A DNA stretch of 64,000 nucleotides, from assembly GCA_019285715.1 (NCBI GenBank), contig CP079108.1, positions 186,001 to 250,000 of the forward strand, given 5' to 3'. A program made the translations under genes and the position numbers. This document shows positions 1 through 64,000 of this stretch, one piece after another. Source of the DNA: Sphingosinicellaceae bacterium. GTDB lineage: Bacteria; Pseudomonadota; Alphaproteobacteria; Sphingomonadales; Sphingomonadaceae. Position 1 is the first letter of the stretch. Each line of letters starts with the position of its first letter. A model generated the notes under the pieces. The model saw only the letters and a list, made by a program, of their open reading frames with translations, was not told the DNA's origin and did no database searches.

Positions 1-636
1 CCCGGCGGGCATTGCCAGGAACGGCTTGTAGTAAGCGGTCGCCTCGGGGCTGGCGGCGTCGGCGACGGCCGAGACCCCGGCGTCGCGGCCCGTCATCGTC
101 ACCGCGGGCGGGGTGTAGCCGCGGGCCAGCCCGGCGCGCATGTTCGCGGTCGCCTGCTCGAAGAAGCGTGGGATGTCGCGCATCTGGCTGATCCAGTTGC
201 GGTAGTCCGCCTCGCGCGGGAAGCCGCGTTCGCCCTGCGAGGCGAGGTTGGACCAGAAGCTGCTGTCGGGGTTGGCGGGCATCTCCCAGTCGCGGAATTT
301 CTGGCCGGCGACCATCGCATCGAGCTGGCCGGCATAGATGCCCCGGTCGACCTGGCTTTCGGGCGACAACTGGGCTGCGGGAATGGTGTCGAGCTCGGCG
401 CGCGCCGCGGTCCATACCCGCAGCCGTTCGAGCTGCGCCGCGACGCCGATGTCGGGCAGGTGCGCGCGGACCGGCGCGTCGTCGTCCTCGTCGCCGCCGG
501 TCTGGAGCTGCCGCCACGCCCATTCGCGGGTGTATAAGGTCTTGAACCGCGCCTCGGTCGCGGGGTCGGCGAGGGCGGGGGCCACCTGCACCAGTGTCAG
601 TGCAACAACCGCCCCAACCAGCCACGTCTTTCGCAT
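1..636 (-). CDS. DUF885 family protein, N-terminal part (runs off the window)
   Basis: The reading frame is open from the ATG at 636 to the window edge (212 residues seen), so the C-terminal part is missing. Residues 1-23 form a signal peptide (basic MRK, hydrophobic stretch, AxA site), so the protein is exported. The following sequence, including DYRNWISQMRDIPRFFEQ and a GYTPPAVTM stretch, is characteristic of the DUF885 family, a group of periplasmic proteins with metallopeptidase-like features but no firmly known substrate. The family's C-terminal metal-binding motif would lie outside the window. It is transcribed away from the flavin reductase gene. Confidence 0.8.
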   Translation of the reverse strand, partial: MRKTWLVGAVVALTLVQVAPALADPATEARFKTLYTREWAWRQLQTGGDEDDDAPVRAHLPDIGVAAQLERLRVWTAARAELDTIPAAQLSPESQVDRGIYAGQLDAMVAGQKFRDWEMPANPDSSFWSNLASQGERGFPREADYRNWISQMRDIPRFFEQATANMRAGLARGYTPPAVTMTGRDAGVSAVADAASPEATAYYKPFLAMPAG

Positions 637-703
637 CGGTTCACCCTTGCAACTCCTTCCCGCGATTGACCGGCGCGGCCCGGCGGGTCAAGGACTGCGC
701 TTC

Positions 704-1198
704 ATGGATGACCCCGCCGACTTCGACCCGCGCGCGCTGCGCGATGCCTTCGGCGCCTTCGCGACCGGGGTCACCGTCGTCACCGCGGTCGACGTCGACG
801 GCAACCGCGTCGGACTGACTGCCAACAGCTTTTCCAGCGTCTCGCTCGACCCGCCGCTGCTGCTCGTCTGCCCGGCGCGCACTGCGTCGGCGCTGCCGGT
901 GATCCAGGCGAGTGGACGCTACGCGGTCAACGTCCTCAACCTCGACCAGCAGTCGGTCGCCGAGCAGTTCACCCGGCGCGGCGTCGACCGCTTCGCCGAT
1001 GCGCCGTGGAGCGACTGGCACGGCCTGCCGGTGCTGGCCGGCACTTGCGCCAGCTTCGTTTGCGACCTCGAGGCCGAGCTCGACGGCGGCGACCACGCGA
1101 TTCTCGTCGGCCGCGTCCGGGCGCTGCGCATCGATGCCGAGGCCGAGCCGCTGCTTTATGTTCGCGGCCGCTACCGCCGGGTCCATGTCGCGCGTTAG
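704..1198 (+). CDS. Flavin reductase family protein (HpaC-like)
   Basis: A 164-residue protein made of one flavin-reductase-like split-barrel domain. Typical family motifs are seen: FATGVTVVTA near the N-terminus, then TANSFSSVSLDPPL, YAVNVL, and GDHAILVGRV near the C-terminus. Such proteins reduce FMN or FAD with NAD(P)H and usually pass the reduced flavin to a monooxygenase, but no partner gene is adjacent. The ATG at 704 was chosen because it begins exactly where family homology starts; the open frame extends farther upstream without recognisable sequence. The flippase gene follows after 6 bases, so the two may be cotranscribed. Confidence 0.85.
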   Translation: MDDPADFDPRALRDAFGAFATGVTVVTAVDVDGNRVGLTANSFSSVSLDPPLLLVCPARTASALPVIQASGRYAVNVLNLDQQSVAEQFTRRGVDRFADAPWSDWHGLPVLAGTCASFVCDLEAELDGGDHAILVGRVRALRIDAEAEPLLYVRGRYRRVHVAR

Positions 1199-1204
1199 GC
1201 GGGA

Positions 1205-2752
1205 GTGACGCCGCCCGCCGCTTCCCGAAACGCCGCTGCCGGGCAGGGTGGAGGCGCGACAACAGACGACGACCCCGCTGCCGCCGCCGAGACCGCCGCG
1301 CTCGCCAAGGGCGGCCGCACCAGCTTCTTCGGTTTCCTGCTGCGCCTGATGGCGCGGCTGCCGTTCCTGTTTATTGCCGGGCGCATGACGGGCTACGGCG
1401 CCGACGCGCTCGGACGCTTCGCCTACGCCACGTTGGTCGTCGAGCTGATGGCGCAGCTGGCGACAATGGGTCTCAAGCGCGGCCTCGCTGCCGAGCTTGC
1501 GAGGGGCGACCGCCCCGATACGCACGTGGTGGCCGACGCTCTGCTGCTGGCGTGGATCGGCGCGGCACTCGGGGCGGTGCTCCTGATCCTGCTGCCGTGG
1601 GTGGTGTTTCCGGAGCGCGACATCAGCGGCTTCGACCGCTTCTTTCCGCTGATCGCGCTCGCGATCGTCGGCTCCGATGTGTCCCTGGCGGCGCTGGCGT
1701 TCCGTCGGGACATCGGTGCGACGGTGCGTGCGCGCTCGGTGGTGGAGCCGTGGACACTGTCGATTTGCGCCGGGCTGCTGGGCTTCACACAGTTGGGCGG
1801 TGACGGACTGATCGTCGCCTACGCGATCTCGCTGACCGCGGCCTGCACCGCGTCGCTGGTGCCGCTGCTACGCAATTTCGGGTTGCCGCGCGGCTGGCGG
1901 CCGCACCCCGGGCGCATGCTCGCGATGGCGCGCGCCAACCTGCCGCTGGCGGGTGCCGACGTCGCCGACTGGGGCTCGCGGCGGCTCGACCTGTTCATCC
2001 TCGGGCGTTTCGCCGGGCCCGAGATCATCGGGATCTACTATGTCGCGCAGCAGGTCGCTTCGCTGCCGCAGAAGCTCAAGACCAGCTTCGACCCGATCCT
2101 CGGGCCCGTCGTCGCGGTCAACCTCGCGAAGGGTGATACGCACGCGGTCGCCGGGCATATCCGCCAGATCGGCTTCTGGATCGGCGCAGCGCAGCTCGGC
2201 ATCGTGCTGGCGCTTGGGCTGCCGGGCCGTGCCCTGATGGGGCTGTTCGGCCCGGCCTTCGCCGCAGGTGCGCCGATCCTCGCGCTGCTGCTGACCGTCG
2301 AGCTGTTCGCGGCGCAGGCTGCGGTGACCGAGGGCGCGCTGATCTACATCCGCCGCCACGCCAATTTGCTGTGGTCGCTGGCCGGGATTGCGGTGCAGGT
2401 CGCGGTCACCCTGCTGCTCGTCCAGCGCTATGGCGGCGTCGGTGCGGCGGCCGGCCTCGCCAGCGCAGCGCTGTTCCTGTCGATCGTCAAGACGCAGGTC
2501 CTCGGGCGTGCGCTCAAGGCCCCGGTCAGCGGCTGGCGCTGGTCGTTGCTCGGGGCGGGCATCCCGGCCTTCGCGGTCGGGGTCGCGGTCCAGCAGATCC
2601 CGCGCGGGCTGGTCGTCGCCGGGGTCAAGATCGGCGAGACGCTGCAGCTGACCGTCGGCATCATCGCGATCCTCGGTGTGTTCGGCGGGCTGGTCTGGAC
2701 CTTCGGCTTCAAGGGCCCCGACCGGCTGTTGTTCAAGCGCTCGCTCGGCTAA
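1205..2752 (+). CDS. Polysaccharide/oligosaccharide flippase (Wzx/MviN-like membrane protein)
   Basis: A 515-residue integral membrane protein with about 12-14 hydrophobic segments, starting with a GTG at 1205. After a polar, Ala-rich N-terminus of about 35 residues, the pattern (FGFLLRLMARLPFLF, TMGLKRGLAAELARG, WGSRRLDLFILGRFAG, YYVAQQVASLPQKLK) is that of polysaccharide biosynthesis export proteins of the MATE/MOP superfamily, which flip lipid-linked glycans across the inner membrane. No glycosyltransferases are next to it, so the glycan is unknown. A later start inside the N-terminal extension is possible because the GTG lacks a strong ribosome-binding site. Confidence 0.75.
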   Translation: MTPPAASRNAAAGQGGGATTDDDPAAAAETAALAKGGRTSFFGFLLRLMARLPFLFIAGRMTGYGADALGRFAYATLVVELMAQLATMGLKRGLAAELARGDRPDTHVVADALLLAWIGAALGAVLLILLPWVVFPERDISGFDRFFPLIALAIVGSDVSLAALAFRRDIGATVRARSVVEPWTLSICAGLLGFTQLGGDGLIVAYAISLTAACTASLVPLLRNFGLPRGWRPHPGRMLAMARANLPLAGADVADWGSRRLDLFILGRFAGPEIIGIYYVAQQVASLPQKLKTSFDPILGPVVAVNLAKGDTHAVAGHIRQIGFWIGAAQLGIVLALGLPGRALMGLFGPAFAAGAPILALLLTVELFAAQAAVTEGALIYIRRHANLLWSLAGIAVQVAVTLLLVQRYGGVGAAAGLASAALFLSIVKTQVLGRALKAPVSGWRWSLLGAGIPAFAVGVAVQQIPRGLVVAGVKIGETLQLTVGIIAILGVFGGLVWTFGFKGPDRLLFKRSLG

Positions 2753-2781
2753 GCATCGCCCCAACAAAGGGGAGCGTCATC

Positions 2782-3804
2782 GTGGCCGAATTGAACCGTA
2801 CCGTCCGTCTCGCGCAGCGCCCGACCGGGCTGCCCGACGCCGCGACCTGGGCGATCGCCGACGAGGCGATGCCCGAGCCCGGTCCTGGCGAAATCCTCGT
2901 GCGGGTCGACTATCTGTCGCTCGATCCGGCGATGCGCGGCTGGATTAACGCGGGCCGCTCGTACATCGCGCCGGTCGAGATCGGCGCGGTGATGCGCGCC
3001 GGTGGCATCGGCGAGGTACTCAAGTCGAACACCCCCGCCTACGCACCCGGCGACCTCGTCCACGGCATGCTCGGCATCCAGAAATTCGCCGCGCTCCGCA
3101 CCGACAGCAGCGAGCCGTCGCAGCGGATGTACAAGATCGACACCGGCCTCGCGCCGCCGCAGACGTGGCTCGGCCTGCTCGGCCTGCCCGGGCTGACCGC
3201 ATACTTCGGCCTGCTCGATGTCGGCGCGCTGAAGGACGGCGAGACGGTCGTGGTGTCGGCGGCGTCGGGCGGCGTCGGCGCGCTGGTCGGGCAGATCGCC
3301 AGGCTTAAGGGCTGCCACGTCATCGGCATCGCCGGCGGACCCGAGAAGTGCCGCTTCGTGGTCGACGAACTCGGCTTCGACGCCTGCATCGATTACAAGG
3401 CCGACGGGCTGTACAAGGCGTTGCAGGGCGCGCTCGGCGAAAAGCGCATCGACGTGTATTTCGACAATGTCGGCGGCCCGATCCTCGAAACCTGTATGAC
3501 CTTGCTCGCGATGCACGCCCGGGTCGTGATCTGTGGCGCGATCGTCGGCTACAACGATAGCTCCAAGATCCAGGGGCCGCGGACCTACCTAAACCTGCTG
3601 GTCAGCCGGGCGCGAATGGAGGGCTTCGTGGTCTTCGACTATGCAGACCGCTACGCAGAGGCGCAGGCGGCGATCGGTGGCTGGCTTCGATCGGGCAAGG
3701 TCAAGCCACTGGAGGACATCCGCACCTGCATCGACAACTTCCCGGGCGCGCTCAACGACCTGTATTCGGGCGGCAATTTCGGCAAGCTCATTCTGAAGCC
3801 CTGA
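2782..3804 (+). CDS. NADP-dependent medium-chain oxidoreductase (CurA/LTB4-dehydrogenase-like)
   Basis: A 340-residue medium-chain dehydrogenase/reductase without catalytic zinc ligands, of the double-bond reductase group (CurA, prostaglandin/leukotriene B4 reductases). Seen are the N-terminal LSLDPAMRGWI segment, a nucleotide-binding VVSAASGGVGALVGQ loop at about residue 156, and the family signature YFDNVGG followed by GAIVGYN. It probably reduces the alkene of alpha,beta-unsaturated carbonyls with NADPH. The GTG at 2782 is preceded by AAAGGGGAG at good spacing, so it is preferred over upstream codons. The gene runs tail to tail into the PQQ-dehydrogenase remnant and overlaps its stop region by 17 bases. 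Confidence 0.85.
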   Translation: MAELNRTVRLAQRPTGLPDAATWAIADEAMPEPGPGEILVRVDYLSLDPAMRGWINAGRSYIAPVEIGAVMRAGGIGEVLKSNTPAYAPGDLVHGMLGIQKFAALRTDSSEPSQRMYKIDTGLAPPQTWLGLLGLPGLTAYFGLLDVGALKDGETVVVSAASGGVGALVGQIARLKGCHVIGIAGGPEKCRFVVDELGFDACIDYKADGLYKALQGALGEKRIDVYFDNVGGPILETCMTLLAMHARVVICGAIVGYNDSSKIQGPRTYLNLLVSRARMEGFVVFDYADRYAEAQAAIGGWLRSGKVKPLEDIRTCIDNFPGALNDLYSGGNFGKLILKP

Positions 3805-4365
3805 CCGATCTCCGTCTCGGCCGGCGGAGCGCGAGCCCGGTTGCGGCGAACCCGGTCACCAGCATCGCCCAGGTCGCGGGTTCCGGCACCGCCTCTAAGG
3901 CCGCGAAGCCGGCTGCACCGTTGGCGGCGAACTGGAACTTCAGGACCCGGCCGCCATAGTCGACGACGTAGAGGTTGTGATTGCCGTCCTCGCCGAACGA
4001 CGACGGGCTGATCGGGCCGAATCCGCTGAGCGCCGATGAAATGTCGGTGAAGCCGCTGCCGTCGAGGCCCATGGTGAAGATCTTGCCCGCGACGAAATCG
4101 CCGAACACATAGCGCCCCGACAGTTCGGCGAGCTTGGCGCCGCGGAAGACGTAGCCGCCGGTGATCGCCTGGCCGACGCCATGGTCGTAGGTCACGATCG
4201 GCGCGACCGCGTTTGAGGGAGCGGGGTCATTGACCCCCGGCGTCGGAATGTTGCCCTCGAGCGCCCTCCAGCCGAAGTTCTGGCCGCTGGTGCCGGCGGC
4301 GATGCGGTCGATCTCCTCGCGTGCGCCCTGACCGACGTCGCCGATCCACAGGTCGCCGGTGGTGC
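3788..4365 (-). pseudogene. 3' remnant of a PQQ-dependent sugar dehydrogenase with PEP-CTERM tail
   Basis: The frame ending at 3788 reads TGDLWIGDVGQGAREEID, QNFGWRALEGN, ITGGYVFRG and FGEDGNHNLYVVDYGG. These are hallmarks of the C-terminal part of soluble aldose/glucose-sorbosone dehydrogenases (six-bladed propellers binding PQQ). It closes with a PEPATWAML anchor, a hydrophobic helix and an Arg-rich tail, i.e. a PEP-CTERM sorting signal. Homology stops near 4365. Upstream there is no propeller N-terminus, signal peptide or start, only unrelated sequence, so roughly the first half of the gene is missing. The 5' boundary is approximate. It is best read as a gene truncated by deletion or replacement. 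Confidence 0.65.
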
Positions 4366-4385
4366 ACCGGCTCGTAAAGCATCGG

Positions 4386-4586
4386 TTAGCGGAGGTGCTC
4401 CAGGACCGCGAACCCATAGCGACCGAGGTCGACGCGGAGGACCGAAACTTCACCGAGCACGAGGTCGGCAAGGCTGTCGATGCGGCGCCCGGCCATGCGG
4501 CACAGCGTTTCGTACAGCGATGAGCACTCGGTCTCGAAGCTGCGGTCGAGCCGCCGGTCGAGCCTGTAGACGTCGACTTGAATCAC
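4386..4586 (-). CDS. Hypothetical small protein (66 aa)
   Basis: A GTG at 4586, preceded on its strand by a GGGGGG run 6-7 bases upstream, opens a 66-residue frame rich in Arg, Asp and Leu (VIQVDVYRLDRRLD near the start, DLVLGEVSVLRVDLGRYG near the end). No family is recognised and there is no signal peptide or membrane segment. The balanced composition looks more like a real protein than the arginine/alanine/serine shadows common in this GC-rich DNA. The gene lies exactly where the front half of the broken PQQ dehydrogenase should be, so it may have come in with the rearrangement. Moderate to low confidence. Confidence 0.4.
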   Translation of the reverse strand: MIQVDVYRLDRRLDRSFETECSSLYETLCRMAGRRIDSLADLVLGEVSVLRVDLGRYGFAVLEHLR

Positions 4587-4693
4587 GCTAACCCCCCGGC
4601 TGGTGCGGAACGACCAGAGTGAATCACGACCGCGTTCCCCCGGCAAGAGCCAAACGGTCAGGCATGTTGCAGCGCAGCGCAAATCGTCGCGGA

Positions 4694-6286
4694 TCAGTGT
4701 CTGAAATGCCGCATCCCGGTGAACACCATGGCAAGTCCCCGTTCATCGGCCGCCGCGATCACGTCGGCGTCGCGGATCGAGCCGCCGGGTTGGATGACCG
4801 CGGTCGCACCCGCCTCGGCGGCGGCGATCAGCCCGTCGGCAAACGGGAAGAACGCGTCCGAGGCGACGACGCTGCCGATCGTGCGCGGCTTGGCCCAGCC
4901 AGCGGCGGTGGCTGCGTCATCGGCTTTCCACGCCGCGACCCGGGTGGAATCGAGGCGGCTCATCTGGCCCGCGCCAATGCCGGCAGTGCTGCCATCGAGG
5001 GCATAGACGATCGCGTTCGACTTGACGTGGAGCGCGACGGTCCAGGCGAACAGCATGTCGCTGAGCTCGGCCGCGGTCGGTGCGCGCTTGGTCACGACCT
5101 TGAGTTCGGCCTCGGTCACCATGCCGTTGTCGCGCGTCTGGACGAGCCAGCCGCCGCCGATCTGGCGCACCGCGAGGCCGCTCCGGCGCGGGTCGGGGAG
5201 GTCGCCGGTCAGCAGCAGCCGCAGGTTCTTCTTGCCCGCGAACACCGCCTTCGCTGCATCGTCGGCGTCGGGTGCGATGACGACCTCGGTGAAGATCGCG
5301 GTGATCGCCAGCGCGGTCGCTTCGTCGAGCGTGCGGTTGAGCGCAACGATGCCGCCGAACGCCGACACCGGGTCGCAGGCCAACGCGGCGGCGAACGCCT
5401 CCGCCGGCGTGTCGGCCTGCGCGACGCCGCATGGGTTGGCGTGCTTTATGATCGCGCACGCGGGGCGACCGTCGCGGAACTCGGCGATCAGCTCGAGCGC
5501 ACCGTCGGCGTCGTTGAGGTTGTTGTAGCTCAGCTCCTTGCCCTGGACCTGGGCCGCCTGCCCGACACCGCGCCCGTGCGGCCCGGCCGGGGTGTAGAAA
5601 GCCGCCTGCTGGTGCGGGTTCTCGCCGTAGCGCAGCACCTGCGGCGCGTGCAGGACGAGCGGCAGCACCTCGGGGAACAGCTGGCGCTGGTCAGCGAACC
5701 CAAACCAGCTGGCGATCATCGAATCGTAGGTCGCGGTCGCCGCAAAGGCCTTGGCGGCCAGTGACTTGCGGAACGCCAGGTCGGTGGTGCCGCCGCCGGC
5801 ATCGAGCGCCTCGATCAGCCCGGCATAGTCGCCGGGTGCCGTGACGCAGGCGACATAGGCGTGGTTCTTGGCCGCCGAGCGCACCATCGCCGGGCCGCCG
5901 ATGTCGATGTTCTCGACGATCTCGTCGCGGGCCGCACCCTTCGCAACGGTTGCCTCGAACGGGTAGAGGTTGACCACCAGACAGTCGATCGGCGCGATCT
6001 CGTGCTCGGCCATCGACGCGGCATGGGTCGCGTCGTCGCGCAGCGCCAGCAGGCCGCCGTGGACCTTGGGGTGGAGGGTCTTGACCCGGCCGTCCATCAT
6101 CTCCGGGAAGCCGGTGTGGTCGGCGACGTCGGTGACGCTCAGCCCGGCGTCCCGGAGCGCCATGGCGGTGCCACCGGTTGAAAGCAGTTCGACGCCGTGG
6201 CGGGCGAGCGCGGTGCCGATCTCGACCAGCCCGGTCTTGTCGCTGACGGAAAGGAGCGCGCGGGTGATCTTGATACGGTCGGGCAT
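4694..6286 (-). CDS. purH: Bifunctional AICAR formyltransferase/IMP cyclohydrolase
   Basis: A 530-residue cytosolic enzyme for the last two steps of purine synthesis: formylation of AICAR with 10-formyltetrahydrofolate and ring closure to IMP. The N-terminal MGS-like cyclohydrolase domain (about 1-150) carries STGGT and the [12 protein letters not shown] signature at 69-80. The C-terminal transformylase domain has [12 protein letters not shown], the KHANPCG catalytic segment and KSNAIVYA. Length matches the family. The ATG at 6286 is the natural start. It follows the heparinase-like gene after about 70 bases and may be cotranscribed with rpe and that gene. Confidence 0.97.
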
Positions 6287-6354
6287 GGCAGGTCCTGGTC
6301 GGTAGCGAAGCGCGAGCGCTTAGGCGAAATTACCGACCGGGGCGAGGCGCCCGG

Positions 6355-8136
6355 CTACTTTCCCGCCCGCTTGAAAGACCAGTGGACGCTGTCGGCGGCG
6401 GGCGCGGTGATCACCAGCTGCTGGGTGCGGACGGGGCGACCGTCGTCGCCGATCCACAGGCTCGCCTCGACAGCGAGGCTGCCGCCCCGCGTGCGGAACT
6501 GCCAGACCCGGCCGCCCTCGAGCCGCAGCAGCGCGCCGAGCCCGTCGGCGGTCGGCAGCGCCTCGACGCCGGGCCCGAGGTGGAAGCGCACGTCGATGCG
6601 GCCAGCGGGGCGGCGGCCGCGACGGCCGGTTACGGGCTCGAGTCCGTCCTCGCCGCGGAGGTCGGCACCGTCGGCGCTGAGGAACAGCCGGCGGCGGTGC
6701 ATGACGCCGTGGCGGCGCGCATAGCCGTCGTGGGCGAGGTCGAGCCAGTGGCCCGCCTCGCTCTCCTGCCGGTGCGCGACGACCTCCTCGACCCCGCGCC
6801 CGAGCGCGCCATCGGGCCGGATGCGGGTCGAGTTGGTGTCGTCGAGGATCAACGTCGAGTGCGCCGCGGTGGTGCGCAGGCCCGCCGCGAGTTCGGGGGG
6901 CAGTGGCTTCGGCAGGCCGCGCCCGCCGCCGCAGTTGACCACGAGCAATAGCGGCCCATCGGAAAGCTCGAACGCCAGGGTGCCGGCATGCGCCCCGACC
7001 GCGACCCGGGCGACCGGCGGTGGGCCGGCGTCGGCGACCAACAAAGTTCGTCCGGCGGACAGCCTCTGGTAGCCCGAGTCCGCTCCGTGCCGCGCGGCGC
7101 GCACCGCTTCCCCGCCCGCCAGCGCGATGTCGCGGTCGACCCGAGCCGCATCGACGCCGCTGCTACCGTGCCAGTGGCCGGGGCGGCCGTCGCCCATCGT
7201 CACAGATTTCAGTGCCGGGATCAGGCGGGCGATCGCCTGGCCAAGCGGGGGCGTCGCCGGCTCCTGCCGCGCCGCATAGACCGCCTCGAGCAGGAGCAGG
7301 AGTTCGAGCAGCTCGACCTGGTCGACGGGGGCGCGGGTGACGATGCCGCCGTCGGGGAGCAGCACCGCGTCGAGGCTGCGCGCCAGCCCGGTCTCGCCGC
7401 GGGTCCGCCGCGCCTCGCCGCCGGCGATCAGCAGCCCCGCCGCGATCAGCCCGGCGAAGGCGGTGACGCGGGGCAGCCCATCGGGCAATTTGTCGATGGC
7501 GCGGTCGAGGTGGCGGGCCCAGCGCGCCATCGCGTTGAGCACCGCCGACCGGTAGACGTGGTCGGTCGACGACAGGATGTACGGCGCATAGGCGGAGCCG
7601 AACAGCAGCCGGCTGGCGCACAGGTCGGGGCGCCAGCTCAGCGTCTCGAACTCGGCATGGGCGACCAGCCAGCGCGCCACCAGCGGTTCCGCGGCGCGGG
7701 CGCCCTCGGCGCGACCGGCGGCGGCGGCCAAGTCGCGGAGCCAGGCGAAACCATTGACCCAGTCGCGCCAGGCCTCGGGGGCGGACGGGTCCTGGAAGGC
7801 GGCGGTGGCGGCCCCGGCGTTGTGGCCGGCGTGGATCAGGCGGCCCGCGAGCAGCCGCTCGCCGACGCCCGCATCGCCGGGGATCGGGTCGGTCGGCACC
7901 GCGACGAGGCGCAGCGGGTAGCGGCCGCGCAGGCGCAGGCGGTGGAGCGGGGAACGGTAGCCGATGTGCTGGAGCCGGTGACCGAGTTTCTCTGACAGCG
8001 ACAGCCCCTTGTCGCCGCCGATCCGCAGTAGGCGCTGGCCCTGCGGCGCGATGACGGTGCCGCCGGCACTGTCGACACTTGAGCCCGCGACAACGTTGAC
8101 GCCGGGGAACCGCGCGTCGTCGTCGTCGTGGTTCAC
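6355..8136 (-). CDS. Heparinase II/III family protein
   Basis: A 593-residue protein starting with GTG at 8136, whose first four bases (GTGA) overlap the rpe stop. An N-terminal all-helical part (about 50-330: [42 protein letters not shown]) resembles the alginate-lyase-like toroid. A C-terminal beta-rich part ([39 protein letters not shown]) is the Hepar_II_III domain. Sphingomonad and rhizobial genomes commonly carry such a gene next to rpe and purH. No signal peptide is visible, so a role on cell-wall or envelope glycans or as a cytosolic lyase is uncertain; the substrate cannot be read from the sequence. Confidence 0.85.
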
Positions 8137-8792
8137 CCGCGGAGCCGCGCGATGTTGGCGGCATACTGCGACGGCCCGCCGGTAAACGTCGCGGTCCCGG
8201 CAACCAGCGCGTCCGCCCCCGCCGCTATCGCCAGCGGTGCGGTCGTGGCGTCGATGCCCCCATCGACCTCGAGGTCGATGGCGCGGCCGCTGGCATCGAT
8301 CATCTTGCGGATCGCGGCGATCTTGCGGAGCTGGCTGTCGATGAAGCGCTGCCCGCCGAAGCCCGGGTTGACGCTCATCACCAGCACCAGGTCGATGTCC
8401 TCGATGATATAGTCGAGCGTCTTGGCAGGCGTCGCCGGGTTGAGCGACACGCCGGCGCGCTTGCCCAGGGCCTTGATGCGCTGGACGGTGCGGTGAAGGT
8501 GCGGCCCGGCCTCTGGGTGGACGGTGATGGTGTCGGCCCCGGCCTCGGCGAATGCCTCCAGGAAATGATCGACTGGCGAAATCATCAGGTGAACATCGAA
8601 GGGCAGGCCGCAATGGGGCTTGAGCGCCTTGATCACCGCTGGGCCGATCGTCAGGTTCGGCACGAAATGCCCGTCCATGACGTCGATGTGGAGCCAGTCG
8701 GCACCGGCTTCCGCGACGGCGCGGACTTCCTCGCCGAGCCGGGCGAAGTCGGCGCTCAGAATGGAGGGGGCAATGCGGACAGGTTGCTGCAT
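8133..8792 (-). CDS. rpe: Ribulose-phosphate 3-epimerase
   Basis: A 219-residue TIM-barrel enzyme that interconverts ribulose 5-phosphate and xylulose 5-phosphate in the pentose phosphate (and Calvin) pathways. Seen are [10 protein letters not shown] at the N-terminus, [16 protein letters not shown] (metal ligands H35 and D37), [18 protein letters not shown] and LEVDGGID. Length is standard. The stop overlaps the start of the heparinase-like gene, pointing to translational coupling. Confidence 0.96.
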
Positions 8793-9078
8793 GATCAGGG
8801 TCTAGCAGGGCATTACGTACGCCGGAAGCGTTACGACTTGCCAAATTTTGGGGGTCACCAATGCTTTAAACGCCGAAGGGCGCGCCCAGCCCCCCGGACG
8901 CGCCCAACTCGGTGACGAGCCGAAACTGGTCAGGCGGCGAGCGCCCCTCAAGCGGATACGTGGAACTCGAGCATCCGTAGTTTTAATCACCTTGTCGCCG
9001 GAAGCATCGCAAGACTCATGCCAACCGATCCTTCCACGGTGATCGGTACGCCTCCGGAAGGAAACTGTAAGGCCTGGT
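8793..9078. other. Intergenic gap between rpe and rsmB
   Basis: No gene is supported in this 286-base stretch. It holds the rpe upstream region and the rsmB downstream region (both genes read leftward). One inverted repeat, GGGCGCG and CGCGCCC separated by 14 bases at 8878-8905, is seen, but no T-run follows it on either strand, so a terminator role is not supported. Confidence 0.4.
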
Positions 9079-10347
9079 TTACACTTTGGTAACGCGCGCG
9101 ACGAAAAAGCCGTCGAGGCCGCCGACTTCGGCGAGCATGCCGGGCAGGATTCGAAGGTCGTTGTCGGGCGTTGGAACGATGCCCTGCGGCAGTTCCGGCA
9201 TTCCACTCGCGCGGCTCATGTCGGGGTTGCGCGCCAGCAGCGCCGCAAGCTGGTCCTCGCCCTCGCGGCGCTCGAGCGAGCAGGTCGAGAAGACCAGCGT
9301 TCCTCCCGGCACCAGCCAGCCGCACGCGCGGTCGAGCAGAGCCGCCTGGAGTTCGAGCAGCGGCGCGAGATCGCGCGACGAGCGGGCGTAGAGCACGTCG
9401 GGATGGCGGCGGAAGATCCCGGTCGCCGAGCACGGCGCATCGAGCAGGATGCGGTCGTACTGGCGCTTGGGCTGCCACTTCAGCGCGTCGGCGACGATCA
9501 GCTCGGCCTTGAGCTGTGTGCGCGTGAGGTTGTCGCGAACTCGCTCCATGCGCTGCGCCGAGATGTCGAGCGCGGTCACCGAGGCTCCGGCCGCCGCGAG
9601 TTGCAGCGTCTTGCCGCCGGGTGCGGCGCACAGGTCGAGCACCGCCTCGCCGGCTTTCGCCCCGAGCACGCGCGCCGGCAGGCTCGCGGCGAGGTCCTGG
9701 ACCCACCACGCGCCGTCGCTGAACCCTGCGAGCTGGGGCACCGCGATGCCGCGCGGCAGGCGGACGTGGCCCGGCATCAGGCTGGTGCCACCGAGTGTCT
9801 CGACCCAGGTGTCGGTGCTTCCGGCGTGATGGAGCGTCAGATCAACCGGCGGCTCGCTGGCCAGTGATACCGCGGCGGCGGCGGCAACGTCCGGCCCCCA
9901 CGCCTCGCTCCAGCGCAGCGCGAACAGGTCGGGCAGCGTCGGCACGTCCGGTAGTTTGGCTTCCTCCCGCAGCAAGCGCGACAGCACCGCATGCGCCAGC
10001 CGGCGCGGCCCGCCCTCGAGCTGCGCCAGCGTCGTCGCGATCACCGCGTGGTCGGGGGTGCCGAGGAGCAGGTGGCCCGCCATGCCGGTGCGCAGCGCCA
10101 TGCGGGCGCGGGCATCCTCGGGCAGCGGGCGTTGGGTGGCAGAATCGATGATCCGGTCGAGGTCGGGCAGCCAGCGCAGCACCGAACTGGCGAGGTTGCG
10201 CGCCAGGGCCCGGTCGTCGGGTCGCTGGATGCCGCGCAGCGAGGTGTCGAGCGCGCCGTCGAGCGGCAGGCCGCGGTTGAGGACCGCATCGAGCAGCCGC
10301 GCGGCACCGCGCCGGGCCGGCAGGCCAGGGGGCTCGGGGGCTCTCAA
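9079..10347 (-). CDS. rsmB: 16S rRNA (cytosine(967)-C(5))-methyltransferase RsmB
   Basis: A 422-residue protein. An N-terminal NusB-like RNA-binding domain (about 1-140) is followed by a SAM-dependent methyltransferase domain with VLDLCAAPGGKTLQLA (SAM binding), DAPCSATG and the catalytic STCSLERREGE motif; both Cys of the RsmB/Nop2 family are present. It methylates C967 of 16S rRNA. The start is a TTG at 10347 whose TTGA overlaps the stop of the upstream SDR gene, so translation is probably coupled; no better start lies nearby. Confidence 0.93.
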   Translation of the reverse strand: MRAPEPPGLPARRGAARLLDAVLNRGLPLDGALDTSLRGIQRPDDRALARNLASSVLRWLPDLDRIIDSATQRPLPEDARARMALRTGMAGHLLLGTPDHAVIATTLAQLEGGPRRLAHAVLSRLLREEAKLPDVPTLPDLFALRWSEAWGPDVAAAAAVSLASEPPVDLTLHHAGSTDTWVETLGGTSLMPGHVRLPRGIAVPQLAGFSDGAWWVQDLAASLPARVLGAKAGEAVLDLCAAPGGKTLQLAAAGASVTALDISAQRMERVRDNLTRTQLKAELIVADALKWQPKRQYDRILLDAPCSATGIFRRHPDVLYARSSRDLAPLLELQAALLDRACGWLVPGGTLVFSTCSLERREGEDQLAALLARNPDMSRASGMPELPQGIVPTPDNDLRILPGMLAEVGGLDGFFVARVTKV

Positions 10348-11180
10348 GTCTTGATCTGACGGCTCAAGAAATTACCGATCTTCTTGAAATAGGTTTCGGG
10401 AAACAGGCGGACGAGACGGTCGATCATGCGGGCGTCGGGGCCGATCAGGACGCGGTGGCGGCCCTGTTCCATGCCGTCGACGATGACCTGAGCGGCCTGT
10501 TCGGGAGTGGTCGGCGAGCTTTTCTCGAATGTGTCGGCCTGGTCGAAGTTGGAGGGTATCGGCATCGCGCCGACGTACTTGCTGTTGCGCACGACGTTGG
10601 TCTTGATGCCGCCCGGATGGACGCGGACGACACGGATCGCGGGATGCGACACCGCGAGTTCGAGGTGCATCGCCTCCGACAGGCCGCGGACCGCGAACTT
10701 CGATGCATTATAGGCCGACTGTCCGGGATAGCCCATCATGCCGAAAACCGAGCTGATGTTGACGATCCAGGCCTGCGGACGGTCCTTCAGGTGCGGCAGG
10801 ACGTGGCGGCAGCCGCTGACGACGCCGCCGAAGTTGACCGCCATGACGCGGTTGAAGTCGGCCGCGGGGGTGTCCTCGAACGAGCCCATCACGGTCAGGC
10901 CGGCGTTGTTGATGATCCCGTCGAGGCCGCCGAACTCGGTCGCCGCGGCGTCGATCCAGCCGCCGACCGCGGCGTCGTCGCTGACGTCGAGCACGGTCGT
11001 CGAGTGCGGATAGTTGCCGAGCATCGTACCGGTCGCGGCCAAAGTGTCGGCGTCCTTGTCTGCGAGGGCGAGCTTGCAGCCCTTCTTCGACAGGTTGAGC
11101 GCGAGAGCTCGCCCGATGCCGCTGCCGGCACCGGTGATCGCGATCGTACGTCCGTCGAGTTTCGCCGCAGGATAGATCAT
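10344..11180 (-). CDS. SDR family NAD(P)-dependent oxidoreductase
   Basis: A 278-residue classical short-chain dehydrogenase/reductase. The Rossmann glycine motif TGAGSGIG is at 16-23, NNAG follows in the middle, and the catalytic Ser and Tyr-x3-Lys appear in ISSVFGMMG and YNASK. The C-terminus (RLFPETYFKKIGNFLSRQIK) is typical of a sphingomonad SDR group of unknown substrate. The ATG at 11180 was chosen over upstream in-frame codons because homology starts at AAKLDGRTIAITG. It is translationally coupled to rsmB by a 4-base overlap. Confidence 0.88.
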   Translation of the reverse strand: MIYPAAKLDGRTIAITGAGSGIGRALALNLSKKGCKLALADKDADTLAATGTMLGNYPHSTTVLDVSDDAAVGGWIDAAATEFGGLDGIINNAGLTVMGSFEDTPAADFNRVMAVNFGGVVSGCRHVLPHLKDRPQAWIVNISSVFGMMGYPGQSAYNASKFAVRGLSEAMHLELAVSHPAIRVVRVHPGGIKTNVVRNSKYVGAMPIPSNFDQADTFEKSSPTTPEQAAQVIVDGMEQGRHRVLIGPDARMIDRLVRLFPETYFKKIGNFLSRQIKT

Positions 11181-11251
11181 GACCGGTCCCCTTCGCCGTT
11201 GTTCGGCGTTGCATTGGGGAGTAGCGCAACGAGCTTCCACGGAGAACCCCC

Positions 11252-11419
11252 ATGGCGACACGGCCCGACGACCTCCCCGACCATTTCCCGGTGCCGACCG
11301 AGCCCGAGCCCGAGATGGACCCGTCGCTGCCGCCCGATCCCGAGGTCGGCGGACGCGGCGGGCTCGACCCGGTGCGCTACGGCGACTGGGAAAAGGGCGG
11401 GATCGCGGTGGACTTCTAG
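11252..11419 (+). CDS. DUF1674 protein (SDHAF4-like)
   Basis: A 55-residue acidic, Pro-rich protein with the conserved C-terminal signature GGRGGLDPVRYGDWEKGGIAVDF of the DUF1674 family. The eukaryotic member SDHAF4 helps flavinylated SdhA mature in succinate dehydrogenase; a similar role in bacteria is inferred, not shown. It lies between two leftward genes on the opposite strand. GGAGAA lies 5-10 bases before the ATG at 11252. Confidence 0.85.
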   Translation: MATRPDDLPDHFPVPTEPEPEMDPSLPPDPEVGGRGGLDPVRYGDWEKGGIAVDF

Positions 11420-11431
11420 AGAGAGCGACTT

Positions 11432-12409
11432 CTAGCGCTCCGACTTGAGCGGGCGGTCGAGCAGCGCGGCGATCACCGGGCCGACCGGAGCGCCCGCCAG
11501 TAGCGCCGCCACGGCTTCCGCGATCGGCATCTCGACCCCGGCCGAGCGCGCCGCCTCAACCAGTACCGGCGCGGTCGCGGCACCCTCGGCGACGGTGTCG
11601 CGGTTCGACAACAGTTCAGCGGCCGGGCGACCTTCGCCGATTGCGAACCCGAGGCTCATGTTGCGCGACTTTGGCGAGCCGCAGGTCAGTACGAGGTCGC
11701 CGAGCCCCGACAACCCCGCGAGCGTCTCGGGGCGGCCGCCGCGTGCCACCGCGAACCGCGTCATCTCGGCATAGCCCCGGCTGAGCAGCGCCGCGCGGGC
11801 ATTGTCGCCGAGGCCGCGCCCGGCGACCACGCCGCACGCGATCGCCAGCACGTTCTTGACCGCGCCGCCGATCTCCGCGCCAGTGACGTCGTCGGTCAGG
11901 TAGGGGCGGAACGAGCGGGTCGCGAGCCGTGCCACCAGCTTCGCACCCAGTTCGGCGTCGGCGCAGGCGAGCGTGATCGCGGTCGGCTGGCCGCTCGCGA
12001 CTTCGGCGGCGAAGGTCGGGCCCGACAGGATCGCCAGCGCCGCGCCGGGCAGCGCTTCGGCCGCGACCTCGGCCATAAGTAGGTGCGTGCCCGCCTCGAT
12101 GCCCTTGGCGCACAGCACAAGCGTCCGCAAACCTTGAGGCGCGGCGGCGAGGACCGAGCGGAGGTGCTGGGCGGGCGTTACCACTAGCCAAGTATCGCAG
12201 GCATCGAGCGCGGCGAGGTCGGTGGTCGCGGTAATTCCGGCGGGTAGCTCGACCCCGGGCAGGAAGCGTGTGTTGCGCCGCGCGTCGTTGATGCTCGCGA
12301 CGACGTCGGCCTCGCGCGCCCAGAGCGTCACCGCCTCGCCCTTGCCGGCGAGAACGGCAGCGAGCGCCGTCCCCCATGCGCCGCCGCCGAGAACGCCGAT
12401 GCCACTCAT
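11432..12409 (-). CDS. gpsA: NAD(P)H-dependent glycerol-3-phosphate dehydrogenase
   Basis: A 325-residue cytosolic enzyme reducing dihydroxyacetone phosphate to sn-glycerol 3-phosphate for phospholipid synthesis. Seen are the [13 protein letters not shown] nucleotide loop at the N-terminus, [25 protein letters not shown] with the catalytic Lys, and [12 protein letters not shown]. The ATG at 12409 overlaps the tsaD stop by four bases (ATGA), so the two genes form one transcription unit, an arrangement common in alphaproteobacteria. Confidence 0.96.
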
Positions 12410-13452
12410 GCCTTCACCCCCGCACCGCGCGCGGCCTCGGCGTTCGGGTCGAGCGGCCACCGCGGGCGCGCCGCCGCGTCGAGCCCGTCGACCAGCCCGA
12501 GCGCCAGCCGCTCCGCCCCCGCCCAGGCGATCATCGCGGCGTTGTCGGTGCACAGCCACGGCGGTGGTGCGACGAATTTCGTGCGCGCAGCAGTGGCCGT
12601 CGCAGCAAGCATCGCGCGGACCGCGCTGTTCGACGCGACTCCCCCCGCGACGACGAGCGCACTCGCCTCGGGCATTGCCGCGAGCGCCAGCCGGGTGCGG
12701 TCGGTCAGGCAATCGATGGCGGCCGCCTGGAACGACGCGGCGAGGTCGGCGATGCTGTAGTTGCCGGTGGCGTGGGCGCGCAGGACCGCGCTCTTCAGGC
12801 CCGCGAACGAGAAATGCGGCTCGGCGCTGCCGACCAGCGGGCGGGGCAGCGGTACTGCAGAGGGGTTACCCCCCAGCGCCGCGCGTTCGACCGCCGGGCC
12901 GCCGGGAAAGCCGAGGCCGAGGATCTTGGCGGTCTTGTCGAACGCTTCGCCGACCGCATCGTCGATCGTCGTCGCGAGTCGCCGGTAGCGCCCGACGCCC
13001 TCGACCGCGAGCAACTGGCAGTGCCCGCCGGAGACGAGCAGCAGCAGGTAAGGAAATGCCAGCCCCGGATCGATCAACCGCGGGCTCAGCGCGTGCCCCT
13101 CGAGGTGGTTGACCGCGATCAGCGGCTTGCGGGCGGCAAAGCTGAGCGCCTTGGCGGTGACCAACCCGATCATCACCCCGCCGATCAGCCCTGGGCCGGC
13201 GGTGGCGGCGACCGCATCGACGTCGGCGAGCGCGACCCCGCCCTCGGCCAGCACCCGCTTCACCATCGGGGTGAGCGCGGCAACGTGCTCGCGCGCCGCG
13301 ACTTCGGGGACGACGCCGCCGAACGGCCGGTGCGCAGCGTCCTGGCTGGCGACCGCTTGTGCAACGATCGTGCGGTCGCCGCGCACGAGTGCGACCGCGG
13401 TTTCGTCGCAGCTCGATTCGATACCGAGGATGAGAGGACTGACGCTTGCCAT
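12406..13452 (-). CDS. tsaD: tRNA N6-adenosine threonylcarbamoyltransferase
   Basis: A 348-residue ASKHA-fold protein that transfers the threonylcarbamoyl group to A37 of ANN-reading tRNAs. Seen are [15 protein letters not shown], the metal-binding NHLEGH motif, [24 protein letters not shown] and [10 protein letters not shown]. Its 5' end is 30 bases from hemC, which diverges from it, so the short spacer carries both promoters. Confidence 0.96.
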
Positions 13453-13482
13453 GCCCGGCGCGCCCTAGCACAAGCGGCGGCG

Positions 13483-14388
13483 ATGGATGCAATTCTGAAG
13501 CTCGGGACCCGGGGCTCGCCGCTGGCGCTCGCGCAGGCCCGGATGGTGGCCACCGCACTGGCGGGGCGTGGCACGCGGTCGGAGATCGTCGTCATCTCGA
13601 CCGTCGGCGACCGCGTCCAGGACCGCCCGCTTGCCGAGATCGGCGGCAAGGCGCTGTGGACGCGCGAGCTCGACGCGGCGCTGATCGACCGCCGCATCGA
13701 CTTCGCGGTGCACTCGATGAAGGACGTCGAGACCGACCTCGCTGATGATATCATGCTGGTCGCGATGCTGCCCCGCGCCGATGTCCGCGACCGGCTGATC
13801 GGGGCCGAGTCGCTGGCGGCGCTACCGCAGGGCGGCCGGGTCGGCACGTCGAGTCCGCGCCGCGCCGCGCAGCTTCATGCGGCACGGCCTGACCTGGTTA
13901 TCGAGATGCTGCGCGGCAACGTCGCGACCCGGCTGGCCCGGATCGAGGCGGGCGACTTCGACGCGACCCTGCTGGCCGCTGCAGGCCTCGACCGGCTCGG
14001 CATCGACGCGGGCGTCGCGCTGGAGATCGACGAGTGGCTGCCGGCCCCGGCACAGGGCGCGGTCGGTATCGCGGTGCGCAGGGGCGACATCGCCGTCGCC
14101 GCCGCGGTCGCCGCGATCGACCACGACGACACCAGCACCGCGGTGCGGCTGGAGCGGCATTTCCTCGCCTGCCTCGATGCCGATTGCCACTCGCCGGTCG
14201 CGGCCTTGGCGCGGGTCCACGGTGCGGGCCTGCAGTTCACCGGCGAGATCATCCTGGCGGACGGTTCCGAGCGCCAGCGTGGCTCGGTCGAGGCAACGCG
14301 CGACGGTGCCGCCGACGCGGTTGCGGTGCTCGCCGCCGAGCTGCTGGCGCGTGCCAGCCCGGCGCTCAGGGCGCAGTTCGGCGAGTGA
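13483..14388 (+). CDS. hemC: Hydroxymethylbilane synthase (porphobilinogen deaminase)
   Basis: A 301-residue enzyme that polymerises four porphobilinogens to hydroxymethylbilane, a common step to haem and bacteriochlorophyll. Seen are LGTRGSPLALAQ at the N-terminus, STVGDR, GGKALWTRELD, FAVHSMKDV, GTSSPRRAAQL, LRGNVATRL, and the dipyrromethane-cofactor Cys at residue 235 within DADCHSP. The ATG at 13483 begins MDAILKLGTRGS. hemD follows after 22 bases. Together with hemA at 40 kb, this supplies tetrapyrrole precursor to the nearby photosynthesis genes. Confidence 0.96.
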   Translation: MDAILKLGTRGSPLALAQARMVATALAGRGTRSEIVVISTVGDRVQDRPLAEIGGKALWTRELDAALIDRRIDFAVHSMKDVETDLADDIMLVAMLPRADVRDRLIGAESLAALPQGGRVGTSSPRRAAQLHAARPDLVIEMLRGNVATRLARIEAGDFDATLLAAAGLDRLGIDAGVALEIDEWLPAPAQGAVGIAVRRGDIAVAAAVAAIDHDDTSTAVRLERHFLACLDADCHSPVAALARVHGAGLQFTGEIILADGSERQRGSVEATRDGAADAVAVLAAELLARASPALRAQFGE

Positions 14389-14410
14389 CCCGCCCGGCGC
14401 GCCGCTAGCG

Positions 14411-15070
14411 ATGCGCGTCCTCGTTACCCGCCCGGAGCCGGCCGCGTCGCGCACCGCCGCCCGCCTGCGCGCGCTGGGCCACGAGGTCGTCGTCGCGCCG
14501 CTGCTGGTCCCGCGCGCGGTCCCGTGGAGCGTGCCCCGCGGTGACTGGCACGCGGTCGCCTTCACCAGCGCGAGCGCCCCCGGCTTCGGTGGAGCCGAAT
14601 TGAAGCCCCTCACCCATCTCCCCGCTTATGCCGTCGGCGAGGCGACCGCCGCTGCGGCGCGCGAGGCCGGCTTCACCGACGTTCGCCCGGCACGCGGCGA
14701 TGCGAGCGCGGTCTTCCGACTCGCTGCCGGCGACGGCATCGCGCGGCTTCTTCACCTCGCCGGCCGCGACCGCAGCGAGGCGACGGTGCCGCCCGGGCTG
14801 ACCGTCGGGCTCGCGACGGTCTATGCCGCTGACCTCGCGCCCAGCCTCCCCGGCTTCGCGGGCGATGTCGTCCTGCTCTATTCCGCCCGCACCGCTGCGC
14901 ACTTCGCCGCGCTGTTTACCGGTGACCGGGCACGCGTGACGCTTGCGGCGCTGAGCCTGTTCGTCGCCGCTGCGGCGGGTCCCGGCTGGGCGCTCGTCGT
15001 CGTCGCGACCGAGCCGACCGAGGATGCCCTCTTTGCCGCCGCCCGCCTGACGTGCGAGAGTCCGGCCTGA
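14411..15070 (+). CDS. hemD: Uroporphyrinogen-III synthase
   Basis: A 219-residue HemD-fold protein that closes hydroxymethylbilane with inversion of ring D. The N-terminal VLVTRPEPAASRTAARLRALGHEVVVAPLL is diagnostic. HAVAFTSASA, AYAVGEATAAAAREAGF and VVLLYSARTAAHF follow the family order. It is at the short end of family lengths, and the last third is Ala-rich and divergent, as is usual for this enzyme. It sits between hemC and a HemX/mitofilin-like gene, the usual alphaproteobacterial order. Confidence 0.88.
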   Translation: MRVLVTRPEPAASRTAARLRALGHEVVVAPLLVPRAVPWSVPRGDWHAVAFTSASAPGFGGAELKPLTHLPAYAVGEATAAAAREAGFTDVRPARGDASAVFRLAAGDGIARLLHLAGRDRSEATVPPGLTVGLATVYAADLAPSLPGFAGDVVLLYSARTAAHFAALFTGDRARVTLAALSLFVAAAAGPGWALVVVATEPTEDALFAAARLTCESPA

Positions 15071-15088
15071 AACCCGCACGGAGCGCGC

Positions 15089-16069
15089 ATGGACAACGTC
15101 GACTCGCAGGACGCCACCGACCGTTTCCGGGCGCGCATGGCTGCCACCCCGATCGCGATGACCCCGCGCCGCGACCGCAGCGTCGCGCCGTGGGTCGTCG
15201 CCGCGCTGCTGCTGGTGTTCGCGCTCGGGCTGATCGCCAACCCATGGTTCGAGCGCAGCGTTCGCAGCCAGTTGCCGGGCTTCGATGCGGTCGACGGTGC
15301 CGCCCCCGACGTCTCCGCCTTGCGGAGCCAGCTTGCCGCGCTGGACGCGCGTCTTCGCGCCGTCGAGGCGCGTCCGGCCCAGCGCCTGCTCGCGCCCGCC
15401 GCCGGGACCGGGGCCAATGAGCGCGTCGCTGCCGTCGAGGCGCGGCTCGACGGGCTCGAACGCGCCGGTAACGCCGGGACCGCGCGGATCGACGCGCTGA
15501 CCAGCAGCGTCGCCGCACTGACCGGGCGCGTCGATGCCAGCGCCGGACAGACCGTGCTGACCCTACAGGCGGCGCGTGCCGATGCCGACCGGGCGCAGGG
15601 CGCGCTCGCGGTGCTTGCCGCCCGTCGCGCCATCGACACCGGACGCGCTGCGCCGGGCCTTGCCGGTCCGCTCCGCACCCTGTTCGGGCAGCGCGCCAGC
15701 CCGGCTGTCGAGGCGGTCGTCGCGGTGACCGTGGCTCCGGTGACACTCGCGGGCCTGCGTACCGGCCTCGCCCGGATGCGCGACACGACCGCGGCACCCG
15801 GCACCGGCTGGTGGAACGAGCTGACCGCGGGGCTGTCTGACATCGTCACGGTCCGCGACCGCGGTACGACGACCGGGGATCCGCTGGCGCAGGCCGATGC
15901 GGCACTGGCGGCGGGCGACCTGCCGCGTGCCGTGATGCTGGTCGAGCGGCGTCCGGTCACTCCGGCGCGCGAGACGTGGCTGGCGGCGGCGCGGCGCTTG
16001 CGGGCGGGGTTGAGCGGGCTGGCGAGCCTCGAGGACACCGCCGTGGCGACGCGGCCGGCGCTGCCGTAG
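15089..16069 (+). CDS. Mitofilin/HemX-like inner-membrane protein (COG4223-type)
   Basis: A 326-residue protein with a short cytoplasmic N-terminus, one membrane segment at about 31-50 (APWVVAALLLVFALGLIAN) and a long periplasmic part. Its first half is Ala-rich with heptad-like spacing (LRSQLAALDARLRAVEAR and a second stretch to about residue 190), consistent with coiled coil. The C-terminal part (LAQADAALAAGDLPRAVML) resembles the mitofilin signature domain of alphaproteobacterial Mic60 homologues, which commonly follow hemD. A membrane-organising role is inferred from the family. Confidence 0.75.
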   Translation: MDNVDSQDATDRFRARMAATPIAMTPRRDRSVAPWVVAALLLVFALGLIANPWFERSVRSQLPGFDAVDGAAPDVSALRSQLAALDARLRAVEARPAQRLLAPAAGTGANERVAAVEARLDGLERAGNAGTARIDALTSSVAALTGRVDASAGQTVLTLQAARADADRAQGALAVLAARRAIDTGRAAPGLAGPLRTLFGQRASPAVEAVVAVTVAPVTLAGLRTGLARMRDTTAAPGTGWWNELTAGLSDIVTVRDRGTTTGDPLAQADAALAAGDLPRAVMLVERRPVTPARETWLAAARRLRAGLSGLASLEDTAVATRPALP

Positions 16070-16286
16070 GGGCGGGGTCATCATCCGACAATCGTGAGTT
16101 GGTGCCGCCGACTCCACCCGCAGCCAAGCCGGCCCTGTCCTACAGCGCGCCGATTTGGTACATTGGCCTCAAGCCCGAATTAGGACCTGCTCTTTCTCAT
16201 CGCCGAGCGACAAAACCACTGGAATCGCGCGCTTTTCGCGCCACCGCGCCAGCCGCCGCCGAAATCGCAAAACCCGCGTGGGTGTA

Positions 16287-16313
16287 AACTCTGACAACTC
16301 TGACAACTCTGGC
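16287..16313. repeat. Three 9-bp tandem repeats (AACTCTGAC)
   Basis: AACTCTGAC occurs twice and AACTCTGGC once, head to tail. It lies in the gap of about 280 bases between the mitofilin-like gene and the DUF3422 gene, which converge. No gene or terminator was recognised in the rest of that gap (16070-16350). Confidence 0.6.
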
Positions 16314-16350
16314 CACTATCCGGCGCACCAGAATAGGACCGCTTCGCCCC

Positions 16351-17628
16351 TCAGTCCCGATGCTCGGCCTCGAGCCGGTCGCGCAGGCGGCGCATCAGCA
16401 GCCACACCGTCAGCACCAGCAATGGCGCGATGATACCGGTCGCCAGCACCGCGTCGAAGCTGGGGCGGACATGCTCGATGCCCTTGAACACATAGCCCGC
16501 GAGCGACAGCAGGTAGTAACTGATCGCCGCGACCGAGAGGCCCTCGACGAGGCGCTGCAAGCGAAGCTGGAGTTGGGCGCGTCGGTCCATCGAAGCGAGT
16601 AGCGCGGCGCTGCTCGATTCGGCCGCGACGCCGACGCGGATCGCCAGCATCTCGCCAGTGCGGGCAATCCGCTCGATCGCGTCGCGCTCGCGCGCCGCGA
16701 CGGTGTCGCAGGTCCGCATCGCGGGAGCGAGCCGCCGCTCCATGAACGCGCCGAGCGTCTGCAGCCCGGCGATCGGGGTCTCGCGCAGCGCCGCGATGCG
16801 GTCGCGGACGATGTCGTGATAGGCGGACCCGGCGCCGAAGCGAAAACTCGTGCGGGCGTTGAGCGCCTCCGCCGCGCCGGCCAGCACGACGAGGCGTGCG
16901 AGCAGCCGCCGGTCTTCATCGACGCCGCTGTCGCGCGCCAGTTGCGAGGCCAGTTCGCGCGCCTCGACCTCGATCCGCCCGAGCTCCTGGCCGGCGGCGC
17001 GCGCCACCGGGAACGCCAGCAGCGCCATCAGCCGGTAGGTCTCGATCTCGAGCAGGCCGAGCGCCAGCCGGCCGGCGCTGGCCGGGTCGTCGCCGTTGTC
17101 GAGCAGGAAATAACGGGTCATGCCGCCGGCGTCGGGGCGCAGGTCGGTGAACACCGAGGCCGCACCGTCGAGCAGCTGCGCACCGATGGCGTCGCCGCCG
17201 AGCATCGCCGCGATCGACGATGCGCTCTCGCGCGTGCGGAGATCGAGGGTCGTCGCGACCAGCAGCTCGCCGGGCAGCGCCGCCAGCCAGTCGCGCGGGG
17301 CGCGGTCGAAGGCGTCCTCCAGAAACGGGTGGCTGCGGTCGGAGCTGCGGAAGAAGGTCCACGTCGAAAATTCGGTGTGGCGCTCCCAGCGCAGCGACCA
17401 GCTGCCGGCATCGAGCGCGCACCAGCGCGACTCGGGCCCGGGCTCGGCGGAGGCTAGGCTCCGGCACAACGCCGCCATGTGATCACGGTCGGCGGCGAGG
17501 CCCGATTCGCCGGACAATGTCGCCAGCCGCGACGCGACCATCGGGCTGACTAACGGCGTGTACGGGCGGGCGTGGGCCTCGGCGAGCAGCGCCGCGCGGT
17601 CGGGGTGAAAGTGCCAGGTGTTCGCCAT
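16351..17628 (-). CDS. DUF3422 family membrane protein
   Basis: A 425-residue protein of the DUF3422 family. The N-terminal HPDRAALLAEAHARPYTPL matches the family's conserved EVHARP-type opening. A cytosolic helical region follows, and two membrane helices lie near the C-terminus (about 365-388 and 393-413: AISYYLLSLAGYVF and GIIAPLLVLTVWLLMRR) with an Arg-rich tail. The function of the family is unknown; the CorA-like two-helix ending has led to speculation about transport, which the sequence does not prove. ATG at 17628. Confidence 0.82.
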   Translation of the reverse strand: MANTWHFHPDRAALLAEAHARPYTPLVSPMVASRLATLSGESGLAADRDHMAALCRSLASAEPGPESRWCALDAGSWSLRWERHTEFSTWTFFRSSDRSHPFLEDAFDRAPRDWLAALPGELLVATTLDLRTRESASSIAAMLGGDAIGAQLLDGAASVFTDLRPDAGGMTRYFLLDNGDDPASAGRLALGLLEIETYRLMALLAFPVARAAGQELGRIEVEARELASQLARDSGVDEDRRLLARLVVLAGAAEALNARTSFRFGAGSAYHDIVRDRIAALRETPIAGLQTLGAFMERRLAPAMRTCDTVAARERDAIERIARTGEMLAIRVGVAAESSSAALLASMDRRAQLQLRLQRLVEGLSVAAISYYLLSLAGYVFKGIEHVRPSFDAVLATGIIAPLLVLTVWLLMRRLRDRLEAEHRD

Positions 17629-17778
17629 GTGGGCTCCAGTCTAGCGCCGGGATCGAACGACGCCAGACCGCTGGAAAATGTGCGGCTGCGCGCTTTGGTC
17701 CCACGTTCGGAACCTTACTCCGGCTTCGAGATTGTATATCAACGACGGACTACGTCCGTAGCTCACTGGGGAGTTTAC

Positions 17779-18186
17779 ATGCAGAAGTTTGGTTTGATCG
17801 TCGTTGCCACCGCCTTTGCCGCCGTCCCGGCTTTTGCTGCTCCCGGGCCGTCCCCGGCCGCAGTCGCCGCGTATGCCAAGCTTCACGGTGATGCCGCCGC
17901 CGGGGCTAAGGTCTTTACGCAGTGCAAGACCTGTCACGTCACCACCCCTGGCGTGAACCGCATCGGGCCGTCACTCCACGCCGTCGTCGGGCGCAAGGCC
18001 GGTATCGAGCCGAAGTATGTCTACTCGACCGCGAACAAGACCAGCGGCATCACTTGGACCGAGGCGAAGCTGTTCGAGTATCTCGAGGCACCGCGCACCA
18101 TCGTTCCCGGCACCAAGATGAGCTTTGCCGGTCTCAAGAACCCTCAGGACCGCGCCAACGTCATTGCGTACCTGAAGACCCAATAA
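17779..18186 (+). CDS. Class I c-type cytochrome (cytochrome c2-like)
   Basis: A 135-residue periplasmic cytochrome. Residues 1-21 are a signal peptide ending AFA. One haem site CKTCH lies at 49-53, and the sixth ligand Met is in GTKMSFAGLK. GPSLHAVVGRKAG and NVIAYLKTQ are typical of small soluble cytochromes c2/c552. Its place at the edge of the photosynthesis cluster, next to bchP, suggests it could carry electrons from the bc1 complex to the reaction centre, but respiratory use is equally possible. The ATG is preceded by GGGGAG. An inverted repeat ACGGAC-TAC-GTCCGT at 17745-17759 lies just upstream. Confidence 0.88.
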   Translation: MQKFGLIVVATAFAAVPAFAAPGPSPAAVAAYAKLHGDAAAGAKVFTQCKTCHVTTPGVNRIGPSLHAVVGRKAGIEPKYVYSTANKTSGITWTEAKLFEYLEAPRTIVPGTKMSFAGLKNPQDRANVIAYLKTQ

Positions 18187-18194
18187 GCCGCGTC

Positions 18195-18443
18195 TCAGGT
18201 GGGCGGCCTGAGCCGCCGCCTCAGATCGTACAGGTGAGCGGGGAGGCTGAGTGCCAGCAGCCCCGCCACCCACTGCCAGGTTGCGCCGACCTGAGCTTCC
18301 CACATCGCCCACAGGATCAGGAACCCGGGCAGCAGCGCTGAGAACAGGTCGGTCCGGCGACGCAATGCCAGCCAGACCAGCTCGATCACGATGACGAGCA
18401 TGATCAGGCGCACGGCGTTGCCGTGCAGGAAGAAGTCGCTCAA
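18195..18443 (-). CDS. Small membrane protein after bchP
   Basis: An 82-residue protein with two to three hydrophobic segments (NAVRLIMLVIVIELVWLALR, LLPGFLILWAMWEAQVG, WVAGLLALSLPAHLYDLRR) and an Arg-rich C-terminus. The start is a TTG at 18443 whose TTGA overlaps the bchP stop, the same coupling seen through the cluster. No named family is recognised. It may help assemble or anchor the bacteriochlorophyll synthesis complex; that is only inference from position. Confidence 0.7.
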   Translation of the reverse strand: MSDFFLHGNAVRLIMLVIVIELVWLALRRRTDLFSALLPGFLILWAMWEAQVGATWQWVAGLLALSLPAHLYDLRRRLRPPT

Positions 18444-19645
18444 TTGACCCGTGCCGGCTTCGGCTTGCCGATCGACTGGATCAGGTGGAGCGTGTCCTTC
18501 GCGAAGATGCGGACATGCGCCATCGGGTCGCGGCGGACGAGGGCCTTGTTCATGTACGCCTCCCAGGTCAGGCGCTGAACGTCGGGGTCGCGGCACATCT
18601 TGACGAAGCGCTCGCGGCGTTTGTCGCTCGAATACCAGAAATACTGCATGATCCCGAGCACCCGGAAGACCGTGCCGTGGGCCTTCATGAACTGCTTGCG
18701 GGCCTGCCGCAGCGCCCTCGCATCGCCGGTGTCGAGGAACTGGCCGACCGCATTCGCCGCGAGGTCGCCGCATGTCATGGCGTAATAGATGCCTTCGCCC
18801 GAGGCCGGCGCGACGACGCCCGCGGCATCACCCGCGACGACGATGTCGCGGCCGTTGTCCCAGCGCTTCAGCGGCTTGAGCGGGATCGGCGCGCCCTCGC
18901 TGCGGATCGTCGTCTGGGCGTCGAGGCCGGTCTCCTGGCGCAGGCGCTTGACCGCATCTCGGAGCTCGAAGCCCTTGTTGGCGCTGCCGACCCCGATCGA
19001 GGCCTGGTCGCCGTGCGGGAAAATCCAGGCGTAGAAGTCTGGCGACAGCTTGCCCTGGTAGTAAACGTCGCACCGCGCCCGGTCGAAGCCCTCGGTGTCC
19101 CCGACGGGAGAGGCGACGACCTCGTGGTAGGCGAAGACGCACGGCATGCGCTCGGCGCCCTTGAGGTTCTGCCGCGCCACCGCCGAGCGGGCACCGTCGC
19201 AACCAATGACGGCGCGGGTGCGGACCTGCTCTACCGGGCCGCTCCGGGTGCGCCGGTAGTTGACCAGTGCGGTGCCGTCGGTATCGCGGGTGACCTTCTC
19301 GAAGGTGCCGGTGCGGCGCTCGGCCCCGACCTCGGCGGCGCGGGCGCGGAGCCACTCGTCGAACTCGCCGCGGTCGACCATGCCGACGGTGCCTTCGCCG
19401 ACCGGCATGTCGACGGTCTTACCCGACGGCGCGATCATCCGCGCCAGACTCGCCTTGCCGACGATCAAATGGTCGGGGATCGCGAAGTCGCGGATCGCGA
19501 CCGGGGGCACTGCGCCGCCGCACGGCTTGATCCGCCCGGCGCGGTCGAGCAGCAGTACCTTGCGTCCCGCACGCGCCAGCGTCGTCGCGGCGGTTGCTCC
19601 CGACGGGCCGCCGCCGACCACCACCGCATCATAAGTCTCGCTCAT
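18440..19645 (-). CDS. bchP: Geranylgeranyl diphosphate/bacteriochlorophyll reductase
   Basis: A 401-residue FAD-dependent enzyme that reduces the geranylgeranyl tail to phytyl, the last step of bacteriochlorophyll a synthesis. The FAD loop VVVGGGPSGATAATTLA is at 8-24, followed by IKPCGGAVPP, VIGCDGARSAVARQ, and GDAAGVVAPASGEGIYYAM. The C-terminal half (WYSSDKRRERFVKMC, LTWEAYMNK) is typical of BchP rather than of other geranylgeranyl reductases. It overlaps the pucC-like gene by four bases and belongs to the leftward bchG operon. Confidence 0.95.
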   Translation of the reverse strand: MSETYDAVVVGGGPSGATAATTLARAGRKVLLLDRAGRIKPCGGAVPPVAIRDFAIPDHLIVGKASLARMIAPSGKTVDMPVGEGTVGMVDRGEFDEWLRARAAEVGAERRTGTFEKVTRDTDGTALVNYRRTRSGPVEQVRTRAVIGCDGARSAVARQNLKGAERMPCVFAYHEVVASPVGDTEGFDRARCDVYYQGKLSPDFYAWIFPHGDQASIGVGSANKGFELRDAVKRLRQETGLDAQTTIRSEGAPIPLKPLKRWDNGRDIVVAGDAAGVVAPASGEGIYYAMTCGDLAANAVGQFLDTGDARALRQARKQFMKAHGTVFRVLGIMQYFWYSSDKRRERFVKMCRDPDVQRLTWEAYMNKALVRRDPMAHVRIFAKDTLHLIQSIGKPKPARVN

Positions 19646-20952
19646 GCCGAAGCTCCCACCATGTCGGGCGTCTTGCGCGCCACCTTGCCGATCTGCAGCG
19701 CCAGCAGCGCCGCGACGACGAACAGCGCCGCCTCTGCCGCGAACACACTGGCGAATGATGTCGGCGCGTCGCCGGTGACGGCGCGCAGCACATCGACCCC
19801 CGCCGCCCCCGCGAACCCACCGATGCCGAAGGCGACCGCCTGCGCCGCGCCCCACACGCCCATCCTGAGACCCTCGCGTCCCGGACCGTCGGCCCCCGCG
19901 AGGCCCATCATCGAACCGATCGCCGCCACCGCGAAGACGCCGTTGGCAAAGCCGAGCAGCGCGACGTTGGCGGTCAGCGGCCAGGCCATGCCGACCCGCG
20001 CCGCCATCACGAGTCCCGCCAGCGCCACCGCCGAGCCAAAGCAGCCGCCAACGGTCCAGCCGCGCATCCAGCCCGCGTCCTTCGAGAAGGCGTTGCCGCC
20101 GATGCCGACGAGCAGCATCCCGGCCAGCACGCCGCCGTGCTGGATGCCCGAAAGGCTGGTCGACTGGCCCGGCGTCAGGCCGAAGCGCAGGCCCGCGAAT
20201 GGTTCGAGGATCAGGTCCTGCGCGCTGTAGGCGAGCATCGAGACGAAGACGAAGATGGTGAAGCGCCGCGCCCGGTCGTCGGCCCAGATCTCGGCGATGA
20301 CAGTGCCGAAGGCGGGCGAGGTGTCGCCGTGGACGGGCAGCACGCGGGCGCGCTCGACCCCCGAGACTGCGAGCAGCGACACGACCAGCGCGGTCAGTGC
20401 GATCCCGGCGACGACCGCGGTCAGGCGCTTGGGGCTGAACGGCTCGATCAGATGGCCCGCCAGTCCTGCTGTCCCGGCAATGCCGGCGATCATCATGATC
20501 CACGTCATCGCGGCCGCCGCGGGGCGACGCTCGGGCGCAACCTCGCTCGCCAGCAGCGCCAGCAGTGAAGTCCCGGCCGCGCCGACGCCCGCGCCGATCA
20601 AGCTGAACCCGGCGACCGCGAGCACCATGCCGAACACCGGGCGCGCTGCGATGGTCAGTGTCGCGTCGGTTGCCAGCATCGCGCCGAGCGCCAGCGCCGC
20701 CATTCCCGCCATGATCCACGGCGTCCGCCGCGAGCCCTTGTCGGAGCCATGGCCCCAGTGCGGGCGCGTCATCTGCACCGCATAATGCCACGCGACGAGG
20801 CCCGCCGGCAGCGTCGCTGGCAGCGCGAACTCGACGACCATGACGCGGTTGAGCAGCGACGTCGCCAGCATCACGATCGCGCCGATCGAGGCCTGCACCA
20901 GCCCGAGCCGGACGATGCCCGGCCAGCCGAGGCTGTCGGCGCCGGTCCTCAC
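19642..20952 (-). CDS. PucC-family MFS protein (Bch2-type bacteriochlorophyll transporter)
   Basis: A 436-residue, 12-helix major facilitator protein of the PucC/LhaA/Bch2 group. Seen are NRVMVVEFALPATLPAGLVAWHY, DKGSRRTPWI, AYSAQDLILEPFAG and GMVLAVAGFSLIGAGVG. Members help deliver bacteriochlorophyll to light-harvesting proteins. Between bchG and bchP this is the gene often called bch2 or orf428. The GTG at 20952 was chosen because it opens just after the bchG stop and homology starts there. The second PucC-like gene of the window is lhaA at 34.7 kb. Confidence 0.9.
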   Translation of the reverse strand: MRTGADSLGWPGIVRLGLVQASIGAIVMLATSLLNRVMVVEFALPATLPAGLVAWHYAVQMTRPHWGHGSDKGSRRTPWIMAGMAALALGAMLATDATLTIAARPVFGMVLAVAGFSLIGAGVGAAGTSLLALLASEVAPERRPAAAAMTWIMMIAGIAGTAGLAGHLIEPFSPKRLTAVVAGIALTALVVSLLAVSGVERARVLPVHGDTSPAFGTVIAEIWADDRARRFTIFVFVSMLAYSAQDLILEPFAGLRFGLTPGQSTSLSGIQHGGVLAGMLLVGIGGNAFSKDAGWMRGWTVGGCFGSAVALAGLVMAARVGMAWPLTANVALLGFANGVFAVAAIGSMMGLAGADGPGREGLRMGVWGAAQAVAFGIGGFAGAAGVDVLRAVTGDAPTSFASVFAAEAALFVVAALLALQIGKVARKTPDMVGASA

Positions 20953-20971
20953 GATGCAGTCCTCACGATGC
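20945..20971. repeat. 14-bp tandem duplication at the bchG/pucC-like junction
   Basis: GTCCTCACGATGCA (plus strand) is directly repeated, the second copy lacking the last base. On the coding strand each copy contains GTGA. The upstream copy supplies the bchG TGA stop and the downstream copy supplies the GTG start of the pucC-like gene. Confidence 0.75.
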
Positions 20972-21871
20972 GGCGATCCCGAACGCTGCCGCGAGCATGC
21001 CGCTGACGTACAGCGTGACCCCGGTGGCGTTGTACCACGGTGCATACCTGCGCGGGTCCCTGAGCAGCCGGACCATGCACAACAGTTGCACGACGAGCAC
21101 GCTTGCGACGATCGCCGCCGACCATTCGCGGTCCCATTGCAGCAACAGCGCCGCGACGACGATCTGCGGCACTGCCATCACGGCGCATGCCAGTCGTGCC
21201 GCGGTGTCGACCCCGAGCGTCACCGGTAGCGAGCGCACGCCCATCTGTGCGTCGCCCTCGACCGCCTTGAAGTCGTTCAGCGTCATGATGCCGTGCGCGC
21301 CAAGGCTGTAGAGCAGGATGACGATCAGCACTGGCACCTGCGGCACGGTCCCGGTCATCGCGCTGGCGCCGGTGAACCACGACAGCCCCTCGTAGCTCAG
21401 CGCGCAGACCGCCGGACCCCACCAGCCGCTTAGCTTGAGGCGCAGCGGCGGCGCGCTGTAGGCCCAGCCCGAGGCCAGCCCGACAACTGTCGCGAGCAGC
21501 ACCCACGGTCCGATCGCGGCACCGACTGCCAGCGCCACGACATTGCCGATGAGCGCAATGTAGAGCCCCCAACGCCCGGCAATGCGCCCCGACGGGATCG
21601 GCCGGCCGGGCTCGTTAATCGCGTCGACGTGGCGGTCGAACCAGTCGTTGATCGCCTGCGATGTGCCGCACACGATCGGCCCCGCGAGCAGCATCCCGGC
21701 GACGAGGAACGGCCAGCGCTGCGCCAGCGGCTCACCCGATGACACGACCCCGCACAGGAACGCCCACATCGGCGGGAACCAGGTTACGGGCTTAAGCAGT
21801 TCGAGGATGTCGCGTGGCCTTGGCCGCGCGATGGGCGGCTCCGACTTCACGGCGGTGGCGGCTTCAGCCAT
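20963..21871 (-). CDS. bchG: Bacteriochlorophyll synthase (chlorophyll a synthase family)
   Basis: A 302-residue UbiA-family membrane prenyltransferase with eight or nine helices that esterifies bacteriochlorophyllide a with geranylgeranyl diphosphate. Seen are the first Asp-rich motif NDWFDRHVDAINEPGRPIPSG, the second (NDFKAVEGD), KPVTWFPPMWAFLCG at the N-terminus and YSAPPLRLKLSGW. Length is standard. The ATG at 21871 heads the leftward bchG, pucC-like, bchP operon. A hairpin and a candidate PpsR site lie just upstream. Confidence 0.95.
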   Translation of the reverse strand: MAEAATAVKSEPPIARPRPRDILELLKPVTWFPPMWAFLCGVVSSGEPLAQRWPFLVAGMLLAGPIVCGTSQAINDWFDRHVDAINEPGRPIPSGRIAGRWGLYIALIGNVVALAVGAAIGPWVLLATVVGLASGWAYSAPPLRLKLSGWWGPAVCALSYEGLSWFTGASAMTGTVPQVPVLIVILLYSLGAHGIMTLNDFKAVEGDAQMGVRSLPVTLGVDTAARLACAVMAVPQIVVAALLLQWDREWSAAIVASVLVVQLLCMVRLLRDPRRYAPWYNATGVTLYVSGMLAAAFGIAAS

Positions 21872-21887
21872 GGGTGAACGCTATGCG

Positions 21888-21905
21888 TGACGCTCTAAAG
21901 CGTCA
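21888..21905. promoter_or_regulatory. Perfect inverted repeat upstream of bchG
   Basis: TGACGCT-CTAA-AGCGTCA is a perfect 7-bp inverted repeat with a 4-base centre, 17 bases upstream of the bchG start. It could be an operator or an mRNA leader hairpin; no T-run follows. It shares its last bases with the candidate PpsR box at 21901-21918. Confidence 0.4.
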
Positions 21906-21918
21906 ACCGCGTTGGACA
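21901..21918 (-). promoter_or_regulatory. Candidate PpsR box before bchG (one mismatch)
   Basis: Read on the minus strand, TGTCCAACGCGGTTGACG fits TGT-N12-ACA, the PpsR/CrtJ consensus, except that the last base is G. It lies 30-47 bases upstream of the bchG start, where repressor binding would block transcription. PpsR is encoded close by. The mismatch keeps confidence low. Confidence 0.35.
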
Positions 21919-21932
21919 CTCATTTTAACGAT

Positions 21933-22673
21933 TCAGCGTGAGGATTTGCCGACGCCGGGGACGAGCATCCCGACCCGCGTCTGATAGTCGCGGTAATCCT
22001 CCCCGAACAACTCGGTCAGGTCGCGCTCTTCATACTGGATCGCGATGACGATGTAGGCGGTCATCGCGACCGCCAGCAGGAGATGGCCGAACGTCATCAC
22101 CGGCGCGGCCCAGAAGGCGATGATGAAGCCGGTGTAGAGTGGATGACGCACCGCCTTGTACAGCATCGGGGTGTGGAAGCGCGGTGCTGCTGGCTCGCGG
22201 CGGTGAAGGTGAAGCCAGGCCTGCGCGAGCCCGAACAGCTCGAAGTGCGAGATCAGCAGTGTGCTGACCAGCACGATCGCCCAGCCGAGCGCGAACAGCC
22301 CCCACAAGGTCCACTCTGCCCAGGGCGCGCGGACGTGCCAGACCTCGCCGCCGATCGGCTGCCAGCCGAGGAACAGCACGATCAGCATCAGGCTGGCGAT
22401 GACGACATAGGCGCTGCGTTCGGCGACCAGCCCGATGATCCGCGTCCAGTGCTTCTTGAACCAGGGCCGCGCCATGACGCTATGCTGGACCCCGAACAGC
22501 GCGATCAGCCCAAGGTCGATCACCGCCGCCAGCGGCCACGGCGAGGTCGGCCCGCGGTCGACGGACACCGGCACCCACGGCAGGTCGCCGACAAAGGCGA
22601 CGAGGTAGAGGAAGGTCGCGAAGAACAGCAGATAGGCCAGCACGGCAAAAGCGAATGCGGCGATCCTGCTCAT
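21933..22673 (-). CDS. Integral-membrane methyltransferase, MddA/isoprenylcysteine-methyltransferase-like
   Basis: A 246-residue protein with about six membrane helices. The C-terminal pattern RHPLYTGFIIAFWAAPVMTFGHL, then IQYEERDLTELFGEDYRDYQTRVGMLVPG, is that of the NnrU/isoprenylcysteine methyltransferase superfamily, where this region binds SAM. HSVMARPWFKKHWTRI and VLFLGWQPIGGEVWHV are close to methanethiol S-methyltransferase (MddA), which makes dimethyl sulfide. It lies between bchG and ppsR inside the photosynthesis cluster, on the same strand. Whether it methylates a thiol, a lipid or a pigment precursor cannot be decided here. Confidence 0.75.
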   Translation of the reverse strand: MSRIAAFAFAVLAYLLFFATFLYLVAFVGDLPWVPVSVDRGPTSPWPLAAVIDLGLIALFGVQHSVMARPWFKKHWTRIIGLVAERSAYVVIASLMLIVLFLGWQPIGGEVWHVRAPWAEWTLWGLFALGWAIVLVSTLLISHFELFGLAQAWLHLHRREPAAPRFHTPMLYKAVRHPLYTGFIIAFWAAPVMTFGHLLLAVAMTAYIVIAIQYEERDLTELFGEDYRDYQTRVGMLVPGVGKSSR

Positions 22674-22747
22674 GTTGACGAAGTTAGAGCGTGTTCGTGG
22701 TTTGGTATTGTACGGAAACGACGAAAACGCCTGTGCGTTGTGCCGCC

Positions 22748-24190
22748 CTATTCGTCCCCGACGCCGGACAGGTTGCCTAGACCGTGGCGGTGCAGCTTGG
22801 AATACAGGCTCTGCCGGCTTAGCCCGAGGATTTCGGCGGCGCTGGCCCGGTTGTCGGAGGTGTACGTAAGCGCGGCTTCGATGCACAGCCGCTCGATGAG
22901 GTCGGTCGACTCGCGCACGATATCCTTGAGCGGGACGCGGCCGACCAGCTCGGTCAGCTGCTCGACCGAACGCGGCAGGGCGCGACCAGTCGGCGCGATC
23001 TCGATGGCGGAGCGGCGCGCCGTGCGCAGCGAGAAACCAAAGCAGACCTGGCCGGGCTCGCCGGCGAGGACGGCCGAGACCTCGACCTCCTCTTCGGCAC
23101 CGTGTTGGCCGCGTACTATAGTTGCGAAGTTGCGGACCGTGCCGTGGTCGCGAAGCTGCTGCACCAGAACGCCGAGGTCGATGCCCGGGCGGCCAAGAAA
23201 GCGCGATAGCGGCGCGCCCTTCAGCGCGGATCGTCGCGGGGTTTCGCTGAGATCGAGGAAGGCGGCGTTCTCGGTGATGATGTCGAGGTTGTCATCGGTG
23301 AGGACGAAGGCATCGGGCAAGCGGTCGAGGACGTCGACAAGCCGGCGGTCGGGCGCGTCGGCGGCTGGTCCGGCACCGACCGGCGAGAGCACGCCTGCGG
23401 GGGCAAGGCGGACGAGGAAATAACTGCCGCGGTCCTGTCGGAACAATGTCGCCGACATGCTGCAGAGGGTGCCCGTCTCGGTCTCGACAACAGCGGGTGT
23501 GACCTGCTCGGCAGCGGCGACCGCGCCCAGCAGCGCCAGCGCAGTGTCACGTGAAGCCGGCGCCAGCTGAGCGGCAAAGGCTTGGCCAGCGAGGCGCTCG
23601 ACGCCGGCGGTCAGTCCGCGCGCGGCGGGATTGGCCTCGGTGATCCGGCGGGTCGCGGTCTCGACGATGAACACCGCCTCCCCAGACTGCTCGAACAGCA
23701 GCCGGTAGCGGGTCTCGACCTGGCGCAGCCGGACGTAGTCGCGCTCCATCGACTGTTGTGCGGCGAGCAGGCGCTGCTGGAGCGCCGCGGCGGCGCGCAT
23801 GTCGCGGCCGATGGCGATGACCCGGCCATCGTTCGCGGCGTCAATAGCCAGGTAGCGGATCGGCACCTCGCCTTCCGCCAGCGGGTGATTGACCTGCCGC
23901 CAGCGCGCGGCGGTCCGTGACCCCGCGTCACGAAGCATTTCCTCGATCTTGCCGCGGCTTTCGGCGGTAACCGTGTCGATCCACGGCCGGTCGATCCAGC
24001 TGTCGAAACCCTCTTTCGCGAACTCGCCGCTGCCGAGCGCGACATCCCGGATGATACCGCCACCGTCGAGGACCAGCGCGACATCACCTGAGGCCGCGAT
24101 GATCCGTGCCGCGACGTCGGCATCGACGCCCTGCAGCAATGCGCCACCGCCCCGGAACGGGACCGCAGCCAACGGGGAAGACAGGTCCAT
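22748..24190 (-). CDS. ppsR: Photosynthesis transcriptional repressor PpsR/CrtJ
   Basis: A 480-residue regulator with PAS-type domains (DVALVLDGGGIIRDVALG in the N-terminal part, YRLLFEQSGEAVFIVE near 170, DAFVLTDDNLDIITENAAF near 300), a glutamine-containing linker helix (LQQRLLAAQQSMERDYVRLRQ) and a C-terminal Fis-type helix-turn-helix (RASAAEILGLSRQSLYSKLH). A Cys at residue 436, just before the helix-turn-helix in LCIEAAL, matches the redox-active Cys known in PpsR/CrtJ. In relatives it represses bch, crt and puc genes under oxygen by binding TGT-N12-ACA. It follows ppaA/aerR in the same orientation after 29 bases. Confidence 0.93.
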   Translation of the reverse strand: MDLSSPLAAVPFRGGGALLQGVDADVAARIIAASGDVALVLDGGGIIRDVALGSGEFAKEGFDSWIDRPWIDTVTAESRGKIEEMLRDAGSRTAARWRQVNHPLAEGEVPIRYLAIDAANDGRVIAIGRDMRAAAALQQRLLAAQQSMERDYVRLRQVETRYRLLFEQSGEAVFIVETATRRITEANPAARGLTAGVERLAGQAFAAQLAPASRDTALALLGAVAAAEQVTPAVVETETGTLCSMSATLFRQDRGSYFLVRLAPAGVLSPVGAGPAADAPDRRLVDVLDRLPDAFVLTDDNLDIITENAAFLDLSETPRRSALKGAPLSRFLGRPGIDLGVLVQQLRDHGTVRNFATIVRGQHGAEEEVEVSAVLAGEPGQVCFGFSLRTARRSAIEIAPTGRALPRSVEQLTELVGRVPLKDIVRESTDLIERLCIEAALTYTSDNRASAAEILGLSRQSLYSKLHRHGLGNLSGVGDE

Positions 24191-24219
24191 CGCCTCAGCC
24201 AGTTGGTCGAGGCGCGCGG

Positions 24220-25077
24220 TCAGCCACCAGCGGCGATTGCCTGATCAGCGTCCTGCATGAGATCATCGACGAGCGACTCCGCGACCAGAACCGCCTGCCG
24301 ACCATCGGCAGCGGTGGCGTCGGCGCCGCACTCGGCCGCCCACTCCGGATGTTCGACGAACACCCTGCCACCGACCATAACACCGAGCCGCGGATTGCGC
24401 GAATTCGTACGCAAGGCATTGATCACACGGGGCAGCGCCTCGATATTCTCAGCAGACGCAACCGTCAGCCCGACCAGCTCGAACCAGCGCTGGGCGACGA
24501 TGGCGACGAGATCGGCCTCGCTCGCACCGGGTTCGCTCGCGGTTGCCCAGCCGGCACGGCGAAAAAATTCCTCGACCATCAGCGAGCCGAAACCATGCTG
24601 CTCGCCGGGCATCGGCGCAAATAGCGCGCGCCGTTCACCGCCGCGGCGTTCCGCCGCACCGGGAAGCCGTGCCGCGAGTTCGTGGACGATTTCCTGGAGC
24701 CGCCACAAGGCCATCGTGACATCGACGAAGTCACAGGCGTCGTTGTCCCACAGTTCTCCAAGATAGCGAGCGGCGGGAGCGAGGATGTCGAGGAACACCG
24801 TCTCGACGCTGACCCCGCGTGCGACCTGCACGTCGATATCAACCAGGAGAGCGTAGGCCTCGCTCTTCAGCGCCGCGGTGGCGAAGCGCTCGGCGGCGCC
24901 GGGTGGAACCTGAGCATCGACCACCGTGAGCACGGGCGGCAGGCTGGCGCTCGGCCGATGCGCCATCAACAGCCGCGGGATGATCTCACCCTCGATCAAC
25001 CGCTGAAGCGCGGTTGGAGAGATTTCGTCGGCACCGTCGCGCCGATCGGCGAAAATCACGTCACGCATAGAAGCCAT
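24220..25077 (-). CDS. ppaA: PpaA/AerR cobalamin-type photosynthesis regulator
   Basis: A 285-residue protein. The N-terminal half (LIEGEIIPRLLMAHR, VETVFLDILAPAARYLGELWDNDACDFVDVTMALWRLQEI) is the helical cap found before B12-binding domains. The C-terminal half (FAPMPGEQHGFGSLMVEEFFRRAGW, VGLTVASAENIEALP, LGVMVGGRVFVEHPEWAAECGAD) is the Rossmann-like SCHIC/B12-binding fold. AerR/PpaA proteins bind cobalamin and act as light-dependent antirepressors of PpsR. The ATG at 25077 (MASMRDV) is preferred because the frame upstream has no family similarity. The gene heads a leftward unit with ppsR and diverges from bchF. Confidence 0.9.
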   Translation of the reverse strand: MASMRDVIFADRRDGADEISPTALQRLIEGEIIPRLLMAHRPSASLPPVLTVVDAQVPPGAAERFATAALKSEAYALLVDIDVQVARGVSVETVFLDILAPAARYLGELWDNDACDFVDVTMALWRLQEIVHELAARLPGAAERRGGERRALFAPMPGEQHGFGSLMVEEFFRRAGWATASEPGASEADLVAIVAQRWFELVGLTVASAENIEALPRVINALRTNSRNPRLGVMVGGRVFVEHPEWAAECGADATAADGRQAVLVAESLVDDLMQDADQAIAAGG

Positions 25078-25229
25078 AAGCGGCCCACCCCGATTGGATG
25101 CACAAAGCACGTCCATTCGTCGCGACGGCTGCCGTTTGCCGGTTTCGCCTATCGCGACTCGGCTGAGGCTACGCTCACCTACAAGGCCTTGCAATCCCAT
25201 CGTCAATCACTCTCAAAATTCGAGGAATG

Positions 25230-25263
25230 TGTCAATTGGCCCTTACGTCCAAAAGATTTGACA
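25230..25263. promoter_or_regulatory. Two opposed TGT-N12-ACG boxes (candidate PpsR operators) upstream of ppaA
   Basis: TGTCAATTGGCCCTTACG on the plus strand (25230-25247) and TGTCAAATCTTTTGGACG on the minus strand (25246-25263) each fit the PpsR consensus TGT-N12-ACA except at the last base. They abut, so the whole stretch is flanked by TGTCAA and TTGACA. It lies 153-186 bases upstream of ppaA and would have been shared with bchF before the insertion sequence arrived. TTGACA could alternatively be a promoter -35 element. Confidence 0.4.
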
Positions 25264-25282
25264 CGACGTTTGCGGGTGCTAG

Positions 25283-26126
25283 GCTCAGGACCTATTAAAG
25301 GGATTCCCACGACGACGCTGATCTGATTCAATCGCGGCGCTGAGGAGGCGTCGCGATGAGTGATCTGATCTGGTTGTCGGAGGCGCAGATGCGCCGGATC
25401 GAGCCGCATTTTCCGTTGTCGCACGGTGTGCCGAGGGTGGATGACCGGCGGGTAATCAGCGGGATCATTTTCGTGATCCGCAATGGGCTGCGCTGGCGGG
25501 ACGCGCCCAAGGATTACGGCCCACACAAGACGATCTACAACCGCTTTATCCGCTGGAGCCGGCTGGGCGTGTTCAACCGCATCTTCGCAGCGCTGGCGGC
25601 CAAGGGCGGTAAGCCCGACCGGCTGATGATCGACGCGACCCATCTGAAGGCGCATCGGACCGCTGCCAGTCTGCTCAAAAAGGGGCTCTTCCCCGATGTA
25701 TCGGCCGGACCAAAGGCGGCCTGAACTCCAAGCTGCACGCGGTCTGTGACGGCCAGGGCCGGCCGCTGGTCATGCTGCTCACCGAAGGGCAGACCAGCGA
25801 CTACAAGGGCGCAGCGTTGATGTTCGATGCCTTGCCCAAGGCCAAGGCGATGCTCGGCGACCGGGGTTACGACGCCGACTGGTTCCGCGCCGCCCTGATC
25901 GCCAAGGGCATCGCGCCGTGCATCCCGTCGAAGGCCAATCGAAAAACCCCGATCCCGCACGACCGGACCATCTACCGCCAGCGCCACCGCATCGAGAACA
26001 TGTTCGGCAAACTCAAAGACTGGCGGCGCATCCACACCCGCTACGACCGCTGCGCCCACACCTTCTTCTCAGCCATCGCCATCGCCGCTACCGTCATCTT
26101 CTGGCTCTGATCAATGAGTCCTGACC
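25283..26126 (+). mobile_element. IS5 family (IS427 group) insertion sequence between ppaA and bchF
   Basis: An 844-bp element bounded by imperfect terminal inverted repeats: GCTCAGGACCTATT at 25283-25296 and the complement of GGTCAGGACTCATT at 26113-26126 (11 of 14 match). Both ends are flanked by CTAG (25279-25282 and 26127-26130), consistent with a target-site duplication. The single transposase gene is split over two frames, as in the IS427 group. Only 40 bases separate the right end from the bchF start, while about 205 bases remain before ppaA. The intact frames and clear flanking repeats suggest a fairly recent insertion. Confidence 0.92.
25356..26110 (+). CDS. IS5 family transposase (two frames, probable -1 frameshift)
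   Basis: Frame 1 (25356-25724) encodes MSDLIWLSEAQMRRIEPHFP, then DDRRVISGIIFVIRNGLRWRDAP and LMIDATHLKAHRTA, carrying the first catalytic Asp. The second part is in the -1 frame, entered before 25772, and reads through GGLNSKLHAVCDGQGRPLV, LGDRGYDADWFR and RIENMFGKLKDWRRI to 26110, carrying the remaining DDE residues. The switch most likely happens at the A5G4 run at 25677-25685, giving a fusion of about 251 residues. Programmed frameshifting is usual in this IS group, so it need not be a pseudogene. It reads in the same direction as bchF. Confidence 0.9.
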
Positions 26127-26166
26127 CTAGATTTGGCTCAAGACACGACCAACGAGTCAGGCAGCG

Positions 26167-34684
<8,518 letters not shown>

Positions 34685-34688
<4 letters not shown>

Positions 34689-36145
34689 ACCTGACGGCCC
34701 ACCTCTCACCGAAATGGCAGCAGCGGCTCGGTCCGGCGGCGGTCGGGCGCATCGCGACGCGCTTCCTGCCGTTCGCCGATGCGGCGACGCCGGAGCTGCC
34801 GTTGCCGCGCCTGCTGCGGCTGTCGCTGTTCCAGATCACCTGCGGCATGGCGGCGGTGCTGCTGACCGCGACGCTCAACCGGGTGATGATCGTCGAGCTG
34901 CACATGTCGGCGCTACTGGTGGCGCTGATGGTCTCGATCCCGCTGCTGTTCGCCCCGGCGCGCGCGCTGATCGGCTTCAAGTCGGACAACCACCGCTCGG
35001 CGCTTGGCTGGAAGCGGGTGCCCTACATCTGGTTTGGGACCCTGCTGCACTTCGGTGGTTTCGCGATCCTGCCGTTCGCGTTGCTGGTGATGAGCGGCAA
35101 GGGGGTCTTTTCGGCACATTACGGCGAGGCCGGCGCGGTTCTCGGCTTCCTCCTCGTCGGGGCGGGGACCGCGACAGTCCAGACCGCGGGCCTTGCGCTC
35201 GCCACCGATATCGCGCCCGCCGAAAGCCGCCCGCGGGTCGTGTCTCTGCTGTATGTCATGCTGCTCGTCGGAATGCTGGTCAGTTCGCTGGTCATCGGCG
35301 CACTGCTCCGCGACTTCAGCCCGACCCGGCTGGTCCAGGTCGTGCAGGGCGTCGGGCTGCTGACCATGCTGCTCAACCTGACCGCGCTGTGGAAGCAGGA
35401 GGCGCGGACCGCGCGCCCGCCGGTCCCCGAGGTCGCCCCCGATTTCCGTGCCAGCTGGCGCGAGTTCATCACCGTGCCGCGCCACCGCCGCCTGTTGATC
35501 GCGGTCGGGCTTGGTGCGGCGGCATTCGCGATGCAGGATGTGCTGCTGGAGCCGTTCGGGGGCCAGATCCTCCACCTGACGGTCGGCGCGACGACGGTGC
35601 TGACCTCGCTGTGGGCGACGGGCACTCTGCTCGGCCTCGCGCTAGCGGCGAAGATGCTGGCGCAGGGCCATGACCCGCACCGCCTCGCCGGGATCGGTGC
35701 CGCGGTCGGCACGCTCGCCTTCACGGGTGTGATCTTTGCCGGCGCGCTGGTCGAGCCCGGCCTGCTCCGCGCCGGTGCTGCCGGCATCGGTTTCGGCGGC
35801 GGGCTGTTCGCGGTCGGCACGATGACCGCGGCGATGGCACTCGCCCGCGGCGGTGCGGCGGGTCTTGCGCTTGGCGCCTGGGGCGCAGTCCAGGCGACCT
35901 GCGCCGGCCTCGCGATCCTGGCTGGCGGACTGCTCAAGGATATCGCGGGCAGCATCGCCCTGCAGGGCGGCTTCGGCGCGGCACTGGTCGGCCCGGCGAC
36001 GGGTTACGGTGCGGTCTATGCGCTCGAGATCGGGCTGCTGTTCCTGACCATCGTAGCGCTCGGGCCGCTGGCGCGCTCGACCGAGGATACCAACGACTCC
36101 GGTGACACGCGAGGCCGCTTTGGTCTTGCGGGTTTCCCGGGCTGA
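34685..36145 (+). CDS. lhaA: Light-harvesting complex I assembly protein LhaA (PucC family)
   Basis: A 486-residue, 12-helix major facilitator protein. The opening RLSLFQITCGMAAVLLTATLNRVMIVEL and FKSDNHRSALGWKRVPYIWFGT, plus FAMQDVLLEPFGGQIL, identify the PucC/LhaA family. Placed between bchM and puhA this is LhaA, needed in Rhodobacter for LH1 assembly around the reaction centre. The last 20 residues are polar. A 21-base gap with GAGGAGAGAAACC precedes puhA, the first real spacer after bchL. Confidence 0.93.
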
Positions 36146-36166
36146 GCGAAGACGAGGAGAGAAACC

Positions 36167-36940
36167 ATGGCACCGATGCATTTCACCGCCGGCCTCGACA
36201 TCGCCGAACTGGTGCTGTGGGCGTTCTTCCTGTTCTTTCTGGGACTGATCATCTATCTGCGCCGCGAGGATCGCCGCGAGGGTTACCCGCTCGAGGACGA
36301 CGTCACCGGGCGTATCAATTCGCCGGGCGGCATCCTCGAGATGGCCAAGCCCAAGACCTTTGTCCTGCCCTTCGACCTCGGCACGGTGACCCAGCCGAAC
36401 GGCGACCGCGACAGCATGAACCTGCGCGCCCGCCGCACTGGGCCGTGGGCCGGGTCGCCGCTGGTGCCGACCGGCAATCCGCTGACCGCCGGCGTCGGCC
36501 CCGGCTCGTACGCGCTGCGCGCCGACCGCCCCGACCTCAACATGGAAGGCCATCCGCGCATCGTCCCGATGGTCGGGCACCCCGACTTCTACGTCTCCCG
36601 CCGCGACCCCGATCCGCGTGGCTTTGCGGTGGTCGGCGCTGACCGGGTCGTCGCCGGCACTGTCGTCGACGCCTGGATCGACACCGCCGACCGGGTCGTC
36701 CGCTACCTCGAGGTCGCGCTGCCGGGCGGCGGCAGCGTCCTCGCCCCGATGTTCATGGCAACCGTCGAGCGCAAGCGCCGGATCATCGAGGTCGATGCGC
36801 TGCTCGGCCACCAGTTCGCGGGTGCGCCACCAGCGCCCGTCGACGGCACCATCACGCTGCTGCAAGAAGAGCTTGCGCAGGCCTATTTCGGCGCTGGCTA
36901 TCTTTACGCCACCGCCGCCCGTCAGGAGCCGATCCTGTGA
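36167..36940 (+). CDS. puhA: Photosynthetic reaction centre H subunit
   Basis: A 257-residue protein with one membrane helix at about 9-30 (DIAELVLWAFFLFFLGLIIYL) followed by RREDRREGYPLE, the classical H-subunit N-terminus, and a globular cytoplasmic beta-rich domain (GNPLTAGVGPGSYALRADRPDL, FAVVGADRVVAGTVVDAWIDTAD, LLGHQFAGAP). It caps the reaction-centre L/M core, which is not encoded in this window. A strong ribosome-binding site (GAGGAGAG) precedes the ATG, fitting the high protein demand. It overlaps puhB by four bases. Confidence 0.97.
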   Translation: MAPMHFTAGLDIAELVLWAFFLFFLGLIIYLRREDRREGYPLEDDVTGRINSPGGILEMAKPKTFVLPFDLGTVTQPNGDRDSMNLRARRTGPWAGSPLVPTGNPLTAGVGPGSYALRADRPDLNMEGHPRIVPMVGHPDFYVSRRDPDPRGFAVVGADRVVAGTVVDAWIDTADRVVRYLEVALPGGGSVLAPMFMATVERKRRIIEVDALLGHQFAGAPPAPVDGTITLLQEELAQAYFGAGYLYATAARQEPIL

Positions 36941-37575
36941 GCGAGTACGACCACGAGCCGATCCGCGGGCTGCCGGGCAATCTCCCCGCCGGCGAAACCC
37001 TATTGTGGCAGGGCGCACCCGACTGGCGGCGCCTCGCCCGCGACGCTTTCCACGTCCGCATCGTCGCGGTGTATTTCGCCGCGCTTTTGGTGTGGGCGGT
37101 GATCGACACGCTGGCCGGCTCGGCGACCTCGCCGATCGGCATTGCGCTGACTGCCGCGCTGGCCGTGGTCTGCGTCGCGCTGCTCTGCGGGCTGGCGTGG
37201 CTGTCCGCTAAGACGACCGTCTATACAGTGACCTCGAAGCGCGTTGTGATGCGCTTCGGCATGGCGCTGCCCAAGTGCGTCAATCTCCCCTTCAGCCAGA
37301 TCGCGACGGCGCAGCTTGCTGCCAACCCCGACGGCACCGGCGACATTGCGTTGGCGCTGACCGCGAAAGGCCTCGGCTACGCAACATTGTGGCCGCATGC
37401 CCGCGCGTGGAAGTTGGCGCTGCCCGAGCCGACACTGCGGTCGCTTCCTGATGCCGCGACTGTCGCAGCTCTGCTGGCCGATGCGTGCACGGCCGCTGTC
37501 CCCGGTGGCCGGCGCGTCGACGCAGAGCCTACCGCGCTTGCCCAGCCGGCCTTCGGCGGCGCGGTGGCGGCATGA
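36937..37575 (+). CDS. puhB: Photosynthetic complex assembly protein PuhB
   Basis: A 212-residue membrane protein. It opens with a soluble segment (SEYDHEPIRGLPGNLPAGETLLWQGAPDW) typical of PuhB, has membrane helices at about 42-60 and 65-88, and a bacterial PH-like region (YTVTSKRVVMRFGMALPKCVNLPFSQI). In Rhodobacter PuhB helps reaction-centre assembly. The GTG at 36937 overlaps the puhA stop (GTGA), and the ATGA at its end overlaps puhC. Confidence 0.93.
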   Translation: MSEYDHEPIRGLPGNLPAGETLLWQGAPDWRRLARDAFHVRIVAVYFAALLVWAVIDTLAGSATSPIGIALTAALAVVCVALLCGLAWLSAKTTVYTVTSKRVVMRFGMALPKCVNLPFSQIATAQLAANPDGTGDIALALTAKGLGYATLWPHARAWKLALPEPTLRSLPDAATVAALLADACTAAVPGGRRVDAEPTALAQPAFGGAVAA

Positions 37576-38036
37576 GCAGCCACGTGCACCAGGACCCCAC
37601 CGTCCCGCGCGGGGCGTTGCTAGCCGCCGGCGGCATGGTGGTGCTGACCCTGCTTGCGGTCGCCAGCGTCCGCCTCGGCTTTGTTTCCCCTGCCGGCGAC
37701 CCGGCTGCGGTCCGCGTGGCCGAAAACGCGCGTCCGGTCGCCAGCCGCGACCTCGTCTTCCTCGACGGTGCCGACGGTTCGGTCGAGGTTCGCGACGCCG
37801 CCACCGGCACGGTCCGTGTCGCGGTCGCCGCGAACAGCAAGATCGGCTTTATCCGCGGCGTCATGCGCGGCCTGGCTCGCGCCCGGCATCTGCGCGGCCT
37901 CGACAAGGCGGCACCCTTCCGCCTGACGCGCTGGTCGAACGGCAATCTCACCCTGCTCGATCCTGGCACCGGGCAGTCGGTCGAGCTCGGCTCGTTCGGC
38001 CCGACCAACCGCGCGGCCTTCGAGGCGCTGCTGTGA
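37572..38036 (+). CDS. puhC: Photosynthetic complex assembly protein PuhC
   Basis: A 154-residue protein with one N-terminal membrane helix (about 14-36) and a periplasmic part reading [40 protein letters not shown] and [28 protein letters not shown], the conserved PuhC core. PuhC affects organisation of the reaction centre-LH1 complex. It is coupled by overlaps to puhB and to the next small gene. Confidence 0.92.
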
Positions 38037-38314
38037 CGCGCTTCGACACGCTTTGCACGGTCTCCGTCGAGGTCACCGCCGACCGCTGCCGCGCCGATGT
38101 CGTCCTCGACGGCGATGTCGCGATCAATCCAGGCGACAAGGTTCGCGTCCACGGCGCGCCGATCCGCTGCGGTATTGGCCATTCGCTGGAGGTCCGCCGC
38201 ACCGCGACCGTCGAGCGCGCCGGACCTCTGCGTCGCGCCTGGACCCGGGCGACCGGCTACCTGGCCCTGACCGAGCTGTACGAAGTCAGCTTCCTGCCCG
38301 GAGTCGCACGATGA
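38033..38314 (+). CDS. Small conserved gene between puhC and acsF, function unknown
   Basis: A 93-residue basic protein ([20 protein letters not shown], then [19 protein letters not shown] and [13 protein letters not shown]) starting with GTG at 38033 in a GTGA overlap with puhC and ending in an ATGA overlap with acsF. It has three Cys, is predicted soluble, and is beta-rich. An open frame at this place is a common feature of proteobacterial photosynthesis clusters, which suggests a role with PuhC or with the cyclase AcsF, possibly as an accessory subunit. No named domain is recognised. Confidence 0.8.
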
Positions 38315-39363
38315 ACGCACGCGTCGATCCGACCACGCTGCAGGTCGCGCAGGAAGACACGGTGCTGGCGCCGCGATTCTACACGACCGACTTCGACGCC
38401 CTCGACAAGCTCGACGTGTCGAGCGTGCGCGGCGAGTGGGATGCGCTGATTGCCGAGATGTCGGCCGACCCCAACAAGCATCATTTCAAGCGCACCGAGG
38501 CCTTCGACGGCGTAATCGAGCGGCTCGAGCCGGCGTTGCGCCGCGAGTTCACCGATTTCCTCGTCAGCTCGATGACGTCGGAGTTCTCGGGCTGCATCCT
38601 CTACGCCGAGATCGCGCGACGGGCGAAGAACCCCGACGTCAAGATGCTGTTCAAGCTGATGGCGCGCGACGAGAGCCGCCACGCCGGCTTCATCAACGAT
38701 AGCCTCAAGGACGCCGGCATCGGCATCGACCTCGGCTTTCTGACCAAGACCAAGAAATACACGTTCTTTCGCCCGAAGTTCATCTTCTACGCGACGTACC
38801 TCAGCGAGAAGATCGGCTATGCCCGCTACATCACGATCTACCGGCACCTGAGTGCCAATCCTGAGCGCCGCATCCACCCGATCTTCGAGTGGTTCGAACT
38901 GTGGTGCAACGACGAGTTTCGCCACGGCGAGGCCTTCGCCTTGCTGATGCGCTCGGACCCCACGCTGCTGTCGGGCCTTAACAAATTGTGGATCCGGTTC
39001 TTCCTCGTCGCGGTTTATGCGACGATGTATGTCCGCGATCACAACCGGCCGGCCTTCCACGCAGCTCTCGGGATCGATCCGACCGAGTACGACTACACAG
39101 TCTTCCGCACGACCTCGGCGATTACCCGGCAGGTCTTCCCGGTCGTTCTCGACAGCGATGCGCCGCGTTTCCGTAGCTTGATGGAGCGGCTGCGAGTCCT
39201 CGCCGGCGGCATCGAGGCGGCGCGCCGGCAGGGCGGCATCGCGGGCACCCTCAAGCGCTACGCACTGACGGCTGCAGTCGGCTTCAACTTCGCGCGGCTC
39301 TACCTCCAGCCAACGATCACCAACGCCGCGCCCGCCACCGTCCGGCTGCAGCCCGCGTGGTGA
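38311..39363 (+). CDS. acsF: Mg-protoporphyrin IX monomethyl ester oxidative cyclase (aerobic)
   Basis: A 350-residue diiron enzyme that forms ring E of (bacterio)chlorophyll with O2. Seen are the N-terminal [30 protein letters not shown], and the ExxH iron-binding motifs in [11 protein letters not shown] and [15 protein letters not shown]. No oxygen-sensitive BchE is present in the window, which fits an aerobic phototroph. Start ATG 38311 overlaps the upstream gene (ATGA), and its TGA overlaps puhE. Confidence 0.97.
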
Positions 39364-40157
39364 GTTGGGTCGATCATGGTTGGCCGCTGGTCTATGCGGG
39401 CGGGCTGTGGTTCGTCGCCACCGGCGCGGTGCTCGCCCTCGATTCGCGCAAGTCCGCGAGTTACGCACGCAGCCTGGTGCTGACCGGTGTCCTCGCTTGC
39501 GTAAGCCTCGTCGCAATCGCCTACACCGCCGACGACGGGTCTCCGCTCGCGGCTTATGTCGGGTTTACCGCATCGCTGCTGATCTGGGGCTGGCACGAGC
39601 TCGCCTTCCTCACCGGGGCAGCTGCCGGCCCGCGTCGCGATCCGCTGCCCGAAGGTGCGACAGGGTGGACGCGGTTTCGGCTCAGTGCGGCGACGCTTAT
39701 CCACCACGAACTCGCTCTCGCGTTGACCGCAGCGCTGCTGACCGGGCTGTGCTGGCGCGCCGCGAACCCGGTTGCGGCGCAGGCGTTCGGGCTGCTGTTC
39801 GCGATGCGACTTTCGACCAAGCTCAACATCTTCGTCGGCGTCCCGCACTTCGATACGACGATGTTGCCGCCGCACCTGTCGTACTTAAGTACGTATTTCC
39901 GTTCGCGGCGCGTGGGGCTACCGATGGTGCTCAGCCTGATGACGCTGATTGGACTTGCGGTTGCACTCGGCAGCCGCGCGGCGTCGCTGACGGGTGGTGC
40001 GGCGGTCGGTGCAAGCTTGGTCTTTGCGCTAGTCGCGCTCGGGCTGCTCGAGCATCTGTTCCTGGTCATGCCGACCCGGGATGCGGCGCTGTGGCGCTGG
40101 GCAAAACCGGGCAAAGTGACAAATAACGCCTATCGGACAACCGGGGCGGCGGAGTAA
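39360..40157 (+). CDS. puhE: Photosynthetic complex assembly protein PuhE
   Basis: A 265-residue integral membrane protein with about seven helices, of the PuhE family ([72 protein letters not shown]). Loss of PuhE in Rhodobacter perturbs reaction-centre and pigment levels. Two adjacent GTG codons (39357 and 39360) could start it; 39360 gives the 4-base GTGA overlap with acsF used throughout this operon. Confidence 0.9.
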
Positions 40158-40168
40158 GGGGAGTGGTT

Positions 40169-41389
40169 ATGGACTATGAAGCGCTTTTCCAGGCGGAACT
40201 CGACGGTCTGAAGACCGAGGGCCGCTACCGCATCTTCGCCGAGCTCGAGCGCAAGGCGGGGAGTTTCCCCCGGGCGACCCAGTACGAGGGCGACGGTACC
40301 CGCGACGTCACCGTGTGGTGCTCGAACGATTACCTCGGCATGGGCCAGCACCCCGACGTGCTCGCGGCGATGCACGCGACCCTCGACGCCTGCGGCGCGG
40401 GCGCCGGCGGCACGCGCAACATCAGCGGTACTACTCATGCGCACGTAGTGCTCGAGCGCGAGCTCGCCGACCTGCACGGCAAGGAAGCCGCGCTGCTGTT
40501 TACCTCGGGCTACGTCTCGAATTGGGCGGCATTGTCGACCTTGGCCTCGAAGCTGCCGAACTGCGTCGTGTTGTCGGATGATGGCAACCACGCCTCGATG
40601 ATCGAGGGTATCCGCCACAGCCGCGCCAAGTGCATTCGCTGGCGCCACAACGACGTCGCGCATCTCGATGAGCTGCTGTCGGCGCTCCCCGCCGACTGCG
40701 CCAAGCTGGTGGCGTTCGAGAGCGTATATTCTATGGACGGCGACATCGCGCCGATCGCCGATATCCTCGACGTCTGCGAGAAGCACGGCGCGATGAGCTA
40801 CCTCGACGAGGTCCACGCGGTCGGCCTTTACGGCCCGCGCGGCGGTGGCATCGCCGAGCGCGAGGGCCTGATGGACCGGATCACGGTGATCGAGGGCACG
40901 CTCGGCAAGGCGTTCGGCGTCATGGGTGGCTACATCGCCGGGTCATTCGCGATGTGCGACTTCGTCCGCAGCTTCGCCTCCGGCTTCATCTTCACCACCG
41001 CGCTGCCGCCGGCGCTCGCCGCTGGTGCCACCGCCTCGATCCAACACCTCAAGGCGTCGAGCGTCGAGCGCGAGGCGCACCAGGAGCGCGTTGCCAAGGT
41101 CCGCCGCCGCTTGAACGCCATCGGCATCCCGATGATGGATAACCCGAGCCACATCATCCCGGTGATGGTCGGCGACCCGCACCACTGCAAGATGATCAGC
41201 GACTGGCTGCTCGACAGCCACGGCATCTACGTCCAGCCGATCAACTACCCGACCGTGCCCAAGGGCACCGAGCGCCTGCGCATCACGCCCTCACCCGTCC
41301 ACACCGACGGCGACGTCGACCGGCTGGTCTCGGCTCTCAGCGAAATCTGGAGCATGTGCGCTCTCGCACGGGTCGCCGAGGCGGCCTGA
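40169..41389 (+). CDS. hemA: 5-aminolevulinate synthase
   Basis: A 406-residue PLP enzyme that condenses glycine and succinyl-CoA to 5-aminolevulinate, the first step of tetrapyrrole synthesis in alphaproteobacteria. Seen are [44 protein letters not shown], and the PLP Lys in [15 protein letters not shown]. The ATG at 40169 follows AAGGGGAG at five bases; the GTG at 40163 is inside that ribosome-binding site and is rejected. It ends the superoperon, tying precursor supply to pigment synthesis. Confidence 0.96.
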
Positions 41390-41428
41390 TCTAAGGCCGC
41401 CAAGCCTACCGCGGGACGCGCGCGGGCA

Positions 41429-41457
41429 CTCACGGTACCGGCATGCGTTACCGTGAG
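41429..41457 (+). terminator. Stem-loop after hemA (possible end of the superoperon)
   Basis: CTCACGGTA and TACCGTGAG form a perfect 9-bp stem with an 11-base loop, 40 bases after the hemA stop. No T-run follows, so it may be a Rho-assisted terminator or an mRNA 3' stabiliser rather than an intrinsic terminator. Confidence 0.45.
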
Positions 41458-42139
41458 CGTGGGCCCGGTAGCCGCCGGCCGTTAGTTTAGGCGGATAGCA
41501 TCCCGGTCTCCTGGCGTTACTAGTGCTGGGTCTTGGCGATGCGACGTTGGTCGCGCTGCGGGTGTTCCCCTGACATTGTCGCATTCCTTCGCCGCGCCCC
41601 TGACGTGAGCGGTAGCTGGCGCCGCCAAGCTTCGGCGTCCGATGCAGGATCGGATTTACAGGCTCCGCGACCTTCGACGGAGCGTACGGCGCCGCCGCGG
41701 ATCGGTCGGGTGCGCCTGCGCGAGCGCCCGAACTTTCAGAAGGCCCTTCGCCGTAACGAATAACCTGATGCGCTCCATCGAATAATCTTTCAAAAATGTC
41801 TTCTCTTTGGAGCGGTCCGGCCAATACCCGGCCTATCCGAAGACCAATACCGTTTGGTATTGTGTTGCTGCCTCGACATGTTTTCGTATCCGCAACATTA
41901 ACCAAGATTGCAAACCGACATGTTAAAGTACGGTTTGTCACGATTGCATTCAGCGTGCGCGAATTAGGACGCTAGCGACATGAATGTATCTTGTGCGCAA
42001 CGAAATGCCTGATTGTTGCTTCACGAAGCCACTCAGACGCGCCAATTTGCAAATTATTGTTAGGCTTTGTGTCGGATTTCCTTACATTCCGTTCACGTAA
42101 TGAAACCTTAAGTCGCTCTAATTGCACGTTTCGTGGTGT
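41458..42139. other. 680-base gap with no convincing gene
   Basis: Short open frames on both strands here have shadow-like or low-complexity compositions, and none has a ribosome-binding site plus a recognisable protein. From about 41760 onward the DNA is clearly more AT-rich than its surroundings. It contains a 7-bp inverted repeat CAATACC-GTTT-GGTATTG (41845-41862). It leads into the sigma-54 promoter at 42140 and could hold an upstream activator site. Confidence 0.4.
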
Positions 42140-42154
42140 TGGCACGGGTTTTGC
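42140..42154 (+). promoter_or_regulatory. Sigma-54 (-24/-12) promoter before the PEP-CTERM gene
   Basis: TGGCACGGGTTTTGC matches the RpoN consensus TGGCAC-N5-TTGC at every conserved base, with GG and GC exactly 12 bases apart. Predicted transcription start is near 42166, giving a leader of about 30 bases that contains the TAGGAG ribosome-binding site of the gene at 42197. Confidence 0.8.
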
Positions 42155-42196
42155 GTACATCTTAAGCGGGGGCTGTTTGCGTTAGGAGTTTTTTAA

Positions 42197-42877
42197 ATGC
42201 GGATTTTGAACAGGGCTTTGTTTCCCGTCGTTGCTTTGCTTGCCGTCGCCGCGGTACCGGCTGCTGCAGTGACGTTCACGTCTTCGGCTGGCGCTCCCGA
42301 CAAGGGCCCCGCCGCCGGTGAGAGCATTCTCGTCGACTTCAACGGCGTTAACGGCGGTCTTCCGGCCGGCTATACGCTGAGCGGCGACTACACCCTGGCG
42401 ACCGGCACCACGAAGGCTGCAGCGGCTCCCGCCGGTGACGCCACGCAGTACCTCTACACGTCGCCGTCGAAGGGCACTGGCGTCGCGACGCTGTCGACGC
42501 TCGATCTGTCGACCGTCAGCTTCTACTGGGGCTCGATCGACAACTACAACACCGTCGACGTTCTCGGTGCGAACGGCGTCGTCCTGCTTACCATGAACGG
42601 TACGCAGTTCTCGCCGGCCAACGGTGCCCAGGGCGCCTCGAACACCAACCAGCGCGTGTTCTTCACCGCTGGTGCCGGTGAGGTGATCACCGGTCTGCGC
42701 TTCCATGCAACCGGTATTGCCTACGAAATCGACGATGTCGCCGGCACCCTCGCCAGCGGCGGCAACCCGTCGACGGTCCCCGAGCCCGCGACCTGGGCCC
42801 TGATGATCGGTGGTTTCGGCATGGTCGGCATCGGTGCCCGCCGTCGTCGCAACGCCACGTCGCGCGTCAGCGCCTAA
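42197..42877 (+). CDS. Secreted PEPxxWA-CTERM domain protein
   Basis: A 226-residue exported protein. Residues 1-23 are a signal peptide (basic MRILNR, hydrophobic core, AAA). The mature part is rich in Gly, Ser, Thr and Asn with little Lys, like an extracellular beta-sandwich (VDFNGVNGGLPAGYTLSGD, VSFYWGSIDNYNTVDV, GLRFHATGIAYEIDDVAG). It ends with VPEPATWALMIGGFGMVGIGARRRR: the PEP motif, a hydrophobic helix and a basic tail, recognised by exosortase for sorting to the envelope or matrix. TAGGAG precedes the ATG, an RpoN promoter lies 43-57 bases upstream, and a strong terminator follows. Confidence 0.9.
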   Translation: MRILNRALFPVVALLAVAAVPAAAVTFTSSAGAPDKGPAAGESILVDFNGVNGGLPAGYTLSGDYTLATGTTKAAAAPAGDATQYLYTSPSKGTGVATLSTLDLSTVSFYWGSIDNYNTVDVLGANGVVLLTMNGTQFSPANGAQGASNTNQRVFFTAGAGEVITGLRFHATGIAYEIDDVAGTLASGGNPSTVPEPATWALMIGGFGMVGIGARRRRNATSRVSA

Positions 42878-42919
42878 GCGCCTTTCGGCCTCGTGCCGAA
42901 ACCGCAAGCGTACGAAATC

Positions 42920-42952
42920 GGGCGCGGGGACTTCGGTCTCCGCGCCCTTTTT
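42920..42952 (+). terminator. Intrinsic terminator after the PEP-CTERM gene
   Basis: A 12-bp stem starting GGGCGCGG, with one wobble pair, closed by a TTCG tetraloop and followed by five Ts. It ends 26 bases before the stop of the converging halogenase-like gene and may serve both directions. Confidence 0.88.
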
Positions 42953-42978
42953 CATGGGTGCAGCGGGGCGCACCCACG

Positions 42979-44463
42979 CTACGCGGCGCAATAGCCCTTC
43001 ACGAACGCCTCGTGGGTCGGCATCGCGGCGAGCGCGGTGGCGATGCCTCGCTTAAGGTCGCCGAGAACGCGCTGCAGCTCGCCGGGCTGGAGCAGCTGCC
43101 CCAGCGGATGCCAGTCGCCCGGCACGACGCGCTGGCCGAGCATCACCGAAACCCAGGAATCGACGCGGAACAGGTCGTCGCCGCCCTGGTAGGCCATCGC
43201 GGATTCGCGGAACAAGGCGATGCGTTCGGACAGCGAGGCGGGGATCGGCATGTCCCGGCAGCGCCGCCAGAACGGCGTGTCGTCGCGCTCGGTCGCCTTG
43301 TAGTGGAGGATGATGAAGTCGCGGATGCCGGTCCATTCGCGTGTCGACTGGGCGTTGAAGCGCGCCGCCTGCGCGGTGTCGGTACCGCCGAAGGGGAACA
43401 GCTGGATTAGCCGGGTCACGGCAACTTGGATCAGGTGGATGCTGGTCGATTCGAGCGGCTCGATGAACCCCGAGGCGAGGCCGAGCGCGACGCAGTTGCG
43501 GGACCAAGTGCTGGCCCGCATGCCGGTGCGGTACCGGATCGGGCGCGGGTCGAAGAGCCGCTTGCCGTCGAGGACACCGATCAGTCGTGCGCAGGCTTCG
43601 TCCTCGGACAGGAAGTCGCTGGCGTAGACGATGCCGTTGCCGACGCGGGACTGCAGTGGGATGCGCCAGCGCCAGCCCTCGCCGTGGGCGATGGCGCGGG
43701 TGTACGGCACGGGCGGGCCGACACTTTCGGTCTGTACCGCGAGCGCGCGGTCGGTGGCGATCCACTCGCCCCAATCGTTGAACGGGACCTTGAGCGCGTC
43801 GCCGATCAGCAAGGCGCGGAAGCCGGTGCAGTCGATGAACAGGTCGCCCTCGATGCGCTCGCCGGACTCGAGCTCGAGCGCCGAGATGTCGCCGCTCTCC
43901 GGATCAAGCTCGACGTTGCGGATCTTGCCCTCGACGCGGCGCACCCCGGCAGGTTCGGCGAGCGCGCGCAGGAACCGCGCATAGCCGGTCGCGTCGAGAT
44001 GGTAGGCATACGCGGCAGCGGGCTGCTGGCCGAGCGCGAAGCGGCCCGCCAGAGCTGCCTGCTGCTCGAGCGAAAAGGTGCCGTAGTCGTCGGCGGTGAT
44101 ACCGGCGCGCTTCGCCTCAAGCCAGAAATGCTGGAAGTCGCCCATCCACACCGACCGGCCAACCGATCCGAAGGGGTGGAAATAGCGGTCGCCGTCGCGG
44201 CCCCAGTTCTCGAACGCGATGCCAAGTTTGAACGTCGCCTGCGTCGCCCGCATGAACGCCGGCTCGTAGATGCCGAGCAGCTCGTGGAAGGTGCGCGCGG
44301 TCGGGATCGTCGACTCGCCGACGCCGACCGTGCCGATCTCGTCGGACTCGACCAATGTGATCTCGATCAGCGGCCCGAGCTGCTTGACCAGCGCCGCCGC
44401 CGCCACCCACCCAGCGGTACCGCCGCCGGCGATGACCACGCGTTCGACCCGCTTGTTGCTCAC
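42979..44463 (-). CDS. Tryptophan halogenase family flavoprotein
   Basis: A 494-residue flavin-dependent halogenase-like protein. Seen are the FAD loop VIAGGGTAGWVAAAAL, TVGVGESTIPT, the hallmark WRWRIP (WxWxIP motif) in GEGWRWRIPLQ, and GFIEPLESTSIHLIQ. In sphingomonads and Caulobacter, proteins of this type regularly accompany TonB receptors and SapC in sugar-uptake loci, and their real substrate there is not known. The GTG at 44463 overlaps the stop of the sugar transporter by four bases. It is the last gene of a leftward unit with the transporter and the LacI regulator. Confidence 0.88.
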   Translation of the reverse strand: MSNKRVERVVIAGGGTAGWVAAAALVKQLGPLIEITLVESDEIGTVGVGESTIPTARTFHELLGIYEPAFMRATQATFKLGIAFENWGRDGDRYFHPFGSVGRSVWMGDFQHFWLEAKRAGITADDYGTFSLEQQAALAGRFALGQQPAAAYAYHLDATGYARFLRALAEPAGVRRVEGKIRNVELDPESGDISALELESGERIEGDLFIDCTGFRALLIGDALKVPFNDWGEWIATDRALAVQTESVGPPVPYTRAIAHGEGWRWRIPLQSRVGNGIVYASDFLSEDEACARLIGVLDGKRLFDPRPIRYRTGMRASTWSRNCVALGLASGFIEPLESTSIHLIQVAVTRLIQLFPFGGTDTAQAARFNAQSTREWTGIRDFIILHYKATERDDTPFWRRCRDMPIPASLSERIALFRESAMAYQGGDDLFRVDSWVSVMLGQRVVPGDWHPLGQLLQPGELQRVLGDLKRGIATALAAMPTHEAFVKGYCAA

Positions 44464-45740
44464 GCCGTGTCCCTCCCCAGTCCCTCGTCCAGCATCGGGC
44501 CGACCACCTCTCCGGGGGTCTGCGGCCGATACAGAAGCACGACAGTTAGCGCTATCGCGGCGGTGATTGCCATGCCCCACAATGTCGACAGTTCCGGCCT
44601 GAGCAGCGACAACGCGATCACCTGCGGCGCGAGCGCCTGGGCGAGCTTCCGCGCGATGTTCGACAGCGCGTAAACCCGGCCCGCACACCCCTCGTTCGCC
44701 ATCCGCGCCTCGCAGTCGGCCAGCGCTGCCGGAACCAGCGACCAGAACATGATCGACAGACCGCAGCCCGCCACGATCGCGATCGCCGTCATCCCGACGA
44801 CCGCTGTCCGGTTGCCGAGGTAGAGTGCAAGGACGGTCGCGCCTGCCTTGATCAGGGCAGCGATGGTCAGCGCGGTTCCGCGCCCGACGCGGCGCGCCAG
44901 TAAGGTCCACCACGGCGCGGTCAACAGCAGCGATGCCGAGGGTACCAGCGCGACATAGAACCCCAGTCGCGGCGCACCCAGCTCCTCGAACAGGAAAAGG
45001 ATCGACTTGTTGACCACGGTAACGGCAAGGCCAGCCGACATGATCACCGCCAGCAGCCGCCGTAGCGCGGGGGAGCGGCGGACCAGCTCCACCGTTCCGG
45101 CCAGGCTGTGCAGCAGCGGCTCGCGCCGCATCGCGGTCGGCGCGACGCGCTCGCGAACCCCGAAATAGGTCGCACAGAATGCTGGTAGCGCCAGCACCGC
45201 CAGCAACAGCGCACCGTCGCGGAAGTCGGCGCCCCCCGTCGTCGCCGGCAGCAGCGCGTACACCGCCGCGGCGATCAGCCCGCCGATCGCCGCACCCTGC
45301 ATCCGCGCCCCGGTCAGCGCGAGGTGATCCTTGGGCCTGGCCGAGATCCGCGCCGTCAACGCGGCATAGGGAATGTTGCCCAGGCTGTAGGACGCCCGCA
45401 GCGCGAGATGGATCACCAGGACCACGACCGGCAGGTACGCGGCGGCGACCGGCGGCGTCGTGAAGGCGGCCGCCAGCAGCACCACCGACAATGGTCCGCC
45501 GACCAGGACCCAGGCACGCACGGGAACGCGTGGTGCCGCGCGGTCGGCCAGGGTCCCGACGAGCGGGTCGACCAGCCAGTCCATTGCCGCGCCCGCCAGG
45601 AAGATCGTCGCCGCGACCTGCGGCGACAGGCCAAGGCCGCGGATATAGAAATACAGCAGGTACAGTTCGATCGACTGCCAGACGAAGTTCCAGCCGATGT
45701 CGCCGGCGGCAAAGCTCCAGCGTTCGCGCGCCGTGATCAT
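44460..45740 (-). CDS. GPH-family sugar:cation symporter (MFS_2)
   Basis: A 426-residue, 12-helix transporter of the glycoside-pentoside-hexuronide type. Seen are ERWSFAAGDIGWNFVWQSIELYL at the N-terminus, MDWLVDPLVGTLADR (the Asp cluster of this family), YSLGNIPYAALTARIS and MFWSLVPAALADCEA. It probably imports glucosides or oligosaccharides released by the nearby GH1 enzyme. It overlaps both the LacI gene and the halogenase-like gene by four bases, so the three form one operon. Confidence 0.85.
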   Translation of the reverse strand: MITARERWSFAAGDIGWNFVWQSIELYLLYFYIRGLGLSPQVAATIFLAGAAMDWLVDPLVGTLADRAAPRVPVRAWVLVGGPLSVVLLAAAFTTPPVAAAYLPVVVLVIHLALRASYSLGNIPYAALTARISARPKDHLALTGARMQGAAIGGLIAAAVYALLPATTGGADFRDGALLLAVLALPAFCATYFGVRERVAPTAMRREPLLHSLAGTVELVRRSPALRRLLAVIMSAGLAVTVVNKSILFLFEELGAPRLGFYVALVPSASLLLTAPWWTLLARRVGRGTALTIAALIKAGATVLALYLGNRTAVVGMTAIAIVAGCGLSIMFWSLVPAALADCEARMANEGCAGRVYALSNIARKLAQALAPQVIALSLLRPELSTLWGMAITAAIALTVVLLYRPQTPGEVVGPMLDEGLGRDTA

Positions 45741-46828
45741 CGGCTTGGCGAGCGCCAGCGGCCGGGCGCGCGTGGCGGCGCGGTCGATTCGCGGACGATC
45801 AGCTGGTGCGCATGGTCGGTGCGCCGCGTCGCGTCGGTGCCTTCGAGACCGCCGATGAGCATGCCGGTCGCGCTCGCCGCCATCTCGAACACCGGCTGAC
45901 GCACGGTGGTGACGCGGGGCCAGGTGATCTGCGCGACCTGCGAGTCGTCGAAGCCGGTGACCGAGACATCGCCCGGCACCTCGAGCCCAAGTTCGTGCGC
46001 GGCCATGATCGCACCGACCGCCATGTCGTCGTTCTGCGCCAGGATCGCGGTCGGTCGGGCGGCACGTGCCAGCATCCGGCGCCCAGCCTCGAGGCCGCTC
46101 TCGTAGGTGTACAGGCCAGGTTCGACATGGCCGGGCGCAACCGTGACCCCGGCTGCCTCGAACGCCTGCTTATAGCCGGTCATGCGGGCGACGGACGAGG
46201 CGTGAGTCGGGTCTCCCATGATGATGCCGATGCGCCGATGGCCGAGGTCGAGCAGGTGGGTCGCGACTTCGCGCGCCGCGGCGATGTCGTCGATCACGGT
46301 GACATAACCGGTATCGATCTCCCGGGTCGGCGCGATACGGGCGCAGCGAATGCCTGCCGCCGCCAGTTGTGCGAGCACCAGCGGGTGATCCGACGCGGGC
46401 GGCGCGAGCACGACCCCGTCGATCGAAGCGGAACGCAGTAGCCCGACGACCTCGCCGGCGTGTGTGTCGACCGACTGCACCGGGATCACGACGAGCCGGT
46501 ACGACTCGCCAGCCAGGCGGTGCAGCACGCCCTTCTGCAGCTCGACGACATAGCTCGGGCTGGGGTTCTCGTAGATCAGGCCGATGAGGTGCGAGCGCCG
46601 GCGTACAAGCGCCTGGGCGTGCACGTTGGGATGGTAGTTGAGGGCGGTGGCCGCGTCGCGGACCCGCTGTTTCAGCGCGTCGCTGACGTGTGGCTCGTCG
46701 TTGAAGACCCGCGATACGGTCTTGGTGGAGACGCCCGCAAGCCGGCCCACCTCGACGATCGTCGTCCGTTTCGTGTCCTCGGCCAGCTTAGCATCCCCGC
46801 CATTCGATCGGCCCGAAAGGTGAGCCAC
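45737..46828 (-). CDS. LacI family transcriptional regulator
   Basis: A 363-residue repressor. The helix-turn-helix and hinge (TIVEVGRLAGVSTKTVSRVFN, LKQRVRDAATALNYHPNVHAQAL) occupy about 23-75, followed by a periplasmic-binding-protein-like ligand domain (LIGLIYENPSPSYVVELQKG, RRIGIIMGD, DVSVTGFDDSQVAQITWP). It most likely senses a sugar from the GH1/TonB receptor locus and controls the divergent receptor gene. The GTG at 46828 starts about 20 residues before the helix-turn-helix; a later start is possible. Confidence 0.88.
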   Translation of the reverse strand: MAHLSGRSNGGDAKLAEDTKRTTIVEVGRLAGVSTKTVSRVFNDEPHVSDALKQRVRDAATALNYHPNVHAQALVRRRSHLIGLIYENPSPSYVVELQKGVLHRLAGESYRLVVIPVQSVDTHAGEVVGLLRSASIDGVVLAPPASDHPLVLAQLAAAGIRCARIAPTREIDTGYVTVIDDIAAAREVATHLLDLGHRRIGIIMGDPTHASSVARMTGYKQAFEAAGVTVAPGHVEPGLYTYESGLEAGRRMLARAARPTAILAQNDDMAVGAIMAAHELGLEVPGDVSVTGFDDSQVAQITWPRVTTVRQPVFEMAASATGMLIGGLEGTDATRRTDHAHQLIVRESTAPPRAPGRWRSPSR

Positions 46829-46977
46829 GTGCGCTTGTTATCAGGCGCCAGCCCGACCGCCGGCGAGTCCGGGATCGAACTGCATACCCCAGAGCCATAA
46901 ACGCGTCATTCTGGCCACAGTACGAAACTATCTATCGGTCGCCCCCGCACATCACCCATAGGCCCGATTTTTGCGTG

Positions 46978-47010
46978 TTGACAACGTAGGACAAGATGTT
47001 ACCGCTCACA
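46978..47010 (+). promoter_or_regulatory. Putative promoter and LacI-type operator before the TonB receptor
   Basis: A TTGACA (46978-46983) fits a -35 element, though no good -10 follows at normal spacing. TGTTACCGCTCACA (46997-47010) is an imperfect palindrome with a central CG and resembles LacI-family operators (two mismatches between arms). It lies 57-70 bases before the receptor start in the spacer shared with the divergent LacI gene. Tentative. Confidence 0.3.
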
Positions 47011-47067
47011 TTAAGGATTTAAATCCACAGGTTTCTTCAAAAGGAACCGCAACTGAGGGGGATCAAC

Positions 47068-50000
47068 GTGAAACTTCACAATTATATTTCTGCGCTTGGA
47101 CGTTCGTCGTCGACGGTCGCGCTCGCCGCGTGCATCGTCTTCCCGGCGCAGCTCCTGGCCCAAACCGACCCGACCAACGCGCAGCCGGGCCCAGCGCCCG
47201 CCACCGCACAGGCGCAAGGAGCGGTGCCGGCTTCGCCACTCGTCCCGGACGACATCGTCGTCACCGGTATTCGCGCCTCGCTCGAGCGCTCGATCGCGAT
47301 CAAGCGCAACTCGACCGGCATCGTCGACGCGATCTCGGCCGAGGACATCGGCAAGTTCCCCGACACCAACCTAGCCGAATCGCTGCAGCGTATCACCGGC
47401 GTCTCGATCAGCCGGCGCAGCGGCGAGGGCGCGGAGGTCACGGTTCGCGGCTTTGGTCCGCAATATAACCTGGTGACGCTCAATGGCCGCCAGCTTGCCG
47501 CGACGTCGCAGCAGACGGTCGGCGGCGACGAGAGCGCCGACTACTCGCGCAACACCAGCCGGTCGTTCGACTTTTCCAACCTTGCTGCCGAAGGCGTAAA
47601 GACCCTCGAGGTCTACAAGACCGGCCGCGCGGCGATCCCCTCGGGCGGTATCGGCGCGACGATCAATGTCGTCACTCGCCGGCCGCTCGACGCGAAGGAA
47701 AGCGGCCTGACCGGCTCGATCGGTGCCAAGGCGGCCTACGACATGAGCAGCGACGACTGCATCAAGTGCGGCTCGCACGTGACGCCCGAAGCGTCGGGCC
47801 TCGCCAATTGGACCAACGCCGACCAGACTTTCGGCGTGTCGTTGTTCGGGAGCTACCAGAAGCGCGATTTCAGCAACATCAGCGCAACCGTAAACGACTG
47901 GAATATCACCAGTTATGCGAAGTTCATCGATCCTGCCAGCGGCAACGTCAACGCCGCGACCAAGATCACCAACGCACCGACCGACCCGAACACGCTCGTT
48001 GGGCGCCCGAACGACTTCCGCTATCACTTCGGCGAAGGCACCCGCGAGCGCATCAACGGCCAGGGCATCATCCAGTTCAAGCCGACCGATCGCCTCGACC
48101 TGAGTATCGACGGCCTGTACGCGCAGAACACCCAGAAGGAGCGGCGCTCGGACCAGGCGAACTGGTTCAACCGGCCCTTCGACCAGGTCACGTTCGACAG
48201 CGGCCATTCGGTCGCGACCACGACCTTCCTTCACGAAGTCATCTCGGGCGAAACCAAGGACGCCGGCTTCGAGCAGCAGTATCGCGCGCAGAAATCGACG
48301 CTCTACGATATCGGCGCCAAGGCAAAGTGGGAAGTAACGGATAATTTCAACATCGCATTCGATGGCCATATCGGCCAGTCGAAGAGCAACCCCGACAACC
48401 CCAACGGGATGAGTTCGACCCTCGTCGCGATCAGTTCGCCGACGCTGGCGTCGCATTCCGTCGACTACAGCAAGGGTTTCCCGACCCAGACCGTAACCTT
48501 CGCCGATCCGGCGACGCCGACCGCACCGGACGGGTCGCACCCGGTGATCAAGGGCAATGGCAACGGCGTCCTCGATGTCGGCGACCTCGGCAGCCAGGTT
48601 GCACGGCAAGTCTCGACCGCGCTCAACCAGAAGATCAAGGAAGCCCGGCTTGATGCGGGCTGGGATATCGGGGGTGGCAGTCGTTTCGATTTCGGCGGTG
48701 ACTACCGGACCACCAACACGCGGTCCTTGCAGACGACCTACAACCAGACGCTGGGCGACTGGGGCAACGCGCACCCGCGCGACGTCGAGGCGATCGCGCC
48801 GGGTATGGTCAAGCCGTTTTGCCTGGTTTGCCGTTTCAACGACAACGATCCCAAGGCAGCCGGCGACGGCCTGGTCGCGTTCCGCACGCAGGATGCGACC
48901 AAGCTCTACAATGCGCTCTCTTCGTTTTATGCCGAAAATCCCAACAAGATCGACGGTTTCTCGGATGACCGGGTCAAGGAGGATATCTGGGCGGTCTACG
49001 GCCAGTTCACCTGGAAGGGCGATATCGCCGACCACCCGGCCAGCCTCGTCACCGGCGCGCGGTTCGAAAGCACGCGGGTAAAATCAAACTCGCTCCAGGC
49101 AATACCGGTCGATATCCGCTGGCAGTCCGACAACGACTTCCTGGTCGACGTCTCAAGCACTTACCTGCCGGTCAAGGCGTCGGGCCGTTACAACAACCTG
49201 CTTCCGTCGATGGACTTCCAGATCGAGATCAAACGCAACTTGATCGGTCGTTTCTCGTTCAGCCGGACGATCTCGCGCCCGAGCTTTGGCAACCTGTTTG
49301 CATCGGGTGCCGCTACCAAGCCGAATGACGCCACCGCAGTCGGGGGCCAGGCGGGCGGCTCGCAGAACGACGCGAACCTTAAGCCGCTGATATCCGATAA
49401 CTTCGATCTGTCCGCAGAATGGTATTTCAAGCCGGACAGCTACGTGTCGATCGGCTTCTTCGACAAGCGGGTGCACAATTTCATCGGCAATACGGTGGTC
49501 AAGCAGAACCTGTTCGGCCTGCGCGATCCTAGCTCGGGCGCGCCGGGCAGCCGTTCAGGGACCGCCAAGTCGCAGCTCCAGGGCATCGGAGCCGACATCA
49601 CCGATGTAAACCTGTTCACCTACACCGCGCTGCTCCAGCAGAACGCCGGCAACCTCGCGGCGGCGAATGCGACCTTCCTGGCCAACTACAACCCGTCGAC
49701 ACGCTCGCTGAACCAGGCGTTCGTGGATACGACGCTGGCCGCAGTCGACATCATCGCCGACGCCAACGACCCGCTGTTCAACTTCAACGTCAACACGCCG
49801 ATCAACAACAAGGACGCTGAGATCTACGGCCTCGAAATCGCGGGCCAGTATTTCTTCGGGAACAGCGGCATCGGCGTCGCCGCAGCCTACACGCTGGTAC
49901 GCGGTAACATCGGCATCGACGTCGCCGCCGATCCCAGCGTCGACCAGTTCGCCTTGCTCGGGCTGAGCGATACGATCAACGCGACGCTGATCTACGACAA

Positions 50001-50274
50001 GAACGGCGTCTCGGCCCGTCTCAGCTGCAACTGGCGCAACAAGTTCCTGTCGGCGCTCAACCGCGACGCCGATCACAACCCGGAGTTCACCGCGCCTTAC
50101 GGTCAGCTCGACCTCAACATCAGCTACGACATCACGCCGCAGATCGCGGTCTCGTTCGAGGCGATCAACCTCAACAAGGAGGGCGTGAAGACCTACGGGC
50201 GCTCGACCAACCAGATCTGGCTCGTCCAGGAAGGGCAGCGGCGCTTCCTCGCCGGTGCGCGGTACCGCTTCTAG
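47068..50274 (+). CDS. TonB-dependent receptor (oligosaccharide-type)
   Basis: A 1068-residue outer-membrane receptor. Residues 1-31 are a signal peptide ending LLAQ. A TonB-box-like DDIVVTG follows at about 61-67, then the plug domain (IVDAISAEDIGKFPDTNLAESLQRITGVSI, VTVRGFGPQYNLVTLNGR, GIGATINVVTRRPLD), and a long 22-stranded barrel ending RRFLAGARYRF with the terminal Phe needed for outer-membrane insertion. The IGKFPDTNLAE signature is typical of proteobacterial carbohydrate receptors. Neighbouring SapC, cupin, GH1 and sugar transporter genes support glycan uptake. It is followed by a strong terminator. Confidence 0.93.
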   Translation: MKLHNYISALGRSSSTVALAACIVFPAQLLAQTDPTNAQPGPAPATAQAQGAVPASPLVPDDIVVTGIRASLERSIAIKRNSTGIVDAISAEDIGKFPDTNLAESLQRITGVSISRRSGEGAEVTVRGFGPQYNLVTLNGRQLAATSQQTVGGDESADYSRNTSRSFDFSNLAAEGVKTLEVYKTGRAAIPSGGIGATINVVTRRPLDAKESGLTGSIGAKAAYDMSSDDCIKCGSHVTPEASGLANWTNADQTFGVSLFGSYQKRDFSNISATVNDWNITSYAKFIDPASGNVNAATKITNAPTDPNTLVGRPNDFRYHFGEGTRERINGQGIIQFKPTDRLDLSIDGLYAQNTQKERRSDQANWFNRPFDQVTFDSGHSVATTTFLHEVISGETKDAGFEQQYRAQKSTLYDIGAKAKWEVTDNFNIAFDGHIGQSKSNPDNPNGMSSTLVAISSPTLASHSVDYSKGFPTQTVTFADPATPTAPDGSHPVIKGNGNGVLDVGDLGSQVARQVSTALNQKIKEARLDAGWDIGGGSRFDFGGDYRTTNTRSLQTTYNQTLGDWGNAHPRDVEAIAPGMVKPFCLVCRFNDNDPKAAGDGLVAFRTQDATKLYNALSSFYAENPNKIDGFSDDRVKEDIWAVYGQFTWKGDIADHPASLVTGARFESTRVKSNSLQAIPVDIRWQSDNDFLVDVSSTYLPVKASGRYNNLLPSMDFQIEIKRNLIGRFSFSRTISRPSFGNLFASGAATKPNDATAVGGQAGGSQNDANLKPLISDNFDLSAEWYFKPDSYVSIGFFDKRVHNFIGNTVVKQNLFGLRDPSSGAPGSRSGTAKSQLQGIGADITDVNLFTYTALLQQNAGNLAAANATFLANYNPSTRSLNQAFVDTTLAAVDIIADANDPLFNFNVNTPINNKDAEIYGLEIAGQYFFGNSGIGVAAAYTLVRGNIGIDVAADPSVDQFALLGLSDTINATLIYDKNGVSARLSCNWRNKFLSALNRDADHNPEFTAPYGQLDLNISYDITPQIAVSFEAINLNKEGVKTYGRSTNQIWLVQEGQRRFLAGARYRF

Positions 50275-50300
50275 CAGCGGACCGAGAAGGCTCGCGCAGA

Positions 50301-50326
50301 GGGCCACGGGTAACCGTGGCCCTTTT
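50301..50326 (+). terminator. Intrinsic terminator after the TonB receptor gene
   Basis: GGGCCACGG and CCGTGGCCC form a perfect 9-bp stem with a GTAA loop, followed by four Ts, 27 bases after the receptor stop. Confidence 0.9.
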
Positions 50327-50414
50327 CGCAGGCCCGAATTGCGAAGCCGGGGCTGTCGGGGCATCCTTTCCGGATGGATGTTCGCAAGCGCCTCAGACTG
50401 GGATTGCCGCCGCG

Positions 50415-51125
50415 ATGACGAATGTCGTCAAGCTCATTAACGTCGATCATGCCGGCCTGCGGGTCGTCGCAGCCGGCTGGGGTGACGGCGTCAATCAGGT
50501 TCCGGTGTTTCCGACCGAGTTCGAAGCGGTGCAGCGCGATTTCCCGATCGTCTTCCATCGGGGCACCGATGGCGCGTTCGAGGCGCGAGCGCTGATGGGG
50601 CTCGATCGGGGCGAGAACCTGTTCCTCGACGGCGAGCGCTGGCGCGCGCGCTATGTGCCCGCGCTGCTGGCGCGCGGGCCCTTCACGATCGGTCTCGAAG
50701 CGCGTGCCGGAAGCGCCCCCGAGCCGATGATCTACGTCGACCTCGACGATCCACGCGTCATGAGCGAGGGCGGTGAGCCGGTATTCCTCCCCCACGGCGG
50801 TAATGCGCCGTGTCTCGAACGCGTGCTCGACGCGCTCCAGACCGCCCACCTAGGGCATGCGGCGCAGGGTCCGATGTTCGCCGCATTTGCTGCGGCGGGG
50901 CTAATCGAGCCGGTACGCATAGAAGCCCAGCTCGACGACACGCTGCGCTACGATATCGCCGACTTCCACACCATCGGGGTCGAGGCCCTTGCCAGTCTGA
51001 CCGGGTCGGCGCTGGAGGAACTGCACCGCCAGGGTTGGCTCGCCGCCGCCGTCCACGTCGTCTCGTCGCTCGGCAACATGGCGCGGCTGATCGCGCTCAA
51101 GAACGCCCGGCGCGCGGGCGCGTAG
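50415..51125 (+). CDS. SapC family protein
   Basis: A 236-residue cytosolic protein of the SapC family, so named after a Campylobacter surface-layer locus. Seen are VPVFPTEFEAVQRDFPIVFHR, ALMGLDRGENLFLDGERWRARYVPALLARGPF, a central acidic region, and LYDTL-like LDDTLRYDIADFHTIG. The biochemical role is unknown, but the gene regularly follows TonB receptors with halogenase-like and cupin genes. The ATG at 50415 opens directly before family homology. The cupin gene follows after 3 bases. Confidence 0.85.
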   Translation: MTNVVKLINVDHAGLRVVAAGWGDGVNQVPVFPTEFEAVQRDFPIVFHRGTDGAFEARALMGLDRGENLFLDGERWRARYVPALLARGPFTIGLEARAGSAPEPMIYVDLDDPRVMSEGGEPVFLPHGGNAPCLERVLDALQTAHLGHAAQGPMFAAFAAAGLIEPVRIEAQLDDTLRYDIADFHTIGVEALASLTGSALEELHRQGWLAAAVHVVSSLGNMARLIALKNARRAGA

Positions 51126-51128
51126 GCG

Positions 51129-52160
51129 ATGGTCGAGATCCGCCGCCGCACGCGCGTCGTCGAGGCGGCAACGCTGGACGCTGACGCGGCCGATGCGCTG
51201 CTTGCGTCGCCCCAGCCGGCGATCGTCCGGGGCCTCGCCGCGAACTGGCCGCTGGTCCGCCACGGCAGGGAGTCGGCGGGCGAGGCGATCGACTATCTGG
51301 CGAGCTTCGACCAGCAGCAGCCGATCGTCGGCTATACCGGTGACCCGGCGATCGGCGGGCGGTTCTTCTACGACGACGACCTCCGCGGCCTGAATTTCGC
51401 TCGCGAGCGCGTCGGGCTGAGCGCGTATCTCGAGCGCATGCGCGCGCATCTCGACGACGCCGCCGCGCCGTCGCTCTACATCGGATCGACCGACCTCACG
51501 GGCTATCTCCCGGGCTTTGCCGACGCCAACCCGCTGCCCTTCGCGAGCGCGACGCTCGTCGCCGCGCCCCCGCTTGCGAGCATCTGGATCGGCAACCGGA
51601 CGATCGCCGCGGCGCACTGGGACATGTCGAACAACGTCGCGGTCTGCGCGGTCGGGCGGCGGCGCTTCACATTGTTCCCTCCCGACCAGGCCGCCAACCT
51701 CTACCCCGGCCCGCTCGAACCGACGCCGGGCGGACAGGTGGTGAGCATGGTCGATTTCGACGTGCCCGACTTCGACCGCCATCCCGGTTTCCGCGAGGCG
51801 CTGGCGGCAGCCGAGGTCGCCGACCTCGGGCCTGGGGATGTCCTCATCTACCCGGCATTGTGGTGGCACCAGGTCGAGGCGCTCGACGCCTTCAACGTGC
51901 TGGTCAATTACTGGTGGAACGCCGCGGAGCCGTTCATGGACAACCCGATGACGACGCTGCTGCACGGGCTGCTGGCGCTCCGCGACCGGCCGCTTGCCGA
52001 GAAGCAGGGCTGGCGCGCGCTCTTCGACTATTATGTCTTTGGCCCCGCCGACCGCGCCGGGGCGCACCTGCCGGAGCACGCGCGCGGTCCACTCGGCACG
52101 CTCGACGACCGCAGCGCGCGACGGCTCCGCGCGCAAATCCTGCAACAGATGAACCGCTAG
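51129..52160 (+). CDS. Cupin-like (JmjC-type) Fe(II)/2-oxoglutarate oxygenase family protein
   Basis: A 343-residue protein of the cupin-8/JmjC type. The metal site is visible as H163 and D165 in AAHWDMSNN and a distal H247 in LWWHQVEAL. The N-terminal PAIVRGLAANWPLV and the FTLFPPDQAANLYPGPLEPTPGG segment are standard. Such proteins hydroxylate protein side chains, and in sphingomonad TonB-receptor loci they occur together with SapC and tryptophan halogenase homologues. Target unknown. ATG at 51129. Confidence 0.87.
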   Translation: MVEIRRRTRVVEAATLDADAADALLASPQPAIVRGLAANWPLVRHGRESAGEAIDYLASFDQQQPIVGYTGDPAIGGRFFYDDDLRGLNFARERVGLSAYLERMRAHLDDAAAPSLYIGSTDLTGYLPGFADANPLPFASATLVAAPPLASIWIGNRTIAAAHWDMSNNVAVCAVGRRRFTLFPPDQAANLYPGPLEPTPGGQVVSMVDFDVPDFDRHPGFREALAAAEVADLGPGDVLIYPALWWHQVEALDAFNVLVNYWWNAAEPFMDNPMTTLLHGLLALRDRPLAEKQGWRALFDYYVFGPADRAGAHLPEHARGPLGTLDDRSARRLRAQILQQMNR

Positions 52161-52189
52161 CGTCGTGCCAGCAAAGAACGGGGGAACAC

Positions 52190-53611
52190 GTGGATCGTCG
52201 TGATTTCATCAGGACCGGGCTGACTGCGGGCGCGTCGCTCGCCGCCGCACCGGCGCTCGCGGTCCCGCCGCGCCCCCTCGACCAGCATTTTCCCAAGGAC
52301 TTCCTGTGGGGTTGCGCGACCGCATCGTACCAGATCGAGGGCGCGGTCACCGAGGGCGGGCGCGGGCCGACCAACTGGGACGTCTTCTCGCACACGCCGG
52401 GTCGCGTCGCCAACGGCGACACCGGCGACGTCGCCTGCGACAGCTACCACCGCTATCTCGACGATATCGCGCTACTCACGGCGCTCGGTGTCAAGGCGTA
52501 CCGGATGTCGATCGCCTGGTCGCGAATCTTCCCGGAGGGTCGCGGCAAGCCTAACCAGGCTGGGCTCGACTATTACAACCGGGTCGTCGACGGGCTGCTC
52601 GCTGCCGGCATCCAGCCTTACGTGACGCTGTTCCACTGGGATCTGCCCCAGGCCTTGCCGGGCGGCTGGCAGTCGCGTGATACCGCCTATGCCTTCGCCG
52701 ATTATGCGGGCTTCACCGCGGGCAAATTGTCCGACCGGGTCGACCAGTTCATGACCGTCAACGAACTGCGCTGCTTCACCGATCTCGGCCATCTGCAGGG
52801 TATCCATGCGCCCGGCCTCAAGCTGCCGCCGGCAGCGGTCAACCAGGTCCGACACCACGGCGTCCTCGCGCACGGCCTCGGCGTCCAGGCGATCCGAGCC
52901 CACGCCCGCGCCGGGACCAAGGTCGGTATCGCCGACAACAGCAACTTCTACGTCCCCGTTATCGAGACGCCGGAGCACATCGAGGCGGCAAAACGCGCCG
53001 TCCGGACCGAAAACGCGATGTTCCTGACCGCGATCATGGAGGGCGCGTATCTCGACGGCTATCTGACGCAGCAGGGTGCCGCCGCGCCGGTGGTGAAGGA
53101 GGGCGACATGGCGGCGATCGGCAGCAAGCTCGATTTCGTCGCGCTCAACGTCTACGCGCCGAGCTACGTCCGCGCCGATGGCTCGGCGCAGGGCTATGCG
53201 GTCCTGCCGCACCTGCCGTCGTCGCCGCGGATGGCCTCGCCGTGGCTCTATGTCGGGCCGGAGGTGGCGTATTGGGCGGTACGCACGGTCAGCGAACTGT
53301 GGGGTCCGAAGGCAATCTACATCTCCGAGAACGGCACGTCGGCCGACGATCCGGTCGTCGACGGCCGCGTCGACGATGCCGACCGCATCATGTACCTTCG
53401 CAACTATCTCGCCGAGTTCCGCCGCGCCGCGGTCGAGGGCTATCCGCTCAGGGGCTATTTCCTGTGGAGCCTGATGGACAATTTCGAATGGGCGGACGGC
53501 TACACCAAGCGCTTCGGCCTGCACTACGTCGACTTCGCCACCCAGAAGCGGACGCCCAAGCTCAGCGCCGCCTGGTACCGCGAACTGATCCGCCGCAACG
53601 AGCTCGTCTGA
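52190..53611 (+). CDS. GH1 family beta-glucosidase, exported
   Basis: A 473-residue (beta/alpha)8 glycosidase. The N-terminus has a twin-arginine-type signal (DRRDFIRTG, hydrophobic stretch, APALA). Catalysis is supported by the acid/base Glu192 in TVNEL and the nucleophile Glu380 in YISENG; DFLWGCATASYQIEGA and YRMSIAWSRIFP are classical GH1 motifs. It cleaves beta-glucosides or similar disaccharides, probably in the periplasm after uptake by the TonB receptor. The GTG at 52190 follows ACGGGGGAA. Confidence 0.93.
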   Translation: MDRRDFIRTGLTAGASLAAAPALAVPPRPLDQHFPKDFLWGCATASYQIEGAVTEGGRGPTNWDVFSHTPGRVANGDTGDVACDSYHRYLDDIALLTALGVKAYRMSIAWSRIFPEGRGKPNQAGLDYYNRVVDGLLAAGIQPYVTLFHWDLPQALPGGWQSRDTAYAFADYAGFTAGKLSDRVDQFMTVNELRCFTDLGHLQGIHAPGLKLPPAAVNQVRHHGVLAHGLGVQAIRAHARAGTKVGIADNSNFYVPVIETPEHIEAAKRAVRTENAMFLTAIMEGAYLDGYLTQQGAAAPVVKEGDMAAIGSKLDFVALNVYAPSYVRADGSAQGYAVLPHLPSSPRMASPWLYVGPEVAYWAVRTVSELWGPKAIYISENGTSADDPVVDGRVDDADRIMYLRNYLAEFRRAAVEGYPLRGYFLWSLMDNFEWADGYTKRFGLHYVDFATQKRTPKLSAAWYRELIRRNELV

Positions 53612-53624
53612 TGACGCCGCAACC

Positions 53625-55202
53625 TTGACGGCGTTCAGCTCGACCCTGTCCGACCGCCAGGCAGTGTGGGCGTTCGCGCTCGGCTGCGTCGCGGTGACGG
53701 CCGGTGTCATCACCCATTTGCCGATGTTCGTGATGGCGCGGTCAATGCACTACCAGCTTGCCGGCGTGCCGATGAGCTCGACGATGATCGTCGGCATGGC
53801 GCTGATCGCGCTCGGCATCCTGATCGCGGGCTACGGCCTGTTGCCGCGCAACCTCGCCGAACAGCGCGCCGCCGCGGCGACGATCAACGTCGCGGCACCG
53901 GAGGACGTACCGCTCGGTTGGGCGCATTGGCGGCTGATGCTGGTGCTGGTGATTGCGCTGGTCATCGACGTGATGAAGCCCGCCTCGCTCGGTTTCACCG
54001 TACCCGGCATGATGTCCGAGTACGGCGTGCCGCGGGCGACGGTGTCGTTCGTGCCGTTCTTCGCGTTGACGGGCACCGTCGCCGGATCGTTCCTGTGGGG
54101 CGTTCTCGCCGACATCTACGGGCGCAAGGCGTCGATCTTGCTGTCGGCGGTCATGTTTGTCGGGACCTCGATCTGCGGCGCGATGCCGAGCCTCGCGTGG
54201 AACATCGCGATGTGCTTCGTGATGGGGATCGCAGCGGGTGGGATGCTGCCGGTGACCTACGCACTGCTCGCCGAGATGATGCCCAGCCGGCACCGCGGCT
54301 GGAGCCTGGTGCTGGTCGGTGGATTGGGGGCGGCCGGGGGGTATTTCGTCGCCAGCGGACTGTCGACGCTGCTGCAGCCGATCTTCGGGTGGCGCATCCT
54401 GTGGCTGGCCAACCTGCCGACCGGGCTCATCCTTGTCGCGTTGGGGGCATTCATCCCGGAATCGGCGCGCTTCCTGCTGGCTCGCGGCCGCGTCCGTGAG
54501 GCTGAGGCGGTGATGAAGACCTTCCATTCGGTGGCGACGATCGCGCCCTCGCCCGACCCGAGCCTGGCCGTCGACCCGGTCGCAAACTCCACCGGCACCA
54601 AGCTGGTCGGCAAGATCGTCGCATTCAGCGTGTGCGGGCTCGCCTGGGGCCTCGTTAATTTCGGGCTGCTGCTGTGGCTGCCCGCCGACCTCGTGACGAA
54701 GGGCTATTCGGTCGGTGTGTCGAGCATGCTGCTGACCCAGTCGGCGCTGCTGGCATGCCCAACGGTGTTCGTCGCGGCGCTGCTGTACAGCCGCTGGAGC
54801 AGCAAATAGTCGCTGGCGACGATGATCGGAGTGACGCTGGTCGGGCTGGTCCTCGTCCTCAGGCTGGACACCGCCATAGTCAACCCGGTGTTGCCGGTGG
54901 CAATGCTGATCCTCGGGTCGAACGGCATCATCGCCATCCTGCTGCCCTATGCGGCCGAAAGCTTCCAGCTGGCGATGCGCGGACGTGCCACCGGCTGGGT
55001 CGCGGCCTGCACCAAGGCCGGTGGCCTGCTCGCCCAGACGCTGAGCATCGCCGGCGTCGTCCCGAGCATCGGCACGACGGCGACGGTGATCCTGGTGCCG
55101 ACCGCGGCCGCTTTGTCGCTCATCGCCTGGTTCGGGATCGAGACCCGTGGCCGCGATCTCAGGGGGCTTGAGCCGGACACGGCCCATCTATGGGGCAGCT
55201 AG
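53625..55202 (+). pseudogene. MFS transporter interrupted by an in-frame TAG
   Basis: One continuous frame of 526 codons is broken by a single TAG at 54807-54809. The first part (394 residues) has about nine helices with the family motif GVLADIYGRKASIL and MLPVTYALLAEMMPSRHRG. The part after the stop (about 130 residues: TMIGVTLVGLVLVLRLD, FQLAMRGRATGWVAACTKAGG, TRGRDLRGLEPD) is the missing C-terminal helices in the same frame, with no other damage. It looks like a recent nonsense mutation, a sequencing error, or a readthrough site. The start is uncertain: TTG at 53625 is used because an ATG at 53611 runs into a stop. Confidence 0.75.
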
Positions 55203-55224
55203 GCGCCACAGCGTTGCCCGGGTG

Positions 55225-55416
55225 TCAGTCGTTGGCCGGAATGCCGATCATCGGAAACCAGGCCGCGATCGGGCGCAGCTTGTTGTCGGAAAGAGCGGCT
55301 GCGTCGCCAGGGTGGCGGGCAAACCAGCGCTCGACATCGTCGTCGCTCGGCACGGGGTTGATCATTTTGGCATCCTCTGGACTGTGCTTGGGAGGCTTGG
55401 GCGGTTTCCTCGCCAT
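55225..55416 (-). CDS. Hypothetical small protein after the PEP-CTERM gene
   Basis: A 63-residue polar protein, Lys/Pro-rich at the start (ARKPPKPPKHSPEDAK) and ending WFPMIGIPAND, without signal peptide or membrane segment. It starts five bases after the stop of the small PEP-CTERM gene on the same strand, so it would share its sigma-54 promoter. There is no clear ribosome-binding site and no recognised family. The composition is unlike frame shadows, so a real gene is plausible. Confidence 0.45.
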   Translation of the reverse strand: MARKPPKPPKHSPEDAKMINPVPSDDDVERWFARHPGDAAALSDNKLRPIAAWFPMIGIPAND

Positions 55417-55421
55417 GAGTT

Positions 55422-55673
55422 TCAGGCGCTGACGACGATAGCGCCGCGACGGTGACGGATGATCGCGCCGGTCATGCCGGCGCCGATAACCGACATCGCC
55501 CAGACCGCGGGCTCGGGAAGAGGCGTTGTCGTGATGTGACGTTCAAACGCCTCGCCTGTCGCGGCGAGACCCGGTCGGGCAATCGGCGCGGTGCCGAAGT
55601 CGAAATCGACCGCAGCGATGACGCCAGTGGTCAAGGCCACTCCGAGTATTGTCTTAAGCACATGCTTACTCAT
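55422..55673 (-). CDS. Small PEPxxWA-CTERM domain protein
   Basis: An 83-residue exported protein. The N-terminal SKHVLKTILGVALTTGVIAAV is a signal peptide. A mature part of only about 30 residues is followed by PLPEPAVWAMSVIGAGMTGAII and a basic HRRG tail, the exosortase sorting signal. It is unusually short for a PEP-CTERM protein. A perfect sigma-54 promoter lies 38-54 bases upstream of the ATG at 55673. Confidence 0.82.
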   Translation of the reverse strand: MSKHVLKTILGVALTTGVIAAVDFDFGTAPIARPGLAATGEAFERHITTTPLPEPAVWAMSVIGAGMTGAIIRHRRGAIVVSA

Positions 55674-55710
55674 ACTGACGTGATGTTAACGAGAAGATCA
55701 TCGGTCCATG

Positions 55711-55727
55711 TGCAAATCCTGTGCCAA
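55711..55727 (-). promoter_or_regulatory. Sigma-54 (-24/-12) promoter before the small PEP-CTERM gene
   Basis: On the minus strand TTGGCACAGGATTTGCA contains TGGCAC-N5-TTGCA with the GG and GC pairs 12 bases apart, matching all conserved RpoN positions. The predicted transcript starts near 55700, giving a leader of about 27 bases. Confidence 0.8.
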
Positions 55728-55879
55728 GACCTCAAACGTCGAATATCCGCCGTTTCGACAGCCTTAATATTTACTAACTGTAAAGAAGTCCGACAGTTTC
55801 AAGTTACCGGCAAGACGCCGGTGCGATGTCGGATCAGTCGGTAGCGGTCTGTTACGAATGATGCGGTACTATCCGTGGC

Positions 55880-57109
55880 ATGCCAGTATCGACCGTGTCA
55901 CCCGTGCCGGCGGAGCCGCTGCCGCGGTCCCGCGCGCACCTCATTCTGACCAGGATACTCGACGCGCGGGTCGATGAAGCCGCCCGTGACGGGGAGAAAA
56001 CCTTTGTCGCCCGGCTCGTTGCCCTGTGGCTGATGTCGGCAATCGTCGCTGCCAACCTGGGATTCGGCTATGCCGTTCCCTGGACCTGCCTCGGCGTCGC
56101 CGGCGAATTGATGACCTACCTGTCGAAGCGCCAATTCCGCGCCGATGGACCGGCGTCACTGGGCGCGCGCGCCGGCTACGTGGTCACGGCATTTGCCGTC
56201 GTCCTGGTCTGGACAAGCCTGCCGCTGCTGTTCTGGTTCTCGCCGGGAACCGGGCTGAACGGGGTCGCGACCTTGGTGCTCGCGACACTGATGATCCACG
56301 CTCAGGCATTTGCGTTCCGGTCGATTTCGACGCTGGTGGCCGTGGGTGGCCCGCCGGCGCTGCTGCTTTTGATCCTGCCGTGGGTCTCGGAGCTTCGCGG
56401 CGTCGAGCGGCTGACCTTCGCCTTGGTCACGGTGATCGCAATCGGCTACGCCTGCGCCAGTATCGGCGCGCATCGCGCCACCGCCAGATCGCTGAGCGCG
56501 GCGCAGGACGAACTCGAGCGCTTCGCCTACATCGACGTGCTGACCACGCTCGCCAACCGTCGGCGTTTCAGCGAGAACCTTCGCGACCTGATCGCGATGT
56601 CGCGGCGGCGCGGCACGCGGTTCGCGCTGCTGCTGATCGATCTCGACCTGTTCAAGCAGGTCAATGACACCCTCGGCCATGACGCCGGCGATGCGTTGCT
56701 GATCGAGGTCGGGGCGCGGCTGCGTGCCGCAGTTCGCGCCCAGGACGATGTCGCCCGGCTCGGCGGTGACGAGTTCGCCGTCCTGTTGTCCGATGCCGAC
56801 GACGCACCTGCGATCGCTGCCGTCTGCGAGCGCATCGCCAGCAGTTCGCGGAACGCTATCGAGTTCGACGGGGCTCGGATGCAGTCGAGCCTGAGCGTCG
56901 GCGTCGCCCTGTTCCCCGACAACGGCACCGACCAGGACAGCCTCTACAAGTCGGCGGACCTGGCGTTGTACCAAGCCAAGCGCAGCGGCCGGAATGCGTG
57001 GCGCTATAGCCAGGCCAGCGCGGAAAAGCCGAACTCGCGCGCCCGGGCGCGCACGCGAACGGTCGAAGGCCCGCGACCGCCGGGTCCGATCGAGCGCAGC
57101 GGCACCTAG
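55880..57109 (+). CDS. Membrane-bound diguanylate cyclase (GGDEF)
   Basis: A 409-residue protein. About six membrane helices (roughly 40-205) precede a C-terminal GGDEF domain (about 210-375) with an intact active site GGDEF at 295-299, an RxxD inhibitory site just before it (RAQDDVARL), and DVLTTLANRRRFSENL and LLIDLDLFKQVNDTLGHDAGD. It should make cyclic di-GMP in response to an unknown membrane signal. The Arg-rich tail is disordered. Its stop overlaps that of the converging septation protein gene. Confidence 0.93.
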   Translation: MPVSTVSPVPAEPLPRSRAHLILTRILDARVDEAARDGEKTFVARLVALWLMSAIVAANLGFGYAVPWTCLGVAGELMTYLSKRQFRADGPASLGARAGYVVTAFAVVLVWTSLPLLFWFSPGTGLNGVATLVLATLMIHAQAFAFRSISTLVAVGGPPALLLLILPWVSELRGVERLTFALVTVIAIGYACASIGAHRATARSLSAAQDELERFAYIDVLTTLANRRRFSENLRDLIAMSRRRGTRFALLLIDLDLFKQVNDTLGHDAGDALLIEVGARLRAAVRAQDDVARLGGDEFAVLLSDADDAPAIAAVCERIASSSRNAIEFDGARMQSSLSVGVALFPDNGTDQDSLYKSADLALYQAKRSGRNAWRYSQASAEKPNSRARARTRTVEGPRPPGPIERSGT

Positions 57110-57681
57110 GGCTTTGGGGGCACGTCCTCTGCATGGCGCATCAGGATCGGCGCCTGCGACAACGCGAACAGGAACGTCAGTCCGGTCACGCCCCAGACCT
57201 TGAAGTCGACCCACTGGTCAGTGGTCAGCATCCGCCGCGCGACCTCGTTGGTGATCGCCAAGCCGAGGAACAGCAGCGCCCAGTTCCGCGTCAGCTTGCG
57301 CCAGCCCTCCGCATCGACCGCTGGAAAGCTGTCGTGAAGCACGAGCTTGAGCAGCGGGCGGCCTGTCGCCATGCCGAACAGCAGGATCGCCGCGAGGATC
57401 AGGTAGATGATCGTCGGCTTGAGCTTGATGAAGGTAACGTCGCCCAGCCACAATGTCGCGCCGCCAAAGACCAGCACGATCGCCCCGGTGAACCACAGCA
57501 TCGGCGAAATCCGCCCGGTCTTCCAGCGCGACACGCCGATCGCCAGAACGATGGCGACCATGAACACGGCCGTCGCGACGAAGATGTCGAAGACCTTGCT
57601 CGCCACGAAGAACGTGAGCAGCGGGCCATAGTCGAGCGCGACACGAAGCGCGGCAGGGATCGTCTTGCGGGGCGGAAGCAT
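57106..57681 (-). CDS. Inner-membrane septation protein A (YciB/IspZ)
   Basis: A 191-residue protein with five or six membrane helices. Seen are LDYGPLLTFFVASKVFDIFVATAVFM, KLKPTIIYLILAAILLFG, LLKLVLHDSFPAVDAEGWRKLTRNWALLFL and ARRMLTTDQWVDFKVWG, all diagnostic of the YciB/IspZ family that affects septation and envelope integrity. The ATG at 57681 was chosen because homology starts within ten residues. Downstream, cytochrome c maturation genes diverge from it across a large inverted repeat. Confidence 0.92.
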   Translation of the reverse strand: MLPPRKTIPAALRVALDYGPLLTFFVASKVFDIFVATAVFMVAIVLAIGVSRWKTGRISPMLWFTGAIVLVFGGATLWLGDVTFIKLKPTIIYLILAAILLFGMATGRPLLKLVLHDSFPAVDAEGWRKLTRNWALLFLGLAITNEVARRMLTTDQWVDFKVWGVTGLTFLFALSQAPILMRHAEDVPPKP

Positions 57682-57698
57682 AGGTCGGCGTCTAGCAT

Positions 57699-57772
57699 CG
57701 TCATGCTGGCGGACGCCAGCACCCACCGATCCCCGCGCGGCGGCATGGGTGCTGGCGTCCGCCAGCATGACG
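57699..57772. repeat. 27-bp perfect inverted repeat (long hairpin)
   Basis: Two perfectly complementary 27-base arms (57699-57725 and 57746-57772, left arm starting CGTCATGCTGG) flank a 20-base GC-rich spacer. It lies between divergent genes, 17 bases from the start of septation protein A and three from the first ATG of ccmA, so it cannot be a normal terminator for either. It resembles a REP/BIME-type palindromic element. Confidence 0.85.
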
Positions 57773-57775
57773 TCT

Positions 57776-58366
57776 ATGAAAAGCCGGATGGGGTCGCCGG
57801 AACAGCTGATCGTCGAGGGTCTCGCCTGCACACGCGGCGGACGCGAGGTGTTCGCCGGCGTCGGCTTCACGCTCGCGAGCGGCGGTGCGGTGCAGGTCGA
57901 GGGTCGCAACGGCGCGGGCAAGTCGAGCCTGCTTCGCATCCTCGGTGGGCTGCTCGCGCCGTCGGAGGGGCGCGTCGACAATCCGTTCGACGTCGCCTGG
58001 CTGGGCGCGGACGCGACACTGAAGCCGGGGCTGACCCTGCGCGAGGAGCTCGATTACTGGGCGCGCCTCGATGGCAAGGGCGAGCCGGAAGTGGCCGCAG
58101 CGCTGGCGGCGTTCGACCTTGCGCCGCTGGCCGGGCTGCCGGTGGATGTCCTGTCGAGCGGCCAGCGTCGCCGTGCTGCACTGGCCCGGGTTCACGCGTC
58201 GGGGGCGAAGCTGTGGCTGCTCGACGAGCCTGCGGTCGGTCTCGATGCGGCGTCGCTGGCCTCGCTGGCGGCGGCAGTGCGTGCCCACCGCGATTCCGGC
58301 GGCGCGGTCGTTGTCGCCACCCACGGCGACATCGGCCTCGACGCGCCGCAGCGGCTCAGCCTGTGA
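57776..58366 (+). CDS. ccmA: Haem exporter ATP-binding protein CcmA
   Basis: A 196-residue ABC ATPase of the CcmABCD haem-handling complex. The Walker A motif GRNGAGKSS is at 43-51, the signature appears as LSSGQRRRAALARV, Walker B as LWLLDEPAVGLD, and the switch His in VVATHGD. ATP hydrolysis releases haem-loaded CcmE. Starts at 57776 or 57788 are both possible; the second leaves more room for a ribosome-binding site because the hairpin ends at 57772. ccmB follows after 10 bases. Confidence 0.93.
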   Translation: MKSRMGSPEQLIVEGLACTRGGREVFAGVGFTLASGGAVQVEGRNGAGKSSLLRILGGLLAPSEGRVDNPFDVAWLGADATLKPGLTLREELDYWARLDGKGEPEVAAALAAFDLAPLAGLPVDVLSSGQRRRAALARVHASGAKLWLLDEPAVGLDAASLASLAAAVRAHRDSGGAVVVATHGDIGLDAPQRLSL

Positions 58367-58376
58367 TCGTCGTTTC

Positions 58377-59021
58377 GTGATTTTGGCCTTGATCCGCCGC
58401 GACCTGATTCTCGCGCTGCGTCGGCCGTCGGCGCTGGCGGTGCCGGTGGTGTTCTTTGTGCTGGTCGCGGCGCTGTTCCCGTTCGCGGTGGGCCCCGATG
58501 CCCGGCTGCTGGCGCGGATCGCGGGCGGCGTGGTCTGGGTCGCGGCACTGCTGGCGGCGCTGCTACCGGTCGAGACGCTGGTGGCCGCCGACCGCAGCGA
58601 CGGCACCCTCGACCAGCTTGTCAGCCGCGGTATCGCGCTGGAGATCGTCGTTGCGGCGCGGCTGGTCGCGCACTGGCTGGGGTTCGCGCTGCCGCTGCTG
58701 CTGGCGCTCCCGGTCGCGGGTGTGCTGCTCGGCCTCGACGGCGTCACGCTGCGCCAGACCGCGCTCGGGCTGCTGCTCGGCACGCCGGGGCTGGCAGCGC
58801 TGGCGCTGATCGCTGCGAGCCTGACCGCGGGGCTCAGGGGTGGCGGCGCGCTGGCCGGGCTGATCGTACTCCCGCTCGCGCTGCCGGTGCTAATCTTCGG
58901 GGTCGGGCTGGCGTCGGGCACTGGCGGCGGCGCGCTCAAGCTGCTCGCGGCGTCGAGTCTCGTGCTGGTCGCGGTCGCGCCTTTCGCCAGCGGCGCAGCG
59001 CTGCGCAGCGGTATGGACTGA
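58377..59021 (+). CDS. ccmB: Haem exporter membrane protein CcmB
   Basis: A 214-residue protein with six membrane helices of the CcmB family. Seen are LALIRRDLILALRRPSALAVPVVFFVLVAALFPFAVG, ADRSDGTLDQLVSRGIALE and LLLGTPGLAALALIAASLTAGLRGGG. It pairs with CcmA. The GTG at 58377 is used as start, 11 bases after ccmA. Normally ccmC follows directly; here a Cys-repeat secreted protein gene is in between. Confidence 0.92.
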   Translation: MILALIRRDLILALRRPSALAVPVVFFVLVAALFPFAVGPDARLLARIAGGVVWVAALLAALLPVETLVAADRSDGTLDQLVSRGIALEIVVAARLVAHWLGFALPLLLALPVAGVLLGLDGVTLRQTALGLLLGTPGLAALALIAASLTAGLRGGGALAGLIVLPLALPVLIFGVGLASGTGGGALKLLAASSLVLVAVAPFASGAALRSGMD

Positions 59022-59067
59022 CCACCGTATTGGAGTCACACTGTCAGTTAAGCCTTGGGAGAGTTCG

Positions 59068-59622
59068 ATGAACAGGATTTTCGCAGCCTTCGCCGCGCTC
59101 GCGTTCGGAGCACTGGTTTCGACAAGCGCCACGGCGGCCCCCTCCAAGCCGTTGAACTACGACTGCACCAAGGCCGGCAACAAGAACAAGGCTGCATGCA
59201 AGGGTGCCGCGCCAGCGACGGCAGCGACCCCAGCCGCGAAGCCCGTACCCGTCACCAAGACCATTGCCGCGCCGAAGTCTGCGACCGCGGCCAAGCCGAT
59301 GACGTACGACTGCAGCAAGGCAGGCAACAAGAACAAGGTGGCGTGCAAGGGCGCTGCACCGCCGCCCGCCACCACCGGGGTTCCGGTCGCCAAGCCCGTG
59401 GCCCCGATGGCGTCGCAGGCCCCGATTGCAGCGGCGCGGCCCACCGCTGCGGCGCCTGCGGCGGTGACTCCAACCGTCGCCGCGACAGTCCGGCCCCGCG
59501 CCCCGAAGGCACCGGCGGCGGTCAATCCCAACGTCGTCCAGGCGACGACCAAGACCGGCAAGATCGTCCACTACGACTGCTCCAAGAAGGGCAATTTGAC
59601 CAAGACCGCATGCAAGCGCTGA
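59068..59622 (+). CDS. Secreted protein with three C-x10-C repeats
   Basis: A 184-residue exported protein. Residues 1-23 form a signal peptide ending ATA. Three copies of a motif Y-D-C-[ST]-K-x-G-N-x-x-K-x-A-C-K lie near 31-45, 80-94 and at the C-terminus, each with two Cys ten residues apart. They are joined by Ala/Pro/Thr/Val-rich linkers of about 30 and 70 residues that look flexible. No named family is recognised. GGGAG precedes the ATG. It lies between ccmB and ccmC in the same orientation, so a link to periplasmic thiol or haem chemistry is possible but unproven. Confidence 0.85.
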   Translation: MNRIFAAFAALAFGALVSTSATAAPSKPLNYDCTKAGNKNKAACKGAAPATAATPAAKPVPVTKTIAAPKSATAAKPMTYDCSKAGNKNKVACKGAAPPPATTGVPVAKPVAPMASQAPIAAARPTAAAPAAVTPTVAATVRPRAPKAPAAVNPNVVQATTKTGKIVHYDCSKKGNLTKTACKR

Positions 59623-59679
59623 GCCGCGGCACTTCTGGGCCTGTACCCGGCGACGCGGCCTGCTATTAGGGCGGCGGCC

Positions 59680-60399
59680 ATGCACCGCTTCGCCAATCCC
59701 GCCCGTTTCCTGCGTATCGCGCGTGTCGCGACGCCGCTGTTGCTCGTGCCCGGGCTGCTGCTGACGCTTGCCGGGCTTTACGTCGGCCTGTTCGCATCGC
59801 CGCCCGACTACCAGCAGGGCGACAGCGTCCGCATCATGTACGTCCACGTGCCCGCCGCCTGGCTTGGTTCGGGGGGCTACCTCGGCCTCGCGCTGGCGAG
59901 CGCGGCGGCGCTCATCTGGCGGCACCCGCTGGCCTCGGTGGCGGCGCGCGCGATCGCTGTGCCGGGCGCGCTGTTCACCGCGATCTGCCTGGTGTCGGGG
60001 TCGCTGTGGGGCAAGCCGACCTGGGGCACTTATTGGGTCTGGGATGCGCGGCTGACCTCGATGCTGGTGCTGCTGTTCCTCTATCTCGGCTATCTCGCGC
60101 TCGCGTCCGCCGAGGCCGACCGCGAGGATGCCAAGGGCGCGGCGATCCTCAGCCTGGTCGGCGTCGTCAACCTGCCGATCATCAAATACTCGGTCGAGTG
60201 GTGGCATACGCTGCACCAGGGTCCGAGCATCACCCTGACCAAGTCGGCGATCGACCCGTCGATGCTGCTGCCGCTGTTCCTGTCGCTCGGCGGCTTTACC
60301 TTGCTGTTCGGCGCCGTGGTCCTGATGCGGATGCGGACCGAGTTGGCGGCGACCCGCGTTCGGGTGCGGAGCCGGCGGCTGGCGGAGGCGCACGCGTGA
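59680..60399 (+). CDS. ccmC: Haem exporter membrane protein CcmC
   Basis: A 239-residue, six-helix member of the haem-handling protein family. The WWD domain is intact (GSLWGKPTWGTYWVWDARLTS), with conserved periplasmic His in MYVHVPAAW and WWHTLHQG. CcmC loads haem onto CcmE. It overlaps ccmD by four bases (GTGA). The complete WWD motif here contrasts with its absence from the shortened CcmF downstream. Confidence 0.95.
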   Translation: MHRFANPARFLRIARVATPLLLVPGLLLTLAGLYVGLFASPPDYQQGDSVRIMYVHVPAAWLGSGGYLGLALASAAALIWRHPLASVAARAIAVPGALFTAICLVSGSLWGKPTWGTYWVWDARLTSMLVLLFLYLGYLALASAEADREDAKGAAILSLVGVVNLPIIKYSVEWWHTLHQGPSITLTKSAIDPSMLLPLFLSLGGFTLLFGAVVLMRMRTELAATRVRVRSRRLAEAHA

Positions 60400-60542
60400 A
60401 CCACGTCGAGTACATCGTCCCGGCCTATGCGCTGACCGTCGCCGGGCTGGTCGGGCTACTGGTCGTCAGCTGGCTGAGGATGCGCGCGGCCGAGCGTGCC
60501 GCCGACGTCGTCCGCAGCCGAAGCCGGGAGCCGCGCTCATGA
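60396..60542 (+). CDS. ccmD: Haem exporter small subunit CcmD
   Basis: A 48-residue single-helix protein (HVEYIVPAYALTVAGLVGLLVVSWLRMR) with a basic tail, standard for CcmD, which helps release holo-CcmE from CcmC. The GTG start overlaps ccmC and the ATGA at its end overlaps ccmE. Confidence 0.9.
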   Translation: MNHVEYIVPAYALTVAGLVGLLVVSWLRMRAAERAADVVRSRSREPRS

Positions 60543-60967
60543 AGGCCAAGCATCAGCGCCTCAGCCTCGTCGTCGGCGCGCTGGTCGCGCTCGGCGGGGC
60601 GATGCTGCTCGGCGTCTCGGCGCTCGGCGATAACGCGACCTATTTCTACGCACCGTCGGACATCGCCAACAAGCCGCCGCGGCCTGACGAGGCGATCCGC
60701 CTCGGCGGCATGGTCGAGCGCGGATCGCTGGCGCACGCTGGCGCGGCGACAGTCGCCTTCCGTGTTACCGACAACGCCCGCGAGGTCGCGGTCCGCTACA
60801 CCGGCATCGTCCCCGACCTGTTCCGCGAAGGGCAGGGCGTCATCGCCGAGGGCAAATTCGCCAACGGGGTGTTCGTTGCCGACACCATCCTCGCGAAGCA
60901 CGACGAAAAATACATGCCCCCTGAGGTCGCGGGCGCGATGCACAAGGTGCCGGGCAAGGTGGAATGA
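60539..60967 (+). CDS. ccmE: Cytochrome c maturation haem chaperone CcmE
   Basis: A 142-residue membrane-anchored periplasmic OB-fold protein. The N-terminal helix (LSLVVGALVALGGAMLLGVSAL) is followed by ATYFYAPSDIANKPP and IRLGGMVERGS. The haem-binding His and nearby Tyr are intact in LAKHDEKYMPPEV. It receives haem from CcmC and would normally hand it to CcmF/CcmH. A spacer of about 70 bases separates it from the shortened ccmF. Confidence 0.95.
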   Translation: MKAKHQRLSLVVGALVALGGAMLLGVSALGDNATYFYAPSDIANKPPRPDEAIRLGGMVERGSLAHAGAATVAFRVTDNAREVAVRYTGIVPDLFREGQGVIAEGKFANGVFVADTILAKHDEKYMPPEVAGAMHKVPGKVE

Positions 60968-61035
60968 CCGTCGCCGGTCGGGTCGAATGACCGCCAGCGG
61001 AGTCGCGTGACGGCGCGCGCCGAGGCCCGCTCCGC

Positions 61036-61878
61036 GTGATCGCCGAAGTCGGGCATGCGCTGCTTTGGCTCGCGGCCGCGTGCGCGCTGCTGCAGACGAT
61101 TGCCGGGCTGGTCCCGCGCGCTCGGCTCGAGCGGCTCACGGTCCCCGCCGCGATGGCCAACGGCTGGCTGTGGCTGTGGGTCGTGGCCGGTCTCGGCTGG
61201 GTGTTCTGGACGACCGACCTGTCGGTGGCCGGGGTTGCCGCGACGACGCGCAGCGACCTGCCCGGCGCGCTCAGGCTGGTGGCGATCGTCGTGCAGCCCG
61301 GGGGCAGCGTGATCGTGCTGGGCGCCCTGCTGGCGTGGGGCGGCGCGCTGCTGGCCTTCGTCGCGGGCCAAGCGCGACCGGCAATCGCTGGCGTCGGACT
61401 GGCGAGCGTCAGTGTCGCCGCAATCCTGCTGGTCGGGGTCCAGCCGTTCGCGCGGCTGATCCCGGCCCCGACCGAGGGCGCGGGCTTTCCGAGCGCGACG
61501 CGGGGCTGGTTGGCGGCGCTGGCGCCACCGGGCGCGACCGTCGTCGATGCCCCCCTGCCGCTCGGCGGCATCGGGAACGGCGTTACACTCACCGCTGTCA
61601 CACCGGTAGCAGGCCCCGATTCGACCGGGGTCATGGGCGAAGTCCGCGTCGACGGGGTCGTGCTGTTGCCCGAATGGCGCGAGACAATGCGGCCGCGCGA
61701 CCAGTTCGCAGCGGTCGACAGCAGGCTTGGCGTTGGCGGCTGGTTCGCGGCGCGCCTGCAACCGGAGGGCGATGGCGTTTGGCGGGTTTCGGTCACCCGC
61801 TTGTCGTGGCTGTGGCTGGCGGGCGCGCTTGCGGGCGTGGTCGCGCTCGTGGCAGTGATCTGGGCACGCCGGCGATGA
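61036..61878 (+). CDS. Drastically shortened CcmF-like protein (core domain missing)
   Basis: A 280-residue membrane protein starting with GTG. Its first 155 residues follow the start of CcmF in order: MIAEVGHALLWLA, WTTDLSVAGVAATTRS, VVQPGGSVIVLGALLAWGGALLA (family: WGNHEGS), and VGVQPFARLIPAP (family: NPF.RL.P.P). The end resembles the CcmF C-terminus (a periplasmic segment with LLPEWRETMRPRDQFAAVD, then a last helix and WARRR). CcmF is normally about 650 residues. The central region with the WWD motif, the haem-ligand His and about eight helices is absent, and the frame is intact. It overlaps the CcmI-like gene by four bases. Function as a haem lyase is doubtful. Confidence 0.7.
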   Translation: MIAEVGHALLWLAAACALLQTIAGLVPRARLERLTVPAAMANGWLWLWVVAGLGWVFWTTDLSVAGVAATTRSDLPGALRLVAIVVQPGGSVIVLGALLAWGGALLAFVAGQARPAIAGVGLASVSVAAILLVGVQPFARLIPAPTEGAGFPSATRGWLAALAPPGATVVDAPLPLGGIGNGVTLTAVTPVAGPDSTGVMGEVRVDGVVLLPEWRETMRPRDQFAAVDSRLGVGGWFAARLQPEGDGVWRVSVTRLSWLWLAGALAGVVALVAVIWARRR

Positions 61879-62486
61879 TCGCGGTCCTCATCGCGCTCGG
61901 ATTTGCCGCGACCGTGGCGTTGCTGCTCCTGCGCGGCCAAAGCGACGGGCGGATGCGGGTCGCGGTCGCGGTGGCGCTCGTCGTCGCGCTCGGCGGTTTC
62001 GCGTTTAGTGGCCGGCCTTTCCTGCCCGCATCGCCGCCGGCGAGCATCCGACCGGACCTCGCTGCGACCTCAGCGTTCGAGGCCGAGCGGCAGGAGCGCC
62101 TGCAGCGCTTCGGCGAGATCGGCGCGTGGCTGACCTTCGCCGACGCATTGATCCGCGCCGACGCCGCCTACACCGCCGTGCAGGGCTTGCGCGGCGCCCT
62201 CGACCGGCATCCCAATAGCGCCGACCTGTGGATCGGGCTGGGCAACGCGCTCGCAGTCCACGGCGGCGGGGTCGGCAGCGCCAGCCGGCTCGCCTTCGAC
62301 CGGGCGGCGATGCTGGCGCCGGCCAGCCCCGAGCCCGCTTTTTTCAGGGGCCTGGCCGAACTCGAGACGGGCGATGCGCGCCGGGCCGCACGCACCTGGC
62401 GCGCGCTGGCGGCGCGGTCGCTGCCCGATCCCGACGTCGACCGCTGGACCGCGATCGCCGAGCAGCGCGCGGTGGGTCAGCCTTGA
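61875..62486 (+). CDS. ccmI: CcmI-like TPR protein of cytochrome c maturation
   Basis: A 203-residue protein with two N-terminal membrane helices (MIAVLIALGFAATVALLLL and VAVALVVALGGFAFSG) and a periplasmic TPR-type region (FGEIGAWLTFADALIRADAAYTAVQGLRGALDRHPNSADLWIGLGNALAVHGGG, FDRAAMLAPASPEPAFFRGLAELETGDARRAARTW), as in CcmI, the apocytochrome chaperone. The genes ccmG and ccmH, usually found between ccmF and ccmI, are absent. The ATG overlaps the shortened ccmF (ATGA). Confidence 0.82.
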   Translation: MIAVLIALGFAATVALLLLRGQSDGRMRVAVAVALVVALGGFAFSGRPFLPASPPASIRPDLAATSAFEAERQERLQRFGEIGAWLTFADALIRADAAYTAVQGLRGALDRHPNSADLWIGLGNALAVHGGGVGSASRLAFDRAAMLAPASPEPAFFRGLAELETGDARRAARTWRALAARSLPDPDVDRWTAIAEQRAVGQP

Positions 62487-62516
62487 ACTTTGGTTCAGGC
62501 GATGTGGACTACGGCC

Positions 62517-63362
62517 CTAGGAGTACAGCGCGAGTTTCGGCATTCCCGGCACCAGCCGCCTCCGGGCGATGGTCAGGCGGCTGACCGGCGCGGCCCCGGC
62601 GAGGAAGGCGGTCGGGGTGACGCCGATGAACTGCTTGAACTCGCGGATGAAATGCGACTGGTCGTAGAAGGCGTCGCCGGCCGCGTCGGCCCAGGTCGTG
62701 CTGTCGCCGTTGCCAAGGCGGACCGCGGCCTGCAGGGCGCGGTACTTGCGCGCCAGCAGCTTGGGCGAGGCCCCGTAATGGCGGCGGGTCCAGCGCTCGA
62801 CCTGCCGGCTCGACATGCCCGAACTGCTCACCAGCGCGTCGACGGACGGGTTGGGCGTCGCGATCAGCCAGTCGTCCGCCAGCCGCGTGAACCATACCGG
62901 TACCGCGTGCGCTCCGGTCAACAGCCCGAGGAAGAAGCGATCGGCAGCAGCCACTCGCGCCGCGTCGCTGCGGGCGTTGCCGATCGCCTCATAGGTCGAT
63001 TCGGCGCTGCCGCCGGTCAGCCCGCCGAGATCGACGACGCCGTCGGCAAGCTCACCCGCATCGACTCCGAACAGCGCGGTCCAGCCGGTCGGCATCAGGC
63101 CAGCACCGAACAGCGCGAACGGGCCGCTCGCGGTGGTCGTGATCGGACCCGATGTCGGGCCGGTCAGCAGGCACGGCGCGCAGTCGACGGTGCGGCCATC
63201 CTCATAGACGTAGTGTAGGCCGCCCTGGAGGACGAAGCGGACCTGTCCGAGCTCGGCGCGGAGCCGGTCGGTCATCACGCCGTGAGAAAGTTCGACGTAA
63301 TAATAGGAGGATATGAGCCCCCGGAGTTCCGGGGCAGGTGCGAAATATCGGATCGAGACCAT
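62517..63362 (-). CDS. AraC family transcriptional regulator
   Basis: A 281-residue regulator. The N-terminal part (YFAPAPELRGLISSYYYVEL, RAELGQVRFVLQG) is the DUF6597-like sensor found in this AraC group. The C-terminal DNA-binding domain is seen as MSSRQVERWTRRHYGASPKLLARKYRALQAAVRL and FYDQSHFIREFKQFIGVTPTAFL. The ATG at 63362 was chosen because the longer frame upstream is unlike the family. It converges with the ccm cluster and diverges from the peptidase gene; the regulated genes are unknown. Confidence 0.88.
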   Translation of the reverse strand: MVSIRYFAPAPELRGLISSYYYVELSHGVMTDRLRAELGQVRFVLQGGLHYVYEDGRTVDCAPCLLTGPTSGPITTTASGPFALFGAGLMPTGWTALFGVDAGELADGVVDLGGLTGGSAESTYEAIGNARSDAARVAAADRFFLGLLTGAHAVPVWFTRLADDWLIATPNPSVDALVSSSGMSSRQVERWTRRHYGASPKLLARKYRALQAAVRLGNGDSTTWADAAGDAFYDQSHFIREFKQFIGVTPTAFLAGAAPVSRLTIARRRLVPGMPKLALYS

Positions 63363-63596
63363 CTCATGCAACCCTTGCTGCCGCGGTCCACACCGACTGG
63401 TCGTTGCCAGGTCGAGGGCATACGCGGTAGCGATCCGGTGGCGGGGTCCCCCGGTCCGCCGCACGGTCGCCGTCCAAGTCGAGCACCCGGTCCCGGCACT
63501 CAATTATTACGTAACCGATTCGCGCTTTGATGAACAGCCTGTTTGTCCGAAACCCGATCTGTGGCAGGACTTTAACAATAATTTCACGGAGATCCG

Positions 63597-64000
63597 ATGC
63601 GCTTCCTGCTGGCTTTCGCCGCGCTGCCGCTGCTCGTTGCGGCCGCCCCCGACCCCAACGCCTACCTCGAGGAGGTGGAAGGCACGCGCGCGATTACCCA
63701 GGTCAAGATCTGGAATGCAGCGACGCTCAAGCTGCTGACCGCCGCTCCTGACTTCGCCGCCAACCGTGCCCGCGCTCGCGAGCTGCTGGAGGACGACAAG
63801 CGCATCGCGGAGCCTGACGCGGTACTCGGCGGGCAAGTTTTCAACCTTTGGCAAGACGCGAAGAACCCGCGCGGCCTGTGGCGGACGGCGTCGCTGGCGA
63901 GCTTTACCGCGGGCCAGCCAGCGTGGCGGGTACTGGTCGATGTCGACGGGCTCGGCAAGGCCGAGGGCAAGAGCTGGGTGTGGAAGGGCGCGACCTGCCG
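63597..64000 (+). CDS. Prolyl oligopeptidase family (S9) peptidase, N-terminal part
   Basis: Open from an ATG at 63597 (preceded by CGGAG) to the window end, 134 residues seen. Residues 1-17 are a signal peptide (RFLLAFAALPLLVAAA). DPNAYLEEVEGTRAITQVKIWNA, then NLWQDAKNPRGLWRTASLASF and LDVDGL-like VDVDGLGKAEGKSWVWKG, are typical of the N-terminus of exported S9 prolyl oligopeptidases of sphingomonads. The catalytic domain lies beyond the window. Confidence 0.85.
   Translation, partial: MRFLLAFAALPLLVAAAPDPNAYLEEVEGTRAITQVKIWNAATLKLLTAAPDFAANRARARELLEDDKRIAEPDAVLGGQVFNLWQDAKNPRGLWRTASLASFTAGQPAWRVLVDVDGLGKAEGKSWVWKGATC

Follow-up and report, generated by a model that had tools for sequence, protein, structure and literature searches.

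Does a photosynthesis operon stay under its repressor when a mobile element lands in its promoter? The question is raised by the window, a 64-kb stretch (positions 186001 to 250000 of a one-contig genome of 4,425,478 bp) in which an insertion sequence separates bchF from the divergent genes ppaA and ppsR. The preliminary description of this DNA feared that the element had cut bchF off from PpsR control, uncoupling pigment synthesis from the repressor, or had silenced phototrophy.

The locus and its insertion sequence

The operon begins with bchF (26167..26691, + strand; PF07284, 9.8e-61) and extends to hemA, at 41389. Its earlier outline as a 15-kb operon stands for bchF, which was named by Pfam, and for bchN, B, H, L and M, puhA, acsF, puhE and hemA, which were named by NCBIfam; lhaA, puhB and puhC are assigned by position and collinearity with a congener only. 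On the - strand lie ppaA (24220..25206; B12-binding by Pfam), whose true start is probably inside this open reading frame, and ppsR (22748..24190). The latter is open over its full length and encodes PAS domains and a Fis-type helix-turn-helix (HTH_8) by Pfam; its product matches that of the congener at 76% over 477 amino acids. A PpsR-type repressor gene is therefore present near the promoter. Elsewhere in the genome, pufL and pufM (G000:C1:4248065-4249727, about 4.248 Mb) are both open. If the contig is circular, their distance from bchF is about 390 kb; in the congener it is about 244 kb, on the same contig.

Two other features of the window were observed. The block from 42197 to 57106 has no match to the 80-kb congener stretch that was compared and contains genes for a tryptophan halogenase, an MFS transporter, a LacI regulator, a TonB receptor, a cupin and a GGDEF protein. 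A long open reading frame at 12376-14388 encodes porphobilinogen deaminase in its C-terminal portion, starting near residue 374; the preceding portion matches nothing in Pfam at 1e-5 and is perhaps non-coding.

The insertion sequence is flanked by CTAG on the left (25279-25282) and on the right (26127-26130) and lies on the same (+) strand as bchF, which starts 36 bases past the right CTAG. It spans 25283..26126 (844 bp), or 25282-26127 (846 bp) if the duplication is the TA alone, and its ends match as terminal inverted repeats at 11 of 14 bases. Two transposase frames are present on the + strand: ORF A (25356..25724; DUF4096, PF13340, 1.5e-23) and ORF B (25694..26110, also given as 25694-26107; DDE_Tnp_1, PF01609, 2.5e-16). 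These domains together denote a DDE transposase of the IS4/5 type. A -1 shift at AAAAAGGGG (25677..25685, + strand), a frameshift predicted from the sequence, would fuse A and B into one open frame of 251 amino acids that runs up to the final stop. The element thus has the features of the IS5 family and IS427 group: the DDE transposase, the two frames with a frameshift, the inverted repeats and a duplication around TA. The best plasmid matches of the element (89-90%), from Polymorphobacter, are annotated as IS5 family transposase. Lichen strains of Polymorphobacter carry photosynthesis genes, according to the portion of the source consulted (PMC8001610), which is a hint, though no proof, of what sort of organism the window comes from.

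In the congener, ppaA-bchF is uninterrupted and the one genome available contains no copy of the element. Thus, this is a true insertion. Together with the Pfam domains and the junctions, the uninterrupted congener confirms that an IS5/IS427-group element lies upstream of bchF, as had been described. Comparison of the same junction in relatives, which the preliminary description had suggested, found the insertion in only 1 of the 57 family bchF loci read, that of the window. A scan of 145 bchF-region loci, which include some duplicates and some loci with short upstream DNA, likewise found the element's transposase nowhere but at the window's own locus.

Within the genome the element has nine matches. 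Besides the window's own there is a second copy at 100% identity, and six others fall into two groups of three, at 89% and at 70-71%; the ninth is a fragment. The CTAG duplications that had been described do flank both ends in the window. However, among the eight genomic copies compared, the TA is duplicated in all eight and CTAG in only three (the window, L001 and L003), which points to TA as the duplication. It is therefore likely that the target is YTAR and the element 846 bp. When TA is taken as duplicated and the element as ending G...C, the targets of the eight copies are CTAG in five and CTAA, TTAA and TTAG once each. Under either duplication the empty site reads GGGTGCTAGATTTGG.

We also counted CTAG around the insertion. 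The window contains 25 occurrences, compared with about 56, 75 and 186 expected under second-order, first-order and single-base models, and from 25081 to 26167 CTAG is present only as the two copies flanking the element. In 56 relatives, the 260 bases preceding codon 21 of bchF contain 28 occurrences, compared with 5.7 at the window rate (about fivefold). Because CTAG is scarce in the window and frequent upstream of bchF, an element favouring CTAG would be apt to hit the bchF -10.

The bchF promoter before and after insertion

Left of the element, at 25230..25263 on the + strand, family conservation marks a pair of candidate PpsR/CrtJ-type boxes, TGT-N13-CGT-N12-ACA. Taken individually they read TGT-N12-ACG and CGT-N12-ACA. 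Each is one base off TGT-N12-ACA, and the exact motif occurs in neither box. In the portion of the R. capsulatus work consulted, CrtJ recognises TGTN12ACA and gives ChIP peaks upstream of bchF (PMC5362033). The ACA of the second box lies inside TTGACA (25258..25263), the -35 of bchF, so this box overlaps the -35 of the photosynthesis operon. The paired site is also symmetric: the minus strand likewise reads TGT...CGT...ACA and ends in TTGACA toward ppaA, and the site could for that reason serve both divergent genes. The element splits the shared ppaA/bchF control region and leaves the candidate boxes on the ppaA side, as had been stated. Its left flank retains TGTCAATTGGCCCTTACGTCCAAAAGATTTGACA, 16 bases and then TAG.

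For a family comparison, an alignment search for bchF in 298 genomes gave 58 positives including the window's own. Upstream DNA was read for 57 of these loci (30 + 27), leaving out G265, at a contig end. Among the 56 loci other than the window's, TTGACA was read within 400 bases in all but one (L135, dropped), and the -35 is thus exact by selection in the resulting set of 55 promoters. We found the first box as TGT in 48 of the 55 and as CGT in 3 more, and the second as [CT]GT in 51. The family frame is TGT-N13-[CT]GT-N12-ACA, with its end part of TTGACA; four promoters (L116, L123, L139 and L140) are without boxes. A -10 model fitted downstream of TTGACA gave TAGNYT at a spacing of 16-18, with CTAG at the -10 in 11 of the 55. 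The uninterrupted congener (L106) has the same boxes, followed by TTGACA-N16-TAGGCT. In most family members read, the PpsR-type boxes, the -35 and the TAG-type -10 of bchF thus form one conserved unit, which gives these phototrophs a promoter model that is simple and can be tested.

The insertion target CTAG falls inside the -10 hexamer, which read TAGATT before insertion and now reads TAGGCT (25280..25285, + strand). The first two or three bases of this chimeric -10 are host DNA, the remainder is the left end of the element, and the spacer from TTGACA is N16. TAGGCT is the native -10 in 5 of the 55 family promoters. It scores 8.2 bits by the family model, versus 2.2 bits for TAGATT; 18 of the 55 natives score below the chimera and 3 below TAGATT. 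Judged by these scores, the chimeric -10 is typical, not strong, among family promoters. By matches counted to the E. coli consensus the order is reversed (3/6 for TAGGCT versus 4/6 for TAGATT). A general promoter scan reported none at the left junction. In the 64-kb window, TTGACA-N16-18-TANNNT occurs a single time on both strands, and that occurrence is the left junction.

To the right of the element, the former -10 TAGATT (26128..26133, + strand) is stranded without a -35. The hexamers 15-19 bases before it are CTGATC, TCTGAT, CTCTGA, GCTCTG and GGCTCT; none resembles a -35, and we rejected the idea that a promoter arose at the right junction.

We also considered whether docking in -10 sites is a wider habit. 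IS5/IS427-type elements that seek YTAR or CTAG might dock in CTAG-bearing -10s, rebuild them in either orientation and capture a regulated promoter for their transposase while sparing the host operon, steered by the scarcity of CTAG elsewhere. We think this improbable. Either end of the element would rebuild a family -10: the left end gives TAGGCT and the right end would give TAGGGT, the latter native in 3 of the 55. However, the pattern TTGACN{17,19}TAGGNTCAGGA matched in only 3 of 397 genomes, while a rough estimate gives about 7 by chance, and the lack of enrichment in this single pattern test counts against the idea; the backward control pattern had 1 match. The three matches are the window, L160 and L162. 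In L160 the match is a genuine element end, with TTAG, beside the edge of a contig; at L162 no transposase was found. TTGACA stands at N15-17 before the junction TAG in none of the seven other genomic copies, which leaves the window's as the only case among eight. The looser target, which includes CTAA, TTAA and TTAG, also weighs against such docking, and we rejected a family-wide insertion habit. As a separate observation, the related element end in L160 (genome G109) lies behind TTGACC-N16-TAGGGT, and this is possibly a second promoter-preserving insertion.

Source of operon transcription

The operation of this locus can be proposed from its sequence, from which we infer promoter activity, PpsR binding, read-through and the effect on expression. 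The element would have inserted at the CTAG that forms part of the bchF -10, and its left end would then have produced TAGGCT 16 bases from the intact TTGACA, so that a whole family-type promoter, with its boxes, would survive on the left. RNA polymerase would start some 10 bases into the element, near 25292, and transcription would cross the same-strand transposase and continue into bchF and the rest of the operon. The bchF leader would be about 870 nt, versus about 27 nt natively. Because the boxes, the -35 and a family-type -10 are still together, control by PpsR and PpaA should persist, and because the long mRNA crosses the transposase, this control would extend to that gene. We regard it as probable that PpsR-type control is kept in this way, with RNA starting inside the element and a single long mRNA extending across the transposase into bchF.

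The preliminary description had offered three sources for operon transcription: the element, read-through from the transposase and the last 40 bases before bchF. Of these, the analysis agrees that operon transcription must now begin at or in the element, in line with the proposal above. The last 40 bases, however, are the old bchF leader (36 bases, 26131..26166, + strand), where neither a promoter scan nor a pattern search found a promoter-like site. The suggested uncoupling of pigment synthesis from PpsR is not supported by the left junction, where boxes, -35 and spacer stayed together and the element end supplies a family-type -10. The concern that bchF was cut off from PpsR control is likewise not supported, because the insertion did not part the promoter core from the boxes.

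Partial uncoupling is possible through a promoter inside the element. A candidate, TTCCCA-N17-TTCAAT (25304..25332, + strand), was recognised by eye before the transposase start, and TGATTCA is kept there in 8 of 8 aligned rows. Such a promoter would be weak and independent of PpsR. It is unlikely to be the main driver of the operon: it matches the consensus poorly and was missed by the consensus scan, and the promoter that carries the boxes and an exact TTGACA has its -10 on the same strand just 47 bases upstream. Alongside the proposed long mRNA it may add some repressor-independent transcription.

Could the insertion instead have crippled or silenced the operon, either because the 0.87-kb leader causes polarity or because the native -10 is gone, and is phototrophy then being lost? 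The original -10 was split, and the long leader with its frameshifted transposase could favour Rho. In folding, the long transcript leaves the bchF start region slightly less accessible, with an unpaired value of 0.31-0.33 versus 0.52. The element also looks recent, its second copy being 100% identical, so decay might not yet show. However, a family-type -10 has been rebuilt, and the operon genes tested, ppsR, ppaA, pufL and pufM are all open; the silencing suggested earlier is therefore not supported, and we consider it quite unlikely. A search of 25100-26300 for terminator-like sites gave none on the + strand. The only one in the region lies on the opposite strand, a number that shuffled sequences also reach.

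An assembly error that misplaced the second element copy at bchF is hardly credible: the two copies are 100% identical, but the genome is one contig, the target duplication is clean and both flanks are ordered as in relatives.

Comparison with known systems

The preferred reading, a box-controlled promoter completed by the end of the element, suggests how a master promoter can be hit in its core with almost no effect, the element end restoring what was split. If the predicted transcript is made, light and oxygen now govern a transposase, and the leader of a 15-kb pigment operon contains that transposase. Our literature searches found no paper on an insertion sequence with PpsR and bchF, on PpsR-linked promoters in the Sphingomonas photosynthesis gene cluster, or on IS427 with a CTAG target site.

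As a member of the IS5 family and IS427 group the element has no unusual trait. It is like the others in size, in DUF4096 with DDE_Tnp_1, in the two-frame frameshift and in the short TA/CTAG-type duplication; its location sets it apart.

The closest counterpart of the promoter is the divergent ppaA-bchF promoter of Dinoroseobacter shibae, in which a PpsR motif likewise covers the -35 (PMC10890935). In the part of that report consulted, a further motif lies over the -10, and half-site changes derepress bchF-lacZ; the repression measured by lacZ fusions is that of D. shibae. Unlike the window, the D. shibae promoter has no insertion mentioned in that part of the report.

Hybrid promoters made by insertion sequences are known in which the element supplies an outward -35. 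The arrangement here is similar in that host and element each give part of the promoter. It differs in that the repressor boxes and the -35 come from the host while the element completes the -10 with its second part, and in that transcription would enter and cross the element.

Follow-up and report, generated by a model that had tools for sequence, protein, structure and literature searches.

The cytochrome c maturation operon of this Sphingosinicellaceae bacterium carries a ccmF gene that has lost its core, and a complete haem lyase is supplied by a second, phylogenetically distinct ccmFGHI cluster elsewhere in the genome. We propose, with a probability of roughly 0.55 for the reading as a whole, that the lyase has been relocated and that the coreless CcmF, here called mini-CcmF, was retained beside ccmE as a non-catalytic partner. 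The operon lies in the window, the 64,000-nucleotide stretch of DNA analysed (C1:186001-250000 of a one-contig genome of 4.43 Mb, 99.57% complete), where the gene order is ccmA, ccmB, a short extra gene, ccmC, ccmD, ccmE, mini-ccmF and a short ccmI:

57746..58366, + strand: ccmA (TIGR01189, 178.6 bits; start codon uncertain, with an in-frame TTG upstream at 57665)
58377..59021, + strand: ccmB (TIGR01190, 180.1 bits)
59680..60399, + strand: ccmC (TIGR01191, 243.6 bits)
60396..60542, + strand: ccmD (PF04995, 32.2 bits)
60539..60967, + strand: ccmE (PF03100, 118.8 bits)
61036..61878, + strand: coreless ccmF (mini-CcmF, 280 aa, GTG start; an ORF with N- and C-terminal profile matches and no core match)
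61036..61488, + strand: CcmF N-terminal part, residues 1-151, helices 1-4 and the PFARLIPAPTEG loop (77 bits; hhalign 99.4%)
61489..61581, + strand: junction, residues 152-182, replacing canonical residues about 161-521 (no core-profile match)
61582..61857, + strand: CcmF C-terminal periplasmic beta domain and last helix, residues 183-274 (17-20 bits; alignments)
61875..62486, + strand: short ccmI of the old operon, 203 aa (an ORF in ATGA overlap with mini-ccmF)

The layout agrees with the first-pass annotation of this DNA, which had described CcmA, B, C, D and E as complete-looking (all five match their families) and a ccmI-like ORF coupled to the reduced ccmF by a 4-base overlap; the frames 61036-61878 and 61875-62486 overlap at ATGA and no gene lies in between. 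The short extra gene in the ccmB-ccmC gap (59068-59622, + strand) codes for a protein of 184 aa that probably has a signal peptide and contains three YDC(T/S)KxGNxxKxACK repeats; a Pfam search gave no match. A homologue is present in the same gap of genome G159 (L127, about 4720-5235), and in G001, the only other member of the genus compared, the gap has no room for such a gene. The product is possibly a periplasmic Cys-containing protein tied to the ccm operon.

Segment profiles cut from 22 canonical CcmFs (residues 1-160, 161-500 for the core, and 500-630) delimit what mini-CcmF has kept. The N-terminal profile matched with 77 bits (99.4% in hhalign for this part) and the C-terminal profile with 17-20 bits, or 25-28 for the G001 copy, against 10.9 for the best of 4,000 shuffles, while the core profile gave no match to mini-CcmF. 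In alignments the C-terminal part pairs with the periplasmic domain and final helix of canonical CcmF, and residues 151 and 183 correspond to canonical positions of about 160 and 522. Compared with canonical CcmFs of 629-660 aa the protein is shorter by about 350-380 residues, a central loss of the size first described. Our results thus show an in-frame deletion of roughly canonical residues 160-520, which likely removed about ten middle membrane helices if the canonical topology applies; this number being even, the C-terminal domain should stay periplasmic. The homologous N- and C-terminal segments, found in the canonical order, and the ccmF position between ccmE and ccmI mark mini-CcmF, as judged from its sequence, as a CcmF descendant.

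What was lost includes the residues associated with haem handling, as had been noticed at first sight. In CcmF, TM7 and TM14 carry the TM haem and a beta domain sits over the active site on the periplasmic side (PMC10663686), and the ligand histidines of the E. coli protein are 173, 303, 261 and 461 (PMC8975832). A motif search found the WWD motif (WGxWWxWD) in the second-locus CcmF and in neither of the two mini-CcmFs, and mini-CcmF has none of the four haem-ligand histidines, the motifs HPP (P-His1), LLH (TM-His1), SVHxF (P-His2) and H-G (TM-His2) all being absent. WGNHEGS and LNPLLQD, both retained in the second-locus CcmF, are also missing, and N-terminal motifs that are invariant across canonical CcmF have been lost. 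Curated models lead to the same view: a Pfam search with mini-CcmF returned nothing above cut-off, so that neither PF01578 nor PF16327 identifies it as CcmF, its scores of 43.9 bits against 927.3 for TIGR03145 and 22.7 against 569 for TIGR00353 are too low for either family, and the NrfE/CcmF-like match in NCBIfam is confined to the first 149 residues and lies far under the cut-offs. Since mini-CcmF fails on the WWD motif, on the histidines and on the curated scores, it should not be annotated as a CcmF haem lyase; it is a lineage-specific variant within a known family. Both mini-CcmFs also have a Trp-rich second helix at residues 44-58 (GWLWLW ... WVFW / WLFW), a feature not seen in the canonical CcmFs displayed alongside.

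Structure models give soft support to this assignment. AlphaFold produced low-confidence models (mean pLDDT 60 and 65), with good local confidence in the N-terminal helices, and Foldseek searches with them gave no E-value below 0.03; within that limit, the Thermus CcmF (6zmq) ranked first for the whole model and eleventh for the C-terminal part. A PDB profile search with the two mini-CcmFs found nothing. In searches covering 398 genomes from the family and another 398 from the order, whole-length matches came from the window genome (G000) and G001 only, among the matches listed; the next best listed were N-termini of full CcmFs. The few short frames listed belong to fragmented genomes or to G008, which was rejected as a further genus with a short CcmF because it appears to have a canonical operon with many frameshifts. 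In a separate contig scan with the mini-CcmF alignment, the matches listed were three full-length CcmFs. No description of a mini-CcmF-like protein in bacteria was found in titles and abstracts of the open-access literature.

The absence of ccmG and ccmH reported at first holds for the window locus and not for the genome. A genome-wide search for ccmF, ccmG and ccmH or for System II, which had been recommended, found a full ccmF-G-H-I set at C1:433586-437826, 188 kb from the window locus. Its ccmF has the WWD motif and all four histidine motifs, its ccmG codes for WCAACP and its ccmH for RCVVCQNQSI, and its ccmI codes for 415 aa. ResB (PF05140, System II) had no match in the whole genome, with positive controls, which rules out System II as the answer. 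With eleven matches to cytochrome c domains, the genome needs haem attachment, and the second cluster can supply it. Of the explanations offered earlier, a lyase encoded elsewhere is supported, and the other half of that proposal, a remnant with another role, is made likely by its conservation and constraint in a second species.

That species, G001, has the same order ccmABCDE, mini-ccmF and short ccmI, with the same deletion and the same ATGA overlap, and carries its own full ccmFGHI. Because an independent genome shows the same gene order and deletion, the assembly collapse suspected earlier is refuted. The core deletion predates the split between the two species. The start of mini-ccmF directly overlaps the stop of ccmE in G001 (GTGA), which leaves no spacer; in the window genome a spacer of 68 bases separates them (60968-61035). 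The mini-CcmFs share 53% identity at 38% nucleotide difference, and differences per codon position of 0.32/0.31/0.52 show a third-position excess (p = 4e-8) that is present in each half of the gene (p = 4e-5 and 3e-4). All 10 indels between the copies are in frame, and the two copies have no stops, against about 6 expected in a simple neutral simulation at the same divergence. The pN/pS of mini-ccmF is 0.65, beside 0.63 for the short ccmI, 0.63 and 0.68 for the second-locus ccmG and ccmI, 0.43 for ccmA and 0.32-0.36 for ccmB, ccmC and ccmE; its dN of 0.42 is about twice that of full CcmF (0.20). These figures, which rest on two sequences (n=2), show that both species have conserved mini-CcmF and the short CcmI under protein-level constraint. 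For mini-CcmF this constraint is loose and may have ended recently, and we consider retention of the protein under selection probable.

The usual order in Sphingomonadaceae is ccmABCDE-F-G-H-I, and ccmE is followed by ccmF, ccmG, ccmH and ccmI in G078, G108, G032, G138 and, with frameshifts, G008. In the clade of the window (genera g1, g86, g21, g13, g61 and g32, as defined by a ccmC+ccmE tree in which several nodes are weak), a second ccmF type occurs, and the second-locus CcmFs sampled there group together at 100/100 support, separate from canonical CcmFs. An N-terminal tree sets the mini-CcmFs on a very long branch outside this second-locus group, which is as far as it resolves their placement. 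The old block has met different fates. Old and new sets coexist in G032, which has both ccmF types; within the same genus g32, G138, G243 and G280 have the old type only and G197 the new type only (L134, L135, L158), with no F-I found after ccmE in G197. A lone old-type ccmG with intact CxxC (CVPC/CLPC) directly follows ccmE in G159 and G255, with no F, H or I (L127:6461-7111, L126), and none of F-I was found after ccmE in G013, G021, G064, G131 and G191. The genus of the window kept the coreless F and I, and lost ccmG and ccmH. The fragmented genome G384 contains a second-type ccmF and another at 46% identity (C79:5616-7508, C379:13719-15743), and the extra copy may be contamination or a retained old copy.

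The simplest reading of this distribution is that the second ccmFGHI, having arrived by transfer or old duplication, took over and that the old block was then lost piecemeal. We regard as highly probable the structural and evolutionary account that follows, in which the window holds the old operon with its ccmF core deleted and ccmG and ccmH lost, and the second ccmFGHI acts as the lyase. The clade then presents a series of replacement stages, with both sets kept, the old G only, the old I with a coreless F, or all lost, and genus g32 offers a natural series for replacement of a haem-ligation cluster.

The short CcmI has 37-42% identity to the operon CcmI of G078 and G108, which identifies its gene as an ordinary old ccmI; its TPR and TPR_CcmH_CycH matches are weak and below cut-off, and two hydrophobic N-terminal stretches can be seen by eye. 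In other bacteria CcmI has been reported to bind apocytochrome and apoCcmE (PMC3884852). Without its core, mini-CcmF cannot be a haem lyase of known kind, and it would neither bind nor ligate haem. Its coupling to CcmI and the adjacency of ccmE led us to propose a docking or membrane partner: mini-CcmF would serve in the membrane, without catalytic activity, as a partner to CcmI, with which it is co-translated, and perhaps also to CcmE, so that apocytochrome on the TPR domain of CcmI might be kept near haem-loaded CcmE and then handed to the relocated CcmFGHI. This specific CcmI/CcmE role, suggested by position, homology and co-retention, is put forward tentatively, as sister genera live without mini-CcmF, and the protein evolves faster than full CcmF and has lost invariant N-terminal motifs. 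It seems rather doubtful that loss of the catalytic core has turned the former lyase into a dedicated non-catalytic adaptor, one linking CcmI and apocytochrome to the haem-export complex and CcmE.

The strongest competitor is a relic in slow decay, that is, an old ccmF vanishing after the second ccmFGHI took over, with its frame open by chance or its loss too recent to have left marks. The suggestion made earlier that an internal deletion is being tolerated could hold only in this form. The way in which sister genera lost the old block piece by piece would fit it, as would the raised dN and the lost motifs of mini-CcmF, but the deletion is older than the split of the two species, and at their present divergence the gene has no stops, its gaps are all in frame and the third-position excess is strong in both halves, which makes decay unlikely. 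Somewhat less likely still, mini-ccmF could be a translational or membrane-insertion leader, kept for ccmI translation through the ATGA coupling, with its amino acids of little matter. The overlap in both species and the conservation of ccmI agree with this, but amino acids are constrained in both halves, the C-terminal periplasmic domain included, and such a role has no need of 280 constrained codons. Constraint at the level of residues thus speaks against both decay and leader. The new minimal arrangement first proposed, with haem ligation carried out by mini-CcmF and CcmI alone in place of CcmFGH, draws on the intact, coupled frames at the ccmFGHI position and can be set aside almost entirely, given the missing WWD motif and ligand histidines and the full ccmFGHI in both genomes.

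If the former lyase has indeed become a dedicated adaptor, the ends of CcmF would amount to a docking module that can be separated from the rest of the protein and does not depend on haem chemistry. The route by which CcmE, CcmI and apocytochrome reach CcmFH is still an open matter in the field, and a coreless CcmF beside ccmE and ccmI bears on it as a case in which nature has separated the catalytic part of the protein from a part that may serve in docking.

Comparison with known systems places mini-CcmF closest to the System I lyase CcmF itself (6zmq, Thermus), with which it shares the N-terminal four-helix part and its PF-RL-PAP-EG loop, the C-terminal periplasmic beta domain with the last helix, and the site after ccmE and before ccmI. 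Unlike CcmF, it is without the WWD/P-His and TM-haem core, the four ligand histidines, WGNHEGS and LNPLLQD. Plant mitochondria also have CcmF reduced to parts, as CcmFN1, CcmFN2 and CcmFC, but the plant pieces are domains of one whole CcmF (PMC3884852), whereas in the present case the gene has lost its core and the genome has a full CcmF at another locus. The downstream gene resembles CcmI, or the C-terminal TPR domain of E. coli CcmH, and is an ordinary short Sphingomonadaceae CcmI; unlike the usual CcmI, it no longer stands beside ccmG and ccmH and is paired with a coreless CcmF, while a second, longer CcmI belongs to the other cluster. The specialised NrfEFG and SirEFG lyase clusters are a parallel in that they, too, give a genome further ccmF-like and accessory genes as a second set. 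In contrast to those, no complete lyase other than the second set exists here, and it is the genes beside ccmABCDE that are non-catalytic.
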